In this document: positions 1 to 64,000 of the stretch, one piece after another
Position numbering within the stretch: the stretch's first letter is position 1
How the letters are laid out: the number at the start of each line of letters is the position of its first letter
DNA from: Arcticibacter tournemirensis
GTDB lineage: Bacteria; Bacteroidota; Bacteroidia; Sphingobacteriales; Sphingobacteriaceae
Length of the DNA stretch: 64,000 nt
Reading direction: 5' to 3'
NCBI RefSeq assembly: GCF_006716645.1
Contig: NZ_VFPL01000002.1
Span: 186,001 to 250,000 of the forward strand
The notes under the pieces: model-generated
Database searches by the model: none
What the model saw: the letters and a program-made list of their open reading frames with translations, nothing else
What the model was told of the DNA's origin: nothing
Program-made: the position numbers and the translations under genes

Positions 1-106
1 CTCAACGCTGCCTTTTCAAACCATTGATGAGAAGCGAATTGACGCAGAATTTGTACCTTTAAATACAATATATGCTGCAAGGAGGATACCTTCAGCATAT
101 AAATAG
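1..106 (+). CDS. C-terminal fragment of an unidentified protein (cut by window edge)
   Basis: An open frame enters from the left edge (codons in phase with base 2) and stops at TAG 104-106, giving 34 residues that end in ...ARRIPSAYK. The composition looks like normal coding sequence and the fragment lies 71 bp upstream of a same-strand gene, so it is probably the end of a preceding gene in the glycan module. There is too little sequence to name a family, and the frame could be open by chance. Confidence 0.45.
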   Translation, partial: STLPFQTIDEKRIDAEFVPLNTIYAARRIPSAYK

Positions 107-177
107 TAGCGAGTTCCAGAAAAACATTGTAGTTGAATAAACTTACCTTTTAGATAAAATTCCAAACCAATACTGAG

Positions 178-1593
178 ATGAATCATACCTGTTTAAAACA
201 AATTGTATATAAGGACCTCGTACTGCCTCTGTTCATTTTATTCATATCCGTTGCATCATTTAGTGCCAGAGCCGGCGATGTCCCCCTTACATTAAAAGGC
301 AACAGGTTTGTAACGTTCTGTATAATGATAAGGACCACTCCGTGGGAAGTCTCGAGGGATGTGAAGCTTCATCCCCGCGATGAAGCCAGCTGGCATACGC
401 TTGATGGAGTACGATCATTAAGAGAGGCCTTCGCCAAAAACAACCCGGATGGAAGGCTTACCTGGGGCTTCACCTTAAATGCACTGGAAGATCAACGACA
501 GAACTATCGTGAAATACGCGAATATGTCGTCGAATGTCAGAAGAAGTATCACGACGAAATCTCATATTTCCCCGGCTATTTTCCAGCTATGTATCTTCCC
601 CGTGAAAGGATAAACCGCGAGATGTCCGAGGCAATACAGATTATTTCGAAGTTAGCAGGGAATGGTTATCGTCCTCAGTCAATCATCGGTGGCTTCTTGT
701 CGGCCGATAACTTAAAATACCTTGCCGAAAAAGAAAATATCCATACCGCTCATGCCGTCATCTGGAGTCAGCACAATATAGACGGAGGGGGAGCAGATGG
801 TTCTCCATCCTATCCTTTTTATCCATCTTCAGAGCATTTTTGCAAACCGGCCCAAGGGAAAAAAGACTTTATCGACTGCGTAAACCTTGACGGCTGGACA
901 ATGGACTTCCTTTGTGCCCGGCGCAGCGGATCTATCGGTCATGGGATTGAAGGGTATAACAGTCGCCGGGGCGTTGGTCCAATCGAAACGTATATAGGCT
1001 GGGGGCTTGATTTAGGTCATCGCGAGGTGATGCATACACAGTCTATTCACTTTGACAAGGGATTTGAACTGAACAACTTTGGATGGGTAACCAACATCTG
1101 GGAGGCTCAACTGGTACATGAGGTTGGAAAAAAATTCATCTGCAAGGCTCTTGAAATGTGGGTTACGGATACAAAGAAACGTTGGCCTGATACCCATTTC
1201 GTAACCTTCGGGGAATTCGGCGAGATCTGGAGAAAGGAAAACAAATCAAATGACGACTGGAATTATAAATTTGAAGAACGCGGGTCAGGGCTGGGCGATT
1301 CATATAATAATCTTGAAATAAAATGGTTTATGAACAAATCGTTCCGGTTAGCCTTGTTACGCGACTGGCACAATAACACGGCAGCGCATGTAATCGATTT
1401 TACCAGGTATGATCTGAAAGCTCAGGAGCCGGCTGACCCTACACCGCAAAAACCGGCGAAGGACTGGAGCCTTATGAACAGGATAAATCAAAAGGGACTG
1501 CGGGAACAGGATAAGCCTAAGCTTCTGAAGGAACTTGAAGAAACTGATCAGTTACTTATAAAAAAGTACTATCCTGAATTATTTACGGAATAG
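178..1593 (+). CDS. Secreted DUF3863/DUF3864-type protein
   Basis: This 471-residue protein has an N-terminal hydrophobic segment (about residues 14-32, ending in an ARAG-like cleavage region), so it is probably exported to the periplasm or outer membrane. The body looks like the Bacteroidota family annotated DUF3863 plus DUF3864, whose activity is unknown. Visible features are Trp/His/Asp-rich stretches (WSQHNIDGGGADG near 200, HREVMHTQSIHFDKG near 285) and a charged C-terminus rich in Lys and Glu. The layout, with strands alternating with His/Asp motifs, is compatible with a barrel-type carbohydrate-active or deacetylase-like enzyme, but that is inference. It lies 127 bp upstream of a GH92 gene on the same strand, which suggests a role in glycan use. 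The family name comes from memory of the sequence style and was not checked by a search. Confidence 0.6.
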   Translation: MNHTCLKQIVYKDLVLPLFILFISVASFSARAGDVPLTLKGNRFVTFCIMIRTTPWEVSRDVKLHPRDEASWHTLDGVRSLREAFAKNNPDGRLTWGFTLNALEDQRQNYREIREYVVECQKKYHDEISYFPGYFPAMYLPRERINREMSEAIQIISKLAGNGYRPQSIIGGFLSADNLKYLAEKENIHTAHAVIWSQHNIDGGGADGSPSYPFYPSSEHFCKPAQGKKDFIDCVNLDGWTMDFLCARRSGSIGHGIEGYNSRRGVGPIETYIGWGLDLGHREVMHTQSIHFDKGFELNNFGWVTNIWEAQLVHEVGKKFICKALEMWVTDTKKRWPDTHFVTFGEFGEIWRKENKSNDDWNYKFEERGSGLGDSYNNLEIKWFMNKSFRLALLRDWHNNTAAHVIDFTRYDLKAQEPADPTPQKPAKDWSLMNRINQKGLREQDKPKLLKELEETDQLLIKKYYPELFTE

Positions 1594-1663
1594 GATGTTC
1601 GCACGAGGCGTTCCTGAACCTTAAAACAGCCCTGAATAAATTATTTTATATGCAGCTTTATAT

Positions 1664-1686
1664 AAACTTGCATATTAAACAAGTTT
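1664..1686. promoter_or_regulatory. Inverted repeat upstream of the GH92 gene
   Basis: AAACTTG (1664-1670) and CAAGTTT (1680-1686) are perfect inverted copies separated by 9 bp. They lie 35 bp before the GH92 start codon in an AT-rich gap. The geometry suits a dimeric regulator site, but seven-base arms in AT-rich DNA can arise by chance. No clear TAnnTTTG box was found beside it. Confidence 0.3.
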
Positions 1687-1720
1687 GCACTAGGTTAGTA
1701 AAACCTTTTAGCAACCATTT

Positions 1721-4018
1721 ATGGATATGACAAGCATTAACAAAATGACCAAAAAAAGTGCATTCACTTTCTTATTTATATTGTCTTTCGCCAGCCTGCT
1801 GGCCAAAGCTCAAAATGTGAAACCTGGCAAAGAGCCGGTGGATTACGTAAATCCATACATTGGCAATATCAGTCATTTGCTTGTCCCCACGTATCCAACT
1901 ATACACCTTCCAAACAGCCTGCTGCGTGTTTATCCCGAAAGAGCAGACTTTACAGGAAACCAGGTCAGTGGCCTACCCGTCATTGTAACCAGTCACCGGG
2001 GAGCATCGGCCTTTAACTTAAGCCCTTACCTGGGTGAAGAAAGTGGTTTGAATAACGTGGTAAATTATGGTTACGACAATGAAATTGTGAAACCTTATTT
2101 CTATCAGGTTGACCTCGACGACTACGGAATTAATGTACAATTTGCGCCCTCTCATCAGTCAGCTATCTACCAGATCGCTTTTCCTAACTCAGAAAAGCAG
2201 GCTTACCTGATCCTTAACTCGCGTAACGGCGAAATGAAGGTAGATGGAAATACTGTCAGCGGTTATCAGTCGCTGGGGAACAACACAAGGGTGTTTGTTT
2301 ACATGGAGACCGATTTAAAGCCCGTCCTTACAGGGATTCTAACCGCACAAAAACTAAATTCGGATATAAAAGCAGCAAGTGGAAAAGACGCCTGCGTCGC
2401 ATTGAAATATCCTTCGAATACAAAGCAGATAAAGGTAAGGTATGGTATTTCTTTTATCAGCATTGAGCAGGCAAAACGAAACCTGCAGCGCGAAATCAAA
2501 GATTACAATATTGAAAAAGTAGCCGGTGCAGGGAGAAGTATATGGAATAAAACCCTGAATAAAATAGCAATAGAGGGCGACAATGAAAATCAGAAGACCG
2601 TATTTTATACCTCGCTGTATCGCACTTACGAACGCATGATCTGCATTTCCGAAGATGGCAAGTACTTCAGCGCTTTCGACGGAAAGGTACACGACGATAA
2701 AGGCCTTCCATTTTATACTGACGACTGGATTTGGGACACCTACCGGGCAACTCATCCTCTGCGTGCCATCATTGAACCCGAAAAAGAGCAGCATATGATC
2801 AATTCGTTTATTCGGATGGCTGAACAGATGGAAAATTTTTGGATGCCTACATTTCCGGAAATCAACGGTGACAGCAGGAGAATGAACTCAAATCACGGCG
2901 TGGCTACCGTTATTGACGCATACAACAAAGGATTGAGAGGCTTCGACCTGGAAAAGGCGTACCTTGCATGCAAAAACGCAATCACACAAAAAACACTGGC
3001 ACCATGGTCGCCAAAGAAAGCCGGGGCGCTCGACAGCTTCTATAAGGAACATGGCTACATCCCGGCTTTACCTCCCGGCGAGCAGGAAACCATTCCCGAA
3101 GTTCACTCCTGGGAAAAACGTCAGCCGGTAGCCGTTACCCTCGGTACTGTTTACGACGAGTGGTGCTTATCGAAAATTGCAAAGATTCTGGGGAAGGAAA
3201 ATGATGCTGCCTACTTTGCGCAGCGAAGTCTCAATTATCATAAGGTGTTTAACACCGAAACAAAGTTCTTTCACCCTAAAGACAAAGACGGAAAATTTAT
3301 AGAACCATTCGATTACAGATTTTCAGGCGGCATCGGCGCACGCGAGGCTTACGACGAGAACAACGGGTGGGTATACCGCTGGGATGTACAGCATAATATA
3401 GGCGACCTCGTAAAGATGATGGGCGGCAGGGATTCTTTCGTTAACGAACTGGAACGGATGTACAGTACCCCTCTTGGCAAAGGAAGGCCTGATTTTCATC
3501 ACATGTTCGGCGACCATACAGGGATCGTCGGCCAATACTCAATGGGCAACGAACCAAGTATGCACATTCCTTACTTATATAATTACGGAGGGCAGCCCTG
3601 GAGAACACAAAAACGTGTTCGCTCGTTATTAACTCAGTGGTTCAGGAACGATTTAATGGGAATACCCGGCGACGAAGATGGCGGAGGCTTAACTTCATTT
3701 GTGGTTTTTTCCTCTTTGGGATTTTATCCTATAACTCCCGGCTTACCGATGTATGTAATAGGAGCGCCGATGTTCAAAAATGCCAAAATAGATATCGGCA
3801 ATGGAAAGACCTTCGAAGTGTCGTGTTTAAACTATTCACCCGAAAATAAGTTCATTCAATCTGCTAAACTTAACGGGAAGGTCTGGAACAAATCCTGGTT
3901 TTCACACAAGGAACTAATGCGGGGAGGCAAGCTTGAGTTTGTTATGGGAAAACATCCCAATAAGCTCTGGGCCTCAACTGAAGATGCCTTACCCCCTTCT
4001 TTTAGCATGCCGGATTAA
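1721..4018 (+). CDS. GH92 family glycoside hydrolase (putative alpha-mannosidase)
   Basis: This 765-residue exported protein (signal peptide about residues 10-30, ending AKAQ) matches glycoside hydrolase family 92: calcium-dependent, inverting exo-alpha-mannosidases that trim N-glycans or mannans. Recognisable blocks are DDWIWDTYRATHPL in the (alpha/alpha)6 domain, DENNGWVYRW around residue 546 (the region of the catalytic acid Glu), GNEPSMHIPYLYNY, and GDEDGGG at 650-656, where D651 and D653 fit the catalytic base region. The block before LGFYP usually reads GQMSAWYV in this family but here is GGLTSFVV, so the specificity may differ. Length is normal. The start could also be the Met at 1745, closer to the hydrophobic segment. 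Its 3' end converges on the next gene with only 2 bp between them. Confidence 0.9.
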   Translation: MDMTSINKMTKKSAFTFLFILSFASLLAKAQNVKPGKEPVDYVNPYIGNISHLLVPTYPTIHLPNSLLRVYPERADFTGNQVSGLPVIVTSHRGASAFNLSPYLGEESGLNNVVNYGYDNEIVKPYFYQVDLDDYGINVQFAPSHQSAIYQIAFPNSEKQAYLILNSRNGEMKVDGNTVSGYQSLGNNTRVFVYMETDLKPVLTGILTAQKLNSDIKAASGKDACVALKYPSNTKQIKVRYGISFISIEQAKRNLQREIKDYNIEKVAGAGRSIWNKTLNKIAIEGDNENQKTVFYTSLYRTYERMICISEDGKYFSAFDGKVHDDKGLPFYTDDWIWDTYRATHPLRAIIEPEKEQHMINSFIRMAEQMENFWMPTFPEINGDSRRMNSNHGVATVIDAYNKGLRGFDLEKAYLACKNAITQKTLAPWSPKKAGALDSFYKEHGYIPALPPGEQETIPEVHSWEKRQPVAVTLGTVYDEWCLSKIAKILGKENDAAYFAQRSLNYHKVFNTETKFFHPKDKDGKFIEPFDYRFSGGIGAREAYDENNGWVYRWDVQHNIGDLVKMMGGRDSFVNELERMYSTPLGKGRPDFHHMFGDHTGIVGQYSMGNEPSMHIPYLYNYGGQPWRTQKRVRSLLTQWFRNDLMGIPGDEDGGGLTSFVVFSSLGFYPITPGLPMYVIGAPMFKNAKIDIGNGKTFEVSCLNYSPENKFIQSAKLNGKVWNKSWFSHKELMRGGKLEFVMGKHPNKLWASTEDALPPSFSMPD

Positions 4019-4020
4019 AC

Positions 4021-7000
4021 TTATCCAAAGTTCTTAACCTGTAAATTAAAGGCGTTTCGGATCGAGCGGTTCAGTTTTTTCTGATGGTTATCTGCTGTCA
4101 GCTTATCAAGGCTGCTTAACACATATAACCCCACCTGCGCATTTTCTATATATCCTCTTTGAAATCCAGGTGAAAGAGCAGCGATATAATCAAGTTCCTG
4201 CATCAGGAAAGCAGCAGTGGCTTCTGCCTGCTTATTCGCTTCCTCTATTTGATGGAGTGCATACAGGTTTTTAACCGTATACAACCGTGCAAGGGTATCA
4301 GAAACTGTATAATTCCTTACCGGAAGCTCATCCAGGCTTTTCTTCATGATATCCTTAGCTTTATCCGCTTTCCCTTCGCTGATCAGGTTATTTGCAAGGG
4401 TGTTATTAAAACCCCAGGTGCTGTTTATTATCCTCCTGCTTTCGGGATCCAGATAAGCAGCCTTCTTAAATGCTTTATAGTCGAGCTTAGTCATAACGTT
4501 ATTGTACATTACGTCCGAATTGGTACGCTCTGACTTGTCCTTACCGTCATCTTTGGTTTTAAATGGAATTAAGCGATAAGCATAGCCCTCAAGGTAAAGA
4601 TATTTATCCAGTCCCAGATAGGTATCCTCCGACACCGAGGTGGCGAAATATACCGGACGTTTCCAGTTATTGGTCGCCAGAATATCAAACATTGCCAGAT
4701 CTGCTTTCGTGGCATACGACTTCTTAAATTCCCACTCTATTGCAGGAGCCAGTCTGGATCTCTCCTCAGGTTTCACCGTTCGCGTATTCACTACCTGATC
4801 GCTGTCGATCGTAATTTTGAGCCTTTTTGTCGGCAAAAAATTCATAAAGCTTCCGTCATTCATTTGCACCTGGTCATTTTTGTTGTCGGAAGTGAGTACA
4901 GCTAACAGCTCCTTTAATTCCACGCTGTCCTGAATCCCATAGTCTACATAAGGCAGATAATCCCTTAAGCCGTCGACATATTTTTCTTCAGGCATGCTAA
5001 TGGGAAGTGGCGCCGACCGGTTCAACTGTTTCTTCATCTGGTTAATGTAGGCATCGCCAGATAAAAACTGGATACAGACCACCCGCACATCCGTTCTGAT
5101 TCCTTCGACCTCCTGAGCATACCATAGAGGATAGGTATCGTTATCCGCATTGGTGAAAAGAATGGCGTTGGGAGCACATGAGTTCAGGTAATTCCTGGCC
5201 CAGTCGCGGGCAGTTGTTTTCTGCGAGCGGTCATGATCATTCCAACCCTGAGTACCCATCAACACAGGAACAGCGACAAAGCAAATTACGGCGGCAGAAA
5301 CCATGCTCCATCTCGCGGGAGTCACTTTAGCGAATACATCTTTAAGCGCTAATACGCCAAAGCCTATAAAGATAGCAAAGGTGTAGAACGAACCAGCATA
5401 GGCGTAATCCCTTTCCCTTACCTGGAGAGGATCCTGGTTAAGATAGAGTATGATCGCTAAACCCGTAAAGAAAAACAATGTACATAAAACAATGCTGCTG
5501 TATTTATTTTTGCGGCTCAACCAGATCAGTCCGGCTATGCCGATGATAAAGGGCAAACCAAAATACCGGTTATGAGCTTCATTGGCCTTAATCGTTTGAG
5601 GCAGATTGGTTTGGCTGCCCAGGTGCAGCGCATCCAGAGGCTGTATTCCCGTCACCCAGTTACCGTTCACGATTTCGCCCTGGCTCTGTATATCGTTCTG
5701 GCGACCCGAAAAGTTCCAGAGAAAATACCGCCAGTACATAAAACCAACCTGCCAGGTACTGAAAAACCTGAGATTATCGGCAAATGTGGCGTTATCTTTC
5801 TCCCCTATATTCAACCAGTTCCGGTAGTAGGTGTCATGTCCTGGTTTCTGACTGTAGATTCTTGGGAAAACCATATTCTTATCAAAAACAGACTCATATG
5901 TGTTTCCTGATATCTCATATTTTGTTTTCCCCTTTCTGTAAGTATTGCCGGTTACTTTGTTCTCCATCAGCTTCGCATCAAATGTGTTTCCATAGAGCAG
6001 GGGCGTTGATCCGTAATTCGATCTCCCCAGATAACCGTAAAGTGAAAAAATATTATCCGGGTTACTCAGGTTGATAGCAGGCTTGGCATTTGCCCGGATC
6101 AGGATCATAAAGTATGAGCTAAAACCCAGCAGAAGAAAGGTCAGACAAATCAATCCGAGGTTAAGTTTGTACTTCCTTGTCCTGATAGAATAGTAGATTG
6201 CCCACCTTATGGTTCCTGCAAGCAGCAGCAGGAAAAACAAAGCGCCGGATCCGAACGACAGACCTAAGGAGTTTACAAACAACAGGTCAAATTTCGCGGC
6301 AAGCAGCACGAGATACTGCAGGATTACAAACTGTACCAAAGCTACAATAATGCAGCCTGCGAGCAGAGCCTTGATCAAGCCGTAGGTAGTAACATTTTTG
6401 GACTGCCTTAGATAATAAACAAGTGCAATCGCTGGGATCACCAAAAGACTTAAAAGATGCACGCCCGTTGAAAGCCCCACGATAAAGGCAATAAAGACAA
6501 GATAACGATCGGTTTGCTGGTTTTCCCATTTCAATATTGCCCAGAACGTCACAGCTGTAAATAAAGCCGAAAGGGCATACACTTCCGCTTCAACAGCAGA
6601 AAACCAAAACGTATCAGAAAAGGTAAATGCGAGCGCTCCAATCACTCCTGCAGTAAAAATATGCGTGGCCTTGCTCTTGATCTTTTCCTTTCTGTACACC
6701 TTAAGGGCAAGAGCAGTGATCGTCCAGAATAAAAACATAATCGTGGCTGCGCTGGCTAAAACGGCGCTGAAATTAACCCAGTATGCAACTTTGCTTACGT
6801 CGCCAAAAGCCAGAAGACTGAAAAGATTTGCAATCATGAGGAATACCGGGGCCCCCGGCTGGTGTCCTACCTGCATCTTATATGATGCTGCAATAAATTC
6901 TCCGCAGTCCCAGAAGCTCACGGTAGGCTCCATTGTTAGCCAGTAAGTCAGTAAGGCAATACCAAACAGAACAAAGCCCAGGGCATTATTCATGCGCCGG

Positions 7001-7209
7001 TATGCCCGTTTCTCTTCCTGCGTATTGACCAGCTCATTGAATTCGTTATTTACCATAACCTGGATCTCGCGAATATCAAATTTAGAGGAGGCTTGTTCTT
7101 CGAGTCCCGTAATAATATGATCATAAAGTTCATGGAACACATCCTCATTGATCGACGACTCCTTCAGAAGACTGCGTATTTCCTGTTGCTGCCCGGTGTT
7201 CGGTTTCAT
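4021..7209 (-). CDS. DUF2723 polytopic membrane protein with fused N-terminal extension
   Basis: This 1062-residue protein has a long GT-C-like polytopic region: about a dozen hydrophobic segments between residues 75 and 650, with the family motif FWDCGEFIAASYK near residue 98 and HQPGAP just after. It then has a soluble C-terminal part of about 400 residues with helical repeats. The family (DUF2723) is common in Bacteroidota and is thought to be a membrane glycosyltransferase acting on exported proteins or lipids; that role is inferred. Related proteins normally begin close to the RRMNNALGFVLF segment. Here about 67 extra residues precede it and look like the cytoplasmic N-terminus of membrane proteins encoded next to PadR regulators. 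The start ATG overlaps the padR stop (ATGA), so the two genes are translationally coupled. Confidence 0.85.
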   Translation of the reverse strand: MKPNTGQQQEIRSLLKESSINEDVFHELYDHIITGLEEQASSKFDIREIQVMVNNEFNELVNTQEEKRAYRRMNNALGFVLFGIALLTYWLTMEPTVSFWDCGEFIAASYKMQVGHQPGAPVFLMIANLFSLLAFGDVSKVAYWVNFSAVLASAATIMFLFWTITALALKVYRKEKIKSKATHIFTAGVIGALAFTFSDTFWFSAVEAEVYALSALFTAVTFWAILKWENQQTDRYLVFIAFIVGLSTGVHLLSLLVIPAIALVYYLRQSKNVTTYGLIKALLAGCIIVALVQFVILQYLVLLAAKFDLLFVNSLGLSFGSGALFFLLLLAGTIRWAIYYSIRTRKYKLNLGLICLTFLLLGFSSYFMILIRANAKPAINLSNPDNIFSLYGYLGRSNYGSTPLLYGNTFDAKLMENKVTGNTYRKGKTKYEISGNTYESVFDKNMVFPRIYSQKPGHDTYYRNWLNIGEKDNATFADNLRFFSTWQVGFMYWRYFLWNFSGRQNDIQSQGEIVNGNWVTGIQPLDALHLGSQTNLPQTIKANEAHNRYFGLPFIIGIAGLIWLSRKNKYSSIVLCTLFFFTGLAIILYLNQDPLQVRERDYAYAGSFYTFAIFIGFGVLALKDVFAKVTPARWSMVSAAVICFVAVPVLMGTQGWNDHDRSQKTTARDWARNYLNSCAPNAILFTNADNDTYPLWYAQEVEGIRTDVRVVCIQFLSGDAYINQMKKQLNRSAPLPISMPEEKYVDGLRDYLPYVDYGIQDSVELKELLAVLTSDNKNDQVQMNDGSFMNFLPTKRLKITIDSDQVVNTRTVKPEERSRLAPAIEWEFKKSYATKADLAMFDILATNNWKRPVYFATSVSEDTYLGLDKYLYLEGYAYRLIPFKTKDDGKDKSERTNSDVMYNNVMTKLDYKAFKKAAYLDPESRRIINSTWGFNNTLANNLISEGKADKAKDIMKKSLDELPVRNYTVSDTLARLYTVKNLYALHQIEEANKQAEATAAFLMQELDYIAALSPGFQRGYIENAQVGLYVLSSLDKLTADNHQKKLNRSIRNAFNLQVKNFG

Positions 7210-7544
7210 GATAGTTTGGGGTTAAGGTTGAGTAATAACTGCAGATTACCAATAAAGCTTTTCGCTTCTTCAAGCTTACTTTCCACTTCTTCAAGCCCTT
7301 CTTTCGTAAGCGAATAGTACTTTCTGACACGGTTCTCTACCATCTCGGTGCTCGTACTCAGAATCCCCTCTGCCTCCATCTTGTGGAGTGAAGGGTACAA
7401 AGAACCTTCCGTCAGCTTGATTTCCCCGTTCGTAATTTCTTTAACTTTTTGGGTGATCTCATAGCCATACATCTTTTCATTCTCCTGAAGCAGTTTTAAA
7501 ATAATCGTCTGCAAGCTGCCTTTTAACATTCCATTGGTACTCAT
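7206..7544 (-). CDS. PadR family transcriptional repressor
   Basis: This 112-residue protein is a winged-helix PadR regulator: LKGSLQTIILKLLQENEKMYGYEITQ at the N-terminus, the wing block TEGSLYPSLHKMEAEGIL, then RKYYSLTKEGLEEV and a C-terminal dimerisation helix. PadR proteins repress their own operon by binding a dyad over the promoter. I chose ATG 7544 (MSTNGMLKG) over an upstream in-frame codon at 7574, because a TATATTTG -7 box ends four bases before 7544 and the longer start would lie upstream of it. The gene overlaps the DUF2723 gene by 4 nt and probably controls it. A good TATACATA dyad lies upstream. Confidence 0.9.
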   Translation of the reverse strand: MSTNGMLKGSLQTIILKLLQENEKMYGYEITQKVKEITNGEIKLTEGSLYPSLHKMEAEGILSTSTEMVENRVRKYYSLTKEGLEEVESKLEEAKSFIGNLQLLLNLNPKLS

Positions 7545-7548
7545 TCTG

Positions 7549-7590
7549 CAAATATATAGCTTTCTTTTATACATAGAAAAATTATGTATA
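7549..7590 (-). promoter_or_regulatory. padR promoter with PadR-like operator dyad
   Basis: On the minus strand a -7 element TATATTTG lies at 7556-7549, only four bases before the padR ATG. A TTTC (7579-7576) stands 19 nt upstream as a weak -33 element. An 8-bp perfect dyad, TATACATA (7568-7575) and TATGTATA (7583-7590) with a 7-bp spacer, is centred exactly on that -33 element. ATGT/ACAT dyads are typical PadR-family operators, so autorepression is likely. The short distance also implies a leaderless padR transcript. Confidence 0.6.
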
Positions 7591-7671
7591 TTGATTTTAA
7601 GCTACTTACCAGTTTTATAGCAATCTTAGTACAGAATTATTATATTGATGATGAAATAATGATCTCAAAGA

Positions 7672-10600
7672 TCACCCCTGTAAAGTGCGTCGGCAGCTCT
7701 TCAACTTTTCCATCAGATCACCTACTTTAAAAGGTTTAGAGATAAAATCATCCATTCCGGCCTTCAGGCAATCTTCTTTGTCCTCAACCATAGCGTTCGC
7801 AGTCATCGCTATAATTACAGGCTGGTTGACAGAGAGCTCCCGTATCTTTCTGGTTGCTTCAAGTCCATCCATTTCGGGCATGCGAACATCCATCAGGATA
7901 AGATCATATACATTTCCATCGTTCATACGGATCACTTCCAGACCGTTTTCGGCAAGATCAGGCTGATAACCGAGTTTCTTTAAAACCGTGATAATCAGCT
8001 TCTGGTTTATCAGATTATCCTCAGCAACCAGAATACGAAGAGGTGTCTCTGTCGCGAAATGAACAGAAAGAACATTAGCGGCATTCGCGTTTTCAGGAAC
8101 CGACTTATCTATGGGCCGCTCAAATGCTTTCTCTAGACCGACAAGTAACTTACTAACCGAAACGGGTTTAATAACAATTGAAGAAAAAAGATCCGGGTGT
8201 TTTGATTCCACTCTATTTCTTAAAGAACTCAGCAGGATCACAGGAACAAGGTTATTTATTTCTTTTATTCTTTGGCTCGTGGTGATACCATCCATCCCGG
8301 GCATTTGCAGATCGGTAATAACTAAGTCCAGATCCTTTGTTCCGGTAAATATCCGCAACGCTTCTTCTCCCGACGCCGCTGTAAACACATAAAGCTTATG
8401 CGCTTCTAACTGTCTTTTAAGTATATTAAGATGGGTCTCATTATCATCTACGATGAGTATCTTTTTGCCCTTAAATAGCTTATCAAACGGCATGCTATTT
8501 AAATCATCTGTACTGCCAGAAACCTTCGACTTAATCGTAAAACAAAAAGAAGCGCCAGCACCAGCTGTACTTTTTACAGATATTTCACCGCCCAGCAGCT
8601 TAGTTAACCGCTCACTGATCACCAGGCCTAATCCCGTTCCGCCAAACTTTCTTGTAGACGATGAATCAATCTGCGAGAAAGCATTAAACAATTTTGAAAT
8701 ATTTTCTTCAGAAATGCCAATTCCTGTATCCCTGACTTCAAAACACAGTTCTACCTCTTCGTTTTTCAGCGTTTTTCCCAGAGTCACTGCTACAAGTATC
8801 TCGCCTTCCTTAGTGAATTTCGACGCATTCCCTACCAGGTTTATCAGAATCTGGCGAAGTCTGAACCTGTCGGAGAAAATGAGAGAAGGAACCTTTGGAT
8901 CAATCAGATACATTAACTCGACACCCAATTGTGCTGTTTCGTGAGAGAATAAACTCAACACCTCTTCTATACACTCTCTGAGAGAAAAATACTGACAATC
9001 AAGGCCCATTTTTCCTGATTCTATTTTAGAAAAGTCAAGAATGTCATTAATGAGCGTTAACAACGCCTCGCCACTTGTATTAATGGTTTCTGCATACCCG
9101 CGCTGCTCATGATTAAGGGGCGTTTCGAGCAAGAGTGACGCTGTACCAAGAACACTGTTCATCGGCGTCCGGATTTCATGACTCATTGTAGCTAAAAATG
9201 TACTTTTCGCCTGATTGGCCATTTCTGCTTCTTTTCGGGCTTCCTCTGCCTTTTTCCGGGCTTTCTGCTCCTGTTCCTGCTGCTTCAGGAGCTGTAAGTT
9301 CATTGTATACAGCTGGTCGGATTGTGAATGAAGCTCTTCGGCCTGCACTTGCAGCTCCTCCGACTGAGCCTGAAGTTCCTCCGATTGAGTTTGTAACTCA
9401 CGATTTAAATGTCGCAAGTATTCAGCCTGCCTGCTTATTTGCTCCGTTCGCTGCTGAACTTGTTTTTCGAGCCGGGCCTTCTGTTTTTTTATCAGATCAA
9501 TCCTGAAACGATAGAATGACCATGCGCCAAATCCTATTAGCGTAACAAGCGACAGTCTGAACCACCATGTCATCCAGTATGGCGGTAAAATTACAATCTT
9601 AATAGAAGTATCCCTGTTATTCCATAAGCCCTCGTTATTTGAAGCCTTCACACGGAATATATAGGTTCCGGGATTAAGATTGGTATAGGTTGCTTTTCTT
9701 TCATTCCCTACATAATTCCAGTCCTTATCAAAACCTTCAAGGAAATACGCATATTGGTTCTTTTCAGGAATAGTAAAGTTCAAAGCAGCAAACTGGATCG
9801 TAAATACAGATTGAGAATGAGATAAATGTATTTCCCTGGCGCTCAAAATGCTTTCCTTCAAGGGTGAGTTCTTTTGCCCGACAACGACTTTTCTGTTAAA
9901 CAACTGAAAATCGGTAAGAACTACCGATGGGATATTAGTGTTACGGGCCAGGGAAGCCGGATGAAATATATTAAACCCGCTCACCCCACCGAATATTATA
10001 TCTCCATTCTTCGCTTTTAAGCCGGCGCCAACATTGAATTCGTGACTTTGTAAACCGTTATGAACATTGAAGTTTCTGTAGCTTTCCTTTTTAGGGTCAA
10101 AACAGGTGATCCCCTGGTTGGTGCTTAGCCATATCCTTCCTTGTTCATCACCACTAATATAGTTTATTACATTATTGATCAGACCTTCCTCCTCCGTGTA
10201 CGACTTAAATCTTTTTGTATGGGGATCAAAACGGTTTACTCCTCCTTCCATCGTACCGACCCACATAGTGCCATTTTTGTCTTCATAAAGCGAGCTTACC
10301 ACATTGCTGCTAAGACCGCTGTTCTGGCTATTTAATCTCGTAACCTTCTTTGTTTCAGGACTGACTATACTGATACCACTTGAATAGGATCCTACCCAGA
10401 TATTTCCGCCTTTATCCTCACGCAATGCCTGTACAGTATTATCGCTAATGCTATTATTATCAAGAGAATTATGAACGTATTTTTCAACAATGCCGGTCTT
10501 TTTGTCTAAAACATTAACTCCCCCGCCATCGGTACCTATCCAGATCCGGCCCCTTCTATCCTCTATCAGAGCATACACCGCAATGCTGTTGATATCGGAA

Positions 10601-11970
10601 ATTCCCTTCCCCACTTTATAATGATGAAAAGTACCGTTTCGGGGATTAAAGCTGTTTAGTCCTGTGTCATACGTACCTATCCATATCAGGTCGCTCTCCT
10701 TGTCCTTGAGTAACACAGATATATAGTTGCTGCTAAGGCCATATTTATCGTGAGTGTGCCTGTAAAAAGTGAAGGTCCCGCGCGACCGGTTAAAGTATTG
10801 CAGACCACCGTCGGTTCCTATATAGAGATTGCCTGACGCGTCTTCAGCAAAAGCTCTTACTACATTGTCGGCATTATTCTCGTTCCCGCTGCTAGCCTTG
10901 TAAGACGGAAAAAAAGACAGATTCTTATCGTATTTATTCACACCTTCGGAAGCTGTTCCTACCCATAAAATACCCTGTGGGTCTTCGAGAATAGAATAAA
11001 TACCGTTGTCCGGAATCCAATTTTTATTACTTACACTTTTGTTTATAGGGACAAAAGTCCTTTTCCTGGTGTCAAACAGGTGAAGCTTAGTCTCCGTGCC
11101 TACCCAAAACCGATCTCTGCCACTCTTGGAGATACAATTAATCGGATTGGTTTCATAGCTTGTATTATTATCCGACTCTGTGTTAAAACGTAAGAACTTA
11201 CCTGTTTCCCTGTTCAGCAAGTTTAATCCGGCTCCTGTACCAACCCATAGCTGTCCGCTTCCGTCTTCTCCTATTACGTTTACCGAATTATTGCTTATAC
11301 TATTTATGTCTGCGCGGCTGTAATAGAAATGCTGGAACTTGCCATTTTTTTCATCGAGCAGATTTAAGCCTCTGGAGGTTCCTACCCACATTTTTCCTTT
11401 AGAATCCTGAAAAACAGCATAAACCCGGGGGTTGCTTAAGCTGCCCGGATCAGATGTTTTAAGATAACGTTTAAACGTTCGGGTTTTCCTGTTATATACA
11501 TTTAGCCCCGATTCGGTGCCAACCCACAGCCTGTTCCGCCTGTCTTCGTAGATAAACGTGATCCGGTTGCTGCTTAACGATTTCTCATCCCCTGCTTTTT
11601 CTCTGAAGTTTGTAAAAGAGTTGGTTTTTTGATCATATCTGCTCAACCCGCCAATACGCGTTCCTATCCATATGTAACCGTCTTTCGTCTGATACAGGGC
11701 TGTTATATTGTTGGCCGGCAAGCTTTCAGGATCATTTTTCTTGTATCTATAAACAGTAAAGCTATACCCATCGTATTTATTCAGGCCGTCCTGAGTACCG
11801 AACCACATAAAACCATACTGATCTTTCAGCATACACTGAACAGAATTCTGAGAAAGGCCGTCTGAAGTATTGATCTGGGTAAAATTCAACAACGCTTCCT
11901 GAGAAAACACCCCCGACAAACAGGATATCAATAAAACACCGACAAAAATAAACTCCCTATATAATCTCAT
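7672..11970 (-). CDS. Hybrid two-component sensor kinase (Reg_prop propeller, Y_Y_Y, HisKA, HATPase, two REC domains)
   Basis: The protein has 1432 residues: a signal peptide (about 1-23, ending VFSQ), then many Reg_prop propeller repeats (IWIGT/LWVGT + LN/LSRYD style, about 30-690), a Y_Y_Y domain (about 720-800), one membrane helix near 810, and a Gln/Glu-rich coiled coil (QSEELQAQ-type repeats, about 840-910). These are followed by HisKA with MSHEIRTP (phospho-acceptor H931), HATPase_c, REC1 (D1220 in [12 protein letters not shown]) and REC2 (D1361 in [13 protein letters not shown]). The sensor part is periplasmic and usually reads oligosaccharides. Family members that control polysaccharide loci generally end in an AraC-type DNA-binding domain. 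This one ends after REC2 and has no HPt domain, so its output must go through another protein. No glycan operon adjoins it directly. Confidence 0.93.
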
Positions 11971-12230
11971 CCAGGTTCTCTTAGACGCACCTTAAAAACT
12001 TAAGGTATCGGTTAAAGGAGGTGAATAGCACTTTATCTCCCTGCTAAGGTTCAGTTGAAAAGATTTATCATACATTCCCTCAAATGAATAATATCTTAAA
12101 AAGCCGCGATTCCTTTTTCTATCCCGGCAATACGAGCAATTTACTAAAACTTTTACTATCAAACAAAATAGGCAACAGGTATTATTTTCAAAAGAAAAAA
12201 CCTATCCAGTTTTACTTCAGATGCCTTTAT

Positions 12231-13424
12231 TCAGGAATAAAACGGAATCATCCAAAGCAATTTGCCTGCTTCAAACACATCCTCCTCTGCAGGCAATGTA
12301 ACAAAACCCTCCGCCTTCACAAGGCCAGTCAGGTCACCAGACCCCGATCCGGTTACCGGTACGGCCTCCAAAACGCCCGCTATATTTCTCAGAGAAACCA
12401 TCAGGTGATAAGAGAGCCTGGGTTTAAAAGCAACAGGTTCAGCCAGCCTGACGGGGACATACACTACAGGGGTTTCAAGTGATTGGCAGAGCCAGTACCG
12501 GAAGTAAAGATGATAGCACACAAAAGTCGACACCGGATTACCAGGAAAGCCAAACACCAATTTCCCGGATTCGAAGCTGCCGAACAGAATGGGCTTGCCG
12601 GGTTTCTGAGCCACTCTATGAAACACGGTATTTAAGCCAAGGGAAAGCAACACTTCAGGCAGGAAGTCAAACTTCCCCTTAGATACAGCGCCCGAGAGCA
12701 AAAGAACATCGAATTGTTTAACAATAGCTTTGAGTCCATCAGTCAAAATGAATTTGTCATCCGGAAAATGGAATACTTCTGCACGAATACCTTCAGTCAT
12801 CAACGCAGATGCGATCATGTGCACATTTGATCTCCGCACCTGGAATGGTTCAGGTGTTGCCTCAACATCTACAAGCTCATCGCCGGTAGAGCAAACAGCC
12901 ACAGTCGGAGTCCTCTTCACGACGACCTTATTTTTGCCTGTTGAAGCCAAAACGCCAATATGAGAGGCGTTAATCCTTACGCCTTTCTCAATAAGTAAAC
13001 TTCCAGCCTTGCTGTCAGTACCCCTTAAATGCACGTTCTGGAACTTCCTTACTGTATCGGCTTTAATGAAAGCTTTTCCTTCACCGATAAGAATATCTTC
13101 ATAAGGTATAACACCATCTGTACTTTGGGGCAATACAGCCCCGGTCATTACTTCGATACATTTATGCGGATCGTCAAGAACCTGAACCCGGTCACCCGCC
13201 GCCTGAATTTTCTCTAAAGCAAACGACCTTCTGCCTTGTTCAAATGAGGTTACATTGATAGCGATTCCATCCATAGTAACCCTGTCGTAAGGAGGGAAGT
13301 CGCGGTCCGCCTGGATGTCTTCTGCCAGGATCCGGTGAAGGGCATCAGACAGCGACACCTCTTCAGTTCCAAAATCTTTCTTGAACGACTCAATCTTTTC
13401 AAGAGCTTCTTGTACAGAAATCAT
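12231..13424 (-). CDS. moeA: Molybdopterin molybdenumtransferase MoeA
   Basis: This 397-residue enzyme inserts molybdate into adenylylated molybdopterin. Typical MoeA blocks are present: MISVQEALEKI at the start, FPPYDRVTMDGIAI near 60, EVMTGAVLPQSTDGVIPYED near 110, TGDELVD near 187, LLLSGAVSKGKFDFL near 250 and FGFPGNPVSTFVCYHLY near 305, then a short C-terminal barrel domain. I chose ATG 13424, which follows the preceding tauE-like stop (TAA, ending 13426) by one base. An earlier in-frame ATG at 13433 would overlap it. It is the last gene of the molybdopterin operon. Confidence 0.93.
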   Translation of the reverse strand: MISVQEALEKIESFKKDFGTEEVSLSDALHRILAEDIQADRDFPPYDRVTMDGIAINVTSFEQGRRSFALEKIQAAGDRVQVLDDPHKCIEVMTGAVLPQSTDGVIPYEDILIGEGKAFIKADTVRKFQNVHLRGTDSKAGSLLIEKGVRINASHIGVLASTGKNKVVVKRTPTVAVCSTGDELVDVEATPEPFQVRRSNVHMIASALMTEGIRAEVFHFPDDKFILTDGLKAIVKQFDVLLLSGAVSKGKFDFLPEVLLSLGLNTVFHRVAQKPGKPILFGSFESGKLVFGFPGNPVSTFVCYHLYFRYWLCQSLETPVVYVPVRLAEPVAFKPRLSYHLMVSLRNIAGVLEAVPVTGSGSGDLTGLVKAEGFVTLPAEEDVFEAGKLLWMIPFYS

Positions 13425-13425
13425 T

Positions 13426-14211
13426 TTATACATCAATTCCGTTAGTGTATTTTAACACCAGTTTTACTCCAATATAAGCAACCAGTACCCCTGTCAGCGC
13501 CTTTAGCAGCCCTGGTCTTACTATTTTAAGACTGAGCCTGGTACCAACCTGTCCACCAAGAAAAACAGCGGTAAGCAGCGGCAGCATCAGCTGTATATTA
13601 AACGTAAAGGTTCCTCCGCTCGCCTGCCCGGCCAGCCCGGCTATAGAATTCACAAGAATAAAAAAACTCGCAAGCGCAGCAATCTTTTTCGGAGTATCCC
13701 AGCTCATTAAGTTGAGTACAGGCGACAGAAGAATTCCTCCCCCGATACCCACAAGTCCTGAAAGAAATCCCGCAGCTGCGCCAAGTACCGCATTGACTGG
13801 CAAGGAGGAGACACGGTTACCCAATCCCGGTTCAGCCGGCCGGGTTTGTGTATACAGTTGCATGATGAGTAATAATCCCGACAGCGTAAGCACACTTCCC
13901 AGACAAATGAAAAAGGACTTCTGGCTAAGGTGAATAGTGGCAGCTACAAAAGCCGCAGGAATACTACAGATAGCCAGGGGAAGAAATTTCTTTTTATCGA
14001 AATAACCATTTTTCATAAAGAGGTACGAACTGCCAGCAACAACTACCAGATTACAGAACAGAGCAGCTGTTTTAATAGCCGAAAAATCACCTATAAAAAG
14101 GGACAGCAATGCAAGGTAACTTGACCCTCCACCAAAGCCGGCTGAAGAATATAATGCAGCGATAATAAAAAAGCCGATGCAGATCAGAAAAACAGTGTGA
14201 ATGTCGGGCAT
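13426..14211 (-). CDS. TauE/SafE family membrane transporter
   Basis: This 261-residue protein has about eight hydrophobic segments and the glycine-rich blocks of the TauE/SafE family (SSAGFGGGSSYLAL near 23, LSGLVGIGGGILLSPVL near 152). The family moves sulfite, sulfonates or other small organic anions. The ATG at 14211 shares one base with the upstream moeB stop (TGATG), and the stop lies one base before moeA, so it is fully embedded in the molybdopterin operon. That position suggests handling of sulfur or an oxyanion linked to cofactor making, but the substrate cannot be read from the sequence. Confidence 0.85.
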   Translation of the reverse strand: MPDIHTVFLICIGFFIIAALYSSAGFGGGSSYLALLSLFIGDFSAIKTAALFCNLVVVAGSSYLFMKNGYFDKKKFLPLAICSIPAAFVAATIHLSQKSFFICLGSVLTLSGLLLIMQLYTQTRPAEPGLGNRVSSLPVNAVLGAAAGFLSGLVGIGGGILLSPVLNLMSWDTPKKIAALASFFILVNSIAGLAGQASGGTFTFNIQLMLPLLTAVFLGGQVGTRLSLKIVRPGLLKALTGVLVAYIGVKLVLKYTNGIDV

Positions 14212-15320
14212 CAATATTCTATAAATTCATCATTAAAATGGCTCATCCAGCTTTCCATTCCGCCCCGGAGGTTATAAACCTTTGTGTTTTTTCTCTGCTG
14301 CAAGATTTCCGCTGCTTTAAGGCTTCTCCCTCCCATCTGGCAAAACGTTACCAGGGGAACATTTGCAGGCAATTCCATTTCAAATTTGTTTAACTGAGCC
14401 AGAGGAACGGAAAATGCATGCATGAGATGTCCGCTTTCATATTCGAAAGTTTCCCTCACGTCCACCAGTAGAAATTTTTTACCTTCCAGGTACCATTCAT
14501 GCAGGTTCTGCGGGGATAAGTCATTTACCGTTTGACAAGCAAACTCATAACTATCCCGCAAACGATCAATATTCTGATTTTCAGGGCTGGCCTTCAGCCT
14601 GACCTTATATTCATTACCACTTAAAAAATCAACAATCTTAAGGCTGCCGGAAAGAGTCCTGCCTATGCCTGTAATCACTTTAACGGCCTCCAGGGCTTGT
14701 AAAGATCCGACGATACCGGGCACTATACCAAGTACGCCGGCTTCGTTACAGTCTGGCACTTCCCCGGGCGACGGCTGTTCGGGATAAAGACAGCGATAAG
14801 TAGGCCCGCCCTGGTAATTAAAAACACTTAGCTGGCCTTCATACTGCTGAACGGCCCCATAAATAAAGGGCTTGCCGGCAATAACACAAGCATCATTAAT
14901 AAGATAACGACTCGCAAAATTATCAGTGGCATCCACTACAAGATCAACAGCTTCGATCAAACTTAAGGCATTCTCAGGTGTAAGCATCCAGGGATGCCAT
15001 TCGATCTTTACCAGCGGATTCAATTCTGCCAGCTTCTTCGCAGCCACTTCTGCCTTTAGCTGCCCTACTTCCGGAGTGGAGTAGAGAACCTGCCGCTGTA
15101 AATTACTAACGCTGATGCGATCTCCATCCGCAATAACGATCCGGCCAATACCCATACCCACCATGTACTGAAGAACAGGGATGCCCAGTCCCCCGGCTCC
15201 CACCACAAGCACAGAAGCAGCCTTTAGCTTATCCTGTGCCGCCGGGCCAAACCCCTTAAGGCGGATCTGCCGGGTGTATCTCGTATCATCATCGTTCATT
15301 TTGAATTTCGCATTGTCCAT
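14211..15320 (-). CDS. moeB: MoeB/ThiF-type E1 enzyme fused to a rhodanese domain
   Basis: This 369-residue fusion has an N-terminal adenylating domain (about 10-245) with the nucleotide motif VVGAGGLGIPVLQYM and the NLQRQVLY block, followed by a rhodanese domain (about 270-369) with the active-site loop FCQMGGRS. The E1 domain activates the C-terminal Gly-Gly of MoaD with ATP, and the rhodanese would hand over sulfur as a persulfide on its Cys, giving thiocarboxylated MoaD for molybdopterin synthase. The fusion joins two steps that other bacteria split between MoeB and a separate sulfurtransferase. The usual pair of CxxC zinc motifs is not evident: only single Cys residues (RCLYP, PDCNEAG) are seen. 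It lies 5 bp after moaA. Confidence 0.9.
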   Translation of the reverse strand: MDNAKFKMNDDDTRYTRQIRLKGFGPAAQDKLKAASVLVVGAGGLGIPVLQYMVGMGIGRIVIADGDRISVSNLQRQVLYSTPEVGQLKAEVAAKKLAELNPLVKIEWHPWMLTPENALSLIEAVDLVVDATDNFASRYLINDACVIAGKPFIYGAVQQYEGQLSVFNYQGGPTYRCLYPEQPSPGEVPDCNEAGVLGIVPGIVGSLQALEAVKVITGIGRTLSGSLKIVDFLSGNEYKVRLKASPENQNIDRLRDSYEFACQTVNDLSPQNLHEWYLEGKKFLLVDVRETFEYESGHLMHAFSVPLAQLNKFEMELPANVPLVTFCQMGGRSLKAAEILQQRKNTKVYNLRGGMESWMSHFNDEFIEY

Positions 15321-15325
15321 TTCAG

Positions 15326-16318
15326 TTAGCCCCCCAATACCGACATTGATTCTTTCAGCGTTTTTACATTCCGGTCTTCGGCTTCGAAGCCATCTTTAGC
15401 GCGTTGGGATACCGCCAGCAAAAGAGCATCCTCTATCTCCGATCGTGTCGCCCCGTCCCTTAACAGATCGCGAAGATTCGTTGCTGGAGGGCCATAAAGG
15501 CAAGTCCTTAATTCTCCTGTTGCCGACAGGCGTATCCTGTTACAGGTACCACAAAACGTCCTGCTGAAAGAGGCAATAATACCGAACGATCCTTTGTAAG
15601 CCGGAATCCTGTAATTCTCCGAAGTGGAATGGGGTTCATTCTCCAGCCTTATGATTTCCGGATAATTACCTGCTATGTAATTATATATACTACGATGGTT
15701 CCAGTTTAGCACGTCGAACTCGCTGCTTCCGTTAAAAGGCATCTCTTCCAGAAACCGCACTCTGAGAGGATAATCCCTCGTCAGTTCAACAAACGGAATG
15801 ATATCTTCCACATTTTTTGCTGCCGAGATAACACAATTCAGCTTTACCTCGAAGCCGTCGGAAAGAAGCCTGAGAATGCAAGAGTAAACAGAATCGAAGT
15901 TGTCCCGTCTCGTGATCTGAAAAAAACGCGCCCGGTCGAGGGAATCAATACTCACATTTATTTTCCGGATCCCGGCTTTCTTCAGCAGTGCAATGTATTC
16001 AAACGACAAAGTACCGTTGGTGGTCACTGTAATTTCTTCAAGTCCCGGCAGCGTACTCAGCTCTCCTAAGAACGGCATTATACCATGTCTTACAAAAGGC
16101 TCCCCCCCGGTAATCCTGATTTTGGAAACCCCCAGATCACAGAATATTTCCGAAAGAAATAACAGCTCATCATAGGAAAGCAGGTCCTTTCTCGCCGCAA
16201 AATCCATTCCCTCTTCAGGCATACAATAGTAACACCTGAAGTTACAACGGTCGGTTACAGATAACCTCAGATAATTTAGTTGCCGCCCATATTTGTCTGT
16301 CAATGTCCTTTTCTCCAT
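15326..16318 (-). CDS. moaA: GTP 3',8-cyclase MoaA
   Basis: This 330-residue radical SAM enzyme carries out the first step of molybdopterin synthesis, converting GTP to 3',8-cyclo-GTP. The SAM-cluster motif is C25-x3-C29-x2-C32 in TDRCNFRCYYCMPEEG. GGEPF follows near residue 97. The second, substrate-binding cluster uses Cys residues in FSRTFCGTCNRIRLS and RTCLYG near 255-285. The C-terminus ends in the conserved Gly-Gly (SVLGG). Length is normal. It lies 6 bp after moaE and 5 bp before moeB, in one operon. Confidence 0.96.
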   Translation of the reverse strand: MEKRTLTDKYGRQLNYLRLSVTDRCNFRCYYCMPEEGMDFAARKDLLSYDELLFLSEIFCDLGVSKIRITGGEPFVRHGIMPFLGELSTLPGLEEITVTTNGTLSFEYIALLKKAGIRKINVSIDSLDRARFFQITRRDNFDSVYSCILRLLSDGFEVKLNCVISAAKNVEDIIPFVELTRDYPLRVRFLEEMPFNGSSEFDVLNWNHRSIYNYIAGNYPEIIRLENEPHSTSENYRIPAYKGSFGIIASFSRTFCGTCNRIRLSATGELRTCLYGPPATNLRDLLRDGATRSEIEDALLLAVSQRAKDGFEAEDRNVKTLKESMSVLGG

Positions 16319-16324
16319 TAATCT

Positions 16325-16732
16325 TCAGGGATGTGCATTTACCCAAATGCTGTTGTCTTCGTAGTATTCTTTTTTCCAGATAGGAACGCTCTTTTTAAGC
16401 TCGTCGATCAAAAAACGGCAGGCCTCGAAAGATGCGTCTCTGTGAGCCGAGGAAGCACCGGTAACAACTACCGCTTCACCCGGCTCTTTCATTCCTGTTA
16501 CATGCTGAATGACTACCCTTTCAAGCGGCCATTTTTCACAGGCTAGTTCAGCTATCCGCTTCATTTCTTTCAGAGCCATAGGTACATAGGCCTCAAATTC
16601 AAGTCCTACGACAGTTTTGCCGTTGGCGTGGTCTCTTACAGTACCCACAAAAACGTTAATACCGCCGGCGCCATTTGCCTGTAAATGCCGATAAGCCTTG
16701 TTTATATTTATTTGTTCCACAATCTCAACCAT
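16325..16732 (-). CDS. moaE: Molybdopterin synthase catalytic subunit MoaE
   Basis: This 135-residue protein is the large subunit of molybdopterin synthase, which moves sulfur from thiocarboxylated MoaD onto cyclic pyranopterin. Family blocks are GGINVFVGTVRDHANGKTV near 23-41, EFEAYVPMALKEMKRIA, VIQHVTGMKEPGE, SSAHRDASFEACRFLIDELKKSVPIWKKE. The Lys residues of the last block line the active site. It lies 4 bp after moaD, matching the usual pairing of the two subunits. Confidence 0.95.
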   Translation of the reverse strand: MVEIVEQININKAYRHLQANGAGGINVFVGTVRDHANGKTVVGLEFEAYVPMALKEMKRIAELACEKWPLERVVIQHVTGMKEPGEAVVVTGASSAHRDASFEACRFLIDELKKSVPIWKKEYYEDNSIWVNAHP

Positions 16733-16736
16733 CGCT

Positions 16737-16976
16737 TCAACCTCCGCTAACAGGGGGAATAAGAGCCACTTCCATCGAAGAGGTCAAAGCCGTCGAATCA
16801 TCAGCATATTCATTGTCAACAGCTACGGCCAACGACCTTAAAGCACTTAAGCCCCCGTATCGCTGTTCTAACCATTCCTTCAAGTGGGCCACCGTTTCAG
16901 GGCTCTCCTCAGAAGCTATAGAGATCTTATCGCTGCCGACGATATCCCTTGTGATGCCGAATAATAATACCTCCAT
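16737..16976 (-). CDS. moaD: Molybdopterin synthase sulfur carrier subunit MoaD
   Basis: This 79-residue protein has the ubiquitin-like fold pattern of MoaD and ends in the required Gly-Gly (PPVSGG), which is adenylated by the MoeB-like enzyme and converted to a thiocarboxylate. It starts MEVLLFGITRDIVG, and the block VAVDNEYADDSTAL before the tail matches the family. It sits between mobA (24 bp away) and moaE. Confidence 0.92.
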   Translation of the reverse strand: MEVLLFGITRDIVGSDKISIASEESPETVAHLKEWLEQRYGGLSALRSLAVAVDNEYADDSTALTSSMEVALIPPVSGG

Positions 16977-17000
16977 ATACTTAATTGCTTATCCGTTGCG

Positions 17001-17615
17001 TTAAAACGCCTTGTTAAAGATAGCTCTCTCTTCCAGCTTTTTTATGACCGTTTCATACTCATGAGCATGATTTACGTTTCTTAACTCTTCTTTATCCACG
17101 GCTTCCAGAAGTTCGATATCTGAGTTAATCAGCACTTTTCTGGGACATAAGTATCCGGCTTCCCGAAAATCAAGAAGCGATTGCCGTGCCTCCGGCTCCC
17201 AGATGGTAATAAGGGGTTCGGGGAAACCTGTTTCCGGATTGTGAAAAGCAGTTGCTAATTTCGATGCATTCCGGTGCGTAACGAGATGATCTACCGTTTT
17301 CTGAGTGAGAAAGGGAAGATCACAGGCAACCGTAAGCCAGGCCACGCCCGGATCCTGCTGAAAAGCCGACAATATCCCGATCATCGGGCCCTGGCCTTCT
17401 ACGCTATCCTCTATCACAGCAAAGCCATCAAGATCGTGTATTTGCTCCTTATTGCAGGAAATGAAAACTTCCTGGCAAAACGGAACAAGAAGCTCGCGAA
17501 GATATTCTCGCTGACTTTTACCATGATACGAAATGGAGCCTTTATCCCGCCCCATTCTCGTGCTTCTTCCTCCTGAGAGGATCAGCCCCTTAAGCTTCGC
17601 TTCTCTTATATTCAC
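17001..17615 (-). CDS. mobA: Molybdenum cofactor guanylyltransferase MobA
   Basis: The enzyme adds GMP to molybdopterin to make the dinucleotide cofactor. The nucleotide-binding motif is LILSGGRSTRMGRDKG near the N-terminus. Further family signs are VEGQGPMIGILSAF and VACDLPFLTQKTVDHL. I placed the start at GTG 17615 (VNIREAKLKG, 204 residues): it is preceded by GGAGG with a 5-base spacer, and the open frame further upstream runs inside moaC without family homology. With this start the gene overlaps the end of moaC by 26 bp. A TTG at 17636 is an alternative. Confidence 0.88.
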   Translation of the reverse strand: MNIREAKLKGLILSGGRSTRMGRDKGSISYHGKSQREYLRELLVPFCQEVFISCNKEQIHDLDGFAVIEDSVEGQGPMIGILSAFQQDPGVAWLTVACDLPFLTQKTVDHLVTHRNASKLATAFHNPETGFPEPLITIWEPEARQSLLDFREAGYLCPRKVLINSDIELLEAVDKEELRNVNHAHEYETVIKKLEERAIFNKAF

Positions 17616-18087
17616 TTTTTCCTCCGCTCTTAGCAATGAGTTTTGTCTCTTTAATAACGATATCGTGCGAAAAAGCTTTACACATATCGTATATGGTAAG
17701 TGCTGCAACCGTCACCCCTGTTAGAGCTTCCATTTCAACTCCCGTTTTAGAGGTAATTACTGCAGTGCATTCGACAACCACTTCGTCGGCACTATTCACG
17801 TTAATGGTGATTTTACAATCTTCCAAAGCCAGTGGATGACACAGAGGTATTAAGTCGGATGTTTTTTTTGCAGCCATAATACCTGCTATGATAGCTGTCT
17901 GAAAAACGGGACCTTTCTTCGTGTTTATGTCTCCACCGTTAAGATGCTTCATTATCTCTTTTCCAGGCAGGATAATACATCTGGCCGTCGCACTGCGTTT
18001 CGTAACAGCTTTATCACTCACATTTACCATTACCGGATATCCGCTGGCTTCGTCAATATGAGTAAAGACCTGTTTCTCATCATTCAT
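17590..18087 (-). CDS. moaC: Cyclic pyranopterin monophosphate synthase MoaC
   Basis: This 165-residue enzyme turns 3',8-cyclo-GTP into cyclic pyranopterin monophosphate, acting after MoaA. Family blocks are FTHIDEASGYPVMVNVSDK, GPVFQTAIIAGIMAAKKTSDLIPLCHPL (active-site Lys and His) and TGVEMEALTGVTVAALTIYDMCKA. The last 26 bp are shared with mobA. It is the first gene of the operon and diverges from the glycine-zipper gene across a 104-bp AT-rich gap. I found no clear -7 box in that gap. Confidence 0.95.
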   Translation of the reverse strand: MNDEKQVFTHIDEASGYPVMVNVSDKAVTKRSATARCIILPGKEIMKHLNGGDINTKKGPVFQTAIIAGIMAAKKTSDLIPLCHPLALEDCKITINVNSADEVVVECTAVITSKTGVEMEALTGVTVAALTIYDMCKAFSHDIVIKETKLIAKSGGKSEYKRSEA

Positions 18088-18191
18088 GATTAAATATAAA
18101 TAATTCCCGCGTTACAACAAATACTTTTATCGCATTTCAGATTCTGGCACCATTTTTTCTTTACTAGTGGTGAGTTTAAAAAAAAGAAATC

Positions 18192-18677
18192 ATGAAAACT
18201 ATAATAACAATGTTCGCATTAGCTGTTGCATTAACAGGATGCAGTAATAATGACAAGGCAAATAACACACAGGCGTACCGTGATTCGATAAAAAAAGCGG
18301 TGCAGGACAGTATCAAGCTGGATAGCTTCCAGAGGGCTGAAGTTCAGGCGAAGGAAAAAGCAAGAATAGATTCCTTAGCTGAAGTGAAAGCTGCAAGTCA
18401 GGCTGCCGCCGCCAGACGTACATATGCCAGTCGCCGTTCATCAGGAAGTGTCCACCCAGTAGTACAAAGTGACTACTACGAACAGACAGCTCCCAGGAAA
18501 AAAGGATGGAGCGCAGCGGCTAAAGGCGCCGCCATCGGAGCGGGTGCTGGTGCAGTAACCGGTATTCTGGTGGATAAGAAAGACGCACGTGGAGCTATAA
18601 TTGGCGGTGTTGTCGGAGCTGGTACTGGTTATGTTATCGGTCGTCAAAAAGACAAACAAACTGGAAGGGCTCAATAA
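18192..18677 (+). CDS. Glycine-zipper lipoprotein
   Basis: This 161-residue protein starts with a lipoprotein signal (MKTIITMFALAVALTGC, lipobox Cys at 17). A charged Ala/Lys/Asp helical stretch, a Ser/Arg linker and a C-terminal glycine zipper (AAKGAAIGAGAGAVTGILVD, then GAIIGGVVGAGTGYVIG) follow. Glycine-zipper lipoproteins insert in or stabilise the outer membrane; the exact function is unknown. It is a single gene closed by a strong bidirectional terminator. Confidence 0.8.
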   Translation: MKTIITMFALAVALTGCSNNDKANNTQAYRDSIKKAVQDSIKLDSFQRAEVQAKEKARIDSLAEVKAASQAAAARRTYASRRSSGSVHPVVQSDYYEQTAPRKKGWSAAAKGAAIGAGAGAVTGILVDKKDARGAIIGGVVGAGTGYVIGRQKDKQTGRAQ

Positions 18678-18691
18678 CCCTCTTTCTGAAC

Positions 18692-18735
18692 AAAAAAGAA
18701 CAGGCTCCGGAATACCCCGGGGCCTGTTCTTTTTT
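18692..18735. terminator. Bidirectional Rho-independent terminator
   Basis: A 14-bp stem pairs A6GAACAGGC (18692-18705) with GCCTGTTCT6 (18722-18735), with inner CCGG/CCGG pairing in the loop. T runs occur on both strands, so it can end the lipoprotein gene on the plus strand and dacB on the minus strand. The dacB stop codon lies in its right edge. Confidence 0.92.
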
Positions 18736-20059
18736 AGAATCTGTTATGAATCTCCGTAATTACCCTTACCATTTCGGCTCTTATTTCCGACGTCGGCCTC
18801 ACAAAATTATTATTCATAAAAGAGAAGCTCAACTTTCTTCCTTTCCGCGTAACAAGATACCCGCTCTGGTTATGGTTATTTGACAAAGAGCCCGTTTTGG
18901 CCCACACGAAGGGAAGCCCGTTGTCGGTTTTATAGGCAAGGCGAAGAGTTCCGGTTACTCCCCCTGCCGGTAGTAAAGAATGGAGTCTTTCTTCATTGCC
19001 AACTTTATCTCTTATTTTATTTAAAAGAAAAACAACCGAGCGGGGAGTAAACAAATTATGTCTGGACAGGCCCGAACCATCTACCCATTGGAGAGTATCG
19101 GGAAGATCGTTCAAGAAATTCTTTCTGCTATATGCGATTACAGAATCCGTACTCAGTGTACTCCCAAGCAGAGACGAACAGGTAAGCAACAGTTGTTCTG
19201 CAATGAAATTATCACTAACCAGAAGCATTCGCCGGTAAACCGAGTCCGACGGCATACTATATATCACGGAAGCAGCTGATGGCATTGGAGTATCGACTAT
19301 ACCAATCGATTTTTTCAACGTATCCTGAAGCAAGGCAAGAGTTAGTGCGGTACTGGTTTTCCAGGGAATTTCCTGTTTGAAACCGGCGGGCACAGGCATT
19401 GCGGGATATATAAATTCATTACCGAAAACCTTACGTACGACTGTAAAAGAGCCGGGGCGAAAGGCCGCATCCTGTCTCAGAAATCTCTTAAGATACGACG
19501 GCCTTATCTGCAGCTCTCTATTTTTATCTGCAAACACAATGGCTACATTATCCTCTAACGGAAGGGCTGTTATCTCGGCCTGGTAATAATCGTTATAATT
19601 GTCCAACGGCCAGCCTCTTCCAAAAATGTCTCCGGAGTAATTTCCTGGAGCATAAAAAAGTTTCTCCGGGCTATTTTTTAAAAATTCGTAAACGCGGGTG
19701 GATTTCAAATAAGTATGAAGCAAGGAAGGATCTCCCGTTCCCCAAAAGATCAATGAATCGCCTTTATGAACATACCGAAGGCCGGGGATAGAGTCCCCGA
19801 TCATATTCAGCGCCGTATAAAAAGTAAACAGCTTCGTGTTAGAGGCAGGGATAAAGTGCTTGTCGGCATTCAACTCATAGATCATTTTGTTTTTGTCCTG
19901 GTCATATAACGCGAAGCCGGTGAAGTGGTCCTTAAGGATCTCTGACTTCTCCACCAGTTTCCTGATCTTTCGTGCGCTGATCTTTTGAGCCGCCGCGGAA
20001 ATACTCAGTAGAACTAAGATAAAAAGGCAGCCGGATCGTACAGCAAACATGTTCTTCAT
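18734..20059 (-). CDS. dacB: D-alanyl-D-alanine carboxypeptidase/endopeptidase (PBP4 type)
   Basis: This 441-residue exported penicillin-binding protein (signal peptide about 1-25, ending SAAAQ) has all three motifs of the PBP4 family: S73-x-x-K76 in IPASNTKLF, SDN in LLVSDNFIAEQ, and KTG in WAKTGSLSNN. PBP4 enzymes trim D-Ala or cut peptide cross-links in murein. The length is slightly short for the class (often about 450-480). It is the last gene in an operon with a PLP enzyme and a dipeptide epimerase, 3 bp after the former. Confidence 0.93.
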   Translation of the reverse strand: MKNMFAVRSGCLFILVLLSISAAAQKISARKIRKLVEKSEILKDHFTGFALYDQDKNKMIYELNADKHFIPASNTKLFTFYTALNMIGDSIPGLRYVHKGDSLIFWGTGDPSLLHTYLKSTRVYEFLKNSPEKLFYAPGNYSGDIFGRGWPLDNYNDYYQAEITALPLEDNVAIVFADKNRELQIRPSYLKRFLRQDAAFRPGSFTVVRKVFGNEFIYPAMPVPAGFKQEIPWKTSTALTLALLQDTLKKSIGIVDTPMPSAASVIYSMPSDSVYRRMLLVSDNFIAEQLLLTCSSLLGSTLSTDSVIAYSRKNFLNDLPDTLQWVDGSGLSRHNLFTPRSVVFLLNKIRDKVGNEERLHSLLPAGGVTGTLRLAYKTDNGLPFVWAKTGSLSNNHNQSGYLVTRKGRKLSFSFMNNNFVRPTSEIRAEMVRVITEIHNRF

Positions 20060-20062
20060 AAA

Positions 20063-21103
20063 TTAACCTTTGGATAAAATCAGGTGTAAACATTCAGCTA
20101 CATACTCCAGATCCCTTGGGGTATGCAAAGCGTTCAATACTAATCGTTTGATTTTCTTTCCGGAAGGATCAGGGTACGCAAACGATGAAATAATAATACC
20201 GTATCCGGCGAGAAGTTCCTCGTCCATATCTTCGGGTAATATAAACATCGGCAGTTCAGGATGATATTGAATGCCCTGTATATCCTTTATGCATAAAGAA
20301 AAGTAGGTTATATTCCGGGCAAGCTTCTCCCTTTGCTCTGAATATATCTCCTGCCCATTGACAAAAGCGTACATCTGTGCAGGCAAGGTAGCCGTGACGG
20401 CAGCATAGTCCGGCAAAGCTCTTAAGCGTCCCGCAATTTCTTTTGAACAACTTACAGCTCCCCCGAGGATACCGAAGGCTTTTGAAAGCGAATATGTAAA
20501 GATATATTCAAGCAATGCTCCGGCCGGCAATAATGCATGTATTCCCGAACCCTTATCTCCTATTAATCCAATCCCGTGTGAATCATCAATGATCCCTGTT
20601 ACTTCTTTTTGAACTTCTTCTAAAAACGAAAAGTCATTTACAACAGCCCTTAATGGATTTACTGAATCTCCCGCAAAACCAGCAATTCCATAATTGCCGT
20701 CATCGTTTATTTTACTGAGGAACCAACGGCACCATTCATTATAATCTGTTTGCAATGCCTTATTCTTTAAAATGGCGGGATGTGAGCCGGGGGCGTTGAA
20801 GAACTCGCCATCGTTCACCTGAATCGCAGCACGGCCAGCGCTAAACCCTGAAGGGAAAAGAACCGTATCTTCAGACCCGGTTATGTCTGATAGAAGTGCT
20901 TCACATTCCTCATAAATATTAAAACGGGTATTGGAGACCCTCGCAGAAGAACATAGCCATCCATATTTACAAATACCTTCCTGTAACAAACGGGCGAATC
21001 CTGGAACTGCATTTATTCCCAGATAATTATACCCGGAAAAGAACAGATATTCTTTACCTCCTGAAAGTGCTGTACGCCCTGGAGTTCTCTCTAAATAATG
21101 CAT
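20063..21103 (-). CDS. PLP-dependent aminotransferase-like enzyme (KBL/BioF-type fold)
   Basis: This 346-residue fold-type I PLP enzyme resembles the alpha-oxoamine synthase group: NYLGINAVPGFARL near the start, GFSAGRAAIQ, VNDFSFLEE, IDDSHGIGLIG (the Asp that contacts the PLP ring nitrogen) and TYSLSKAFGILGGAVSC with the PLP lysine near residue 205. It is shorter than BioF or KBL (about 390) and the region before the Lys differs, so the reaction is open. In Bacteroidota such genes often neighbour dipeptide epimerases, as here (13 bp), which points to amino acid or murein peptide turnover. Confidence 0.8.
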   Translation of the reverse strand: MHYLERTPGRTALSGGKEYLFFSGYNYLGINAVPGFARLLQEGICKYGWLCSSARVSNTRFNIYEECEALLSDITGSEDTVLFPSGFSAGRAAIQVNDGEFFNAPGSHPAILKNKALQTDYNEWCRWFLSKINDDGNYGIAGFAGDSVNPLRAVVNDFSFLEEVQKEVTGIIDDSHGIGLIGDKGSGIHALLPAGALLEYIFTYSLSKAFGILGGAVSCSKEIAGRLRALPDYAAVTATLPAQMYAFVNGQEIYSEQREKLARNITYFSLCIKDIQGIQYHPELPMFILPEDMDEELLAGYGIIISSFAYPDPSGKKIKRLVLNALHTPRDLEYVAECLHLILSKG

Positions 21104-21116
21104 TTACCAATCTGTT

Positions 21117-22214
21117 TCATATAATTACCGCAACGCATTTATCCAGATAAGACTGGTCGACATCTGCACCTATACCCGGAGCGTCTGTCACATGTAAATC
21201 CATCCCGGCGTACTCCACTCCTCCTAAAACAGGATCTTCCAATTGTCCAAGCAAACAGGTATCGAGGTCGAAAAAAACAACATTTTTATGCGCCATTGCA
21301 AAATGAACATTGGCGGTGAGGGCAAGGCGGCTCTCTAGCATACTGCCGATCATACATTGTACACCGTTAATTTCGGCCACCTCATTTATCTTTATGGCCT
21401 CGCGAATGCCGCCGCTTTTCGCAAACTTTATATTAATGTATGATGCGGCTTTATTTTCAATAATCCTTTTTGCATCATGATGGGTATACACACTCTCGTC
21501 GGCCATAATGGGGACCGGTGAGATCCTGCCAAGTTCAGGCAGAAGCTGATCATCCCATTTACGCATAGGTTGCTCGCAAAAGCGAACATCATACTCAGCC
21601 AGCGCCTTTAAAGCATAAACTGCTTCATCGAAGGTCCAGCCCTGATTAGCATCTGCCCTAAGTTCTGTTTGGGGACCAACCGCCCTCCGTATTTGTTTAA
21701 CCCGCTCAATATCTTCGATGGGCTGTTTGCCAAGCTTTACCTTAATGATCGCAACACCACGACCGGTGTATTCAAGCGCTTTAGCAGCCATCGCTTCAGG
21801 AGTGTCAATACCGATCGTAAGATCGGTGGTGATGGTTCGTTTCCGGCCTCCTAAAAACTGACACAGGGGCATACCTGCTTTTTTTGCAGCCAGATCGTAA
21901 AGCAGCATATCAAAAGCACTTTTGGCTGTATAGTTGCCGGCGGCATACAGATCAAGCTCGTTCAGCCTGGCCTCAATATCCGTGGCATCTTTTCCTTTCC
22001 AGATAGCCGCAAAGTCCTTTGCCATCTCAAAACATGTCGCCTGTGTCTCTCCAACAATCATTGGAAAAGCAGAACATTCTCCAACCCCCGTTATCCCAGC
22101 ATCAGTATGAGCCCTGACGAATACATTCTGGGCATAGTACATAGTTCCGGTTGCTATTACAAAGGGCTCTATCGGGATAGAATATTTGTAGATTTCGAAA
22201 GATGTAAATATCAC
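21117..22214 (-). CDS. Dipeptide epimerase (enolase superfamily)
   Basis: This 365-residue member of the mandelate racemase/muconate lactonizing enzyme group is probably an L-Ala-D/L-Glu-type epimerase used in murein peptide recycling. It shows GVGECSAFP near 45, the catalytic IIKVKLGK (KxK) near 160, metal ligands in ELRADANQGW and MADESVYTH, and the second catalytic Lys in INIKFAKSGG near 270. The only suitable start is GTG 22214 (an in-frame stop lies just upstream). A TAATTTAG box lies five bases before it, so the transcript may be leaderless. It is the first gene of the epimerase/PLP enzyme/PBP4 operon. Confidence 0.88.
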   Translation of the reverse strand: MIFTSFEIYKYSIPIEPFVIATGTMYYAQNVFVRAHTDAGITGVGECSAFPMIVGETQATCFEMAKDFAAIWKGKDATDIEARLNELDLYAAGNYTAKSAFDMLLYDLAAKKAGMPLCQFLGGRKRTITTDLTIGIDTPEAMAAKALEYTGRGVAIIKVKLGKQPIEDIERVKQIRRAVGPQTELRADANQGWTFDEAVYALKALAEYDVRFCEQPMRKWDDQLLPELGRISPVPIMADESVYTHHDAKRIIENKAASYINIKFAKSGGIREAIKINEVAEINGVQCMIGSMLESRLALTANVHFAMAHKNVVFFDLDTCLLGQLEDPVLGGVEYAGMDLHVTDAPGIGADVDQSYLDKCVAVII

Positions 22215-22219
22215 AATTC

Positions 22220-22250
22220 CTAAATTACACTATCCCGGCTTATTATCCAA
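22220..22250 (-). promoter_or_regulatory. Promoter of the epimerase-PLP enzyme-dacB operon
   Basis: Minus strand: TTGG (22250-22247) as -33 element, 19-bp spacer, TAATTTAG (22227-22220) as -7 element, then five bases to the GTG start. The -7 box has one mismatch to TAnnTTTG. Confidence 0.45.
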
Positions 22251-22269
22251 CAATAGTAGTCTAAACCTC

Positions 22270-23355
22270 CTAAAACTTCACCCTTTTCCCCATGAGCTTG
22301 CTGGTATCAATAGCCGTTTCTTTAGCAATGGCCGAGTGCCCGCTCATCTCCCGGAGTTTCTCCCTTACGATTTGATCCATTTCCTGCAGCTGCTGCTGTC
22401 GTTCCTGACCCGAAAGCCCCGGGCTCTCTTCTGCTTCGATGGACTTTCGCTCACCGCCCGCTGCCGCCCGCTGCTTTCGCATACTGCTCTGGAAGCCGTT
22501 CCCCCGGTAACCCGCCATGATCTGGATACGCGGAGCGACGCCCGATGCTGTTGCCTCTTCATGGTGCTGTATGGCCCTGCTCTCCCCGTATCCTGCCTCT
22601 GCTTCATCTTCCGACTGGAAGGCCGCGATCAGGCTTACCGGGTTAAAGTCCTTACTGTTGAGGGGCTCCTGCTCGTATGTATAGATGTTCGCTGCCATGC
22701 ATTCCAGCATGCCCAGCACCAGCAGCAGGCAGCCTTTGGGTACTTCCTGTTCAAATACCAGCTCTTGAGCGGCATTCAGGCCGCTGCTTTCCATGACGAT
22801 CTTCTTCTCGCCGATATACTCATAGAACTCTTCCTTGAAGTTAAAACCTACCAGTACAAAGCTGAGCCGGTAACCGGTAACCCTGTAATGTCCCTTAAAG
22901 GGAGTGACAAAGTCCCTGCGGGGATCGATCTCCGGCAGGCTGATCGTTACCTGTCCCTTCTCATTACGCCTTACCTGTGGCCGGATCTGCAGCACCTGCG
23001 AGAACTTGCTGTATTCATTGAACTCCAGTCCCTCCAGGAATGAGAGCTCCCCGTCGTGCAGGTCGCGATCACCACGCTCCCGGCTGCGGCTGCCCCGGAT
23101 GGCGCGCGAGACCGCGGCCGTCATGCGGTTGACCATCCCTCCATCGTAAAAGTGATGATAAAAGGGCCGGAAGGCTTCCCTGAGAATTTTGGATGCCTGA
23201 CTGATCAGTCCGAATTCTCCGGCAGCCTCCTGGCTGGCCTGGGTTTGTTTGAAGCGCCGGGGACGGCCCTGAACGATGTTCATCCCCCGGTAGCTGCGGT
23301 ATACCACGGAGCCTGCAGTGCCGTGGATGCCGCCTTTACTATCGATTACTGCCAT
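22270..23355 (-). CDS. Unknown GC-rich gene
   Basis: The 361-residue product has no signal peptide or membrane segment. The N-terminus (IHGTAGSVVYRSYRGMNIVQ) resembles the opening of Bacteroidota families of the DUF6266 kind, which often occur in several copies. A central part (about 130-240) has beta-rich hydrophobic blocks such as YRLSFVLVGFNFKEEF and GCLLLVLGMLECMAANIY. The C-terminus is charged with runs of Glu, Gln and Arg (RQQQLQEMDQIVREKLREM). I chose ATG 23355, preceded by AGGAGG at an 8-base distance, over an upstream Met at 23388. GC content is clearly higher (near 60% by eye) than in the neighbours (mid 40s), and strong Shine-Dalgarno use is unusual for this phylum. Both suggest transfer or a mobile paralogous family. 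Function unknown. Confidence 0.75.
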   Translation of the reverse strand: MAVIDSKGGIHGTAGSVVYRSYRGMNIVQGRPRRFKQTQASQEAAGEFGLISQASKILREAFRPFYHHFYDGGMVNRMTAAVSRAIRGSRSRERGDRDLHDGELSFLEGLEFNEYSKFSQVLQIRPQVRRNEKGQVTISLPEIDPRRDFVTPFKGHYRVTGYRLSFVLVGFNFKEEFYEYIGEKKIVMESSGLNAAQELVFEQEVPKGCLLLVLGMLECMAANIYTYEQEPLNSKDFNPVSLIAAFQSEDEAEAGYGESRAIQHHEEATASGVAPRIQIMAGYRGNGFQSSMRKQRAAAGGERKSIEAEESPGLSGQERQQQLQEMDQIVREKLREMSGHSAIAKETAIDTSKLMGKRVKF

Positions 23356-23665
23356 ATATTTCCTCCTTTTTTTAATTGCTTCAGCCATCAGCAGCTGGCA
23401 CAGGGCAGGGTTAGGACGGTAACACGATGCGGAGGTCGGCGGCTTTAGCTGATGTAAAGTAAAGTTGATAAGAACTGCAAAAAGATGAAACAGGTATTTG
23501 CAATTTATAATCAGTTTAAACTAAACGATTGATTCCCTTTGGTTTGAGTTGTTCTGGCAATCCAAGCAAAGGCATAGGCAGGAGCCTCCCGGCTCCGCGA
23601 GTGGTCTGCTACTGCGTATCCCCTGGCTATCTGTATTTCTTCACATCAGGGTGGCTCAGCGTATA

Positions 23666-23700
23666 GTGAGTCTACCTTTTTGTCCAAAAGGTAGACTCAC
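23666..23700. repeat. 15-bp perfect hairpin
   Basis: GTGAGTCTACCTTTT (23666-23680) pairs perfectly with AAAAGGTAGACTCAC (23686-23700) across a 5-base loop. There is no T-run after either arm, so it is not a standard terminator. It could be a protein-binding palindrome, an RNA processing signal or a small repeat element. Confidence 0.7.
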
Positions 23701-23830
23701 AGTAGGGAATCATTAGCAGAAGTAGGGCAATATTGATACTCAGGGCATAGCCTGGGGATAACAGGGGGCGGCCGGGAGGGCTATGCGATGAACACGGTAC
23801 TTATTGACAAGACCGGACTAAGACCGCTCC

Positions 23831-23865
23831 AAAAAAGACCTGTGTTTAACTTAAGTCAACAGGTC
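23831..23865 (-). terminator. Minus-strand terminator without an obvious gene
   Basis: Read on the minus strand, GACCTGT (23865-23859), a 15-base loop, ACAGGTC (23843-23837) and then six T (23836-23831) form a Rho-independent terminator. The only upstream DNA on this strand is the start region of the plus-strand macroglobulin gene, so it would end an antisense or short RNA starting between about 23866 and 24000. No clear promoter was found for such an RNA. Confidence 0.5.
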
Positions 23866-23976
23866 GGGGCCTCCTTAAGATTTATTATGTTACAGATAAA
23901 AGCTTTCTCAAATTTGCTTTTTTAATTCGAAATTATGGAATAACTTGCAACAAAACATCCGGTTATAAACATTCAG

Positions 23977-26900
23977 ATGAAACACCTTTTACTTATCCTG
24001 AATCTGATTATCCTTATCTCGTCGACGCACGCTCAAAAGCCGCTTACAAACAGCAGACAGAGCAGCTATTACACTTATATTTATCGTTTGGACGACGAGA
24101 CCGTCAAGCGGTTTTATTCCAAAAAGATCTTGACCAATGAGATCGCCGGTCATCCCCTCGACTCGTTCCTCACAGATAAGCCCCGGCCCCTTCACCTGCA
24201 GCCAGGTAATTATCTTGAAGTACACGCATTAAAAAACAAACTTCAGTATAAACTTCTGCAACGGCGATCAGCATATTTGAAGATACTTGAAAACAGGCAT
24301 GACCTGCAGTTTGTGCTGAGCAGCGTTAATGGCGAAAAAGTTGAAGATGCCCAGGTTTATCTTGAAGGACGTAAGATCCCTTTTGATCCCGAAAGACAAC
24401 TGTACCATACACGGAGACCCCGGAAAAACCAGCTTCTCCAAATTAAGCATCAGGGGATAAGCAACTATTACAGCCTCACCTCAAAACCGGAATACCGTTA
24501 TTCCTATAAAAAACCTGGTTTATTCTCCCGGTTATGGAATTTTGTAAAAAAGCCCTTCCGGAAAAAACAAAAAGGCAGACCCTATTACTATACTCCGCCA
24601 GTCAATCCGGGGTTCCTTGTTTTCAACAAGCCTGTTTACCGGCCCGGCGATACAGTTAAGCTGAAGGCTTTTATTCTCGACAAAAAGTCGAAAAAGCCTA
24701 TAAGATATCCGAAGCTTCTTGTGAGATTAAAAGACGACCCATGGGATAACGGAAAGATCATTGGCTATGTAAACGCCTATCGTCCGGGAGGCTTTGAATA
24801 TGAATTCAAACTAACCGATAGCCTGGATCTCGATCTGGACGATGATTATACAGTCAGTCTCGAAACCCTTGAGAGCGCGAAATACGACCTTGATGAATAC
24901 GACGGTGACCTTGAGGACCGGGAGTATTTAATGAAACGCACAGTCTTTCAGGCAAGCAACTTCCATTACGAGGATTACGAGTTAAAGACCAACCGCTTCG
25001 CTATGCGAGCTGATAAAACCGGCCATTCTCCGGGAAGCCCTATCTCGCTATATTTTAAAGCGACAGATGAAAATGACCTGAACGTTGCTGATGGAAGGAT
25101 TGAGCTGACGCTAATGAGCCGGAACAGTAGGAATTACAAAGAAAACACTGTGTTTATCCCGGATACCTTGTGGCAGCATCAAATGCAATTGGACGCAACA
25201 GGAGAAACAAAACTGGTAATTCCCGATTCTATATTCCCAAAAGCAGATCTGGACTTTACAGCTGACGCGGTTTTCCTGAATGCAAATAACGAAAGACTGA
25301 ATGACCTCAAATATCTGTCGTTCAAGTCTGAAAGCAAAGAGATTGATGCGAAACTGGACGGTGATACTTTGAAAATAAACTATCGTATCGGAGGCAAAGA
25401 GATTCGGACGACCGCCATGCTCGCTGTTTGCAATGCAAATAACGACACCCTATTGGTTAAAAAAATACAGTTACCGGCCCGCGAACTGCTTGGTCAGGGC
25501 GCTGACGTTTATTCCGTAAGCGTTGATTCGTACACGAAGGCGTTTAGCGTACGAAGTTTCCCCGCCGAACTATCAGCGTCAGGCTATCGCAATGCCGACT
25601 CGCTCTTTATTAAGGTTTCTAATCCGCGAAAATTAAATTTCTGGTACACCGTTTTTTCAGGAAAGAAAATCGTACTACAGGGTAAAACCAATAATCTTAA
25701 TTATGCCCATCCTTTTAAAGAGAAAAAAAATGTCTCGGTTCTGCTCAACTTCCTCTGGGGCGGAGAACCGGCACAACAGGAGATACAGGTCCCTTACCAG
25801 GATAAACTGCTGAGTATTCAAACCAGCCAGCCCCTTACCGTTTATCCCGGCCAACAGATAAATATTGAAGTCGACGTGAAAGATGCTTCAGGGAAACCCG
25901 TCGCGGGAGCCGACATTACTGGTTACTCGTTTACCCGTAAATTTCAAAACGCCACCGTCCCCTTTATACCCTACCTCGGCAGAGTCTATCCATACAGAAC
26001 ACTTTCCAATCCGGTTACTATTGGAAAGCTCCAGGAAAGTGGCGAACTTAAATTGAACTGGCAGCGATGGAGTAAAGAAATGGGCCTTGACAGCATAGAG
26101 CACTATAAATTCACTCATCCATCAGCTATTTACCGAATCGGGGAGCCCGCACCCGATAGCATCACTCAGATCGCACCGTTTGTTGTAAAAGACGGCGATA
26201 TCCTTCCTGTGCATATCCTGTACATTGATGAAAAGCCCGTCTATTTCAGCCAAACGACACATCTCCAGCGTTATTCATTCAGAGTAGAGCCCGGGTCTCA
26301 TAAAGTTCGCTTCAGGACCAAAAACATGATGATTACCCTGGACAGCGTCATTGTTACGAAGGGCGAAAAACTTATTCTCTCCTTAAATGGCGATATGCAG
26401 AACAACACCTCTGCCAAATTTGTAAAACAAGCGAAAGTTTTAAGTTCATACGAGGCTACTCTGATTAATAAATACCTCATCAGCGTGGTTAATAATTTTG
26501 GAGACCGTTTCGCCACAATAGAGCAGAGCAACAGTATTTTCCTTCTGAATACCGAAAGTTCGGATAACTATGGCATCAGGCCCCATAGCGATGCAGTACT
26601 AACCGGCCCGTATAATGGCCTTGCAGTGCGGTTTACACGAAAGGACTCCCAGCCGGTGTATTTCAATCCGGAACCAGGGTACTCATTCGAGTTTCAACCC
26701 GGCCTGCTGAAACAGAAGTCGCTGGATGAAAAATATCCTTTCAGTTTGTACCTGGATAACAATACATCCAATGGTAATGATTATACGCAGTACGCGCTTA
26801 CCGGCGGGGAGGTGGATACGCTATGGCAATATTATCTTGATCTCAGAAGCCATACCACCCGCCTGTTCAGAAATGAGTACTTATCTGGAAGGGGTACAGG

Positions 26901-29784
26901 AAGACTAATTATCAAGGTAGATACCCTGAATACAGGAAAAGTCCCTTTTGTAAAAAACATTATTGTTTATAAAAAAGGTGATCCTGATTTTATGAAAATC
27001 TTTCCCGGAAATACAACGGACCTTCAGAATTATAGTCCGGGTATTTACAGGGTCTTCTACCTTCTGAAAGGGAATAAATACATTCTCCAGGATAACGTCC
27101 GGATCAGAGCTAACGGAACAAATTACTACAGCACCGGAAAACCCGATATTCTGCCGGCAGATGCTGTGAGCTTTAATATTGCAAAGGTCATTGAAAACAA
27201 GAGCAGATTAAATGGTAGTAACCAAGAGGACGAGTCCTCGCAATTGATAAAAGAGGTATTTAACGAAAAATATCTGGATACAGGGACATTTACAGGGTTG
27301 ATGAGCGGAGCAGTATACGACAAAAAAGATAAAACTCCCATTCCTGGAGTTACTGTTAAAGTAAAAGGAACTTCTGCCGGGACAACTACAGATATGTCCG
27401 GCCGCTTTTCCATCAAGGTTCCCTCGTCGGGCAAGCTTCAGATAATGCTTATAGGTTATGAAACAAAAGAAGTAAGCATACAAAATGGAGGTACCGCCGA
27501 TGTTTACCTGTCAGAGAGCCATCTTTCACTTGATGAAGTGGTGGTCGTGGGTTATGGCGCACAAAAGAAAACAGCAGTAACTGGTGCTGTTTCTGTTATG
27601 TATGACAGACTGGAGGGCGTGCAGATCCGTGGCGTCGCTTCCTCCGCTTCAGGAAGCCCGTTGATTATTGTTGACGGTGTTCCATATGCAGGAAACATGG
27701 CAAGCCTGGATCCTTCTCTGATTGGAGAAATGAATATATTGAAAAATGAAGCCGCTACAGCACTGTATGGTTCCCGGGGGGCAAATGGCGTAATTCTAAT
27801 AAGCACAAAAAAGAAGGTGGGGAAAGCTGGAGCAGGAGAAGCACAGCCAGAACAGCAACCAATTTTCCGGAGAAACTTCGCGGATTACGCCTTCTGGCAG
27901 CCGCGGTTAAGAACTGACGAACAAGGCAAGGCCAGCTTTACCGTTACCTTTCCTGATGATATTACCAACTGGCGTACCTTCTTTATAGGAATGAGTGGCA
28001 ATAAGCAAAGCGGCTATGCTGAAGGGCAGATCAAATCTTACAAATCTATTAGTGCCAGCTTTACATCGCCATTGTTTGCAGTCCGCGGAGATACGTTTGA
28101 ACCGGTTGGCAAGATCATGAACTATACTACCGATACCATCAGTCTGAACCGCAGTTTCAGCTTCAACGGAAAGCTCATGAAAGAAGATACTTTTAGAATT
28201 ACGAATTCAAAAATAGACACTTTCAGGATTCAGGCAGAAGGGAAAGACAGCCTGCATTTTGAATATTCCATTAAACGACCGACCGGATATTTCGACGGAG
28301 AAAGGCGGTCAATTCCCTTATATGAGAGAGGAGTACTGGAAACAAAGGGCGTTTTTGAAACCCTTGAAAAAGACACCTCCATATCGCTACGCTTTGATCC
28401 GAAACTTGGGAAGGTCACTCTCCGGGCAGAAGCCTCTCTCCTGCCCGTGCTACTGGAAGAAACTAACCGGCTACGGAAGTATGAATATCTCTGTAATGAA
28501 CAAATTGCGTCTAAACTCAAGGGACTTCTGGCTGAGAAAAAGATAAGAGCTTATCTGAAGGAGCCTTTCAAACATGAAAAAGACATCAATGAACTGATTA
28601 AGAAACTACTTGAAAACAGGAGGAAAGAAGGTACATGGGGATGGTGGAAGGATACAAGTGCGGAGTTATGGATCAGTTTGCATGCTGCCGAAGCCTTGCT
28701 CGAGGCCGACGCAATGGGTTATAGAACCCAGATTGACAAGCAGAAACTGATAGACTACCTGATATATGAAGTAAGCTTTTTGAAGGGGCAAAACAAATTG
28801 ACAGCTATAGAACTGCTGAGCACATTGAATGCGAAAGCTGATTTTAAATCGTTGATAAAAGACTACGAGAGATCGCTTTCACCTAAACAGAAAATAACGG
28901 CGTATGAAAAGATGAAACTTATGCGAACCAGACAAAGGGCCGGACTACCGGTTTTAACTGATAGCCTTCTTAAAACAATACGTTATACTATGTTTGGGAA
29001 TGCTTACTGGGGCGAGCAGCGATATCTTTTCTTCGACAACTCCATACAACTTAGTATCCTGGCTTACCGGATCCTCCGCGAAGACGGAAAGCACACTGCG
29101 CTTTTAAGCAAAATAAGGAACTACTTCCTCGAGCAACGAAAAGACGGGCAATGGCGGAACACTTACGAATCGTCTTTGATCCTTGAGACCATTCTTCCTG
29201 ACATTCTTAAAGACGGAAAGACGCCAGAACCAGCTTCTCTTATACTTTCAGGGGAAAGGAATGAAACAGTTACACGTTTTCCGTATACAGCGATGCTCGA
29301 TAACAACGCGAAATTAACTATTGAGAAGAAGGGGGAATTTCCGGTTTACCTAACAGCTTATCAGCAGTTTTTTAACTCTTCGCCGGCAAAAACAAACAAG
29401 GACTTTACTGTAAATACTTCGTTTGAAAAAGACGAAAACAAACTGAACGAGCTGAAGGGCGGACAACCCGTTGTACTTAAAGCTGACGTAATTGCCCGGG
29501 CTGACGCAGACTATGTAATGATTGAGATACCCATACCTGCCGGTTGTTCCTACGAAAGCAAAGAACAGTCCTATTCATACACAGGAAGCGAAGTGCACAG
29601 GGAGTATTTCAAAAATAAAGTGAGTATCTTTTGCAATAAGCTAAAAGCAGGACGATATAGCTATAGCATAAAGCTGGTCCCCCGCTACACCGGAACCTAT
29701 ACCCTCAATCCTGCAAAAGTAGAAATGATGTACTTCCCGGTATTTTTCGGACGTGAAGAAATAAAACAAATTCGGATTAAGTAA
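23977..29784 (+). CDS. Alpha-2-macroglobulin-like protein with inserted SusC-type CarboxypepD/plug segment
   Basis: The product has 1935 residues with a signal peptide (about 1-19, ending STHAQ). An N-terminal region of macroglobulin-like beta domains follows, including an MG2 block (PGFLVFNKPVYRPGDTVKLK, about 210-310) and another MG-type block near 620-700. Residues about 1105-1190 are a CarboxypepD_reg-like domain (GAVYDKKDKTPIPGVTVKVKG). Next comes a TonB-box-like DEVVVVGYG (about 1185-1193) and a plug domain (about 1195-1280, LIIVDGVPYAG, ALYGSRGANGVILIS), exactly as at the start of SusC receptors but without a barrel. The A2M domain follows (FWQPRLRTDEQGKASFTVTF, about 1300-1400), then a thioester motif C1506-N-E-Q1509 at the start of a helical toroid region, and a C-terminal receptor-binding-like domain. 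It probably acts in the periplasm or at the outer membrane as a protease trap or surface protein. The role of the plug is unknown. Confidence 0.88.
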   Translation: MKHLLLILNLIILISSTHAQKPLTNSRQSSYYTYIYRLDDETVKRFYSKKILTNEIAGHPLDSFLTDKPRPLHLQPGNYLEVHALKNKLQYKLLQRRSAYLKILENRHDLQFVLSSVNGEKVEDAQVYLEGRKIPFDPERQLYHTRRPRKNQLLQIKHQGISNYYSLTSKPEYRYSYKKPGLFSRLWNFVKKPFRKKQKGRPYYYTPPVNPGFLVFNKPVYRPGDTVKLKAFILDKKSKKPIRYPKLLVRLKDDPWDNGKIIGYVNAYRPGGFEYEFKLTDSLDLDLDDDYTVSLETLESAKYDLDEYDGDLEDREYLMKRTVFQASNFHYEDYELKTNRFAMRADKTGHSPGSPISLYFKATDENDLNVADGRIELTLMSRNSRNYKENTVFIPDTLWQHQMQLDATGETKLVIPDSIFPKADLDFTADAVFLNANNERLNDLKYLSFKSESKEIDAKLDGDTLKINYRIGGKEIRTTAMLAVCNANNDTLLVKKIQLPARELLGQGADVYSVSVDSYTKAFSVRSFPAELSASGYRNADSLFIKVSNPRKLNFWYTVFSGKKIVLQGKTNNLNYAHPFKEKKNVSVLLNFLWGGEPAQQEIQVPYQDKLLSIQTSQPLTVYPGQQINIEVDVKDASGKPVAGADITGYSFTRKFQNATVPFIPYLGRVYPYRTLSNPVTIGKLQESGELKLNWQRWSKEMGLDSIEHYKFTHPSAIYRIGEPAPDSITQIAPFVVKDGDILPVHILYIDEKPVYFSQTTHLQRYSFRVEPGSHKVRFRTKNMMITLDSVIVTKGEKLILSLNGDMQNNTSAKFVKQAKVLSSYEATLINKYLISVVNNFGDRFATIEQSNSIFLLNTESSDNYGIRPHSDAVLTGPYNGLAVRFTRKDSQPVYFNPEPGYSFEFQPGLLKQKSLDEKYPFSLYLDNNTSNGNDYTQYALTGGEVDTLWQYYLDLRSHTTRLFRNEYLSGRGTGRLIIKVDTLNTGKVPFVKNIIVYKKGDPDFMKIFPGNTTDLQNYSPGIYRVFYLLKGNKYILQDNVRIRANGTNYYSTGKPDILPADAVSFNIAKVIENKSRLNGSNQEDESSQLIKEVFNEKYLDTGTFTGLMSGAVYDKKDKTPIPGVTVKVKGTSAGTTTDMSGRFSIKVPSSGKLQIMLIGYETKEVSIQNGGTADVYLSESHLSLDEVVVVGYGAQKKTAVTGAVSVMYDRLEGVQIRGVASSASGSPLIIVDGVPYAGNMASLDPSLIGEMNILKNEAATALYGSRGANGVILISTKKKVGKAGAGEAQPEQQPIFRRNFADYAFWQPRLRTDEQGKASFTVTFPDDITNWRTFFIGMSGNKQSGYAEGQIKSYKSISASFTSPLFAVRGDTFEPVGKIMNYTTDTISLNRSFSFNGKLMKEDTFRITNSKIDTFRIQAEGKDSLHFEYSIKRPTGYFDGERRSIPLYERGVLETKGVFETLEKDTSISLRFDPKLGKVTLRAEASLLPVLLEETNRLRKYEYLCNEQIASKLKGLLAEKKIRAYLKEPFKHEKDINELIKKLLENRRKEGTWGWWKDTSAELWISLHAAEALLEADAMGYRTQIDKQKLIDYLIYEVSFLKGQNKLTAIELLSTLNAKADFKSLIKDYERSLSPKQKITAYEKMKLMRTRQRAGLPVLTDSLLKTIRYTMFGNAYWGEQRYLFFDNSIQLSILAYRILREDGKHTALLSKIRNYFLEQRKDGQWRNTYESSLILETILPDILKDGKTPEPASLILSGERNETVTRFPYTAMLDNNAKLTIEKKGEFPVYLTAYQQFFNSSPAKTNKDFTVNTSFEKDENKLNELKGGQPVVLKADVIARADADYVMIEIPIPAGCSYESKEQSYSYTGSEVHREYFKNKVSIFCNKLKAGRYSYSIKLVPRYTGTYTLNPAKVEMMYFPVFFGREEIKQIRIK

Positions 29785-29807
29785 AAAGAAAAGCCAGAAA
29801 GGACGTT

Positions 29808-29837
29808 AAAAAAATAAGCTCCTGATGGGCAGGAGCT
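29808..29837 (-). terminator. Terminator of the candidate small RNA
   Basis: An 8-bp perfect stem (29837-29830 with 29824-29817, 5-base loop) is followed on the minus strand by TA and seven T (29814-29808). There is no T-run on the plus strand, so it does not serve the macroglobulin gene ending at 29784. Confidence 0.75.
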
Positions 29838-29892
29838 CAAACTAACCAATTATAAACCTAAATTATGCAGAAAGAAATTCCTTATAATTTCT
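29808..29892 (-). ncRNA. Candidate small RNA, about 85 nt
   Basis: The minus strand carries a complete small transcription unit: a strong promoter (29928-29897), a predicted start near 29892, a 5' hairpin (GCAGAAA near the start pairing with TTTCTGC), a 30-nt A/U-rich unpaired middle, and a terminator (AGCTCCTG at 29837-29830, 5-base loop, CAGGAGCT at 29824-29817, then TATTTTTTT). There is no meaningful open frame. Its middle is complementary to CAATTATAAACCTAAATTATG-like sequence (plus strand 29847-29867), which resembles the leader and start codon of susC-type genes. That suggests a trans-acting antisense regulator; this target idea is inference. Confidence 0.65.
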
Positions 29893-29896
29893 GCCG

Positions 29897-29928
29897 CAAA
29901 GGTAAGTGTAATAATAACACTAAGCAAA
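29897..29928 (-). promoter_or_regulatory. Promoter of the candidate small RNA
   Basis: Minus strand: TTTG (29928-29925), 20-bp spacer, TACCTTTG (29904-29897). This is a perfect match to the Bacteroidota primary-sigma pattern TTTG / TAnnTTTG, the best in the window. It points away from the response regulator gene at 30091. Confidence 0.75.
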
Positions 29929-30090
29929 TCTTTTTTACTTTTTTTTCAACTACCTAAAAGCATGAGTTTTGTGTTTAAAAATATTCGCAGTCGGTGAAAC
30001 ATTTCCAGATAAACGGGGTTAAGATCCATAAGCTATATGCTATCCGGAACTATCGGAATAGACGTAATTATATAAAAGGGAGCTGAAGGC

Positions 30091-30462
30091 ATGTCAAAAC
30101 GCATACTCATATTCGACGATGACGTCGATATACTATCTATTTGTAGTTATATCCTTGAAGAACAGGGATGGGATGTTCATACTTCCCCGCATTGCAACAA
30201 TATTTCTGAATTTGTACGGGGTATTCAACCGGATGTAATACTCATGGATAATTGGATACCCGATTCAGGAGGCGTTATTGCCACCCAAACACTTAAAAGT
30301 GAAAGAGACCTCAGGACGATTCCGGTAATATACTTCTCTGCCAATAATGATATCCAATCTTTAGCTGCACAGGCCGGAGCGGATACCTATCTTGAGAAAC
30401 CGTTCGATCTAAACGAACTCGAACTGGTGATTGAGAGGGTGATGGCTAGTAAGGTAGCATGA
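30091..30462 (+). CDS. Single-domain response regulator
   Basis: This 123-residue protein is only a receiver domain: acidic pocket IFDDDVD at 7-13, phospho-acceptor Asp in DVILMDNWIPD near 52, switch Ser in YFSAN near 83, and the conserved Lys in EKPFD near 103. There is no output domain, so it would act by protein contact or as a phosphate relay. The block ILMDNWIPDSGG is unusual and is shared almost exactly with the regulator at 37532-37882, so the two are paralogues and may serve the same kinases. It stands alone; no kinase gene is adjacent. The 3' end is 3 bp from the recO stop on the other strand. Confidence 0.92.
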   Translation: MSKRILIFDDDVDILSICSYILEEQGWDVHTSPHCNNISEFVRGIQPDVILMDNWIPDSGGVIATQTLKSERDLRTIPVIYFSANNDIQSLAAQAGADTYLEKPFDLNELELVIERVMASKVA

Positions 30463-30465
30463 TGC

Positions 30466-31191
30466 TTAACTGAGCACCTCTTCTAAAACAAGATGCGACC
30501 TGATTTCACCCAGGCTGTCGATGTGTAAATGATAGTATTCTAACATTTTAGTCAGGAGCTCCTTCCTTTCTAAAGAGCTCAGCTTCACTTGCTCCAGAGT
30601 TTCAGTGTTACAGGATAACAGATTTACAAAATGATTAACCAGACTCCCCTGTATAAAATGAAGGTGCAACGGCAGCTCCTTTGTAAACACCCCGTTTTTA
30701 AGGTCAAAATATAGAGATCCCGATGATGACCTGCTTTGAGGATAAAACCCCAGGTACCTGGTTAACTTTAATAAAAACCATAGATGGTAATTTGCAAGAC
30801 CTTTAGTGAGATGATCGAGCACTTCAATGCTTTGACTTAAAAATTCAAACAGCCTTTCATCTGCAGAATGCTGCCGTATACTTCGATAAAGAACTTCATT
30901 CAAAAAGATAGCAAGCGAGCTCTTCACAACATCATAAGGAATGCTCTCGAAAACCGGATCGTTCCTTAGTTCTGAAATTCTCTGAATGTTGCCAGAAGGC
31001 TTGTGATAGACGATCATATCCAGCAAATGCAGGGGTTGCAGCATATTCATGCGTATTCTCCCTTTAGATTTTTTTACTCCGCTGATAAGATATGACTGCA
31101 TGCCGAACTTCTCGGTAAATACCTGCACTATCACACTGCTTTCCGAATAGTCGGTAGTCTTTAAAACAATTCCCCGGGTTTTATGAAGCAT
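30466..31191 (-). CDS. recO: DNA repair protein RecO
   Basis: This 241-residue protein helps load RecA in the RecFOR recombination pathway. The N-terminal OB-fold begins MLHKTRGIVLKTTDYSESSVIVQVFTEKFG, a typical RecO opening. The helical C-terminal part lacks obvious zinc Cys residues, as in many Bacteroidota members. It overlaps the upstream dgkA-type gene by one base (TGATG). Confidence 0.93.
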   Translation of the reverse strand: MLHKTRGIVLKTTDYSESSVIVQVFTEKFGMQSYLISGVKKSKGRIRMNMLQPLHLLDMIVYHKPSGNIQRISELRNDPVFESIPYDVVKSSLAIFLNEVLYRSIRQHSADERLFEFLSQSIEVLDHLTKGLANYHLWFLLKLTRYLGFYPQSRSSSGSLYFDLKNGVFTKELPLHLHFIQGSLVNHFVNLLSCNTETLEQVKLSSLERKELLTKMLEYYHLHIDSLGEIRSHLVLEEVLS

Positions 31192-31538
31192 CAGAAGATT
31201 TTCGGAATAAAGATAAGCAAGCCTGTTACAAAGGCAAAAAAAGCAGTAAATAATACTGCTCCGGAGCTTAAATCTTTTATTACACCCGCCTTTACATGAT
31301 AGTCCGGAGAAACCAGATCTACCAAAACTTCAAGGGCGGTATTAAAAAGTTCGCTTATAAACACCATTGCGATAACCGCTAGAATCCATAGCCATTCATA
31401 CGTTTGTATTTTAAAATAGAAACCCATGGAAACTGCGAAAATTGCAGCGAGAGAATGAAACCTGAAGTTGATTTGCGTTTTGAAAGCATACCGGATCCCT
31501 TGCCATGCATATTGGAAACCGTAAAAGAATTTTTTCAT
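31191..31538 (-). CDS. dgkA: Diacylglycerol/undecaprenol kinase family membrane protein
   Basis: This 115-residue protein has three hydrophobic segments and the DgkA signature: FHSLAAIFAVSMGF, then ISELFNTALEVLVDLVSPDYHVKAGVIKDLSSGAVLF, where the Glu and Asn of ELFNTALE are active-site residues. It phosphorylates a membrane lipid alcohol, probably undecaprenol or diacylglycerol. It is coupled to recO by a one-base overlap. Confidence 0.9.
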   Translation of the reverse strand: MKKFFYGFQYAWQGIRYAFKTQINFRFHSLAAIFAVSMGFYFKIQTYEWLWILAVIAMVFISELFNTALEVLVDLVSPDYHVKAGVIKDLSSGAVLFTAFFAFVTGLLIFIPKIF

Positions 31539-31572
31539 CCTTTGGTAGCTATGAAGAAAACAGGTACAAGCG

Positions 31573-31872
31573 TTATGTCATATTATTAACTTGTAGTTTC
31601 CTTTCTCTGTTCCTGCGTAACGCCTTTCTTTCTGCTTTTCTCTGCTCCTTTTTCTCTGCCTCTGCGGCACGCTCCTCCACAAGGCCTTTATATTCAACTT
31701 TCCTCACGAGACTATAGAAAACAAACAGGAAGCCGGCACCAAAAAGTATTGTACCCAATATCATCGCCCAGCCGTACGGCCCCCATTCATTTTGTTTTAT
31801 CGCGTAACCAAGAATATTAAACCCTATACCCGGAACGATTAGCAGAAGACCTCTTTTAAGATACTTATTCAT
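31573..31872 (-). CDS. Small membrane protein of unknown function
   Basis: This 99-residue protein has two hydrophobic helices (about 8-25 and 36-58) joined by a short loop with NEWGPYG, then a highly basic/charged tail (EERAAEAEKKEQRKAERKAL) that is probably a cytoplasmic coiled helix. It lies 34 bp upstream of dgkA on the same strand and may share its transcript. I do not recognise a family. Confidence 0.7.
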   Translation of the reverse strand: MNKYLKRGLLLIVPGIGFNILGYAIKQNEWGPYGWAMILGTILFGAGFLFVFYSLVRKVEYKGLVEERAAEAEKKEQRKAERKALRRNRERKLQVNNMT

Positions 31873-31923
31873 AGTGAATCTCTGACAAAGGATGTGCCAC
31901 TAGTGCCAAAGGTCTTTATTCAT

Positions 31924-32005
31924 GCAGACAATAGGATTAAATAATGTTGTGAGTATTTAATGTATAGAGAAGCAGACAGTATCGCAGAGGATATTGTCTG
32001 CTTCT
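31924..32005 (+). promoter_or_regulatory. Long hairpin with an alternative pairing arm upstream of ileS
   Basis: AGAAGCAGACA (31968-31978) pairs with TGTCTGCTTCT (31995-32005), with inner G-U and TATC/GATA pairs, giving a 16-pair stem and a 6-base loop. A second copy of the left arm, GCAGACAATA (31924-31933), is perfectly complementary to 31992-32001, so two structures exclude each other. No T-run follows. It lies about 140 bp before the ileS start. Confidence 0.45.
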
Positions 32006-32141
32006 CAGTGTCATTCTCTGGTAAACCTTGCTTTCAAAATCGTATATGGCGGGGACAATTGCCCATGTTTTTCTCATACTTCCTGCTTATTTCGGCGTAT
32101 TTTAGTAAATTGCACCCTCATTTTTTGGAGATAAAGCACTG

Positions 32142-35100
32142 ATGTACAAAGAATATAAACAACTTAATTTATCGGAAACAGGAAAAGAAATCCTTGAATA
32201 CTGGAAAGACCGTCAGATATTTGAAAAAAGCATTTCGAACCGCCCTGCTTCAAAACCATATACTTTTTACGAAGGTCCCCCTTCAGCTAATGGAATGCCG
32301 GGCATTCATCACGTAATGGCCCGCAGCATCAAAGATATATTTTGCCGTTATAAAACACTTAAAGGCTTTAGAGTAGAGCGTAAAGGAGGTTGGGATACAC
32401 ACGGACTTCCCATTGAGCTTGCTGTTGAAAAAACATTAGGGATAACAAAAGAAGATATCGGCAAAAAAATAACTGTCGAGGAATATAATTCAGCCTGCAG
32501 GAAAGAAGTAATGAAATACACCGATGTATGGAATGACCTTACTGAAAAAATGGGCTACTGGGTTGATCTTGAAAACCCTTACATCACGTATAAAAATGAA
32601 TATATAGAGACCCTGTGGTGGATACTTAAGGAGCTTTATAATAAAAACTTTCTCTATAAAGGTTATACCGTTCAGCCTTTTTCCCCTGCTGCAGGCACCG
32701 GACTGAGCTCACATGAGCTGAATATGCCGGGAACGTACCGTAACATAAAGGATACGTCTATTGTAGCCCAGTTTCACCTCAAACATGATCAGGTGCATCC
32801 GCTTACGCCTGTTCTTTTTCAGAACGAAGCGGAAGATACAGTTGTGCTTGCATGGACTACTACTCCCTGGACGTTGCCGTCTAACTGCGCGCTTGCTGTA
32901 GGGAAAGATGTTTCTTATGTAAAGATCCGGACATTCAATCCATATACTTATTCGCCGGTAAGTGTGATTCTGGCGAAAGAACTGGTATCAAAGCATTTTA
33001 AACCAGAAGGACAGACTGCTTCTTTTCGGGATTACAAAGGAGGCGATAAGGTTATCCCATGGGAGCTTGCAGGAGAATTTAAAGGCAGTGATCTGATAGG
33101 CCTGCGTTATCATCAGCTTATGCCCTATGTATCGAACGAGAAACTCGAAAAAGATGCATTCAGGATTATACTGGGTGATTTTGTGACTACAGATGATGGT
33201 ACCGGAATTGTGCACATCGCTTCTATTTTTGGAGCTGATGACTTCAGGGCAGCGAGGGAAAACAACATTCCTTCAGTGTTAGCTACCGATGATAAAGGCA
33301 ACGAATATCCCCTGGTTGACCGTCAGGGACGCTTTACAGATGAAGTTACCGACTTTGCAGGCCGCTTTGTAAAAGAAGAGTATTATCCTGATGAAGTGCG
33401 CAATCAGCCTGACTTTAAGCCTACTGATGTTCTAATAGCCATCAAGTTAAAGGAAGACAATAAGGCGTTCGACGTAAAAAAATATGAGCATAGCTATCCT
33501 CATTGCTGGAGAACTGACAAGCCGGTACTCTATTATCCGCTTGACAGCTGGTTTATCCGTACCACAGCCGTAAAGGACAGGCTTGTAGAACTTAATAAAA
33601 CCATTAACTGGAAGCCCGAGGCTACCGGTACCGGACGCTTTGGTAACTGGCTGGAAAACCTTGTTGACTGGAATCTCTCCCGCTCACGGTATTGGGGCAC
33701 CCCTTTACCAATCTGGCGAACAGAAGATGGCGCAGAAGAAGTATGCATTGGCTCAGTAGAAGAATTGAGAGGCAAACTCACTGAAGCTTTAAATTCGGGT
33801 GTGCTCAATGCCGAAGAAAACGACAAGATCACTAAAATAGCTGACTCGTTTGATCATTCTTCTTTCGACCTGCACCGTCCTTATGTTGACGATATTATCC
33901 TGGTTTCTTCTGATGGCAGGAAAATGTATCGTGAGCCCGACCTGATCGACGTCTGGTTTGATTCAGGAGCAATGCCTTACGCCCAGTGGCATTATCCTTT
34001 TGAAAACAAGGAGAACTTTGAGAATGCTTATCCCGCCGACTTTATAGCTGAAGGGGTTGATCAAACCCGCGGCTGGTTCTTTACTCTGCATGCAATAGCG
34101 GTAATGCTTAAAGATTCAGTGGCATTTAAAAACGTAGTGTCAAACGGACTGGTTCTTGACAGGAACGGCAACAAAATGTCTAAACGACTTGGTAACGCTG
34201 TTGATCCTTTTGAAACAATAGGAAAATACGGCGCTGACGCTACTCGCTGGTATATGATCAGCAATGCTTCACCATGGGATAACCTTAAGTTTAATATTGA
34301 AGGCCTTGATGAAGTACGCCGTAAATTCTTCGGCACACTTTATAACACTTATGCTTTCTTTGCCCTGTATGCCAACATAGATGGCTTCAACTACAGTGAA
34401 GAAGAGATTGCAATTTCAGAAAGGCCTGAGATAGACCGATGGATTATCTCGTTGCTTAATACATTATCGAAAGAGGTGGATGGTTATTATGGCGATTTCG
34501 AGCCTACCAGAGCCGCAAGAGCTATTCAGGACTTTGTGGACGAGCATTTAAGTAACTGGTATGTACGACTATGCCGTCGCCGTTTTTGGAAAGGCGATTA
34601 TACAGAAGACAAAATATCGGCTTACCAAACACTTTATACTTGTTTAGATACCATAGCTCGCTTGATGTCGCCTATTGCACCCTTCTTTAGCGAAAGATTG
34701 TTTCTTGATCTGAACACTATTACAGGGAAAGATAGCGCAGAGTCCGTCCATCTTACAGACTTTCCTGAATATCATGATAGCCTGGTCGACACAGGCCTTG
34801 AAGAAAGAATGGCCCTTGCTCAGGACATCTCTTCACTGGTACTGTCGTTGAGGAAAAAAGTTGGCATTAATGTACGCCAGCCTTTGAATAAAATACTTCT
34901 CCCTGTACTCGATAATACCTTCAGAGAAAAAGTTGAACGTGTAAAAGAGCTCATACTTTCTGAAACGAATATCAAGGATATAGAATTTATTCACGACACT
35001 TCGGGTATTATCACTAAAAAAGTAAAACCAAACTTCAAGGCCCTCGGCCCTAAAGCTGGGAAATACATGAAGGACGTCGCCTCTTTTATTACATCTCTTA

Positions 35101-35534
35101 GTCAGGAAGAACTTGCTGATTTTGAGGCTAAAGGAACCATAGAGTTCCTAAGGGACGACTTTACCCTGACCATTCCGGTTGAAGATGCTGAAATCATTGC
35201 CGAGGACGTCCCCGGATGGCAGGTAGCAAATATTGGAAAACTAACAGTCGCCTTAGATGTTACGCTAACTACTGAACTAAAGCAGGAGGGCATTTCAAGG
35301 GAGCTTGTTAACAGAATTCAGAACCTGAGAAAAGAAATTGGATTGGAGGTAACAGATAAGATTAATGTTATTGTATCTCCGGACCCTTATTTCGAAGAAG
35401 CAGTGAAGAATAATTTATCATATATTTGCGCCGAAATTCTGGCTGACTCTTTTGAATTTGGATCCGGCCTTCAAACAGGTGAAAAAGTTGAAATTGAAGA
35501 AAAGGAATTATTAATATCTATTACAAAGACTTAA
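32142..35534 (+). CDS. ileS: Isoleucyl-tRNA synthetase, type 2, with GIHH signature
   Basis: This 1130-residue class I synthetase charges tRNA-Ile. Length and sequence match the eukaryote-like IleRS2 group. The ATP-binding signature normally reads HxGH but here is G54-I55-H56-H57 in ANGMPGIHHVMARS. The second motif is normal (K678-M-S-K-R in GNKMSKRLGN). The editing domain is between about 200 and 420 (WTTTPWTLPSN, DDGTGIVHIAS), and tRNA-binding and C-terminal domains follow. IleRS2 enzymes tolerate mupirocin, and those with a GxHH motif are reported to be extremely resistant. The gene starts an operon: a DksA-type gene begins two bases after the stop and lspA follows. Confidence 0.96.
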   Translation: MYKEYKQLNLSETGKEILEYWKDRQIFEKSISNRPASKPYTFYEGPPSANGMPGIHHVMARSIKDIFCRYKTLKGFRVERKGGWDTHGLPIELAVEKTLGITKEDIGKKITVEEYNSACRKEVMKYTDVWNDLTEKMGYWVDLENPYITYKNEYIETLWWILKELYNKNFLYKGYTVQPFSPAAGTGLSSHELNMPGTYRNIKDTSIVAQFHLKHDQVHPLTPVLFQNEAEDTVVLAWTTTPWTLPSNCALAVGKDVSYVKIRTFNPYTYSPVSVILAKELVSKHFKPEGQTASFRDYKGGDKVIPWELAGEFKGSDLIGLRYHQLMPYVSNEKLEKDAFRIILGDFVTTDDGTGIVHIASIFGADDFRAARENNIPSVLATDDKGNEYPLVDRQGRFTDEVTDFAGRFVKEEYYPDEVRNQPDFKPTDVLIAIKLKEDNKAFDVKKYEHSYPHCWRTDKPVLYYPLDSWFIRTTAVKDRLVELNKTINWKPEATGTGRFGNWLENLVDWNLSRSRYWGTPLPIWRTEDGAEEVCIGSVEELRGKLTEALNSGVLNAEENDKITKIADSFDHSSFDLHRPYVDDIILVSSDGRKMYREPDLIDVWFDSGAMPYAQWHYPFENKENFENAYPADFIAEGVDQTRGWFFTLHAIAVMLKDSVAFKNVVSNGLVLDRNGNKMSKRLGNAVDPFETIGKYGADATRWYMISNASPWDNLKFNIEGLDEVRRKFFGTLYNTYAFFALYANIDGFNYSEEEIAISERPEIDRWIISLLNTLSKEVDGYYGDFEPTRAARAIQDFVDEHLSNWYVRLCRRRFWKGDYTEDKISAYQTLYTCLDTIARLMSPIAPFFSERLFLDLNTITGKDSAESVHLTDFPEYHDSLVDTGLEERMALAQDISSLVLSLRKKVGINVRQPLNKILLPVLDNTFREKVERVKELILSETNIKDIEFIHDTSGIITKKVKPNFKALGPKAGKYMKDVASFITSLSQEELADFEAKGTIEFLRDDFTLTIPVEDAEIIAEDVPGWQVANIGKLTVALDVTLTTELKQEGISRELVNRIQNLRKEIGLEVTDKINVIVSPDPYFEEAVKNNLSYICAEILADSFEFGSGLQTGEKVEIEEKELLISITKT

Positions 35535-35535
35535 T

Positions 35536-35919
35536 ATGGAAAATAACGGAAAAACAAGGTATTCGGATGCAGAATTACAAGAGTTCAAAGAGATAATTCT
35601 TGAGAAGATGCGTGTAGCAAAAGAAGAACTCGGATCGCTTGCACAGTCCTTAAGCAACCCTAACCTGAACGGTACGGATGATACAGCAGGAACGTATAAG
35701 ACCCTTGAAGACGGATCTGCAACATTGGAAAAAGAGCAGATAAATCAGCTGGCTGCCAGGCAGAAGAAGTTCATTGAGAATCTTGAAGCAGCCCTCGTTC
35801 GCATTGAAAATAAGACTTATGGCGTGTGCAGGGAAACAGGTAAACTTATACCTAAAGAGCGCCTGCGTGCCGTGCCGCACACTACGCTAAGCATGGAAGC
35901 TAAAATGAAGCAGTATTGA
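35536..35919 (+). CDS. TraR/DksA family regulator with degenerate zinc finger
   Basis: This 127-residue protein has the DksA plan: a long coiled-coil helix (about 10-95) followed by a short C-terminal finger. In the finger (YGVCRETGKLIPKERLRAVPHTT) only one of four usual Cys remains, with Thr and His at other positions, so zinc is probably not bound as in E. coli DksA. The same form is common in Bacteroidota. It may bind RNA polymerase through the secondary channel and tune stringent control. The coiled-coil tip shows NGTDDTAG, with the acidic residues needed at the tip. The stop overlaps lspA by one base. Confidence 0.85.
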   Translation: MENNGKTRYSDAELQEFKEIILEKMRVAKEELGSLAQSLSNPNLNGTDDTAGTYKTLEDGSATLEKEQINQLAARQKKFIENLEAALVRIENKTYGVCRETGKLIPKERLRAVPHTTLSMEAKMKQY

Positions 35920-36569
35920 TGAAAGCTTATACCAAGCCTTTTCTGGCTGTAATCCTGGTCTTATTTGCAGACCAGGTTCTAAAGTTCTGGATAAAATTAA
36001 ACATGAGCCTTGGCCAGGAATACCGTATCATCGGTGACTGGTTCATTATACATTTCACCGAAAACAATGGAATGGCTTTCGGGATGGAGTTTGGAGGAGA
36101 AGCCGGTAAATTAATCCTTACGCTGTTCAGAATTACGGCAGTGTGTGCTATAGGTTACGGCGTAGTACACCTCGTTAAACATAAATACCACCGCGGATTA
36201 ATATTGAATGTCGCCTTAATCTTTGCGGGTGCATTAGGCAATATCATTGATTCCACTTTTTACGGCCTTTTGTTTAGTGAGAGCTCTTATTTCCAGCCAG
36301 CCAAGTTATTACCCCCTGAAGGAGGCTATTCAAGCTTGTTCCATGGAAAAGTAGTAGATATGTTTTATTTCCCCCTCATTCAGGGCAACTTCCCTCAGTG
36401 GTTCCCTATATGGTCAGGGGAGGATTTTATCTTCTTTCGTCCGGTATTCAACATTGCAGACGCAGCAATATCTGTAGGGGTTATTGCTATACTCGTTTTT
36501 CAAAAACGCTACTTTAAAGAAGAGAAAAAGGAAGAAAGCTACCCTCATAGCGAGGTAATAGAAGAATAA
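35919..36569 (+). CDS. lspA: Lipoprotein signal peptidase LspA
   Basis: This 216-residue aspartyl protease removes the signal peptide of prolipoproteins. It has four hydrophobic segments, ENNGMAFGM near 46, the catalytic Asp block GNIIDSTFYG near 108 and the second Asp block FNIADAAISVG near 180. A Bacteroidota-type loop (about 112-150) lengthens the protein beyond the usual 160-170. I chose ATG 35919, which shares its A with the dksA TGA stop. Confidence 0.94.
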   Translation: MKAYTKPFLAVILVLFADQVLKFWIKLNMSLGQEYRIIGDWFIIHFTENNGMAFGMEFGGEAGKLILTLFRITAVCAIGYGVVHLVKHKYHRGLILNVALIFAGALGNIIDSTFYGLLFSESSYFQPAKLLPPEGGYSSLFHGKVVDMFYFPLIQGNFPQWFPIWSGEDFIFFRPVFNIADAAISVGVIAILVFQKRYFKEEKKEESYPHSEVIEE

Positions 36570-36744
36570 GCCGTCTCCTGCAATCTGTAAAAGAATACTT
36601 TTCAAGCCATTCGTTGTTGTAATCATTGCCTGATGTTACATTCCGGCATAAATTTTCGTATTGCTTCTGAACATAATTTTTAATGCCCGTGTGGAATTTA
36701 ATATGAATGAACATCTATCTAGTACACACACAAAATACAGAAAT

Positions 36745-37446
36745 ATGAAAAAGTATCTGATCGTCGCTCTATTTAGCGCACTTGCAACTAATGCATTCTC
36801 ACAATCTACCTTTGACACCCGCAGAAAACTGGAAGTAAACGGTTCTGCAGAGGCTGAAGTAACACCCGACATTATATATGTTGGAATCTCCCTTAAAGAA
36901 TATTTCAAAGACAACAGTAATAAAAAGAAAACGGATATTGAGGATCATGAACGCCAGCTTCTTACTGCTGTCACTAATGCCGGCGTGCCGAAAGAAAACT
37001 TCACAGTGAACAATATTTCGGGATACGCTACCTGGCAAAAGAAGAAGTCACCGGACTTCCTCATATCAAAACAATACAGGATAAAGTTAACCGATCTGAA
37101 TAAGTTTAACCAGATTATGGAGGCTCTTGATCAGAAAGCTGTTCAATACACGAATATCGAGAGTTACGATTATTCAAAGATTGAGTCGCTTAAGAAAGAC
37201 CTGAAGATTAAAGCTCTGCAGGCAGCAAAAGATAAAGCGACTTACCTCGCAAAAGCTGTTGACGATGAGGTTGGTGATGCACTTGAAATACAGGAAATCA
37301 ACAATGAGTATTATCCGCAGCCTATGTACAGGGCCAATACGATGCTAAAAACGCAAATGGAATCTGCAGACGCTTCTTCTCCGGAAATAGACTTTAAAAA
37401 GATAAAATTAAACTACCAGATGAGGGTAGTATTTCAACTGAAATAG
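36745..37446 (+). CDS. SIMPL (DUF541) domain periplasmic protein
   Basis: This 233-residue protein starts at ATG 36745 with a signal peptide (MKKYLIVALFSALATNAFSQ). The SIMPL domain follows: EVNGSAEAEVTPDIIYVGISL near 32, VPKENFTVNNISGY near 85, and a C-terminal YQMRVVFQL strand. Family members are exported or outer-membrane proteins linked to stress tolerance; the mechanism is unknown. An upstream in-frame codon at 36661 was not used because the signal peptide begins at 36745. Confidence 0.85.
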   Translation: MKKYLIVALFSALATNAFSQSTFDTRRKLEVNGSAEAEVTPDIIYVGISLKEYFKDNSNKKKTDIEDHERQLLTAVTNAGVPKENFTVNNISGYATWQKKKSPDFLISKQYRIKLTDLNKFNQIMEALDQKAVQYTNIESYDYSKIESLKKDLKIKALQAAKDKATYLAKAVDDEVGDALEIQEINNEYYPQPMYRANTMLKTQMESADASSPEIDFKKIKLNYQMRVVFQLK

Positions 37447-37458
37447 TTCCCTGTAACA

Positions 37459-37507
37459 GGTTGTGAGTTGAATGCGATTGGTTTTCTTAAGCCTGCAGCT
37501 CACAACC
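37459..37507. repeat. Inverted copy pair of the GTTGTGAG intergenic repeat
   Basis: GGTTGTGAG (37459-37467) and CTCACAACC (37499-37507) are perfect inverted copies around a 31-base loop, between two convergent genes. The 12-mer GGTTGTGAGTTG here recurs at 51704-51715 in another gap, so it belongs to a dispersed repeat family. It may also help end transcription. Confidence 0.6.
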
Positions 37508-37531
37508 TTCAACTCTCAACCGCTGACGTCG

Positions 37532-37882
37532 CTAAAACTCCGATAGCATCTTTTCAAGTTCGTCGAGTTCAAAAGGCTTCGCTAACCAGGCATCGGCGCC
37601 GGCTTCTTCAGCCAACTTCTTAATATCGTTGTTTGCAGAAAAATAGATAACAGGTATATCTTTGAATTCCTCATGTGTTTTTAGAGTCCGGGTGGCAACA
37701 ATTCCCCCTGTATCGGGTATCCAGTTATCCATTAAAATTACGTCCGGGCGGCATTGTTCAATGATAGAAATTATATCGGTGCAATTAGTACGCGTATGTA
37801 CATCCCATCCTTTCTCACTTAGCAGATAGTTTAAAATGTCGAGAATATCCGCGTCGTCGTCAAAAATCATTATACGCTTCAT
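37532..37882 (-). CDS. Single-domain response regulator of the phytochrome cluster
   Basis: This 116-residue receiver-only protein has FDDDADILD at 7-15, phospho-acceptor Asp in DVILMDNWIPD near 51, Ser in YFSAN, and Lys in AKPFE. It is a close paralogue of the regulator at 30091-30462; the stretch IPVIYFSANND is identical in both. It lies 84 bp downstream of the CheB/CheR/PAS kinase gene and is its most likely phosphorylation target. With no output domain it must act through a partner. It has its own promoter with a large palindrome. Confidence 0.93.
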   Translation of the reverse strand: MKRIMIFDDDADILDILNYLLSEKGWDVHTRTNCTDIISIIEQCRPDVILMDNWIPDTGGIVATRTLKTHEEFKDIPVIYFSANNDIKKLAEEAGADAWLAKPFELDELEKMLSEF

Positions 37883-37898
37883 CGAGCTAAAGCTATAA

Positions 37899-37950
37899 CA
37901 AATCTATTAATTGTGCAATAAGTTAATTATTAATATAATTAACTTATTGC
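37899..37950 (-). promoter_or_regulatory. Response regulator promoter overlapped by a 16-bp palindrome
   Basis: Minus strand: TAGATTTG (37906-37899) fits the -7 consensus, 16 bases before the ATG. Where the -33 element should be lies a perfect inverted repeat, GCAATAAGTTAATTAT (37915-37930) and its complement (37935-37950), with a 4-base loop TAAT. It could be an operator, or an AT-rich hairpin ending the upstream kinase transcript; no T-run follows it. Confidence 0.55.
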
Positions 37951-37966
37951 TTTATAGCCGAAGCGC

Positions 37967-40900
37967 TCAGAGAGCATAGTCTCCCGGAGATGGCTGATAC
38001 TCCAAAGGCATTGAAAACCAAAATGTTGACCCCTCTCCCTCGCGCGAGAACACGCCTACTTTGCCTCCGTGTCTGCGAATTATCTCAGCTGAAATAAATA
38101 AACCCAATCCGAGTCCTGAAAACTTTTGAGAGGACTCCTGAACCCTAAAAAACCGATCAAAAACCAGATCCTTTTTGTCATCAGGAATACCTATTCCGAA
38201 ATCGGTAACAGAGACTTTCAGCAGTTCATCTGTCCTATCTACTTTCAGTATTATCGTGTCGGCGTCGGGTGAATACTTTATTGCGTTGGATAGAAAATTA
38301 ATGATTACCTGTTCCAAACGATGCTTGTCGGCCTTTATGAGGATATCCGTGTTACCCTCCAGGATGACAGTATGCTTTATATTGATATTGTTGATCTGAT
38401 CGAGACAGTCTTGTATTACTTCACCAATATTGAAGATGGCATTATGAAACTGGAGCTTTCCACTCTGTATTTTTGTAACATCCAATAAATCGTCTACCAG
38501 GGATGTAAGTTTGTTTACCTGTTTATTTGCCTTCTCAATAAACGACTGAATCTGTGTAGCGCCGCCATTTTTTGACGCGAGTCGTTCAGCAATTTGCAGC
38601 GATGCTTTCATACTGGTAATCGGTGTTTTAAGCTCGTGACTAGCAATACTCATAAATTCATCTTTCTTTTGCAACAAGAGCTTTGTGGCCTGTTGGGCAA
38701 GTTCCTGATCTGTTATATCTGTTAAACTGCCCACATACCCTCCGAATTCTTTACCTGCTATTGGGTTGCTTTCTGCAAGCACCCACCGGTATTCGCCCGT
38801 TATACTTTTAAGCCTGAATTTGGATTGATATCTCATCCTTTGCTGAAAGGCATTTTTAAATTTCTTGTACTCACGCTCCGACTCGTCCGGATGAACGGCA
38901 TCCTTCCAGCCAAACTTCAAACTGTCGTTAAAACTCAAGCCCGTAAAGCTGACCCACTGCCTGTTCACATAATTACAGCGGCCCAGATTATCAACTCTCC
39001 AAATCATAAACGGCGATTCATCCGCCAGTTGTCTAAAATAGTCCTCACTGGCACGAAGGGCCTCAGATACCGTTTTTTGTTCGTGGATATCTGTACTGGT
39101 GCCTACCCACATTTTGATGCTGCCTGACTCGTCTCTGAGGGCTATGGCCCTGCTAAGATGCCACCTGTATTCTCCGTCGCGCCTTCGCAGGCGACGCTCC
39201 ATTTCAAAATCGGCACCAGTTTCCACCGATTTAGCCCATAACCTGCGGTTTTCAGGCCAGTCTTCCGGATGCACCACCTCTTCCCAATTCCATTCCTGCT
39301 GATCCCCGAACGATTTACCACTATACTCCAGCCAGCCCTCGTTAAAGTAATCTGCTATTCCATCAGAAGTAGCGGTCCAAACTTTCTGGGGCATGGCATT
39401 GGCGAGAAATTTAAATCGCTCTTCGCTCTTGCGTATTTCCAGCAGGGCCTGGTACTCCTTCAATTCAGCTTCGCGCTGCTGGGTGACATCAACCATCGAT
39501 CCCAGCATACGATGAGGCGTTCCGTATTCGTCATGCAATACAAATCCCCTGTCAAGTACAATCGCATACTGTCCATCCGACCTTAGAAAGCGATATTCCT
39601 TACTCCATTGCTTCTCACCACTGTTTATTACCTGATAAATTCCATCCTCAACCACTTTCCTATCGTCGGGATGAATGTGGTCAAACCAAAAACCAATTCC
39701 TCCCGTAGTCTCTTCATATCCGAAGAGAGAATAAAAGCTATCGCTCCACCACAATGAATTATTTACCAGGTTCCAGTCCCATATTGCATCGTTGGTGGCT
39801 TTAGAAACCAACCGAAAGCGCTCTTCACTTTCCGATAGTTCACGGGTCCGTTCTGCAACCTTATCTTCAAGGAGAACATTCAAGTTCTTTAGTTTCTCAC
39901 GCGCAGATATTAACTCATTATAATTTTTCCGAAGCTTTTGGTCGGCTGCCTTCTTTTCCGAAATGTCGGTGAATGTAACTACAAAACCGTCCATCATTTT
40001 TACGGCCACAGCTTCATACCACTTATGGCTATCTTCCACAGAGGGAATCTCGGCATGCAGCGGCACGTCCTCTTCTACAACCTGCTGATACTTTCCGAAG
40101 TATCCATTTTGAACAATCAATGGAATACTACTTAAACGCTTTCCCTGAAAAGCAGAGGACTGGAACAGCTTTTCCGCCTGATTATTACAGGTTACAAGCG
40201 TAAAATCATCGATCTGCCCCTTGGTATCGCGATCTGCCTTAAATACCATTATGGCGCTGAGGCTGGAATTAAAAACACCACTTATGATATTATTAAGCTT
40301 AGAAATGGTCGAAATATCAACAAAGGTTATGATTGCTCCGTCAATGCGCCTGTCTTGCCGGATATAGGGAAAAATCTTAACGAGGCAAAGATTATCGTTA
40401 TTAAGCAGGATCTCCCTCTCTATTGTGTGTTCTGTACTGAGGACATATTTTATATCAGACAAGAGATTCTCATAACGAATATTCGTCGAAATATGGGATA
40501 TGGGGCGGCCAATATCTGAATCTATAAGATTTATTATTTTAACCGCCGCGGAGTTAAATTTACGTATGCGCTGATCGGCATCCAGGAAAACCTGCCCGAT
40601 ATCGGTGCTGCGAAAATAATTATTCAGGTCGTCGTTAAGCTCTATTAGTTCTTTTATCTTAAGCTGATGTTCAGCGTTTAAGGTATGTAGTTCCTCGTTA
40701 AGCGACTGGAGTTCTTCATTACCTGATTGCAGCTCTTCATTTGCAGACAGAAGCTCTTCATTACTCGACTGCAGTTCCTCGTTGGTTGTCTCAAGCCCTT
40801 CAATGGCTATCTGAAGATTGGCCCGCGTTTCATTAAGCTCCTCTTCAAGTTCGGCGACATATTCGTTATGATCACCAGCTGGTAATATCTGTACGTCTTC

Positions 40901-42817
40901 CCTGTTCTGAGAATGGCTGTAATTATTTTCTCCAAGAACAATGATCGTATATGGTTTACCCTCCATATACCGGGGAGGCTTTACCGAAATACTGACAAAA
41001 AAATCGGAGTCCTTGCCCTTAATTCTAACGCTTTTGAGAAAAACTTTCTGCTCATCTTTCCAGCATTTACGTACCGCCGTATTCAATGCTACGGATAGTT
41101 CGGGAGAAACCATCTTTAAAATGTTCAGATTAAGTTTCTTCTCCGGCAGCGTTAGAAACCGGTTGAAGTTTCCAACAGCCTCTTTTATTTCATAGTTGTT
41201 ATCAATATAAAAGCATACATACCCAAAATCGTCGATCATTGATCTTGCAAACTCGTCAGCAAGGTCACTGGCTTTCTTTTTGTCCTCGCGCTGGGGTAAT
41301 GGAGGGAGCCTTCGTGACACCCCGCCCCCACCGCCATCCAGATTATGATAAAACTCGCTGGCGGCTGCTTTTACCTTTGCTGTCTTTCGGTAGATCTTCC
41401 ATTTACTATTAATTTCATCTAGTCCTTCTCTTATTGATGAGACAGTCTCGCTGGATCCAAGAAAGAGATAGCCCCCCAGCCTCACTGAAAAATGCAAAGT
41501 CGACAATACCTTATGCTGCAATATGCTATTCATATAAATTAGCATGTTGCGGCAGCTTACAAGATCGTTATTAATGAATGGAGGATCTTTAATAACATTA
41601 TGCTTCGCAAACACAATTTGCTTGCGTATACGTGGAATTACAGAATAGCCTTTATCCTCTTCTACAAAGTAAGTTCTCAGTATATCCTTCTGCACGTCCT
41701 TCTCTATCACCAAAGGATAAATATTCCGTCCCGCGAACTCAATGCTGCTTTCATCAATATCTGTCGCAAAAACTTTAACATCTAACTTTCGGTTATATTG
41801 AGTAAGATACTGGTCTATAAGAATAGCCAGGGAATATGCTTCCTCGCCGGTACTGCAGGCACATATCCAAACTTTCAGAGTGTCGCCATCAGCTTTATTA
41901 TTGATCAGGGCAGGCAGCACTTCTGAATAAAGGCATTCAAAAGCCGGCTCATCTCTAAAGAAACGGGTCACTCCAATTAAAAAGTCCTTGCTTAAGCGGA
42001 TCACTTCTTCCTTATCTTTCCGGAGATAATTAACATATTCATCCAGCTTATTAACATCCCGTTGCCCCATCCTCTTTCCGATACGCCTGATTATTGTAGG
42101 CGTTTTATAGTATTGAAAATCATACCCCTTTACCTGGTATATCAGAGAAAACACCTCGTCCAGAAGACGATCGTCTACCGATCCCTTTTGAAGCGGATGT
42201 ACAGGTGTTTCTTTTATATAGTTGTAGATCTCTTCGGGCATCATCTCGGGAGGAAGAATAAAATCAGCGTTTCCCGAAGTGATTGCGCTGTTTAACATTC
42301 CATCGAATTTCGCCGTCAGCGGATCCTGGACAATCACTAAACCGCCACAGGCCTTCACTGCTTCAATACCCTTTGTTCCATCGCTGCCGGTACCCGATAA
42401 TATAACAGCAATGGCCTTATCTCTTTTATCTTTCGCCAGCGAATAGAGAAAATTATCAATAGCAATATTAGGAGCTTTCTCGATAGCCTTATTCTCAAGG
42501 AGAAGTTTCCCATGCCTGATAGTCATTAATTTATTGTTCGGAATAACATAGACGCACTGCTTCTGGACGGTAATTTCATTTTCCGCTTCAAAAACTTTCA
42601 TATGCGTGTGCTTAGATAAAAGCTCAACTAACAAACTTTTATAATCCGGAGAAAGATGCTGAATGATGATAAACGAGAGACTGGCGTTTTCGGGCATATT
42701 GTCGAAAAACTCGTGGATCGCTTCTAATCCACCAGCAGACGCTCCGATAGCCACGACGTAATGTTTCTGCGCGGCTCCCGTCCTCTTTAACAGACTTATT
42801 GCCCGGTTTTCTTCCAT
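37967..42817 (-). CDS. CheB/CheR-type multidomain sensor histidine kinase with six PAS domains
   Basis: The protein has 1616 residues in this order: CheB methylesterase domain without receiver (about 18-200; catalytic S27 in GASAGG, H54, D146 in GTGSDG), CheR methyltransferase (about 205-490), PAS (about 530-640), a long coiled coil of NEELQSSNEEL repeats (about 660-735), PAS domains near 740, 865, 1000, 1130 and 1260, HisKA with SIASHELKTP (H1394), and HATPase_c at the C-terminus. There are no membrane segments, so it is cytoplasmic. CheB and CheR modules fused to PAS kinases are thought to sense or tune signals by methylation rather than to drive chemotaxis. It begins 10 bp after the phytochrome gene, and a response regulator follows, which places it in a light-signalling chain. 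Confidence 0.93.
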   Translation of the reverse strand: MEENRAISLLKRTGAAQKHYVVAIGASAGGLEAIHEFFDNMPENASLSFIIIQHLSPDYKSLLVELLSKHTHMKVFEAENEITVQKQCVYVIPNNKLMTIRHGKLLLENKAIEKAPNIAIDNFLYSLAKDKRDKAIAVILSGTGSDGTKGIEAVKACGGLVIVQDPLTAKFDGMLNSAITSGNADFILPPEMMPEEIYNYIKETPVHPLQKGSVDDRLLDEVFSLIYQVKGYDFQYYKTPTIIRRIGKRMGQRDVNKLDEYVNYLRKDKEEVIRLSKDFLIGVTRFFRDEPAFECLYSEVLPALINNKADGDTLKVWICACSTGEEAYSLAILIDQYLTQYNRKLDVKVFATDIDESSIEFAGRNIYPLVIEKDVQKDILRTYFVEEDKGYSVIPRIRKQIVFAKHNVIKDPPFINNDLVSCRNMLIYMNSILQHKVLSTLHFSVRLGGYLFLGSSETVSSIREGLDEINSKWKIYRKTAKVKAAASEFYHNLDGGGGGVSRRLPPLPQREDKKKASDLADEFARSMIDDFGYVCFYIDNNYEIKEAVGNFNRFLTLPEKKLNLNILKMVSPELSVALNTAVRKCWKDEQKVFLKSVRIKGKDSDFFVSISVKPPRYMEGKPYTIIVLGENNYSHSQNREDVQILPAGDHNEYVAELEEELNETRANLQIAIEGLETTNEELQSSNEELLSANEELQSGNEELQSLNEELHTLNAEHQLKIKELIELNDDLNNYFRSTDIGQVFLDADQRIRKFNSAAVKIINLIDSDIGRPISHISTNIRYENLLSDIKYVLSTEHTIEREILLNNDNLCLVKIFPYIRQDRRIDGAIITFVDISTISKLNNIISGVFNSSLSAIMVFKADRDTKGQIDDFTLVTCNNQAEKLFQSSAFQGKRLSSIPLIVQNGYFGKYQQVVEEDVPLHAEIPSVEDSHKWYEAVAVKMMDGFVVTFTDISEKKAADQKLRKNYNELISAREKLKNLNVLLEDKVAERTRELSESEERFRLVSKATNDAIWDWNLVNNSLWWSDSFYSLFGYEETTGGIGFWFDHIHPDDRKVVEDGIYQVINSGEKQWSKEYRFLRSDGQYAIVLDRGFVLHDEYGTPHRMLGSMVDVTQQREAELKEYQALLEIRKSEERFKFLANAMPQKVWTATSDGIADYFNEGWLEYSGKSFGDQQEWNWEEVVHPEDWPENRRLWAKSVETGADFEMERRLRRRDGEYRWHLSRAIALRDESGSIKMWVGTSTDIHEQKTVSEALRASEDYFRQLADESPFMIWRVDNLGRCNYVNRQWVSFTGLSFNDSLKFGWKDAVHPDESEREYKKFKNAFQQRMRYQSKFRLKSITGEYRWVLAESNPIAGKEFGGYVGSLTDITDQELAQQATKLLLQKKDEFMSIASHELKTPITSMKASLQIAERLASKNGGATQIQSFIEKANKQVNKLTSLVDDLLDVTKIQSGKLQFHNAIFNIGEVIQDCLDQINNINIKHTVILEGNTDILIKADKHRLEQVIINFLSNAIKYSPDADTIILKVDRTDELLKVSVTDFGIGIPDDKKDLVFDRFFRVQESSQKFSGLGLGLFISAEIIRRHGGKVGVFSREGEGSTFWFSMPLEYQPSPGDYAL

Positions 42818-42827
42818 CCCCTTGTAC

Positions 42828-44345
42828 TCAATTTTTCAGGTGTTTAGTAGTAAACTCAAATATAAAACTTCTTAAACTTTCTGCAACCTCCAGTTCTTGT
42901 TCTGTCCATGGCAATGAAGTCTGGCTAACAATCTCCTGCCAGGCCGAAAATGAATTTCTGGGATGGTACTTTTGCCTGTCGGCCTCGAAACGAACAGCTT
43001 CTTCGGGGTTTCCGCCCCAGGTTACAGTTGTGATCACTTCAGGCCTGAATACAATAAGATATTCCCCTTTCTCAGCATCTATCGGAATGGATAGTATACC
43101 GCTGACTTTCTCCTGGTAGCTCGCTGCCTGTTCGTATTCGCCCGGCAAGTTCCTGCTGCTATACACTTCTTCATCACCTTTACTCTGAAGCCAGTAAATT
43201 AAGTTTTTCAGATCCTCTTCATCCGGGACATCTCCTATACGCGATGTTGTTCCCTTAAATGTCAGCACCGCACCTTTGGCATTGAAAAGATCCGCAACAT
43301 TTATATCCTGGTTCAGTAACCCTTCGCTTAAATTCAAATAAGAGTATGTATTCCCAATGAGCCTGCTTTTCTTTTCCTGAAGAGCGCTTGTATACTGGAA
43401 AAATTCTTTGTTCTCTATAGATGCTATTTTATTGGAAATAACAGACGACAGCAGCTCAAATACAGAGCACACTTCGTAACTGAGGTATTTTGGACTGCGG
43501 TGATGGCAGGAAATCAAACCCCACAACTTATCGTTCCTGATAACCCTGATTGACATTGAAGCACTGATCTTCATATTCTTCATGTACTCAAGATGTACAC
43601 CCGCAACCGCACGTAGATTACAGTCTGAAAGATCAATAAATGCCTGTGAAACAGGATTTATGACAGGATAGAGCTTCACTGGAGTATAATCACGTGAAGG
43701 AATGAGACGATAAGGATTTTTAAGATACAAATTCCTGGCTTGCCTGGGAACATCTGAGGCCGGAAATTTCAGTCCCAGATAAGCGTCCATGTCGTCTTCT
43801 TTTACTTCGGCTATTACGGTTCCGTTCCAGTCTTCATCAAATTTGTACATCAATATCCTGTCAAAGCCCGAAAGCTTTTTCAACTGATGTACTACAACTG
43901 AACTAGCCTGGGAAGCAGATTCGCTGCGGTTAATCTCAGCCATCACATACTTCAGCTCCTGAAATACATTCAAAAATGAATTCTCCTCTCCCGCTTTCTC
44001 TATCTCTAAAATAAGATATCCGTTTTTGACATGAGCTATCGCAACAAAGCGCCCCGTATACCCCTCCGTTTTTATTGTCAACGGCAAGGGCACTTTTTCA
44101 ATAATATCTGTTTGAAACTTAAAATAAAGATTGTCAGCCTCTTCCTTCGTTATATAATCTCTGAACGAGGTTCGCACAAGTTGCTGAACTGCCAATCCTA
44201 ATATTTCGTTAGCATTTTCGCTGGCCTGGATTATCTTTAAATCTTCACGCTCCAAAACGAGCAGATATCCGTAGGACTGTATCATATTGATCTGATGCAG
44301 AGGTAAACTTCCGCAAAAATCAGAATCAAAGTTCTTTTTGTTCAT
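42828..44345 (-). CDS. bphP: Bacteriophytochrome photosensory module without kinase domain
   Basis: This 505-residue protein has the PAS-GAF-PHY core of bacteriophytochromes. Cys11 (in SDFCGSLPLHQINMIQSYG) is at the biliverdin-attachment position. The GAF domain has DRILMYKFDEDWNGTVIAE and P195-A-S-D-V-P200, matching the conserved PASDIP loop. His residues of VHLEYMKNM and ISCHHRSP, which hold the chromophore, are present. The PHY domain reaches the C-terminus (about 320-500), and no HisKA/HATPase or other output follows. Start ATG 44345 puts Cys11 at the usual depth; it overlaps bphO by 20 bp. Signal output probably passes to the adjacent CheB/CheR/PAS kinase. Confidence 0.92.
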   Translation of the reverse strand: MNKKNFDSDFCGSLPLHQINMIQSYGYLLVLEREDLKIIQASENANEILGLAVQQLVRTSFRDYITKEEADNLYFKFQTDIIEKVPLPLTIKTEGYTGRFVAIAHVKNGYLILEIEKAGEENSFLNVFQELKYVMAEINRSESASQASSVVVHQLKKLSGFDRILMYKFDEDWNGTVIAEVKEDDMDAYLGLKFPASDVPRQARNLYLKNPYRLIPSRDYTPVKLYPVINPVSQAFIDLSDCNLRAVAGVHLEYMKNMKISASMSIRVIRNDKLWGLISCHHRSPKYLSYEVCSVFELLSSVISNKIASIENKEFFQYTSALQEKKSRLIGNTYSYLNLSEGLLNQDINVADLFNAKGAVLTFKGTTSRIGDVPDEEDLKNLIYWLQSKGDEEVYSSRNLPGEYEQAASYQEKVSGILSIPIDAEKGEYLIVFRPEVITTVTWGGNPEEAVRFEADRQKYHPRNSFSAWQEIVSQTSLPWTEQELEVAESLRSFIFEFTTKHLKN

Positions 44346-44895
44346 GCCTGGCAATCCAGTTTTTAAATGTTTCAAATGTGTCGGTTGCACTCTTTATAAC
44401 CTCTTTATGATCAACTGCGGGAGTGTTATCTAAAACTTGTCTGAACCTGCTCCACATAACAGGAGTATTATCGCCGTAACTGTTAAAATAAGTAAGTGTA
44501 GTATCCGGCACTTCAAGCCTTCCCTTTATCATCTTGCTAATCAACTGCCCCCCTAAAGTAGACCCTTCGAGTACATAGAGTGCGCCTAATGCATCCGAGG
44601 TGTTTCTAATATCCGGGAGGAGGTAACATTGCTCCAGCTCATAAGTACCTGACTGCAATACCTCCATGTCGTTTAAAAGCGATAAAGCTTTCCTCCTCTC
44701 AAAGCAATCGGATAAAATGCTTTCTATGTTTATTCTTGATATCTTACGTTCAAGAGGAGCTATAAATCCGTAAAAAAGTCGTAAAACAGACCCATAATCT
44801 GCTTTACTTCTAATATCCTTGAGTCTTCCTATCAGCAATTTCTCGAGCGACTGATGCGGTTGCCTGGTTTGATCTTTTAAAAGAGCGCTAAGCAT
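44326..44895 (-). CDS. bphO: Biliverdin-producing heme oxygenase
   Basis: This 189-residue protein opens heme to biliverdin, the phytochrome chromophore. The proximal heme ligand is probably H14 in TRQPHQSLEK, and LGALYVLEGSTLGGQLISK (about 108-126) is the distal-helix glycine block typical of the BphO subgroup. The gene overlaps bphP by 20 bp, so chromophore and apoprotein are made together. Upstream is a small hairpin (44912-44929). Confidence 0.92.
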   Translation of the reverse strand: MLSALLKDQTRQPHQSLEKLLIGRLKDIRSKADYGSVLRLFYGFIAPLERKISRINIESILSDCFERRKALSLLNDMEVLQSGTYELEQCYLLPDIRNTSDALGALYVLEGSTLGGQLISKMIKGRLEVPDTTLTYFNSYGDNTPVMWSRFRQVLDNTPAVDHKEVIKSATDTFETFKNWIARHEQKEL

Positions 44896-44911
44896 TCAAA
44901 ACTATTTAAAA

Positions 44912-44929
44912 CGGCACAAAGACGTGCCG
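44912..44929 (-). terminator. Small hairpin upstream of bphO
   Basis: CGGCAC (44912-44917) and GTGCCG (44924-44929) form a 6-bp GC stem with a 6-base loop. On the minus strand it is followed by TTTTAAATAGTTTTG, so it could weakly end the small gene upstream or act in the bphO leader. Confidence 0.35.
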
Positions 44930-44991
44930 CCGTCGTCATTAATTAAAAAAACATCCTTCTCGGGAATGTCTTCAACCTGGGACCAGGGATG

Positions 44992-45222
44992 TCAAATACG
45001 GTAGCGAAGAGAAATAGAGTTCCCTATAGCCTGTACCAGCTCCTTTACAATTGGGTTTGAATTTTCCTTCTGCATCCAATCGCCTTTATCCCCCTTGCAA
45101 AGAGTAACAGTTGTTCCCTGCAGCAATATTTGTGATTCGACGATACGATCAACCTGCTGAAGTTTAATTAACTGAAAATGAAAGCTTGATCCAGCTAAAT
45201 CAATTGTAAATATCTGCCCCAT
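44992..45222 (-). CDS. Small protein of unknown function upstream of the phytochrome cluster
   Basis: A 76-residue protein if started at ATG 45222 (MGQIFTIDLAG); a longer frame to 45273 lacks support. It has no signal peptide, membrane segment or known motif. The middle (LLQGTTVTLCKGDKGDWMQKEN) suggests a small beta-structured domain. Position (96 bp before bphO, same strand) allows co-transcription, but a hairpin lies between. I do not recognise it, and it could be spurious. Confidence 0.5.
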   Translation of the reverse strand: MGQIFTIDLAGSSFHFQLIKLQQVDRIVESQILLQGTTVTLCKGDKGDWMQKENSNPIVKELVQAIGNSISLRYRI

Positions 45223-45441
45223 AGTATTACATTTATTAATTTGCTGCCAGCATCCCAAAATAACGAAACCCAAAACTTATGTTCGGGATTTCTGCTGATA
45301 CTTGTCTGAAGAGATGCTAAAGCAGACAAATAACAATTTTACGTTCGAGCTTGTTTGATAGATCATTAAAATTAAACAACTTTTTCCGGAGCCCCAATCT
45401 TCTTAAGGCTTCAGTAGACGAAAAGATCCGGACAGAAAGGG

Positions 45442-46260
45442 TTACTTTCTTGAAAAAAACTCGTTCATGAAAAGGAGCTGATACTTTACAGAATTATTCC
45501 AATAGCTCCAGTTGTGCGCCCCTTGCCTGGTAATATAATCGTGAGGAATATTTCTATCAATCAACTTGCTATGGAGATTCTCATTGACTTTGTAGAAAAA
45601 GTCTTCTGTGCCACAATCTATTATCAGCGAGAGGGAACCCGGCGTTAAGAGATGTAGCATATTGATCACTGTGTTCTGTTCCCACCTTTCGGGATATTCC
45701 GAATATCTTCCCAGCCTGGCGGCTATGTCCCAATTATTCGGAAAGGGACGAAAGTCGACACCGCCGCTCATACTGCCCGCAGCACCAAAAACATCCTGAT
45801 GTCTGAACGCGAGATACAAAGCACCATGTCCGCCCATGCTTAAGCCCGTAATGGCCCTGCCTTCTCTGCTTTTCCTGGTCTTATAATTCTTATCTACCCA
45901 TTTCACAAGTTCATCCGAAACATACGTTTCATACTTCCATTTTGAGTTCTCTGGACTGTCAAAATACCAGCTTGAATAGCCCCCGTCCGGACATACTAAG
46001 ATCATGTGATACTTATCGGCAGCTTCAGTAAGGAATGGAACCTTCGACCAAGCTCTGTAATCGTTACCGTGACCATGCAAAAGGTAAACTACCGGAAACT
46101 CCTTTCCAACTGAATAGTCTTCAGGAAAAATCATTACAGCCTTAATTTTTTTATTCATCGCTGTGCTGAAAGTCTCAACGGTATCAACACGGGCTGCTAA
46201 AGCCGGTTGAAACAACAAGATGATGCTGGAAAGAATAAAGAAACGATAAAAATACTTCAT
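45442..46260 (-). CDS. Exported esterase-family alpha/beta hydrolase
   Basis: This 272-residue protein has a signal peptide (about 1-22, ending ALAA). The fold shows VVYLLHGHGNDYRAW (oxyanion region) near 60, nucleophile Ser in GLSMGGHGAL near 142, Asp in LIIDCGTEDF, and His in QGAHNWSYWNN. It belongs to the esterase D/FrmB-like group often found in Bacteroidota polysaccharide loci, where members remove acetyl or feruloyl groups. It is the last gene of the GlcNAc operon (65 bp after the CBM9-like gene), so it may deacylate an amino-sugar glycan. Start ATG 46260 is preferred over GTG 46266. Confidence 0.83.
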   Translation of the reverse strand: MKYFYRFFILSSIILLFQPALAARVDTVETFSTAMNKKIKAVMIFPEDYSVGKEFPVVYLLHGHGNDYRAWSKVPFLTEAADKYHMILVCPDGGYSSWYFDSPENSKWKYETYVSDELVKWVDKNYKTRKSREGRAITGLSMGGHGALYLAFRHQDVFGAAGSMSGGVDFRPFPNNWDIAARLGRYSEYPERWEQNTVINMLHLLTPGSLSLIIDCGTEDFFYKVNENLHSKLIDRNIPHDYITRQGAHNWSYWNNSVKYQLLFMNEFFSRK

Positions 46261-46325
46261 TGTCACAAACTGATTGCTAAAGCCAAATTTAGAGCTTTTC
46301 CAATTTTCTCAAAGCTTTATCTTTA

Positions 46326-46967
46326 TTATTCAAAATACAGGTTTCCGAAAAACTCAGGTCTATGAAAATCCGGAGCTTCTGTATCTATTTTGTTCCAGGA
46401 TAGAAAGTGTGGAACGGGCAGATCATCACCGCATTTATAGAAATTAGCCCTACATTCCATCTCGTTTAGCGTCAGACCCTTGTGATGTATAAATACCTCA
46501 AACGGAATTACTAATGTTAACTCCCAATAAATACCATCCACTGTATTGCCCGAACCGATCCATGTCCCCGACCGAATGTTATCTGCTAAATTTCCCGGCA
46601 ATGATTTTCTTCCGTTACGTTCGGGTCCATACGCTATTAAACACGACCCAAGGCAATTGAATTCGAGGTTATAATATTCTCTATCTCTGCCAAAAGCGAT
46701 AAAGAACTCCACGCAACTATCTTTATACACCGGTTCATTGAGATGATGCTCCGCAGCCTGTAACGCATCTTCTTTAACATAGTACTTTAAAAAGAAGCAA
46801 TCTGTTGCGTAAGCCAAAACAAAGGAAGTATCCGGTTTATATGAATGGACAGGCCAGGATACGGTTTCAATAGCACTTCTGCCCAGGCCATTTAGTATAA
46901 ATGAGACTTCCTCAACCGGTGTATCCTTGTCTGCACCTGAAACAAAGGGGACTGAAAGCGATTTCAT
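46326..46967 (-). CDS. Carbohydrate-binding family 9-like (DOMON-type) protein
   Basis: This 213-residue protein resembles stand-alone CBM9-like proteins of Bacteroidota: VYKDSCVEFFIAFGRDREYYNLEFNCLGS near 80-108, YWELTLVIPFEVF near 147, and the C-terminal block HFLSWNKIDTEAPDFHRPEFFGNLYF. No signal peptide is seen, which is odd for a glycan-binding protein; it may be cytoplasmic or exported another way. It lies 22 bp after the sugar kinase gene in the same operon. Ligand unknown. Confidence 0.75.
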   Translation of the reverse strand: MKSLSVPFVSGADKDTPVEEVSFILNGLGRSAIETVSWPVHSYKPDTSFVLAYATDCFFLKYYVKEDALQAAEHHLNEPVYKDSCVEFFIAFGRDREYYNLEFNCLGSCLIAYGPERNGRKSLPGNLADNIRSGTWIGSGNTVDGIYWELTLVIPFEVFIHHKGLTLNEMECRANFYKCGDDLPVPHFLSWNKIDTEAPDFHRPEFFGNLYFE

Positions 46968-46989
46968 ACAACGTTTATAATTAGCATGA

Positions 46990-48102
46990 TTAATATGCTA
47001 CATCCTTAATTATTCCCTTTAACACATCATACTCGTTTTCTATTCTATTGAGGAGCTGCATTTGCGCCACGGACCGTTGAAGGTTATGACCGGGAAAATG
47101 AATTTTATAGTAAGTATCCCCCTGAATATAGTCGGTTAAAAAGCGAACGGTTTGCATGTAGGGCAACAGCACCATGCCGTGCGATAAGGATTCGATCTCA
47201 TTTTCTGTAAGAAAACCCGAAGCTTCGGCAAAATAACCTTCCGTATAAGCCTTGAAGAGCGGAATATTTAGATTTATCTTATCAAGCTGCTTTTCATCTT
47301 CGGCAGATGTGTTAATGATTGTCCGGATAGCATCTCCAAAGTCATATGCCACATAGCCCGGCATTACCGTGTCGAGATCGATTACACACTGCACTTCGTC
47401 ATTTTTATTCAATAGGACGTTATTCAGCTTGGTATCGTAGTGAATGATACGCAAAGGCAACTTCCCCTCCCTTCCTGCGCGAAGCACAGCGCCCATTTGC
47501 CATGCCCTTTCATTGATAAAATCGATTATAAACTCAACCTCTTTCACCCGTCCTTTCGGATCGGCATCAATTGCATCATGGAGTTGCTGCAACCTCATTT
47601 CTATATTATGAAAGTTAGGGATTGTATGGCAAAGTTGCTCTGCATCCAGATCCGACAACAATTTCTGAAACCTGCCAAATGCCTTTCCTGTTTCAAACGC
47701 TTGTTTCGGGGTTTCTACCTGATCATAACTTTTGGTGTCTTTTATAAAATAATAAACCCGCCAGTAATTGCCATTCGCATCTTTTGTAAAGAAACCGCCA
47801 CTTTTGGTTTCCACAAGGGTAAGAACCTCTTTATCAGGATCAGCGCCCGGTACATCCTTCAGCTTTTCTTTTAAGTGTGAAGTAACAAGTAAGATATTCC
47901 CGATTAAGCCCGGTACGTCTTTAAAGACGCTATGGTTGATCTTTTGAAGCAGGTAATCAGGCTCGTTAGAGTCTGTGTTTTTTACGTAAAACGTCGAATT
48001 GATATGGCCAGAACCAAAAGGAGTAATAGACGCAACTTTGCCTCTTATAAAAAAGTGAGACAATATGCCTTCCACGTCCTCCTTATTATATTGACTTTCC
48101 AT
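46990..48102 (-). CDS. Sugar kinase of the aminoglycoside phosphotransferase fold (N-acetylhexosamine kinase type)
   Basis: This 370-residue protein shows an APH-type kinase fold: SGHINSTFYVKN near 28-39, the catalytic loop IIHYDTKLNNVLL near 217 (Asp and Asn), and the metal-binding IDLDTVMPGYVAYDFGDAIRT near 241. Its composition and neighbours (NagB, GlcNAc-type transporter) match kinases that phosphorylate N-acetylhexosamines. A 1-kinase or 6-kinase role cannot be told from sequence alone. In this operon it would act between import and deamination. It begins 7 bp after the transporter gene. Confidence 0.82.
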   Translation of the reverse strand: MESQYNKEDVEGILSHFFIRGKVASITPFGSGHINSTFYVKNTDSNEPDYLLQKINHSVFKDVPGLIGNILLVTSHLKEKLKDVPGADPDKEVLTLVETKSGGFFTKDANGNYWRVYYFIKDTKSYDQVETPKQAFETGKAFGRFQKLLSDLDAEQLCHTIPNFHNIEMRLQQLHDAIDADPKGRVKEVEFIIDFINERAWQMGAVLRAGREGKLPLRIIHYDTKLNNVLLNKNDEVQCVIDLDTVMPGYVAYDFGDAIRTIINTSAEDEKQLDKINLNIPLFKAYTEGYFAEASGFLTENEIESLSHGMVLLPYMQTVRFLTDYIQGDTYYKIHFPGHNLQRSVAQMQLLNRIENEYDVLKGIIKDVAY

Positions 48103-48109
48103 TTTATGC

Positions 48110-49435
48110 TTAATAGGAATGTTTATCGGATTTTATTTTATGTCCCTTAACGGCGAAGTACCATATAAAGAGATAGCAGGGTACCATAATCCAGTATGCC
48201 TGCGTAGAAGCAGTTGCTTTATCAAAAGAGAGAGCTAATCTCTCTGATATACCGCCATATAACAAAGGTAATATGGCCCCTCCTGCAATCGCCATAATAA
48301 GCAGGGCGGAGGCAGTTTTTGTAAATCTTCCAAGACCCTTGATAGCCAGGGGAAATATCGCCGGCCACATAAGCGAATTTGATAAGCCTAAAAGTGCTAT
48401 GAACAGTATAGACACATATCCTGTGTTCAATACAGCCATTACCGTAAATATTACTCCCGAAATGGCACATATTTGCAGAGCCTTTTCCTGAGAGATAAAC
48501 TTGGGGATAGCAGCAATTCCGATAATATAGCCTAGAAGCATAAAGCCCAGGGTTGCCTGAGTGAAAAAACGTGCAGTCGACAAAGGAATGCCTATGGCTT
48601 TTCCATAACTTATTATAGTGTCGCCCGCCATGACTTCTACTCCTACGTACAGAAAGAGCGTTAAGACCCCTAAAAGCAAATGCCTGAACTGAAACACACT
48701 GGTTTTCCTGTGCAGAGGATCAGCACTTTCCTGCTCTCCCCGATCATCATCATTTATGTCCGGAAGGGAGGATCTCAATACTACTATCGCCAGTATTACC
48801 AGCATCACAGAAATGATGATATAGGGGACTACAACACGCGACGCGAGCTCATCCAGTGCAGCTTCTTTTGCATCCGCCGACATGGAGAGAAGATTGTGTT
48901 CAAAGGAATCAGCATCTTTTAAAGCTATATATCCGAAAATCAATCCGGCAAATATTCCTGCAACCTTGTTACAAATACCCATGATACTGATTCGCCTGGC
49001 AGCACTCTCGTGAGGGCCTAAAATCGCGGCATATGGATTCGAGGCTGTTTGAAGTAAGGCCAGTCCGGTACCGATAATAAACAGTCCGGCAAGAAACATA
49101 TTAAAGCTCCGCGCCTCAGCAGCAGGGATAAAAACCATCGCTCCCACGGCCATTGTAAACAGGCCTATTGCCATTCCTTTTTTATAGCCCGTTCTCTTCA
49201 ACAACCATGAAGAAGGAAGAGCCATAACCGTGTAGGCGATAAAGAATGATGTTGCAACCAGGTATGATTCTGTATCCGAGGTTAGCTCGCAGGCAATCTT
49301 AAGGTAAGGGATTAGCGTCCCGTTAACCCAGGTAATGAACCCAAAAATGAAGAACAGCGCCCCGATGATCACGATAGGGCTTAAACCGGATCTTTTTACC
49401 GGTATATTATCAGGCAATACGGCAGATTTTTCCAT
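48110..49435 (-). CDS. nagP: Sugar MFS transporter, FucP/NagP type
   Basis: This 441-residue inner-membrane permease has about twelve hydrophobic segments. The first carries FFIFGFITWVNGTLIPYLK, typical of the FucP/GluP/NagP group of sugar/H+ symporters. The operon (NagB fusion upstream, sugar kinase downstream) makes N-acetylglucosamine the likeliest substrate, but glucose/galactose relatives look similar. It lies 95 bp after nagB; the gap holds the hairpin at the nagB stop. Confidence 0.85.
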   Translation of the reverse strand: MEKSAVLPDNIPVKRSGLSPIVIIGALFFIFGFITWVNGTLIPYLKIACELTSDTESYLVATSFFIAYTVMALPSSWLLKRTGYKKGMAIGLFTMAVGAMVFIPAAEARSFNMFLAGLFIIGTGLALLQTASNPYAAILGPHESAARRISIMGICNKVAGIFAGLIFGYIALKDADSFEHNLLSMSADAKEAALDELASRVVVPYIIISVMLVILAIVVLRSSLPDINDDDRGEQESADPLHRKTSVFQFRHLLLGVLTLFLYVGVEVMAGDTIISYGKAIGIPLSTARFFTQATLGFMLLGYIIGIAAIPKFISQEKALQICAISGVIFTVMAVLNTGYVSILFIALLGLSNSLMWPAIFPLAIKGLGRFTKTASALLIMAIAGGAILPLLYGGISERLALSFDKATASTQAYWIMVPCYLFIWYFAVKGHKIKSDKHSY

Positions 49436-49514
49436 CTACTTTTAAAATTCTAGAGTTAGTTCACATTGAGTAATCCTTCTTACTCACATTGCCGTCCCGC
49501 CATCGAAGTGCTTT

Positions 49515-49552
49515 TTTTATAAGATGGAGGTTAAAATCTCCATCTTATAAAA
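49515..49552 (-). promoter_or_regulatory. 15-bp hairpin spanning the nagB stop codon
   Basis: TTTTATAAGATGGAG (49515-49529) and its perfect complement (49538-49552) enclose an 8-base loop. The nagB stop (TAA, 49533-49531) is in the loop, so one arm encodes the last residues (FIRWR). On the minus strand the hairpin is followed by A-rich, not T-rich, sequence, so it is not a classic terminator. It may stabilise nagB mRNA or tune expression of the transporter. Confidence 0.6.
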
Positions 49553-51450
49553 GCTTCCATTGCCGCATATTCAGCCAGTCCAAGCTGGTCGTAAGCACGG
49601 GCAGTCTCACGATTCCTGTCTTCCGCTCTCACCCAGAACTCTCTTGCATCGTCTCCGGGGAATACCGGAAGATCTTTTTGCGACTGGTGCTTGAAGATAG
49701 CAAGCCTTTTTCTTTCTACTTCCTGTGGCGACAATGGTACAGCCATTTCAATTTCGTGGATATCAAATTCATGCCATGCTCCGCGGTATAGCCATAGCCA
49801 GCAGTCTTTCGTCCATTCTTCCGCAGCCTTAAGCCGTGTTAATGCTTCCAGTATAATATCAAAACAAACTTTGTGAGTACCGTGCGGATCAGCAAAGTCG
49901 CCGGCAGCAAATACCTGATGAGGTTTCACTTGCTGAAGCAGTTGCATTACGATCTTAACATCGTCCTCATAGCTGACATGTTTCTGAGTTTTCATTCTGT
50001 CGTAAAAAGGAAGATCAAGCAGATGAATGTGCTCATCCGGAAGTCCGGCAAAACGCGCACCTGCTATAGCTTCGCCCTTTCTTATCAAGCCCTTAATATT
50101 TCTTATCTCTTCTGTATCGGGCTGATTGGGTTTTTTTACTTCCATAAAACTGCGCATGTTCTCATACAGCTTTTCAAGCCCCTTTGAGTCCTGGCCCTGC
50201 ATTTTGCCAAAGTCTATTGCAAATTCAGTGAAGCGAAGCACATCATCGTCCCACACTGCCGTGTTTCCAGATGTTTGATAAGCCACATGAACCTCATGCC
50301 CCTGGTCTGCTAACCGGATGAAGGTACCGCCCATTGAGATCACATCATCGTCGGGATGCGGCGAGAAAATGATACTTCTCTTCTTTGCAGGCTCTGCCCT
50401 TTCAGGCCTTTGGCTGTCGTCAGCATCTGGTTTCCCCCCCGGCCAGCCGGTAATGGTATGCTGTACCTTATTGAAAATATGAATGTTAATATTGTATACA
50501 GGTCCGCGCTCTGTGGCAAGCTGGGCCATCCCATGATTGTTATAGTCTTCTTCCGTCAGTTTCAGAATCGGCTTGTTCAGTGTTTTCGAAAGCCATATTA
50601 CCGCCTTTTTAATAAGCTTTTCATCCCAGTGACAATCTTTTACAAGCCATGGAGTATCGAACCTTGTGAGTTCTGATGCTGCATCGGCGTCGAGCACAAA
50701 CTCTACGTTCGCCGACAGTTGCAAATATGTCGCCGGCACATCAGACGAGATTTCTCCTTCAACAGCTTTCTTAATAATCTCGGCCTTCTTCTGATTCCAG
50801 GCCATGAGGATTATTTCGCGGGCCTTAAAGATGGTACCAATCCCCATGGTAATTGCCTTTGTCGGAACATTTTCCTTGCCTCCAAAGTCGAACGAAGCAT
50901 CCCTTCTGGTCAGGTCGTCCAGCGTTACCAAACGGGTTCCCGAGTTTGGCGCCGACCCGGGCTCATTAAATCCAATATGTCCTGTCCTCCCTATTCCTAA
51001 TATTTGAAGGTCGAGACCGCCGTAGGCACTTATACGCCGTTCATAATCGAGACAATATGCCTGAATTTCATCTTTATCCAAAGTACCATCAGGAATATTC
51101 ACATTAGCCGGATCAATATCGATATGATTGAACAGGTTTTCTTTCATGAATGTAACATAACTCTGAACGGCATCAGGTTGCATTGGGTAATACTCGTCGA
51201 GATTGAAAGTCACTACATTCTTAAAACTGAGCCCTTCTTCTTTATGCATCCTCACCAACTCTGCATATACCCTCACAGGCGTAGCACCCGTGGCAAGCCC
51301 CAGAACCGTAGTTTCACCTTTAGCTTGTTTGCTTTTTATTAAATCAGCAATTCTTTGTGCTACTGCAAGTGAAGCTTTCATCGGATCAGGATACACACTT
51401 ACAGGCAGTTTCTCGTAACGAGTCTCCTCTAATAGATTTAATCTTGACAT
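49531..51450 (-). CDS. nagB: Glucosamine-6-phosphate deaminase fused to a LmbE/PIG-L domain
   Basis: This 639-residue fusion has an N-terminal NagB domain (about 15-270: TVLGLATGATPVRVY, FNLDEYYPM, LGIGRTGHIGFNEPGS) that converts glucosamine-6-phosphate to fructose-6-phosphate and ammonia. After a linker comes a LmbE/PIG-L domain (about 355-639) with the zinc motif P364-H-P-D-D-D369 and a later HGTHK. Such domains are N-deacetylases of GlcNAc-containing compounds. The fusion is usual in Bacteroidota and could join deacetylation of GlcNAc-6-phosphate with deamination, since no separate nagA is seen here. It is the first gene of the operon and has its own promoter and a LacI-type operator. Confidence 0.93.
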   Translation of the reverse strand: MSRLNLLEETRYEKLPVSVYPDPMKASLAVAQRIADLIKSKQAKGETTVLGLATGATPVRVYAELVRMHKEEGLSFKNVVTFNLDEYYPMQPDAVQSYVTFMKENLFNHIDIDPANVNIPDGTLDKDEIQAYCLDYERRISAYGGLDLQILGIGRTGHIGFNEPGSAPNSGTRLVTLDDLTRRDASFDFGGKENVPTKAITMGIGTIFKAREIILMAWNQKKAEIIKKAVEGEISSDVPATYLQLSANVEFVLDADAASELTRFDTPWLVKDCHWDEKLIKKAVIWLSKTLNKPILKLTEEDYNNHGMAQLATERGPVYNINIHIFNKVQHTITGWPGGKPDADDSQRPERAEPAKKRSIIFSPHPDDDVISMGGTFIRLADQGHEVHVAYQTSGNTAVWDDDVLRFTEFAIDFGKMQGQDSKGLEKLYENMRSFMEVKKPNQPDTEEIRNIKGLIRKGEAIAGARFAGLPDEHIHLLDLPFYDRMKTQKHVSYEDDVKIVMQLLQQVKPHQVFAAGDFADPHGTHKVCFDIILEALTRLKAAEEWTKDCWLWLYRGAWHEFDIHEIEMAVPLSPQEVERKRLAIFKHQSQKDLPVFPGDDAREFWVRAEDRNRETARAYDQLGLAEYAAMEAFIRWRF

Positions 51451-51521
51451 ATTTTTATTTTAAAATTCCCAGGTTAATTCGTTTCATATACACCAACACA
51501 CACACGTTTCCTATTATTATT

Positions 51522-51570
51522 CAAACTTAAAAATTGTTTTTCACAAAAACAAGTAATGTTTGCGCACACA
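51522..51570 (-). promoter_or_regulatory. nagB promoter with LacI-type operator
   Basis: Minus strand: TTGT (51552-51549), 19-bp spacer, TAAGTTTG (51529-51522); the leader is about 65 nt. Just upstream of the -33 box is TGTTTGCGCACACA (51557-51570, plus strand), an imperfect 14-bp palindrome around a central GC step with one mismatch, a layout like LacI-family sites. The regulator gene follows about 200 bp further right. Confidence 0.5.
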
Positions 51571-51686
51571 CACTAGATTTAATAAAATGTTAACGCCCAC
51601 ACTGATGATTCAAAAGCGAGCAGATGCCCGACTTCCCAGGCAATATCCGGCGAAATGAGAGACAAGATATGTTAGATACGAGGAGA

Positions 51687-51754
51687 GTTGTGAGTTGCAG
51701 GCGGGTTGTGAGTTGCAGGTGGTTGCGAGTTGCAGGTGGGTTGCGAGTTATGGG
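51687..51754. repeat. Four tandem GTTGYGAGTTGCAGG units
   Basis: Units begin at 51687, 51705, 51722 and 51740 (period 17-18 bp); the first three are nearly identical and the fourth is degenerate (GTTGCGAGTTATGGG). They fill the end of the gap between nagB and the LacI gene, just past the LacI stop. The same core occurs at 37459-37470. Confidence 0.8.
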
Positions 51755-51773
51755 GAAACCCGGCTGAAATTTC

Positions 51774-52853
51774 TTAAACCTCGTTTAAATAATAGCTCAG
51801 ATTCTCTTTAGTAATAATATCTAAGGGCAAATATTTTATGGGAGGAACTTTCTTTTTGAATACAAGGTGGTCTGAAAGCTGATGAACGCTTCGATATCCC
51901 TGGCCGCGTGGGTGTTGATTTATAACAAAGCTGATAATTCCCTGATTTATATAATAGATATTTTTAGGCACCAGATCGTAACCAATCACCTTTATACCTT
52001 CTATATTTCTTTGTTCAAGGTAAGCTGCAATCTCATACCCTTTAGAGGTAGTAACATAAATACACTTCAGATCGGGGTTATCCTCTACAATGTTATCCAA
52101 CTGCTTCATAAATGCGAGGTAATCCCGCCTCTGAAGTTCCACTCTTCTGATAGTATATTGATCGATCAGGTTGTTCTGCTCAAAATAACTCCTGAAACCC
52201 TGCTCCTTTTTCAGAAGATGTGCCGAATTGCTGATATCTTCATCAATATGGGCGAGAAGTACCGAACAACTCTCAGGATGGCCGTAATGAAAAAGTTTTG
52301 CAGCCAAAAATCCACTTTGATATGAATCCTGGCCTATATAACTCAGGGATTTAACATCTTCAATCTGAGTATTAAAAGTGACGAAAGGAATCTTCAGCTT
52401 TTTCCACTTCTCCAGAAATGGCAGCGTTTCCTTATAGAAAATAGGGGCGAGAACTATTCCGTCTGGCCTAAGTTCGGTTACTTCTTCGGCCTTTTCTATA
52501 AATGATTCACGATTATCTGGAATAAACTGATACTGATTTACTGTTATTCCATATTGTTTAAGATCTTTCTCTGCCTTGTCGATTCCATTTTTTGGATCAA
52601 ACCAGTAAGGATCATAGGTATAGTCAGGAATCAATGCACCTATGGTATAGGCTTTATTAGAACCAAGAGCTCTTGCGCTATAATTAGGCTCATACTTCAT
52701 TTCTTTAATGATAGTAAGTATGCGCTCTTTTACATCTTCCGCTACTCTTCCCCTGTTGTGCAACACTCTGTCTACAGTGCCCGCCGATACGTCTGCCTTC
52801 TCCGCTATATCCTTAATCCGAACAATTCTTTTATCCATTCGTTCAATGGCCAT
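51774..52853 (-). CDS. LacI family transcriptional regulator
   Basis: This 359-residue protein has an N-terminal LacI helix-turn-helix (IKDIAEKADVSAGTVDRVL, about 12-30, with hinge YEPNYSARALGSNKAY near 55) and a periplasmic-binding-protein-like sensor domain (about 65-359: YTIGALIPDYTYDPYWFD, GIVLAPIFY). It is the likely regulator of the divergently spaced nagB operon, although both run on the minus strand. A GlcNAc-derived sugar phosphate could be the inducer. ATG 52853 gives a short leader from the promoter found upstream; a Met at 52838 is an alternative. Confidence 0.92.
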   Translation of the reverse strand: MAIERMDKRIVRIKDIAEKADVSAGTVDRVLHNRGRVAEDVKERILTIIKEMKYEPNYSARALGSNKAYTIGALIPDYTYDPYWFDPKNGIDKAEKDLKQYGITVNQYQFIPDNRESFIEKAEEVTELRPDGIVLAPIFYKETLPFLEKWKKLKIPFVTFNTQIEDVKSLSYIGQDSYQSGFLAAKLFHYGHPESCSVLLAHIDEDISNSAHLLKKEQGFRSYFEQNNLIDQYTIRRVELQRRDYLAFMKQLDNIVEDNPDLKCIYVTTSKGYEIAAYLEQRNIEGIKVIGYDLVPKNIYYINQGIISFVINQHPRGQGYRSVHQLSDHLVFKKKVPPIKYLPLDIITKENLSYYLNEV

Positions 52854-52877
52854 TAATACGCTGATATTTCAATAATA

Positions 52878-52907
52878 CAAACCTAACATTCATTTGCTTA
52901 AATCAAA
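52878..52907 (-). promoter_or_regulatory. Promoter of the LacI regulator gene
   Basis: Minus strand: TTTG (52907-52904), 18-bp spacer, TAGGTTTG (52885-52878), 24 bases before the start codon. This is a full match to the Bacteroidota promoter pattern. Confidence 0.65.
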
Positions 52908-52978
52908 AAAGGATAAAATACAATAGCTAATCAACAATGTCACTCGGGAAACTAATTCATCTTTTTATATTAGCGGCA

Positions 52979-54109
52979 ATGAAAAAACATCTGGCCCTTT
53001 TGAGTTTCGCTTTCCTGATAGCAGCGAATAGCGTTCAAGCTCAGAAAAGACTAATAGAAAAATTCTTATCCGAAAAAAGCGACACTACCCGCAATACAAG
53101 TTTCATTATACTTCCGGCTGCTGCCTATGCTCAGGAAACCGGGCTGGAATTTGGCGCTATATCTGTCACTTCTTTCTTCACTGATAAAGCCGATACTACC
53201 ACACGCAGTTCAGCAATCAACGCTATTGTCACTTTTACCACCAAGAAACAGTCTAATTTCGTTATAAAGCCCGACATATGGTCGCCAGGAAACCGTTATC
53301 ACTATTCAGGTGTACTGAGATACAAGAACTTCCCTTTTGACTTTTATGGAACCGGCGATGAAACCAATGAGATTGATAAGGACAGGCTGTCTCAAAAAAT
53401 ATTTATCCTAAGTGCTGATGTAGAAAAGCTTATCACCAGGAAGATATATGCAGGGATTAATGCAGGCTTTGAAAATTACACATTCACAGATAAAGAGCAG
53501 GGAGGCATTTACCAAACAGAAGCCTTTCAGGATAAAGAAGGGGGAAAGCTAGCTTATATAGGGGTGTCTGCTATATTCGACAGCCGTAATACTAATACCT
53601 ATACGACTAAAGGCTCATTTTTAAAATTGAACTATTCGTATGCCCCCGCAATTACAGATGACGCTTTTAAAGGAAGCATGATACATGCGGATTTTAGGAG
53701 CTTCAGGACAATTGCTCCTAAATTCGTTTTAGGAATTAACACTACCTATCAAACTATTCAGGGATCAAAGCTGCCTTTTTACCTTTTACCCCAACTGGGT
53801 AACGATCAGGTGATGAGAGGATATTATACCGGACGTTATCGTGATCAGAATCTGGTAACTGCACATGGGGAACTGCGTTATCGGTTTATGAACCGCTTTG
53901 GCGTTGCCGCATTTGCGGGCACAGGCTCGGTATTTAAAAACGGGGAATTCGCCTTCAGAAAGTTCAAGCCAAATTATGGAGCCGGAGTCCGCTACTTCAT
54001 GGACCCGGCACGGGGCATCACTTTACGCATGGATTACGCAGCAGGTGAGAAACGACCTGGAGAAGAACGTCAAAAGGGCTTTTATTTTGCCCTCGCAGAA
54101 GCATTTTAA
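52979..54109 (+). CDS. BamA/TamA-type outer-membrane beta-barrel protein
   Basis: This 376-residue protein starts at ATG 52979 with a signal peptide (MKKHLALLSFAFLIAANSVQAQ). The rest alternates as amphipathic strands of a barrel, with the surface-antigen (D15)-type block MRGYYTGRYRDQNLVTAHGELRYR (about 290-313) and a final aromatic residue (ALAEAF). It lacks POTRA domains, so it is a short barrel-only member with unknown cargo. It stands alone; its 3' end converges with the methyltransferase gene 2 bp away. An upstream in-frame ATG at 52937 would hide the signal peptide. Confidence 0.82.
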   Translation: MKKHLALLSFAFLIAANSVQAQKRLIEKFLSEKSDTTRNTSFIILPAAAYAQETGLEFGAISVTSFFTDKADTTTRSSAINAIVTFTTKKQSNFVIKPDIWSPGNRYHYSGVLRYKNFPFDFYGTGDETNEIDKDRLSQKIFILSADVEKLITRKIYAGINAGFENYTFTDKEQGGIYQTEAFQDKEGGKLAYIGVSAIFDSRNTNTYTTKGSFLKLNYSYAPAITDDAFKGSMIHADFRSFRTIAPKFVLGINTTYQTIQGSKLPFYLLPQLGNDQVMRGYYTGRYRDQNLVTAHGELRYRFMNRFGVAAFAGTGSVFKNGEFAFRKFKPNYGAGVRYFMDPARGITLRMDYAAGEKRPGEERQKGFYFALAEAF

Positions 54110-54111
54110 TG

Positions 54112-54897
54112 TTAAAACTTTACCTTGAAATGCTCCTTGACCTGTTCTTTTCTGAAAAACACGAGCCCAATCCAGAACAGATCGATCGTTACAGTTACCT
54201 GCGGATGGTCTTTAATCTCCTGCCATGCCTCTTCCATACCTTTACTCCAATAGATATCATCGAAGATCATTAAGGTACCTTCATGTGTTTTAGGAAGGCT
54301 ATGAATGAAATAGTCAAGGGTGGCTTCCTTGCGGTGATTGCCGTCAACAAAGAGCACATCGATGAAAGGGCTGCGATCGATAACTTCGGGCAATATATCA
54401 TCGAAATTCCCGGTCAATATACTAACGTTCTTTATATTCAGGCTGTTTAAGTTCTCCTTTGCCAGCGCTGCAGTTTCCGGACAACCCTCAATGCTGATCA
54501 CCTCTGCATCGGGCGCTGCTTTGGACAGATAGGAGGTAGTTAACCCCAAACATGTCCCAAGTTCGATAATATTCCTTGGTTTTTGTTCGTTAGTTAACCT
54601 GTAAATAAGCTGCGCAAGCGAGGGCGATTTCAATGCATTTTTTGCCAGCTGCTTTACCTGCTTCTGCTTATTGTTGTTTACAAGAGACCCCGCACCAAGA
54701 TCTGTAATACTGATCGTCCGCTGGTCTGAAAGGAGCCGCCGCCGCAATTGTTCTATATCATTATATTCGGCGCGGGGCCTGAAGTCATAAATGATCTTGT
54801 CTATCAAATGATAAACAAAAGGTGAATGAACGCCATGCCGCGTTTTGGCTTTTAGCCGGTGCTTTATAAATGATTTGACTAATTGTAAGTTAAACAT
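54112..54897 (-). CDS. SAM-dependent methyltransferase (O-methyltransferase type)
   Basis: This 261-residue class I methyltransferase has the SAM-binding motif NIIELGTCLGLTTSYLSKA (about 112-130), acidic residue in VISIEGCPE, VLFVDGNHRKEATLDYFI and MIFDDIYWSKGMEEAW, as in catechol O-methyltransferase-like enzymes common in Bacteroidota. The N-terminal block KTRHGVHSPFVYHLID is typical of this subgroup. Substrate unknown. Single gene. Confidence 0.85.
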   Translation of the reverse strand: MFNLQLVKSFIKHRLKAKTRHGVHSPFVYHLIDKIIYDFRPRAEYNDIEQLRRRLLSDQRTISITDLGAGSLVNNNKQKQVKQLAKNALKSPSLAQLIYRLTNEQKPRNIIELGTCLGLTTSYLSKAAPDAEVISIEGCPETAALAKENLNSLNIKNVSILTGNFDDILPEVIDRSPFIDVLFVDGNHRKEATLDYFIHSLPKTHEGTLMIFDDIYWSKGMEEAWQEIKDHPQVTVTIDLFWIGLVFFRKEQVKEHFKVKF

Positions 54898-55076
54898 ACT
54901 GACGCAAACTTAGAGTTTTTTGCTTTATGCTTTTGAAGAACCTATAAATTTCGTCGGCACAGCGAAAAAAAACGAAACATTTTGTTGAATAGATAAATAA
55001 CACAAACGAATTATCAGGAAAGAATGTTATTTTAACGACTCCGAAACGACTGCGCTCACTCATGCGTTGACTACAT

Positions 55077-55946
55077 ATGAACGAAAAAGAAATAGGCTCA
55101 CTGATAAAATTACTTGACGATCCGGACGCAGAGATAGCCCGGCATGTAGAAGACCGCCTTCTTTCCTATGGGAATGAGGTCATTGAACAGCTTGAATTTG
55201 CATGGGAGCAGTCTATGGATACTATTTTACAGGAGCGTCTTGAGAATCTGATTCACAGGATTCAGTTCTCCGAGGTTAAACGAGAACTGTCCCTCTGGTA
55301 TAATGGAGGCGCTTTTGATCTCCTGCAGGGTGCTATTATTATTAATAAGTACCAGTACCCCGACATAGACCCTCAGAAGATAATCAACCAGATTGAAGAT
55401 ATTAAGCGTGAAGTTTGGCTGCAAATCTTGTACGACATGAGTGCTATCGAAAAGGTAAAGCTGATAAATCACGTATTTTATAACATTTACGGATTCTCTG
55501 GCAATACGACCAATCACCAGGATCCTCAGAATTCCTATATCAGCCAGGTGCTCGAAACAAAAAGAGGGAATCAAATTTCGCTCGCTCTGATCTATTCGGT
55601 CATAGCGCAAAGACTAGATATACCCGTTTATGGCGTAAACCTGCCCCAGCATTTCATACTTGCTTATGTGGACGAAAGCAAAGAAGATACTGATGAAAAA
55701 GTTCTTTTTTACATTAACGCATTCAACAAAGGCTTTATTTTTGGGAAAAGAGATGTTGATTCTTTCCTTAAGCAGCTTAATCTGAGTCCCGAAAAACAAT
55801 TTTATGAGCCCTGCACCAATGCCGACATCATCAAAAGGATCCTTCGTAACCTCACCTCGTCTTATTTAAAGCTTGGTTACGAAGAAAAAGTCAGAGAGGT
55901 CGGCGAATTGCTCGAAGCACTGGAAACTCCCAGTGCCGGCGATTAG
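55077..55946 (+). CDS. SirB1-like transglutaminase-fold protein
   Basis: This 289-residue protein begins with a helical HEAT-like part (LIKLLDDPDAEIARHVEDRLL) and contains the SirB1/Transglut_core2 block near 155-200: GNQISLALIYSVIAQRLDIPVYGVNLPQHFILAYVD, with the conserved His of LPQHF. The usual Cys of transglutaminase folds is not seen in that block, as in other SirB1 proteins, so enzyme activity is doubtful. Role unknown. It converges with prfB, 10 bp apart. Confidence 0.82.
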   Translation: MNEKEIGSLIKLLDDPDAEIARHVEDRLLSYGNEVIEQLEFAWEQSMDTILQERLENLIHRIQFSEVKRELSLWYNGGAFDLLQGAIIINKYQYPDIDPQKIINQIEDIKREVWLQILYDMSAIEKVKLINHVFYNIYGFSGNTTNHQDPQNSYISQVLETKRGNQISLALIYSVIAQRLDIPVYGVNLPQHFILAYVDESKEDTDEKVLFYINAFNKGFIFGKRDVDSFLKQLNLSPEKQFYEPCTNADIIKRILRNLTSSYLKLGYEEKVREVGELLEALETPSAGD

Positions 55947-55956
55947 CATTGTATTG

Positions 55957-57034
55957 TTAAAACTCCATCAGGTACGCTTTCAGGAAATCGTTCAGATCGC
56001 CGTCGAGTACCGCCTGTGCATTAGATGTTTCGTAGTTTGTCCGTAAATCCTTTACTAACTTGTAAGGATGAAGTACATAGTTTCTGATCTGAGAGCCCCA
56101 TTCGATTTTCTTCTTCGACCCCTCAATTGCAGCTGATGTTTCCATACGTTTCCGGAGTTCCGCCTCGTACAACTGTGATTTAAGCAGGCGTATGGCATTT
56201 TCCTTATTTTGCAGCTGCGACCGCGATTCCTGGTTCTTAATAATTATTCCAGAGGGTTTGTGATATAAACGCACCGCAGTCTCAACCTTATTCACATTTT
56301 GTCCTCCGGCTCCGCCTGAACGGAACGTCTCGAATTCGATATCTGCGGGGTTTACCTCTATCTCTATGGTATCATCAACCAGAGGATATACATATACAGA
56401 TGCAAAGGAGGTATGACGCTTAGCGTTAGCGTCGAAAGGAGAAATTCTCACCAGCCGGTGCACACCATTTTCCCCTTTCAAATATCCGTAGGCAAAATCT
56501 CCTTCGATCTGGAGCGTCACAGATTTCACTCCGGCGACTTCACCTTCCTGAAAATCCTGCTCGGCAACCTTATAACCATTCTTTTCAGCCCACATGATAT
56601 ACATCCTCATAAGCATACTCGCCCAGTCGCAACTTTCAGTTCCTCCTGCTCCTGCTGTGATCTGAAGGACAGCATTTAGCTGGTCCTCTTCGGAACTTAG
56701 CATATTTTTAAACTCCAGCTCCTCGAGCTTCTTCAGAGCAGTTTGATATTGCTCCTTCAATTCCGCTTCAGATGCCTCCCCCGCCTGAAAGAAGTCGAAC
56801 ATTACCGCAACATCGTCTACCGCAGCCTCCACAGCTACAATCCCCTCGGTCCAGACCTTCTTTGATTTAATAGAATGTAATACCTTCTCGGCCTCCTTTG
56901 GCCGGTCCCAGAAATCAGGAGTCAGCGTTAGTTCTTCTTCCTGGTGCAATTCATCAAGCTTCCGGTCGATGTCAAAGATGCCTCCTCAGGGTAGCAGATC
57001 TATCCCTCAAGTCTGTTAATTGTTCTTTGGTCAT
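55957..57034 (-). CDS. prfB: Peptide chain release factor 2 with programmed +1 frameshift
   Basis: RF2 ends translation at UGA and UAA. The product (about 358 residues) needs a +1 frameshift: the first frame runs from ATG 57034 for 20 codons to UGA at 56974-56972, inside the classic site AGGAGG-CAT-CTT-TGA-C (AGGAGG at 56986-56981). Slipping on CTT and reading GAC continues as [16 protein letters not shown] to 55957. Recognition motifs are present: SPF in [12 protein letters not shown] and GGQ in [13 protein letters not shown]. This gives autoregulation by RF2 level. A TACCTTTG box lies five bases before the ATG, which suggests a leaderless start. Confidence 0.95.
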
Positions 57035-57039
57035 AATTG

Positions 57040-57047
57040 CAAAGGTA
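57040..57047 (-). promoter_or_regulatory. -7 element of prfB
   Basis: TACCTTTG on the minus strand (57047-57040), a perfect -7 match, five bases before the prfB ATG. No good TTTG was found about 20 bp upstream, so the -33 element is weak or absent. Confidence 0.5.
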
Positions 57048-57148
57048 ATAATAAAGCGGCTATTCCTCTTTCTGCGGCAACGCTTTTATTGACGAGCGAT
57101 GAAAATCAGGCGTCGCATCTTCTCATCAATGCAATTTTCCCAATAAAA

Positions 57149-57180
57149 TTTCCCCCGCCCAAAAAGGAGTTATATCTTCG
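57149..57180 (+). promoter_or_regulatory. Promoter of pgi
   Basis: TTTC (57149-57152), 20-bp spacer, TATCTTCG (57173-57180), each with one mismatch to consensus, 17 bases before the pgi ATG. Confidence 0.4.
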
Positions 57181-57191
57181 CTGAAAATTAA

Positions 57192-58844
<1,653 letters not shown>

Positions 58845-58850
58845 TTTTTT

Positions 58851-58932
58851 GAGTTACGGGTTATAGACTCTGAGTTATGGGGCATTATCACTGTGATATT
58901 TCCTACAACTTAGGGCCTGCGACCCGTAACTC
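58851..58932. repeat. Inverted repeat at the pgi / cyclotransferase gene junction
   Basis: GAGTTACGGGT (58851-58861) and ACCCGTAACTC (58922-58932) are perfect 11-bp inverted copies 60 bp apart. The second lies in the coding end of the cyclotransferase gene. The sequence is related to the GAGTT-rich intergenic repeats. It may act as a long hairpin between convergent genes. Confidence 0.6.
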
Positions 58933-59949
58933 AAATACTTTATCCCACCTTTTGCCGGTAACAAATAATCGCTTCCCTACAGCATCCCAGGCTATACCAT
59001 TTAAAACATCGGCGGTAGGGTTGCGCGACTCTAACGGGTAAAGATCAGACAAATCCAGCTCCCCTTCTACCACTCCCGTTGATGGATTAATAATGACAAT
59101 GGTGTTTCTCTCCCAAACATTGGCATATATACGACCATTAATATATTCGAGCTCATTCAGAGAATCTATGGCTCCTTTATTGCTGTATACCTCAATATAC
59201 CCCTCCTCCAGATAAGTATCTTTATTGAGAGTATAGATCCTGTTCGTTCCATCTGACTTGTAAATGTTCTTGCCATCATAGCATAGGCCCCAGCCTTGTT
59301 GACTCGCCTGGTAAGGAAACTCCCTTAGCTTCTCAAATGTATCTTTATTATAAACAATTCCGATCTGGTTTTGCCAGGTCAACTGAATCAGTTTATCTCC
59401 AACAATTGTCAGTCCCTCAGCAAAAATTGTTTCGGGCATATCAATCTTTTTCAGAACTTTTCCGCTCGTCGGATCCACTTTACGAAGGCTCGATTCCCCC
59501 TGAATTCCATCGCTCTCATAAAAAATACCGTCATGATATTCAAGCCCCTGAGTAAAGGCAGAAGTATCATGAGGAAAGGTATTAACAACCTCATATTTGT
59601 ATTGTACGGGAACCTCAGTTGGGAGCAGGACAATATTCGTAGTTACTTCTTTATACTCGGCACCCTCGTAAACCTTCGCCGTTAAAACCTTAATTCCCAG
59701 CGACAGGTCGGATGTTTGAACGCTTACCGACGATGTGTCTTTTCGCGATGTTATAAAAACAGTATCAAGAAGGTAGGCGATTGAATCAAAAGAACCACTT
59801 TCTGCATCTATCTTTAAGGTCACATTTTGCCCCCTTGGCACCGAACGTCCCTCTTCAGGCGACAGGAAATACACCGAACTGCTTTTTTGAGTCTTGCACG
59901 CAGCGACGATCAGAACAGATATAAATAATACAATGATTACTCTTTTCAT
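58903..59949 (-). CDS. Glutaminyl-peptide cyclotransferase (plant-type beta-propeller), lipoprotein
   Basis: This 348-residue protein has a lipoprotein signal (MKRVIIVLFISVLIVAAC, lipobox Cys at 18), an Ig-like N-terminal part, then the five-bladed propeller of plant/bacterial glutaminyl cyclases: YEVVNTFPHDTSAFTQGLEYHDGIFYESDG (about 118-147), QQGWGLCYDGKNIYKSDGTNRIY and LNELEYINGRIYANVW. It makes N-terminal pyroglutamate on exported proteins, which fits Bacteroidota secreted proteins that often start with Gln after signal cleavage. The last codons overlap an inverted repeat. Confidence 0.9.
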   Translation of the reverse strand: MKRVIIVLFISVLIVAACKTQKSSSVYFLSPEEGRSVPRGQNVTLKIDAESGSFDSIAYLLDTVFITSRKDTSSVSVQTSDLSLGIKVLTAKVYEGAEYKEVTTNIVLLPTEVPVQYKYEVVNTFPHDTSAFTQGLEYHDGIFYESDGIQGESSLRKVDPTSGKVLKKIDMPETIFAEGLTIVGDKLIQLTWQNQIGIVYNKDTFEKLREFPYQASQQGWGLCYDGKNIYKSDGTNRIYTLNKDTYLEEGYIEVYSNKGAIDSLNELEYINGRIYANVWERNTIVIINPSTGVVEGELDLSDLYPLESRNPTADVLNGIAWDAVGKRLFVTGKRWDKVFELRVAGPKL

Positions 59950-59954
59950 TTAAA

Positions 59955-59987
59955 CAAATTTAGCAGTCTCATACAGTGAGACTCAAG
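59955..59987 (-). promoter_or_regulatory. Cyclotransferase promoter with dyad in the spacer
   Basis: Minus strand: CTTG (59987-59984), 21-bp spacer, TAAATTTG (59962-59955), then five bases to the ATG. The spacer holds a perfect 7-bp dyad, AGTCTCA (59965-59971) and TGAGACT (59977-59983), with a 5-base loop. A bound protein would block polymerase. Confidence 0.5.
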
Positions 59988-60108
59988 AACCTATACTAAA
60001 TAACAAAAATTGCCGAACAAAGTAAAAAAATCCCTCTCTGGCCTTCTATTATTTCAACTCTTTAACTTAAACCCAACTGTCCCTTGTCAATTGTCCACCT
60101 TCCATTGT

Positions 60109-60468
60109 TTAGCCCCAGAAAGCATCCTCTATATGTCTTAGAGTAAATGCCCCTTTCGAATCAAACAAAACGGATATGATGTCAAAACGAATCTCCCCAT
60201 TATAGCTATGCTGATAAATGTATCCCTCGGCAGCCCATTGTAAACGCTTTTGCTTTGACACAGAAACAAATTCTTCTGGTTGTCCAAAATCAGTCGAACT
60301 CCGCGTCTTGACTTCAGCAAAAACAATGTACCGATCGTACGCTGCGATAATATCCACCTCAGCCTTGCCGTAAAACCAGTTTGTATGCAGTATTTTATAA
60401 CCTTTATCCATCAAAAACCGGGTGGCTATCTCCTCTCCTTTACGTCCGGTTTGATTGTGAAGAGCCAT
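60109..60468 (-). CDS. yraN: YraN/UPF0102 family nuclease-fold protein
   Basis: This 119-residue protein has the Holliday-junction-resolvase-like UPF0102 pattern: GRKGEEIATRFLMDKGYKIL (about 8-27), then AEVDIIAAYDRYIVFAEVKTRSS with the Asp-Glu-x-Lys metal site. Cellular role unknown; it probably acts on DNA. The start shares one base with the dnaG stop, so the two are coupled. Confidence 0.9.
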   Translation of the reverse strand: MALHNQTGRKGEEIATRFLMDKGYKILHTNWFYGKAEVDIIAAYDRYIVFAEVKTRSSTDFGQPEEFVSVSKQKRLQWAAEGYIYQHSYNGEIRFDIISVLFDSKGAFTLRHIEDAFWG

Positions 60469-62384
60469 TATTTAACAATTACCGATCCTAAAAAACTGGA
60501 AATCCCCTTCTCAACTTCCTTCACACGCATATAACGCTGCATCAGGATGGCCTGGTTATCTTCATTTGTTTCCTGCTGAATCTCATCCCTGATAGAACGG
60601 AGTATCCTGTCGACCTTCCTTTTTTTCAAATGGAAGATACCTCCCAGTATTGTGGCCCGCATATTCTCAGTCTCATTCTTGACGTAAATTTTCCGTTTAG
60701 CGAACCAGTTCTCACTTAGAACGTACGGTGAGGATACAACTGAGATCGCAAGCTCAGTAATTTTTTCGTCGGCACTTTTTATAAAATCCTGAATGGTAGG
60801 AAGCTCACCCAATTCCATCCTCCTGCTATATTCATCAATGACGGCTTTGCATGCAGGATCATCAAATGTAACGTCGGCAAGGTTCGAAATAACATAAGGA
60901 GCAATATACGTGTCGGTGATGCCATCCCAATGCACCAGCTCATGGCCATAATTAAGAAGTAAGCGTACTATCTCTTTTTCCTGTACCTCATCCGAATCTT
61001 TGGTTCCCGCTATCTCAGGATACATCTCATCCGGTGGAGGAAGAGGTTCAGGTGCATCATGTCGCGGATCCTTCTTGCTCTTGCCAAGCCTTAGCTTGTT
61101 CAGCTCTGCGATCAGGATCCGTTCCTCCATCTGCAGCAGCGAGCTGCACTCCCTGATAAATACCGAAGCCTTAATTCCGTCGGGGATCTTTGCGATACTT
61201 TCAACCACATCATGGATCACTCCCGCTTTCTTTATTGGGTCGGAACCAGCTTCCTTCAAAAGGATAGAAGTCTTAAACAGAATAAAGTCTTTCTGATTCT
61301 TCTCAATATATGTCTTAAAGGCAGAGCTTCCAATCTTATGAACATAAGAATCCGGATCATGCCCATCGGGAAATAGTACGACCTTCACGTTCAGGCCTTC
61401 TTCCAGAATCATATCAAGCCCTCTTAATGAAGCTTTGATTCCCGCTGCGTCGCCATCATAAAGAATGGTAATGTTCTTTGTAAACCGGCCAATAAGCCTC
61501 ACCTGTTCTGTCGTCAGAGACGTACCCGACGAAGCCACAACATTCTCTATCCCGGCCTGATGTACGGATAGAACGTCGGCATAGCCTTCTACAAGGTAAC
61601 AGTTATCCAGATCCCTGATGGCCTTCTTCGCAAAGAAAAGACCGTAAAGGACGTTCGACTTATGATAGATCTCACTTTCTGGTGAGTTCACATATTTAGG
61701 AACACTTTTATCCGTTTTAAGCGTACGCCCGCCAAATCCAATGATCCGCCCCGTGAAATTATGTATCGGAAACATCACCCTCGCCCGGAAGCGATCATAA
61801 AGCTTCCCTTTATCATTTCGAATCGCAAGCCCGGTATCTTCCAGGACACTTTCCTTAAAACCTTCGGCTAGCGTTTTTTCAATAAGTGCGTCCCACGAGC
61901 CCGGAGAATAGCCCAGTTCAAACTTTTTAAGAATATCATCTCTGAAGCCCCTTTCACGGAAGTAACCGAGCCCGATAGTCTTCCCTTCTTCGGTTTCCCA
62001 CATCGTCTCCCTGAAGAACTTAGCAGCTCTTGAAGAGATGACATAGAGATTTTCGCGACGGTTGTCAGATTCCTGTTGTTCGGGCGACTGCTCAATTTCT
62101 TCAATTTCTATCCGGTATTTATTCGCCAGAAACTTAAGAGCCTCAGGATAGGAGTACTTCTCATGGTCCATGATAAAGCGAAGAGAATCCCCACCCTTAC
62201 CACAGCCAAAACATTTATAAATGCCCTTACCAACAGACACGTGGAAGGACGGTGTTTTCTCATCATGAAACGGACAAAGGCCTATCAGACTTGTCCCCCT
62301 TTTTTTAAGGTCTACAAAATCGCCAACTACCTCTTCTATTCGCGCGGCTTCAAGTATCTTATCAACGGTTTCTTTAGCGATCAT
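60468..62384 (-). CDS. dnaG: DNA primase DnaG
   Basis: This 638-residue primase makes RNA primers for replication. The N-terminal zinc domain is C37-x2-H40 and C58-x2-C61 in LCPFHDEKTPSFHV and YKCFGCGKGGD. The core has FGGRTLKTDKSVPKYVNSPES, and TOPRIM has LVEGYADVLSVHQAG and ILYDGDAAG near 310. The C-terminal helicase-binding part is divergent. Length is normal. A TATTTTTG box lies ten bases upstream of the ATG. Confidence 0.96.
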   Translation of the reverse strand: MIAKETVDKILEAARIEEVVGDFVDLKKRGTSLIGLCPFHDEKTPSFHVSVGKGIYKCFGCGKGGDSLRFIMDHEKYSYPEALKFLANKYRIEIEEIEQSPEQQESDNRRENLYVISSRAAKFFRETMWETEEGKTIGLGYFRERGFRDDILKKFELGYSPGSWDALIEKTLAEGFKESVLEDTGLAIRNDKGKLYDRFRARVMFPIHNFTGRIIGFGGRTLKTDKSVPKYVNSPESEIYHKSNVLYGLFFAKKAIRDLDNCYLVEGYADVLSVHQAGIENVVASSGTSLTTEQVRLIGRFTKNITILYDGDAAGIKASLRGLDMILEEGLNVKVVLFPDGHDPDSYVHKIGSSAFKTYIEKNQKDFILFKTSILLKEAGSDPIKKAGVIHDVVESIAKIPDGIKASVFIRECSSLLQMEERILIAELNKLRLGKSKKDPRHDAPEPLPPPDEMYPEIAGTKDSDEVQEKEIVRLLLNYGHELVHWDGITDTYIAPYVISNLADVTFDDPACKAVIDEYSRRMELGELPTIQDFIKSADEKITELAISVVSSPYVLSENWFAKRKIYVKNETENMRATILGGIFHLKKRKVDRILRSIRDEIQQETNEDNQAILMQRYMRVKEVEKGISSFLGSVIVK

Positions 62385-62394
62385 AACAAAGAAT

Positions 62395-62425
62395 CAAAAA
62401 TAAGAGACATTAGCAGTATGCACAA
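62395..62425 (-). promoter_or_regulatory. Promoter of dnaG-yraN
   Basis: Minus strand: TTGT (62425-62422), 19-bp spacer, TATTTTTG (62402-62395), ten bases before the dnaG ATG. Confidence 0.5.
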
Positions 62426-62484
62426 CCTTTAAGACATAATTATGAACTATCATGGGGAGCCGGCCGAATAAACAGTCTCCCGAG

Positions 62485-63459
62485 CTACTTCTCTTTTTTA
62501 TAGCTTTTATGAAGAATCAGGAAACTGGCCCGTTCCTCTTTCTTGAAAGGAATGTCCCAGTTGCCCTGGTAACTGATTTTCGTGGGCAAAAGAGTTTCTC
62601 CATCATCAAAATAACCCATTTCGATATTCATTTTAACGTCGAAATCAAAGGCAAGATTATCATACTGCATCTCTACAGATCGTCCCATAATCTGTAAAGT
62701 ACGCTTATCAAATATCGTATTTAACTCTTTGATCATGAGTCCGTCCTTCGTCCAGCCTGAAAGGTCCGGCTTTACTTTAACCCTGAAGGTATAAACGGGT
62801 ATAGAATCAAGATATGTTCCGCTATAAAATGAATAGTCATAGTACTGCCGCATGTTGGCGCTAAAGATCTGCGTTTTGTTTCCAATAAAAGGAACACCTT
62901 TTATCGGTCGTCCGGGACTAAAAAGTAAGGTTTTAAGCTTGTCCTTATAAGATTCATTACTTCCTCCCTTTGCTTTTGTGGTAGCACCACCTGAAGCAAC
63001 AAAATCAGAATTATAAGCATTCATAAAGATGTAGTCGAACATCTCCACAGTATAAAGCTGGTACTTACCGTTCTTTTTAAGCAGCTTACCACTATCCTGC
63101 TTCACCAGGAATTGCATTTTATAAGGGCCATTATTGTTGTGAAATATCTTACGATAGATCCTTCCTTCTATCCTGTTTTTCTTATCATAGGTGAATACAC
63201 GATTTTCAGCAGTAAAGCTATATCGCTTCATCTGTCGGAAAGCTTCGTAAAAACTGGTATCACTAACAATTTTGTTTATAAATGTCTGTACGTTAATTCG
63301 CTCGGCCTTTATATTAACTGCAGAATCAAGCCTCACGGTAAGTACAGTATCCGGATTAAACCGTTTAACCTCCTGGGCCATGCCAATAACAGCAATCGTC
63401 AAAAAAAACAAAACCAGAGTCAGCAATCTTAAAGGCATAAGCTTACGGTAAATGTACAT
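62485..63459 (-). CDS. Exported protein of unknown function
   Basis: This 324-residue protein has a signal peptide (about 8-29, ending GMAQ). The Met at 63438 is an equally good start. The rest is beta-rich: RYSFTAENRVFTYDKKNRIEG near 83, YTFRVKVKPDLSGWTKDGLM near 222, and a C-terminal MEMQYD-like strand ending FLILHKSYKKEK. The pattern suggests a periplasmic or outer-membrane-associated barrel or LolA-like half-barrel, but I do not recognise a family. It lies 100 bp upstream of dnaG on the same strand with its own gap. Confidence 0.7.
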   Translation of the reverse strand: MYIYRKLMPLRLLTLVLFFLTIAVIGMAQEVKRFNPDTVLTVRLDSAVNIKAERINVQTFINKIVSDTSFYEAFRQMKRYSFTAENRVFTYDKKNRIEGRIYRKIFHNNNGPYKMQFLVKQDSGKLLKKNGKYQLYTVEMFDYIFMNAYNSDFVASGGATTKAKGGSNESYKDKLKTLLFSPGRPIKGVPFIGNKTQIFSANMRQYYDYSFYSGTYLDSIPVYTFRVKVKPDLSGWTKDGLMIKELNTIFDKRTLQIMGRSVEMQYDNLAFDFDVKMNIEMGYFDDGETLLPTKISYQGNWDIPFKKEERASFLILHKSYKKEK

Positions 63460-63639
63460 GTTATCTAAAATTATATGTCAAAGCCTAACGTCCTCATCTT
63501 TCTATTCCAATTTTGCGAGCTCCCGGCATTCTGTATCAGGCAACTGTAGCCCACGCAATTCCCGCTCTGTACATTTAGCCTTCACCCTTGAACATTAAAC
63601 ATTGAACCTTCAACTTTGAACTAACAATTCACATCCCGC
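63460..63639. other. Intergenic stretch with degenerate GAAC/TTGAAC repeats
   Basis: This gene-free gap has near-repeats of TTGAACATTAAACATTGAACC type around 63590-63625, similar in style to other low-complexity gaps (60060-60108). No promoter or structure was clear. Confidence 0.4.
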
Positions 63640-64000
63640 CTAGTTTCCCAATCGCTTCAAGGCAATATAAGCCATTAATCCAGTACTAATTGCAAGAGCA
63701 TCCTCGTCAATATCGAAGGTAGAAGTATGAACAGAAGAAGTGATCCCTTTAGCTTCGTTGCGTATTCCCAGCCGGTAAAAGCAGGAATCAGCCGCCTGCG
63801 AATAATAAGCAAAGTCTTCAGCCGCCATCCAGATATCCAGATCCAATACATTCTCTTTACCAAGGTAATCTTCAGCAAACCCACGGACCATGGCTGTCAG
63901 CTTTTCCTCATTCACCAAAAAGGGATAACCATTCATTATATGAAAATCGCAGCTACCGCCCATACTTTCAGCTATGCCTTCAGCGATCTTTTTCATCCGC
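63640..64000 (-). CDS. M20 family amidohydrolase/peptidase, C-terminal fragment (cut by window edge)
   Basis: The open frame ends at 63640 and runs off the right edge. The 120 visible residues match the C-terminal part of M20D amidohydrolases: MAAEDFAYYSQAADSCFYRLGIRN (metal-binding Glu/Asp and dimer contact) and SSVHTSTFDIDEDALAISTGLMAYIAL with the conserved His. These zinc enzymes cut N-acyl or amino acid amides. The start is outside the window. Confidence 0.88.
   Translation of the reverse strand, partial: RMKKIAEGIAESMGGSCDFHIMNGYPFLVNEEKLTAMVRGFAEDYLGKENVLDLDIWMAAEDFAYYSQAADSCFYRLGIRNEAKGITSSVHTSTFDIDEDALAISTGLMAYIALKRLGN

Follow-up and report, generated by a model that had tools for sequence, protein, structure and literature searches.

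The closest described systems are, on the one hand, the type I alpha-2-macroglobulins (A2Ms) of Escherichia coli (ECAM, YfhM) and Salmonella and, on the other hand, the SusC/RagA proteins, of which BT1763 and BT3090 are examples. E. coli-like bacterial A2M genes adjoin pbpC. In the complement components C3, C4 and C5 the anaphylatoxin domain sits between the two halves of MG6. The known role of TonB is to energize the uptake of substrates through barrels of the outer membrane. Parts of PMC4498604 describe the bait of E. coli A2M as lying inside an MG domain, with Arg923 to Leu942 disordered, and bait cleavage as the trigger. For BT1763, parts of PMC7782687 report that deletion or mutation of the TonB box abolishes function, the box being needed for levan uptake, and that the N-terminal extension (NTE) is of unknown function, with a choice among TonB orthologues suggested by its authors.

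Here we describe an A2M gene that lies in a window (the whole stretch of DNA that was analysed) of 64,000 nucleotides from Arcticibacter tournemirensis. With the A2Ms of E. coli and Salmonella its product has the A2M domain, bMG10, a split bait-bearing MG domain and CxEQ in common (Z 15.2 and 15.1 for the model), whereas it carries no lipobox by pattern and, in place of a short bait, about 640 residues between the MG halves with an NTE, a TonB box and a half-plug. The NTE fold, the TonB box, the SusC signature and the second plug half are common to SusC/RagA proteins, from which the product differs by a contracted plug front and by having no barrel. Chains of C3, C4 and C5 occur among the structural matches of the model, but these are animal plasma proteins and their inserted domain is unrelated. 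Both the A2M and the SusC family are already known; no A2M with SusC, plug or TonB-box parts was among the open-licence papers listed, and neither the combination nor its family-wide retention and one-sided restriction on the A2M tree was found there.

The gene and its domain organization

The features of the open reading frame (ORF) are as follows.

23977..29784, + strand: A2M ORF of family A, ATG start, 1935 aa (ORF listing, Pfam, full-length relatives)
23977..24036, + strand: aa 1-20, presumed signal peptide (judged type I by eye; the lipobox pattern has no match)
25795..25953, + strand: about aa 607-659, first half of the MG domain that bears the bait (model against E. coli A2M 4ziq, presumed boundary)
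25954..27864, + strand: stretch between both MG halves, about aa 660-1296 (model, presumed boundary)
27298..27534, + strand: SusC-type NTE (CarbopepD_reg_2), aa 1108-1186 (Pfam, model, 9hfj match)
27529..27558, + strand: TonB box LDEVVVVGYG, aa 1185-1194 (alignment, pattern; identified via BT1763 in parts of PMC7782687)
27559..27648, + strand: contracted plug front with IRG, predicted disordered, aa 1195-1224 (model, length comparison)
27649..27810, + strand: second plug half, predicted folded, aa 1225-1278 (Pfam Plug 1211-1272, SusC signature 1249-1278, model)
27811..27864, + strand: linker, predicted disordered, second candidate cleavage stretch, aa 1279-1296 (model, linker lengths)
27889..28143, + strand: A2M domain of Pfam, aa 1305-1389, comprising the second half of the MG that bears the bait and the MG that follows (Pfam, structural alignment)
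28492..28503, + strand: thioester motif CNEQ, aa 1506-1509 (sequence)
29431..29739, + strand: bMG10 domain, aa 1819-1921 (Pfam E 2.1e-17, above cut-off)

The A2M domain PF00207 is found above its cut-off (E 6.5e-15), and animal A2Ms match the ORF at about aa 1296-1393 in a search of the sequences of solved structures. MG2 at aa 212-253 scores 26.7 bits, below the Pfam cut-off of 32.8. Judged by its sequence, the product is a thioester-type A2M with A2M domain, bMG10 and CNEQ.

The SusC pieces are equally clear in Pfam, with CarbopepD_reg_2 at aa 1110-1190 (E 7e-21) and Plug (E 3e-8), the latter covering profile positions 44-107 of 107 only. The SusC/RagA signature TIGR04057 reaches 46.3 bits (cut-off 46.2), and solved SusC homologues match inside aa 1109-1288. 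The model for a whole SusC, TIGR04056, scores 179 against a cut-off of 368 (NCBIfam), so that the ORF is not a SusC, and neither Pfam nor NCBIfam finds an outer-membrane barrel domain in the ORF, whose frame continues into the A2M part. The original prediction, an MG/A2M protein that holds CarboxypepD, TonB box, plug and CNEQ and has no SusC barrel, is thereby borne out except for its claim of a complete SusC start. The distance from the TonB box to the DG motif is 39 residues in the ORF compared to 62 to 75 (median 71) in the SusCs of the same genome, as far as measurable by pattern (21 out of 26; the measurement failed for five). In family A it is 39 to 71 (median 55; 65 out of 76 measurable, failing for 11), and 57 of these 65 lie below the SusC minimum. 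The plug front is thus contracted.

An AlphaFold2 model of aa 600-1400 was made from a 70-sequence alignment (mean pLDDT 82, pTM 0.58). Its residues 8-801 align to residues 854-1068 of E. coli A2M over 162 residues (rmsd 4.2), the model being about 580 residues longer than the aligned stretch. Human A2ML1, A2M and CD109 also align, less strongly. Together with the location of the E. coli bait, this alignment indicates that about 640 residues, the SusC pieces last, split the bait-bearing MG domain at a presumed break point. The insert had been proposed to occupy the bait position, which agrees with this alignment.

Within the insert the NTE was modelled at high confidence, its best solved match being the NTE of the SusC BT3090 (9hfj, TM 0.84 of target, Z 14.9). 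The region aa 1184-1225, with the TonB box inside, and the linker 1279-1297 are predicted to be disordered. Between them, aa 1225-1274 form a small strand-helix-strand unit with a pLDDT of about 90 if modelled alone and about 80 in context; the plug half is modelled as a small domain of its own between the MG halves, a point that the original prediction had proposed to check. The Foldseek and VIA-align match lists for the insert were filled by the NTE, and the missing plug match there is uninformative.

Counting ORFs of 150 aa or more, the gene is flanked by one of 372 aa (22270-23388, overlapped by a 235-aa ORF) and one of 241 aa (30466-31191). The immediate neighbors are too small for PBP1C, and pbpC does not adjoin the A2M ORF. 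A Bacteroidota-type promoter pattern gave no match before the A2M gene and 4 matches in the 64-kb window, where 3.2 are expected by chance. By eye, the neighboring ORFs at the loci of relatives are unrelated, the exception being L024 and L025, which have neighbors in common. The same genome encodes two further A2Ms: one of 2099 aa (L016:2392-8691, +), assigned to family B, with an NTE in the bait stretch and without CxEQ, and one of 1870 aa (L133) with CVEQ and without SusC pieces.

Relatives and conservation of the insert

Relatives were searched with the part after the insert only (alignment A1), a query that does not select for the insert. Out of 335 relatives found in genome contigs the best 78 loci were kept, which represent the nearest relatives and not a random draw; they span Mucilaginibacter, Pedobacter, Pararcticibacter, Chitinophaga, Niabella, Rufibacter, Pontibacter, Saprospiraceae and others. 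Three loci were left out, namely L060 (broken frame), L094 (partial) and L069 (tandem copies, wrong copy taken), leading to 76 sequences with that of the window. Of these, 71 exceeding 1750 aa were aligned, and 70 remained in alignments A2 and A3 after L086, a near copy of L083, had been dropped. As side observations, L069 holds two tandem family A-like A2M genes (2694-8441 and 8483-14248) in Pedobacter psychroterrae, and the family A A2M that Niabella hibiscisoli encodes in L060 extends over more than one frame, either a broken gene or a sequencing error.

Pfam finds the NTE in 70 out of 70 inserts and Plug in 67 out of 70 at E <= 0.001, that of the window included. Our own models of NTE, box and plug derive from family A sequences; Pfam supplies the count that is independent of them. 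With full-length relatives in other genomes, these counts argue that the insert is neither chance nor an assembly artefact, and at the level of sequence the architecture is conserved in family A. The thioester motif claimed originally holds up as well, CxEQ being kept in 78 out of 78 loci (77 CNEQ, 1 CSEQ). Individual members deviate: the plug half is lost in L081, the TonB box has degenerated in some Pedobacter members (L063, L068 and L074 among others), and L064 has no box any more. The gene is patchy, as a homologue at E <= 1e-100 occurs in 7 out of the 60 nearest genomes, its own genome counted.

In the core of the TonB box, L-x-E-V-V-V-x-G-Y-G, the commonest residue is kept in 67 (L), 61 (E), 60 (V), 60 (V), 62 (V), 69 (G), 66 (Y) and 57 (G) of 71 family A sequences. 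One position inside the core varies (commonest residue in 42 out of 71), and the stretch after the box varies more. Such conservation in a loop predicted to be disordered resembles a short motif that is bound. Pooled over 11 pairs of near relatives, and rough because dS was high or undefined in several of them, pN/pS is 0.25 for aa 30-606, 0.28 for 661-1107, 0.33 for the NTE, 0.51 for 1187-1216, 0.34 for the half-plug, 0.33 for the linker and 0.12 after the insert. The stretch 1187-1216 thus has the highest value of the seven segments and as a whole evolves faster than its neighbors. Folded domains together with a conserved motif in a disordered loop speak for use rather than decay. Separately, three pairs (L030/L088, L066/L072, L048/L050) show, outside the TonB-box stretch, dN of about 0.2-0.5 before the A2M domain and 0.04-0.06 after it, which suggests mosaic genes that arose by recombination.

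Lengths within the insert are steady for the NTE (79, sd 1.0) and the linker after the plug (20, sd 2.7). The plug had been proposed as the bait. The site agrees with this, but not the plug itself as the part that is cut, as the kept half is predicted to be folded; the likelier cleavable parts are the disordered stretches at about aa 1184-1225 and 1279-1297. In its simple form, a plug that serves as disposable bait, the idea was rejected in view of the steady NTE and linker lengths, the pN/pS of 0.33-0.34 for NTE and half-plug and the good model confidence. Two points count against the rejection: the half-plug segment of the alignment varies more in length (median 69, range 27-101, sd 8.4), and dS was high or undefined in several of the 11 pairs.

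Distribution among A2Ms of Bacteroidota

A survey of 118 genomes of Bacteroidota with PF00207 at E <= 1e-6 gave 63 places in 49 genomes. All 63 were read, the A2M of the window and L016 among them; together with 11 family A representatives they make up an A2M tree of 74 proteins. Two families, A with 12 rows and B with 20, form one clade each (starred, 100); most rows of B begin with 'ETAFF'. Both stand on the same side of the tree as L167, whose place on a long branch is unsure; the 41 others make up the other side. SusC pieces (NTE, TonB box or plug) are present at the bait site in all 12 members of A, in 15 out of 20 of B (two of which, L117 and L119, count by a weak partial NTE match of 22 and 19 bits alone), in L167 and in none of the 41 others, corresponding to 17 out of the 63 survey places. 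SusC pieces at the bait site of A2Ms thus recur in Bacteroidota, where the original prediction had proposed to look for the architecture. Within the 74 proteins the SusC module is, by its sequence matches, restricted to one side of the tree.

Three motif patterns, all composed after the inserts had been seen, give a similar picture. The TonB-box pattern was found at the bait site of 11 out of 12 members of A, 10 out of 20 of B, L167 and none of the 41 others, and not once in the 121,871 residues elsewhere in the 74 proteins. LxGkvAGv occurs in 5 out of 12, 4 out of 20 and 0 out of 42, with no match elsewhere in these residues, and IRGxxS in 6 out of 12, 5 out of 20 and 1 out of 42 (L167), with two matches elsewhere. 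In four members of family B (L122, L124, L129, L135) a piece that in SusC comes after the TonB box precedes it. Of the three members of this family scanned with Pfam, L127 was confirmed for NTE and Plug and L016 for the NTE; L135 has no Pfam Plug at E <= 0.01, yet reaches 78 bits with the family A plug model. On the tree, where L084 was entered by hand as a bearer of the box with the variant NEVVIRGY, 6 changes are needed for the box, 3 for the plug and 5 for the NTE. Independent gains of the module in families A and B were considered and not retained, an ancestral module with losses fitting equally well.

A further hint arises from the membrane anchor. The lipobox pattern has no match in the first 90 residues of the A2M ORF and matches in 24 out of 41 A2Ms of the other tree side, where by eye 6 more and 4 membrane anchors can be added. 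Among the 28 module-bearing rows it matches one (L057, probably an ordinary signal peptide), and none of the 17 survey A2Ms with the module. Module and lipobox hardly overlap, and a link between the module and an absent lipid anchor is suggestive. This link, which rests on few evolutionary events, is confounded by ancestry, as A and B share one tree side and of the five members of B that lack the module only L121 matches the pattern, the other four also being without lipobox.

SusC pieces in other proteins without a barrel

The genome of the window encodes further non-receptor proteins with SusC pieces and no barrel, namely VWA/YfbK-type, anti-sigma-like and M56/BlaR1 proteins and the second A2M. 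Like the A2M ORF, the first three hold NTE, TonB-box-like motif or half-plug in hosts that are otherwise unrelated. A VWA/YfbK protein (L017:799-2700, -) has an NTE, the TonB-box-like EVVIVGHG and IMIRGASSG; a protein that is anti-sigma-like by eye (L017:3406-4677, +) has an NTE, two TonB-box-like motifs and one TonB_C. Both genes adjoin a gene that by eye is sigma-factor-like. An M56/BlaR1 protein (L020:2976-4859, -) has two TonB_C matches and, at its very end, a half-plug of 22.0 bits, slightly below the Pfam cut-off of 23.9.

In 14 VWA loci, the own one included, the NTE model matches 12, two of them weakly, and the TonB-box model 4. In 12 distinct M56 loci with an ORF picked by script, again including the own one, 9 have a match to the half-plug model, and L215, L217 and L218 have two each. 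In M56/BlaR1 proteins the half-plug stands at or near the end. These matches make the half-plug look like an independent domain.

Origin of the module

For an insert tree, 37 of the 76 family A inserts were combined with 26 SusCs of the same genome. L073 and L104 fall among the SusCs, and the RGY-type inserts L031, L056, L059, L084 and L093 have their own branch. The host tree scatters these five rows (4 changes, at least 3 of them forced by starred branches). A single clade of all 37 sampled inserts was not rejected (AU p 0.63), and the tree held to it had the higher likelihood. If these seven rows are removed, which were picked after the tree had been seen, the remaining 30 of the 37 inserts stand on one side of a branch and the 26 SusCs on the other (starred, 95).

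Recapture of the module from SusC genes was rejected on this AU result and because five of the seven outliers (L056, L059, L084, L093, L073) have another A2M insert as their best match. The insert of L104 comes closer to a SusC (46%) than to any of the other A2M inserts (43%). For L031 the values are 44% and 39%, a biased comparison in that the SusC had been fetched as the best match of L031 itself. Exchange between SusC and A2M genes is therefore a lead for these two and not a result. Overall, the sequences fit one old capture and perhaps a few later exchanges.

A search of the own genome with the whole protein gave 176 matches, nearly all of them, among the matches listed, to the SusC part. 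As an observation aside, two SusC genes end early (L019:2157-3839 and L018:1451-3118), the one followed by an ORF that by eye is IS21-transposase-like and the other overlapping an ORF that by eye is glycoside-hydrolase-like.

Possible function of the insert

SusC pieces including a TonB box in the trigger region suggest that the trap may be docked to, or controlled by, the import motor. The reading that we prefer, tentatively and at somewhat less than an even chance, is a soluble trap, most likely periplasmic, with a TonB-type domain bound to its bait loop. The bait site would host a 'handle' from SusC, made up of the NTE, the TonB box and half a plug. A TonB-type protein would bind the exposed box in the bait loop through its C-terminal domain, and the NTE may supply specificity for the partner. 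The trap would then be docked at those energy complexes of the inner membrane by which the large SusC pores are opened, a docking that may replace the lipid anchor of other bacterial A2Ms. A protease entering the periplasm would cut the disordered loop or the linker, and this cut would free the tether, spring the A2M and link the protease to the thioester. In favor of this reading are the position of the insert, the conserved box in a loop predicted to be disordered, the need of BT1763 for this motif, the pattern matches confined to the bait site, the near exclusion of module and lipobox, and the barrel-less bearers in the own genome, two of which (M56/BlaR1 and anti-sigma-like) have TonB_C. 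The degenerate box in part of Pedobacter and its loss in L064 rule out that TonB binding is essential everywhere, and plain TonB docking leaves the retention of the half-plug (67 out of 70) and the reordered pieces of family B unexplained. The ancestry behind the anchor link and the raised pN/pS of 1187-1216 also count against it. The original wording, by which a protease trap is joined to a nutrient-uptake module, goes too far, as the pore-forming barrel is absent and transport is not indicated.

The main rival is a decoy, which we consider somewhat unlikely: the insert would mimic the periplasm-facing end of SusC, so that a protease attacking SusCs would cut the A2M in their place and be caught. 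The bait position of the insert from the structural alignment agrees with this, the flexible end that SusC exposes is among the parts mimicked, and none of the other six segments has a pN/pS as high as the stretch 1187-1216. The short SusC motifs of changed order in the presumed bait of L122, L124, L129 and L135 could be read as a string of cleavage sites, and a decoy accounts for these shuffled pieces better than TonB docking does. The insert of L104, and in the biased comparison that of L031, also stands nearer to SusC than to A2M inserts. However, NTE and half-plug are predicted to be well folded and would make a poor bait, the NTE is nearly fixed in length, unlike ordinary bait regions, which vary in length, and we know of no protease that attacks SusCs in this way. 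Unlikely in our view is a passive insert, in which SusC pieces entered a tolerant bait site long ago, fold alone and serve as a structural spacer, with the flanking linkers as bait. The single origin of family A modules, which was not rejected, would fit, as would the very unequal fractions of the module kept in family B (5 out of 20 with none), the NTE as sole remainder in the second A2M, and raw material in plenty given how common SusC-like stretches are in the genome. A spacer accounts for the least of the conservation, though, with the box core kept in 57-69 out of 71 sequences in a loop predicted to be disordered and the three SusC motifs at the bait site having 0, 0 and 2 matches elsewhere.

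That the trap docks not to TonB but to a barrel of the outer membrane, or to some other partner recognizing SusC plugs, appears very improbable to us. Such docking would give a role to the half-plug, kept so widely in family A and present at or near the end of M56/BlaR1 proteins, twice in three of them, but with the front contracted in 57 out of 65 measured relatives the plug would hardly occupy a barrel the way it does in SusC. A bolder extension of the preferred TonB reading, which we regard as quite doubtful, is a gated trap: energised TonB would grip the bait loop and hold, cock or release the macroglobulin at SusC import pores, and the handle (NTE, TonB box, LxGkvAGvxIRG, half-plug), which M56/BlaR1, VWA and anti-sigma-like proteins carry as well, would serve Bacteroidota as a general code for addressing proteins to TonB, beyond transport.

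If TonB binding of the bait loop is true, the TonB system would control or place proteins that transport nothing. The finding bears on the role of the NTE of SusC, whose function is described as unknown in parts of PMC7782687, and on the retention of bacterial A2Ms that have no lipid anchor.
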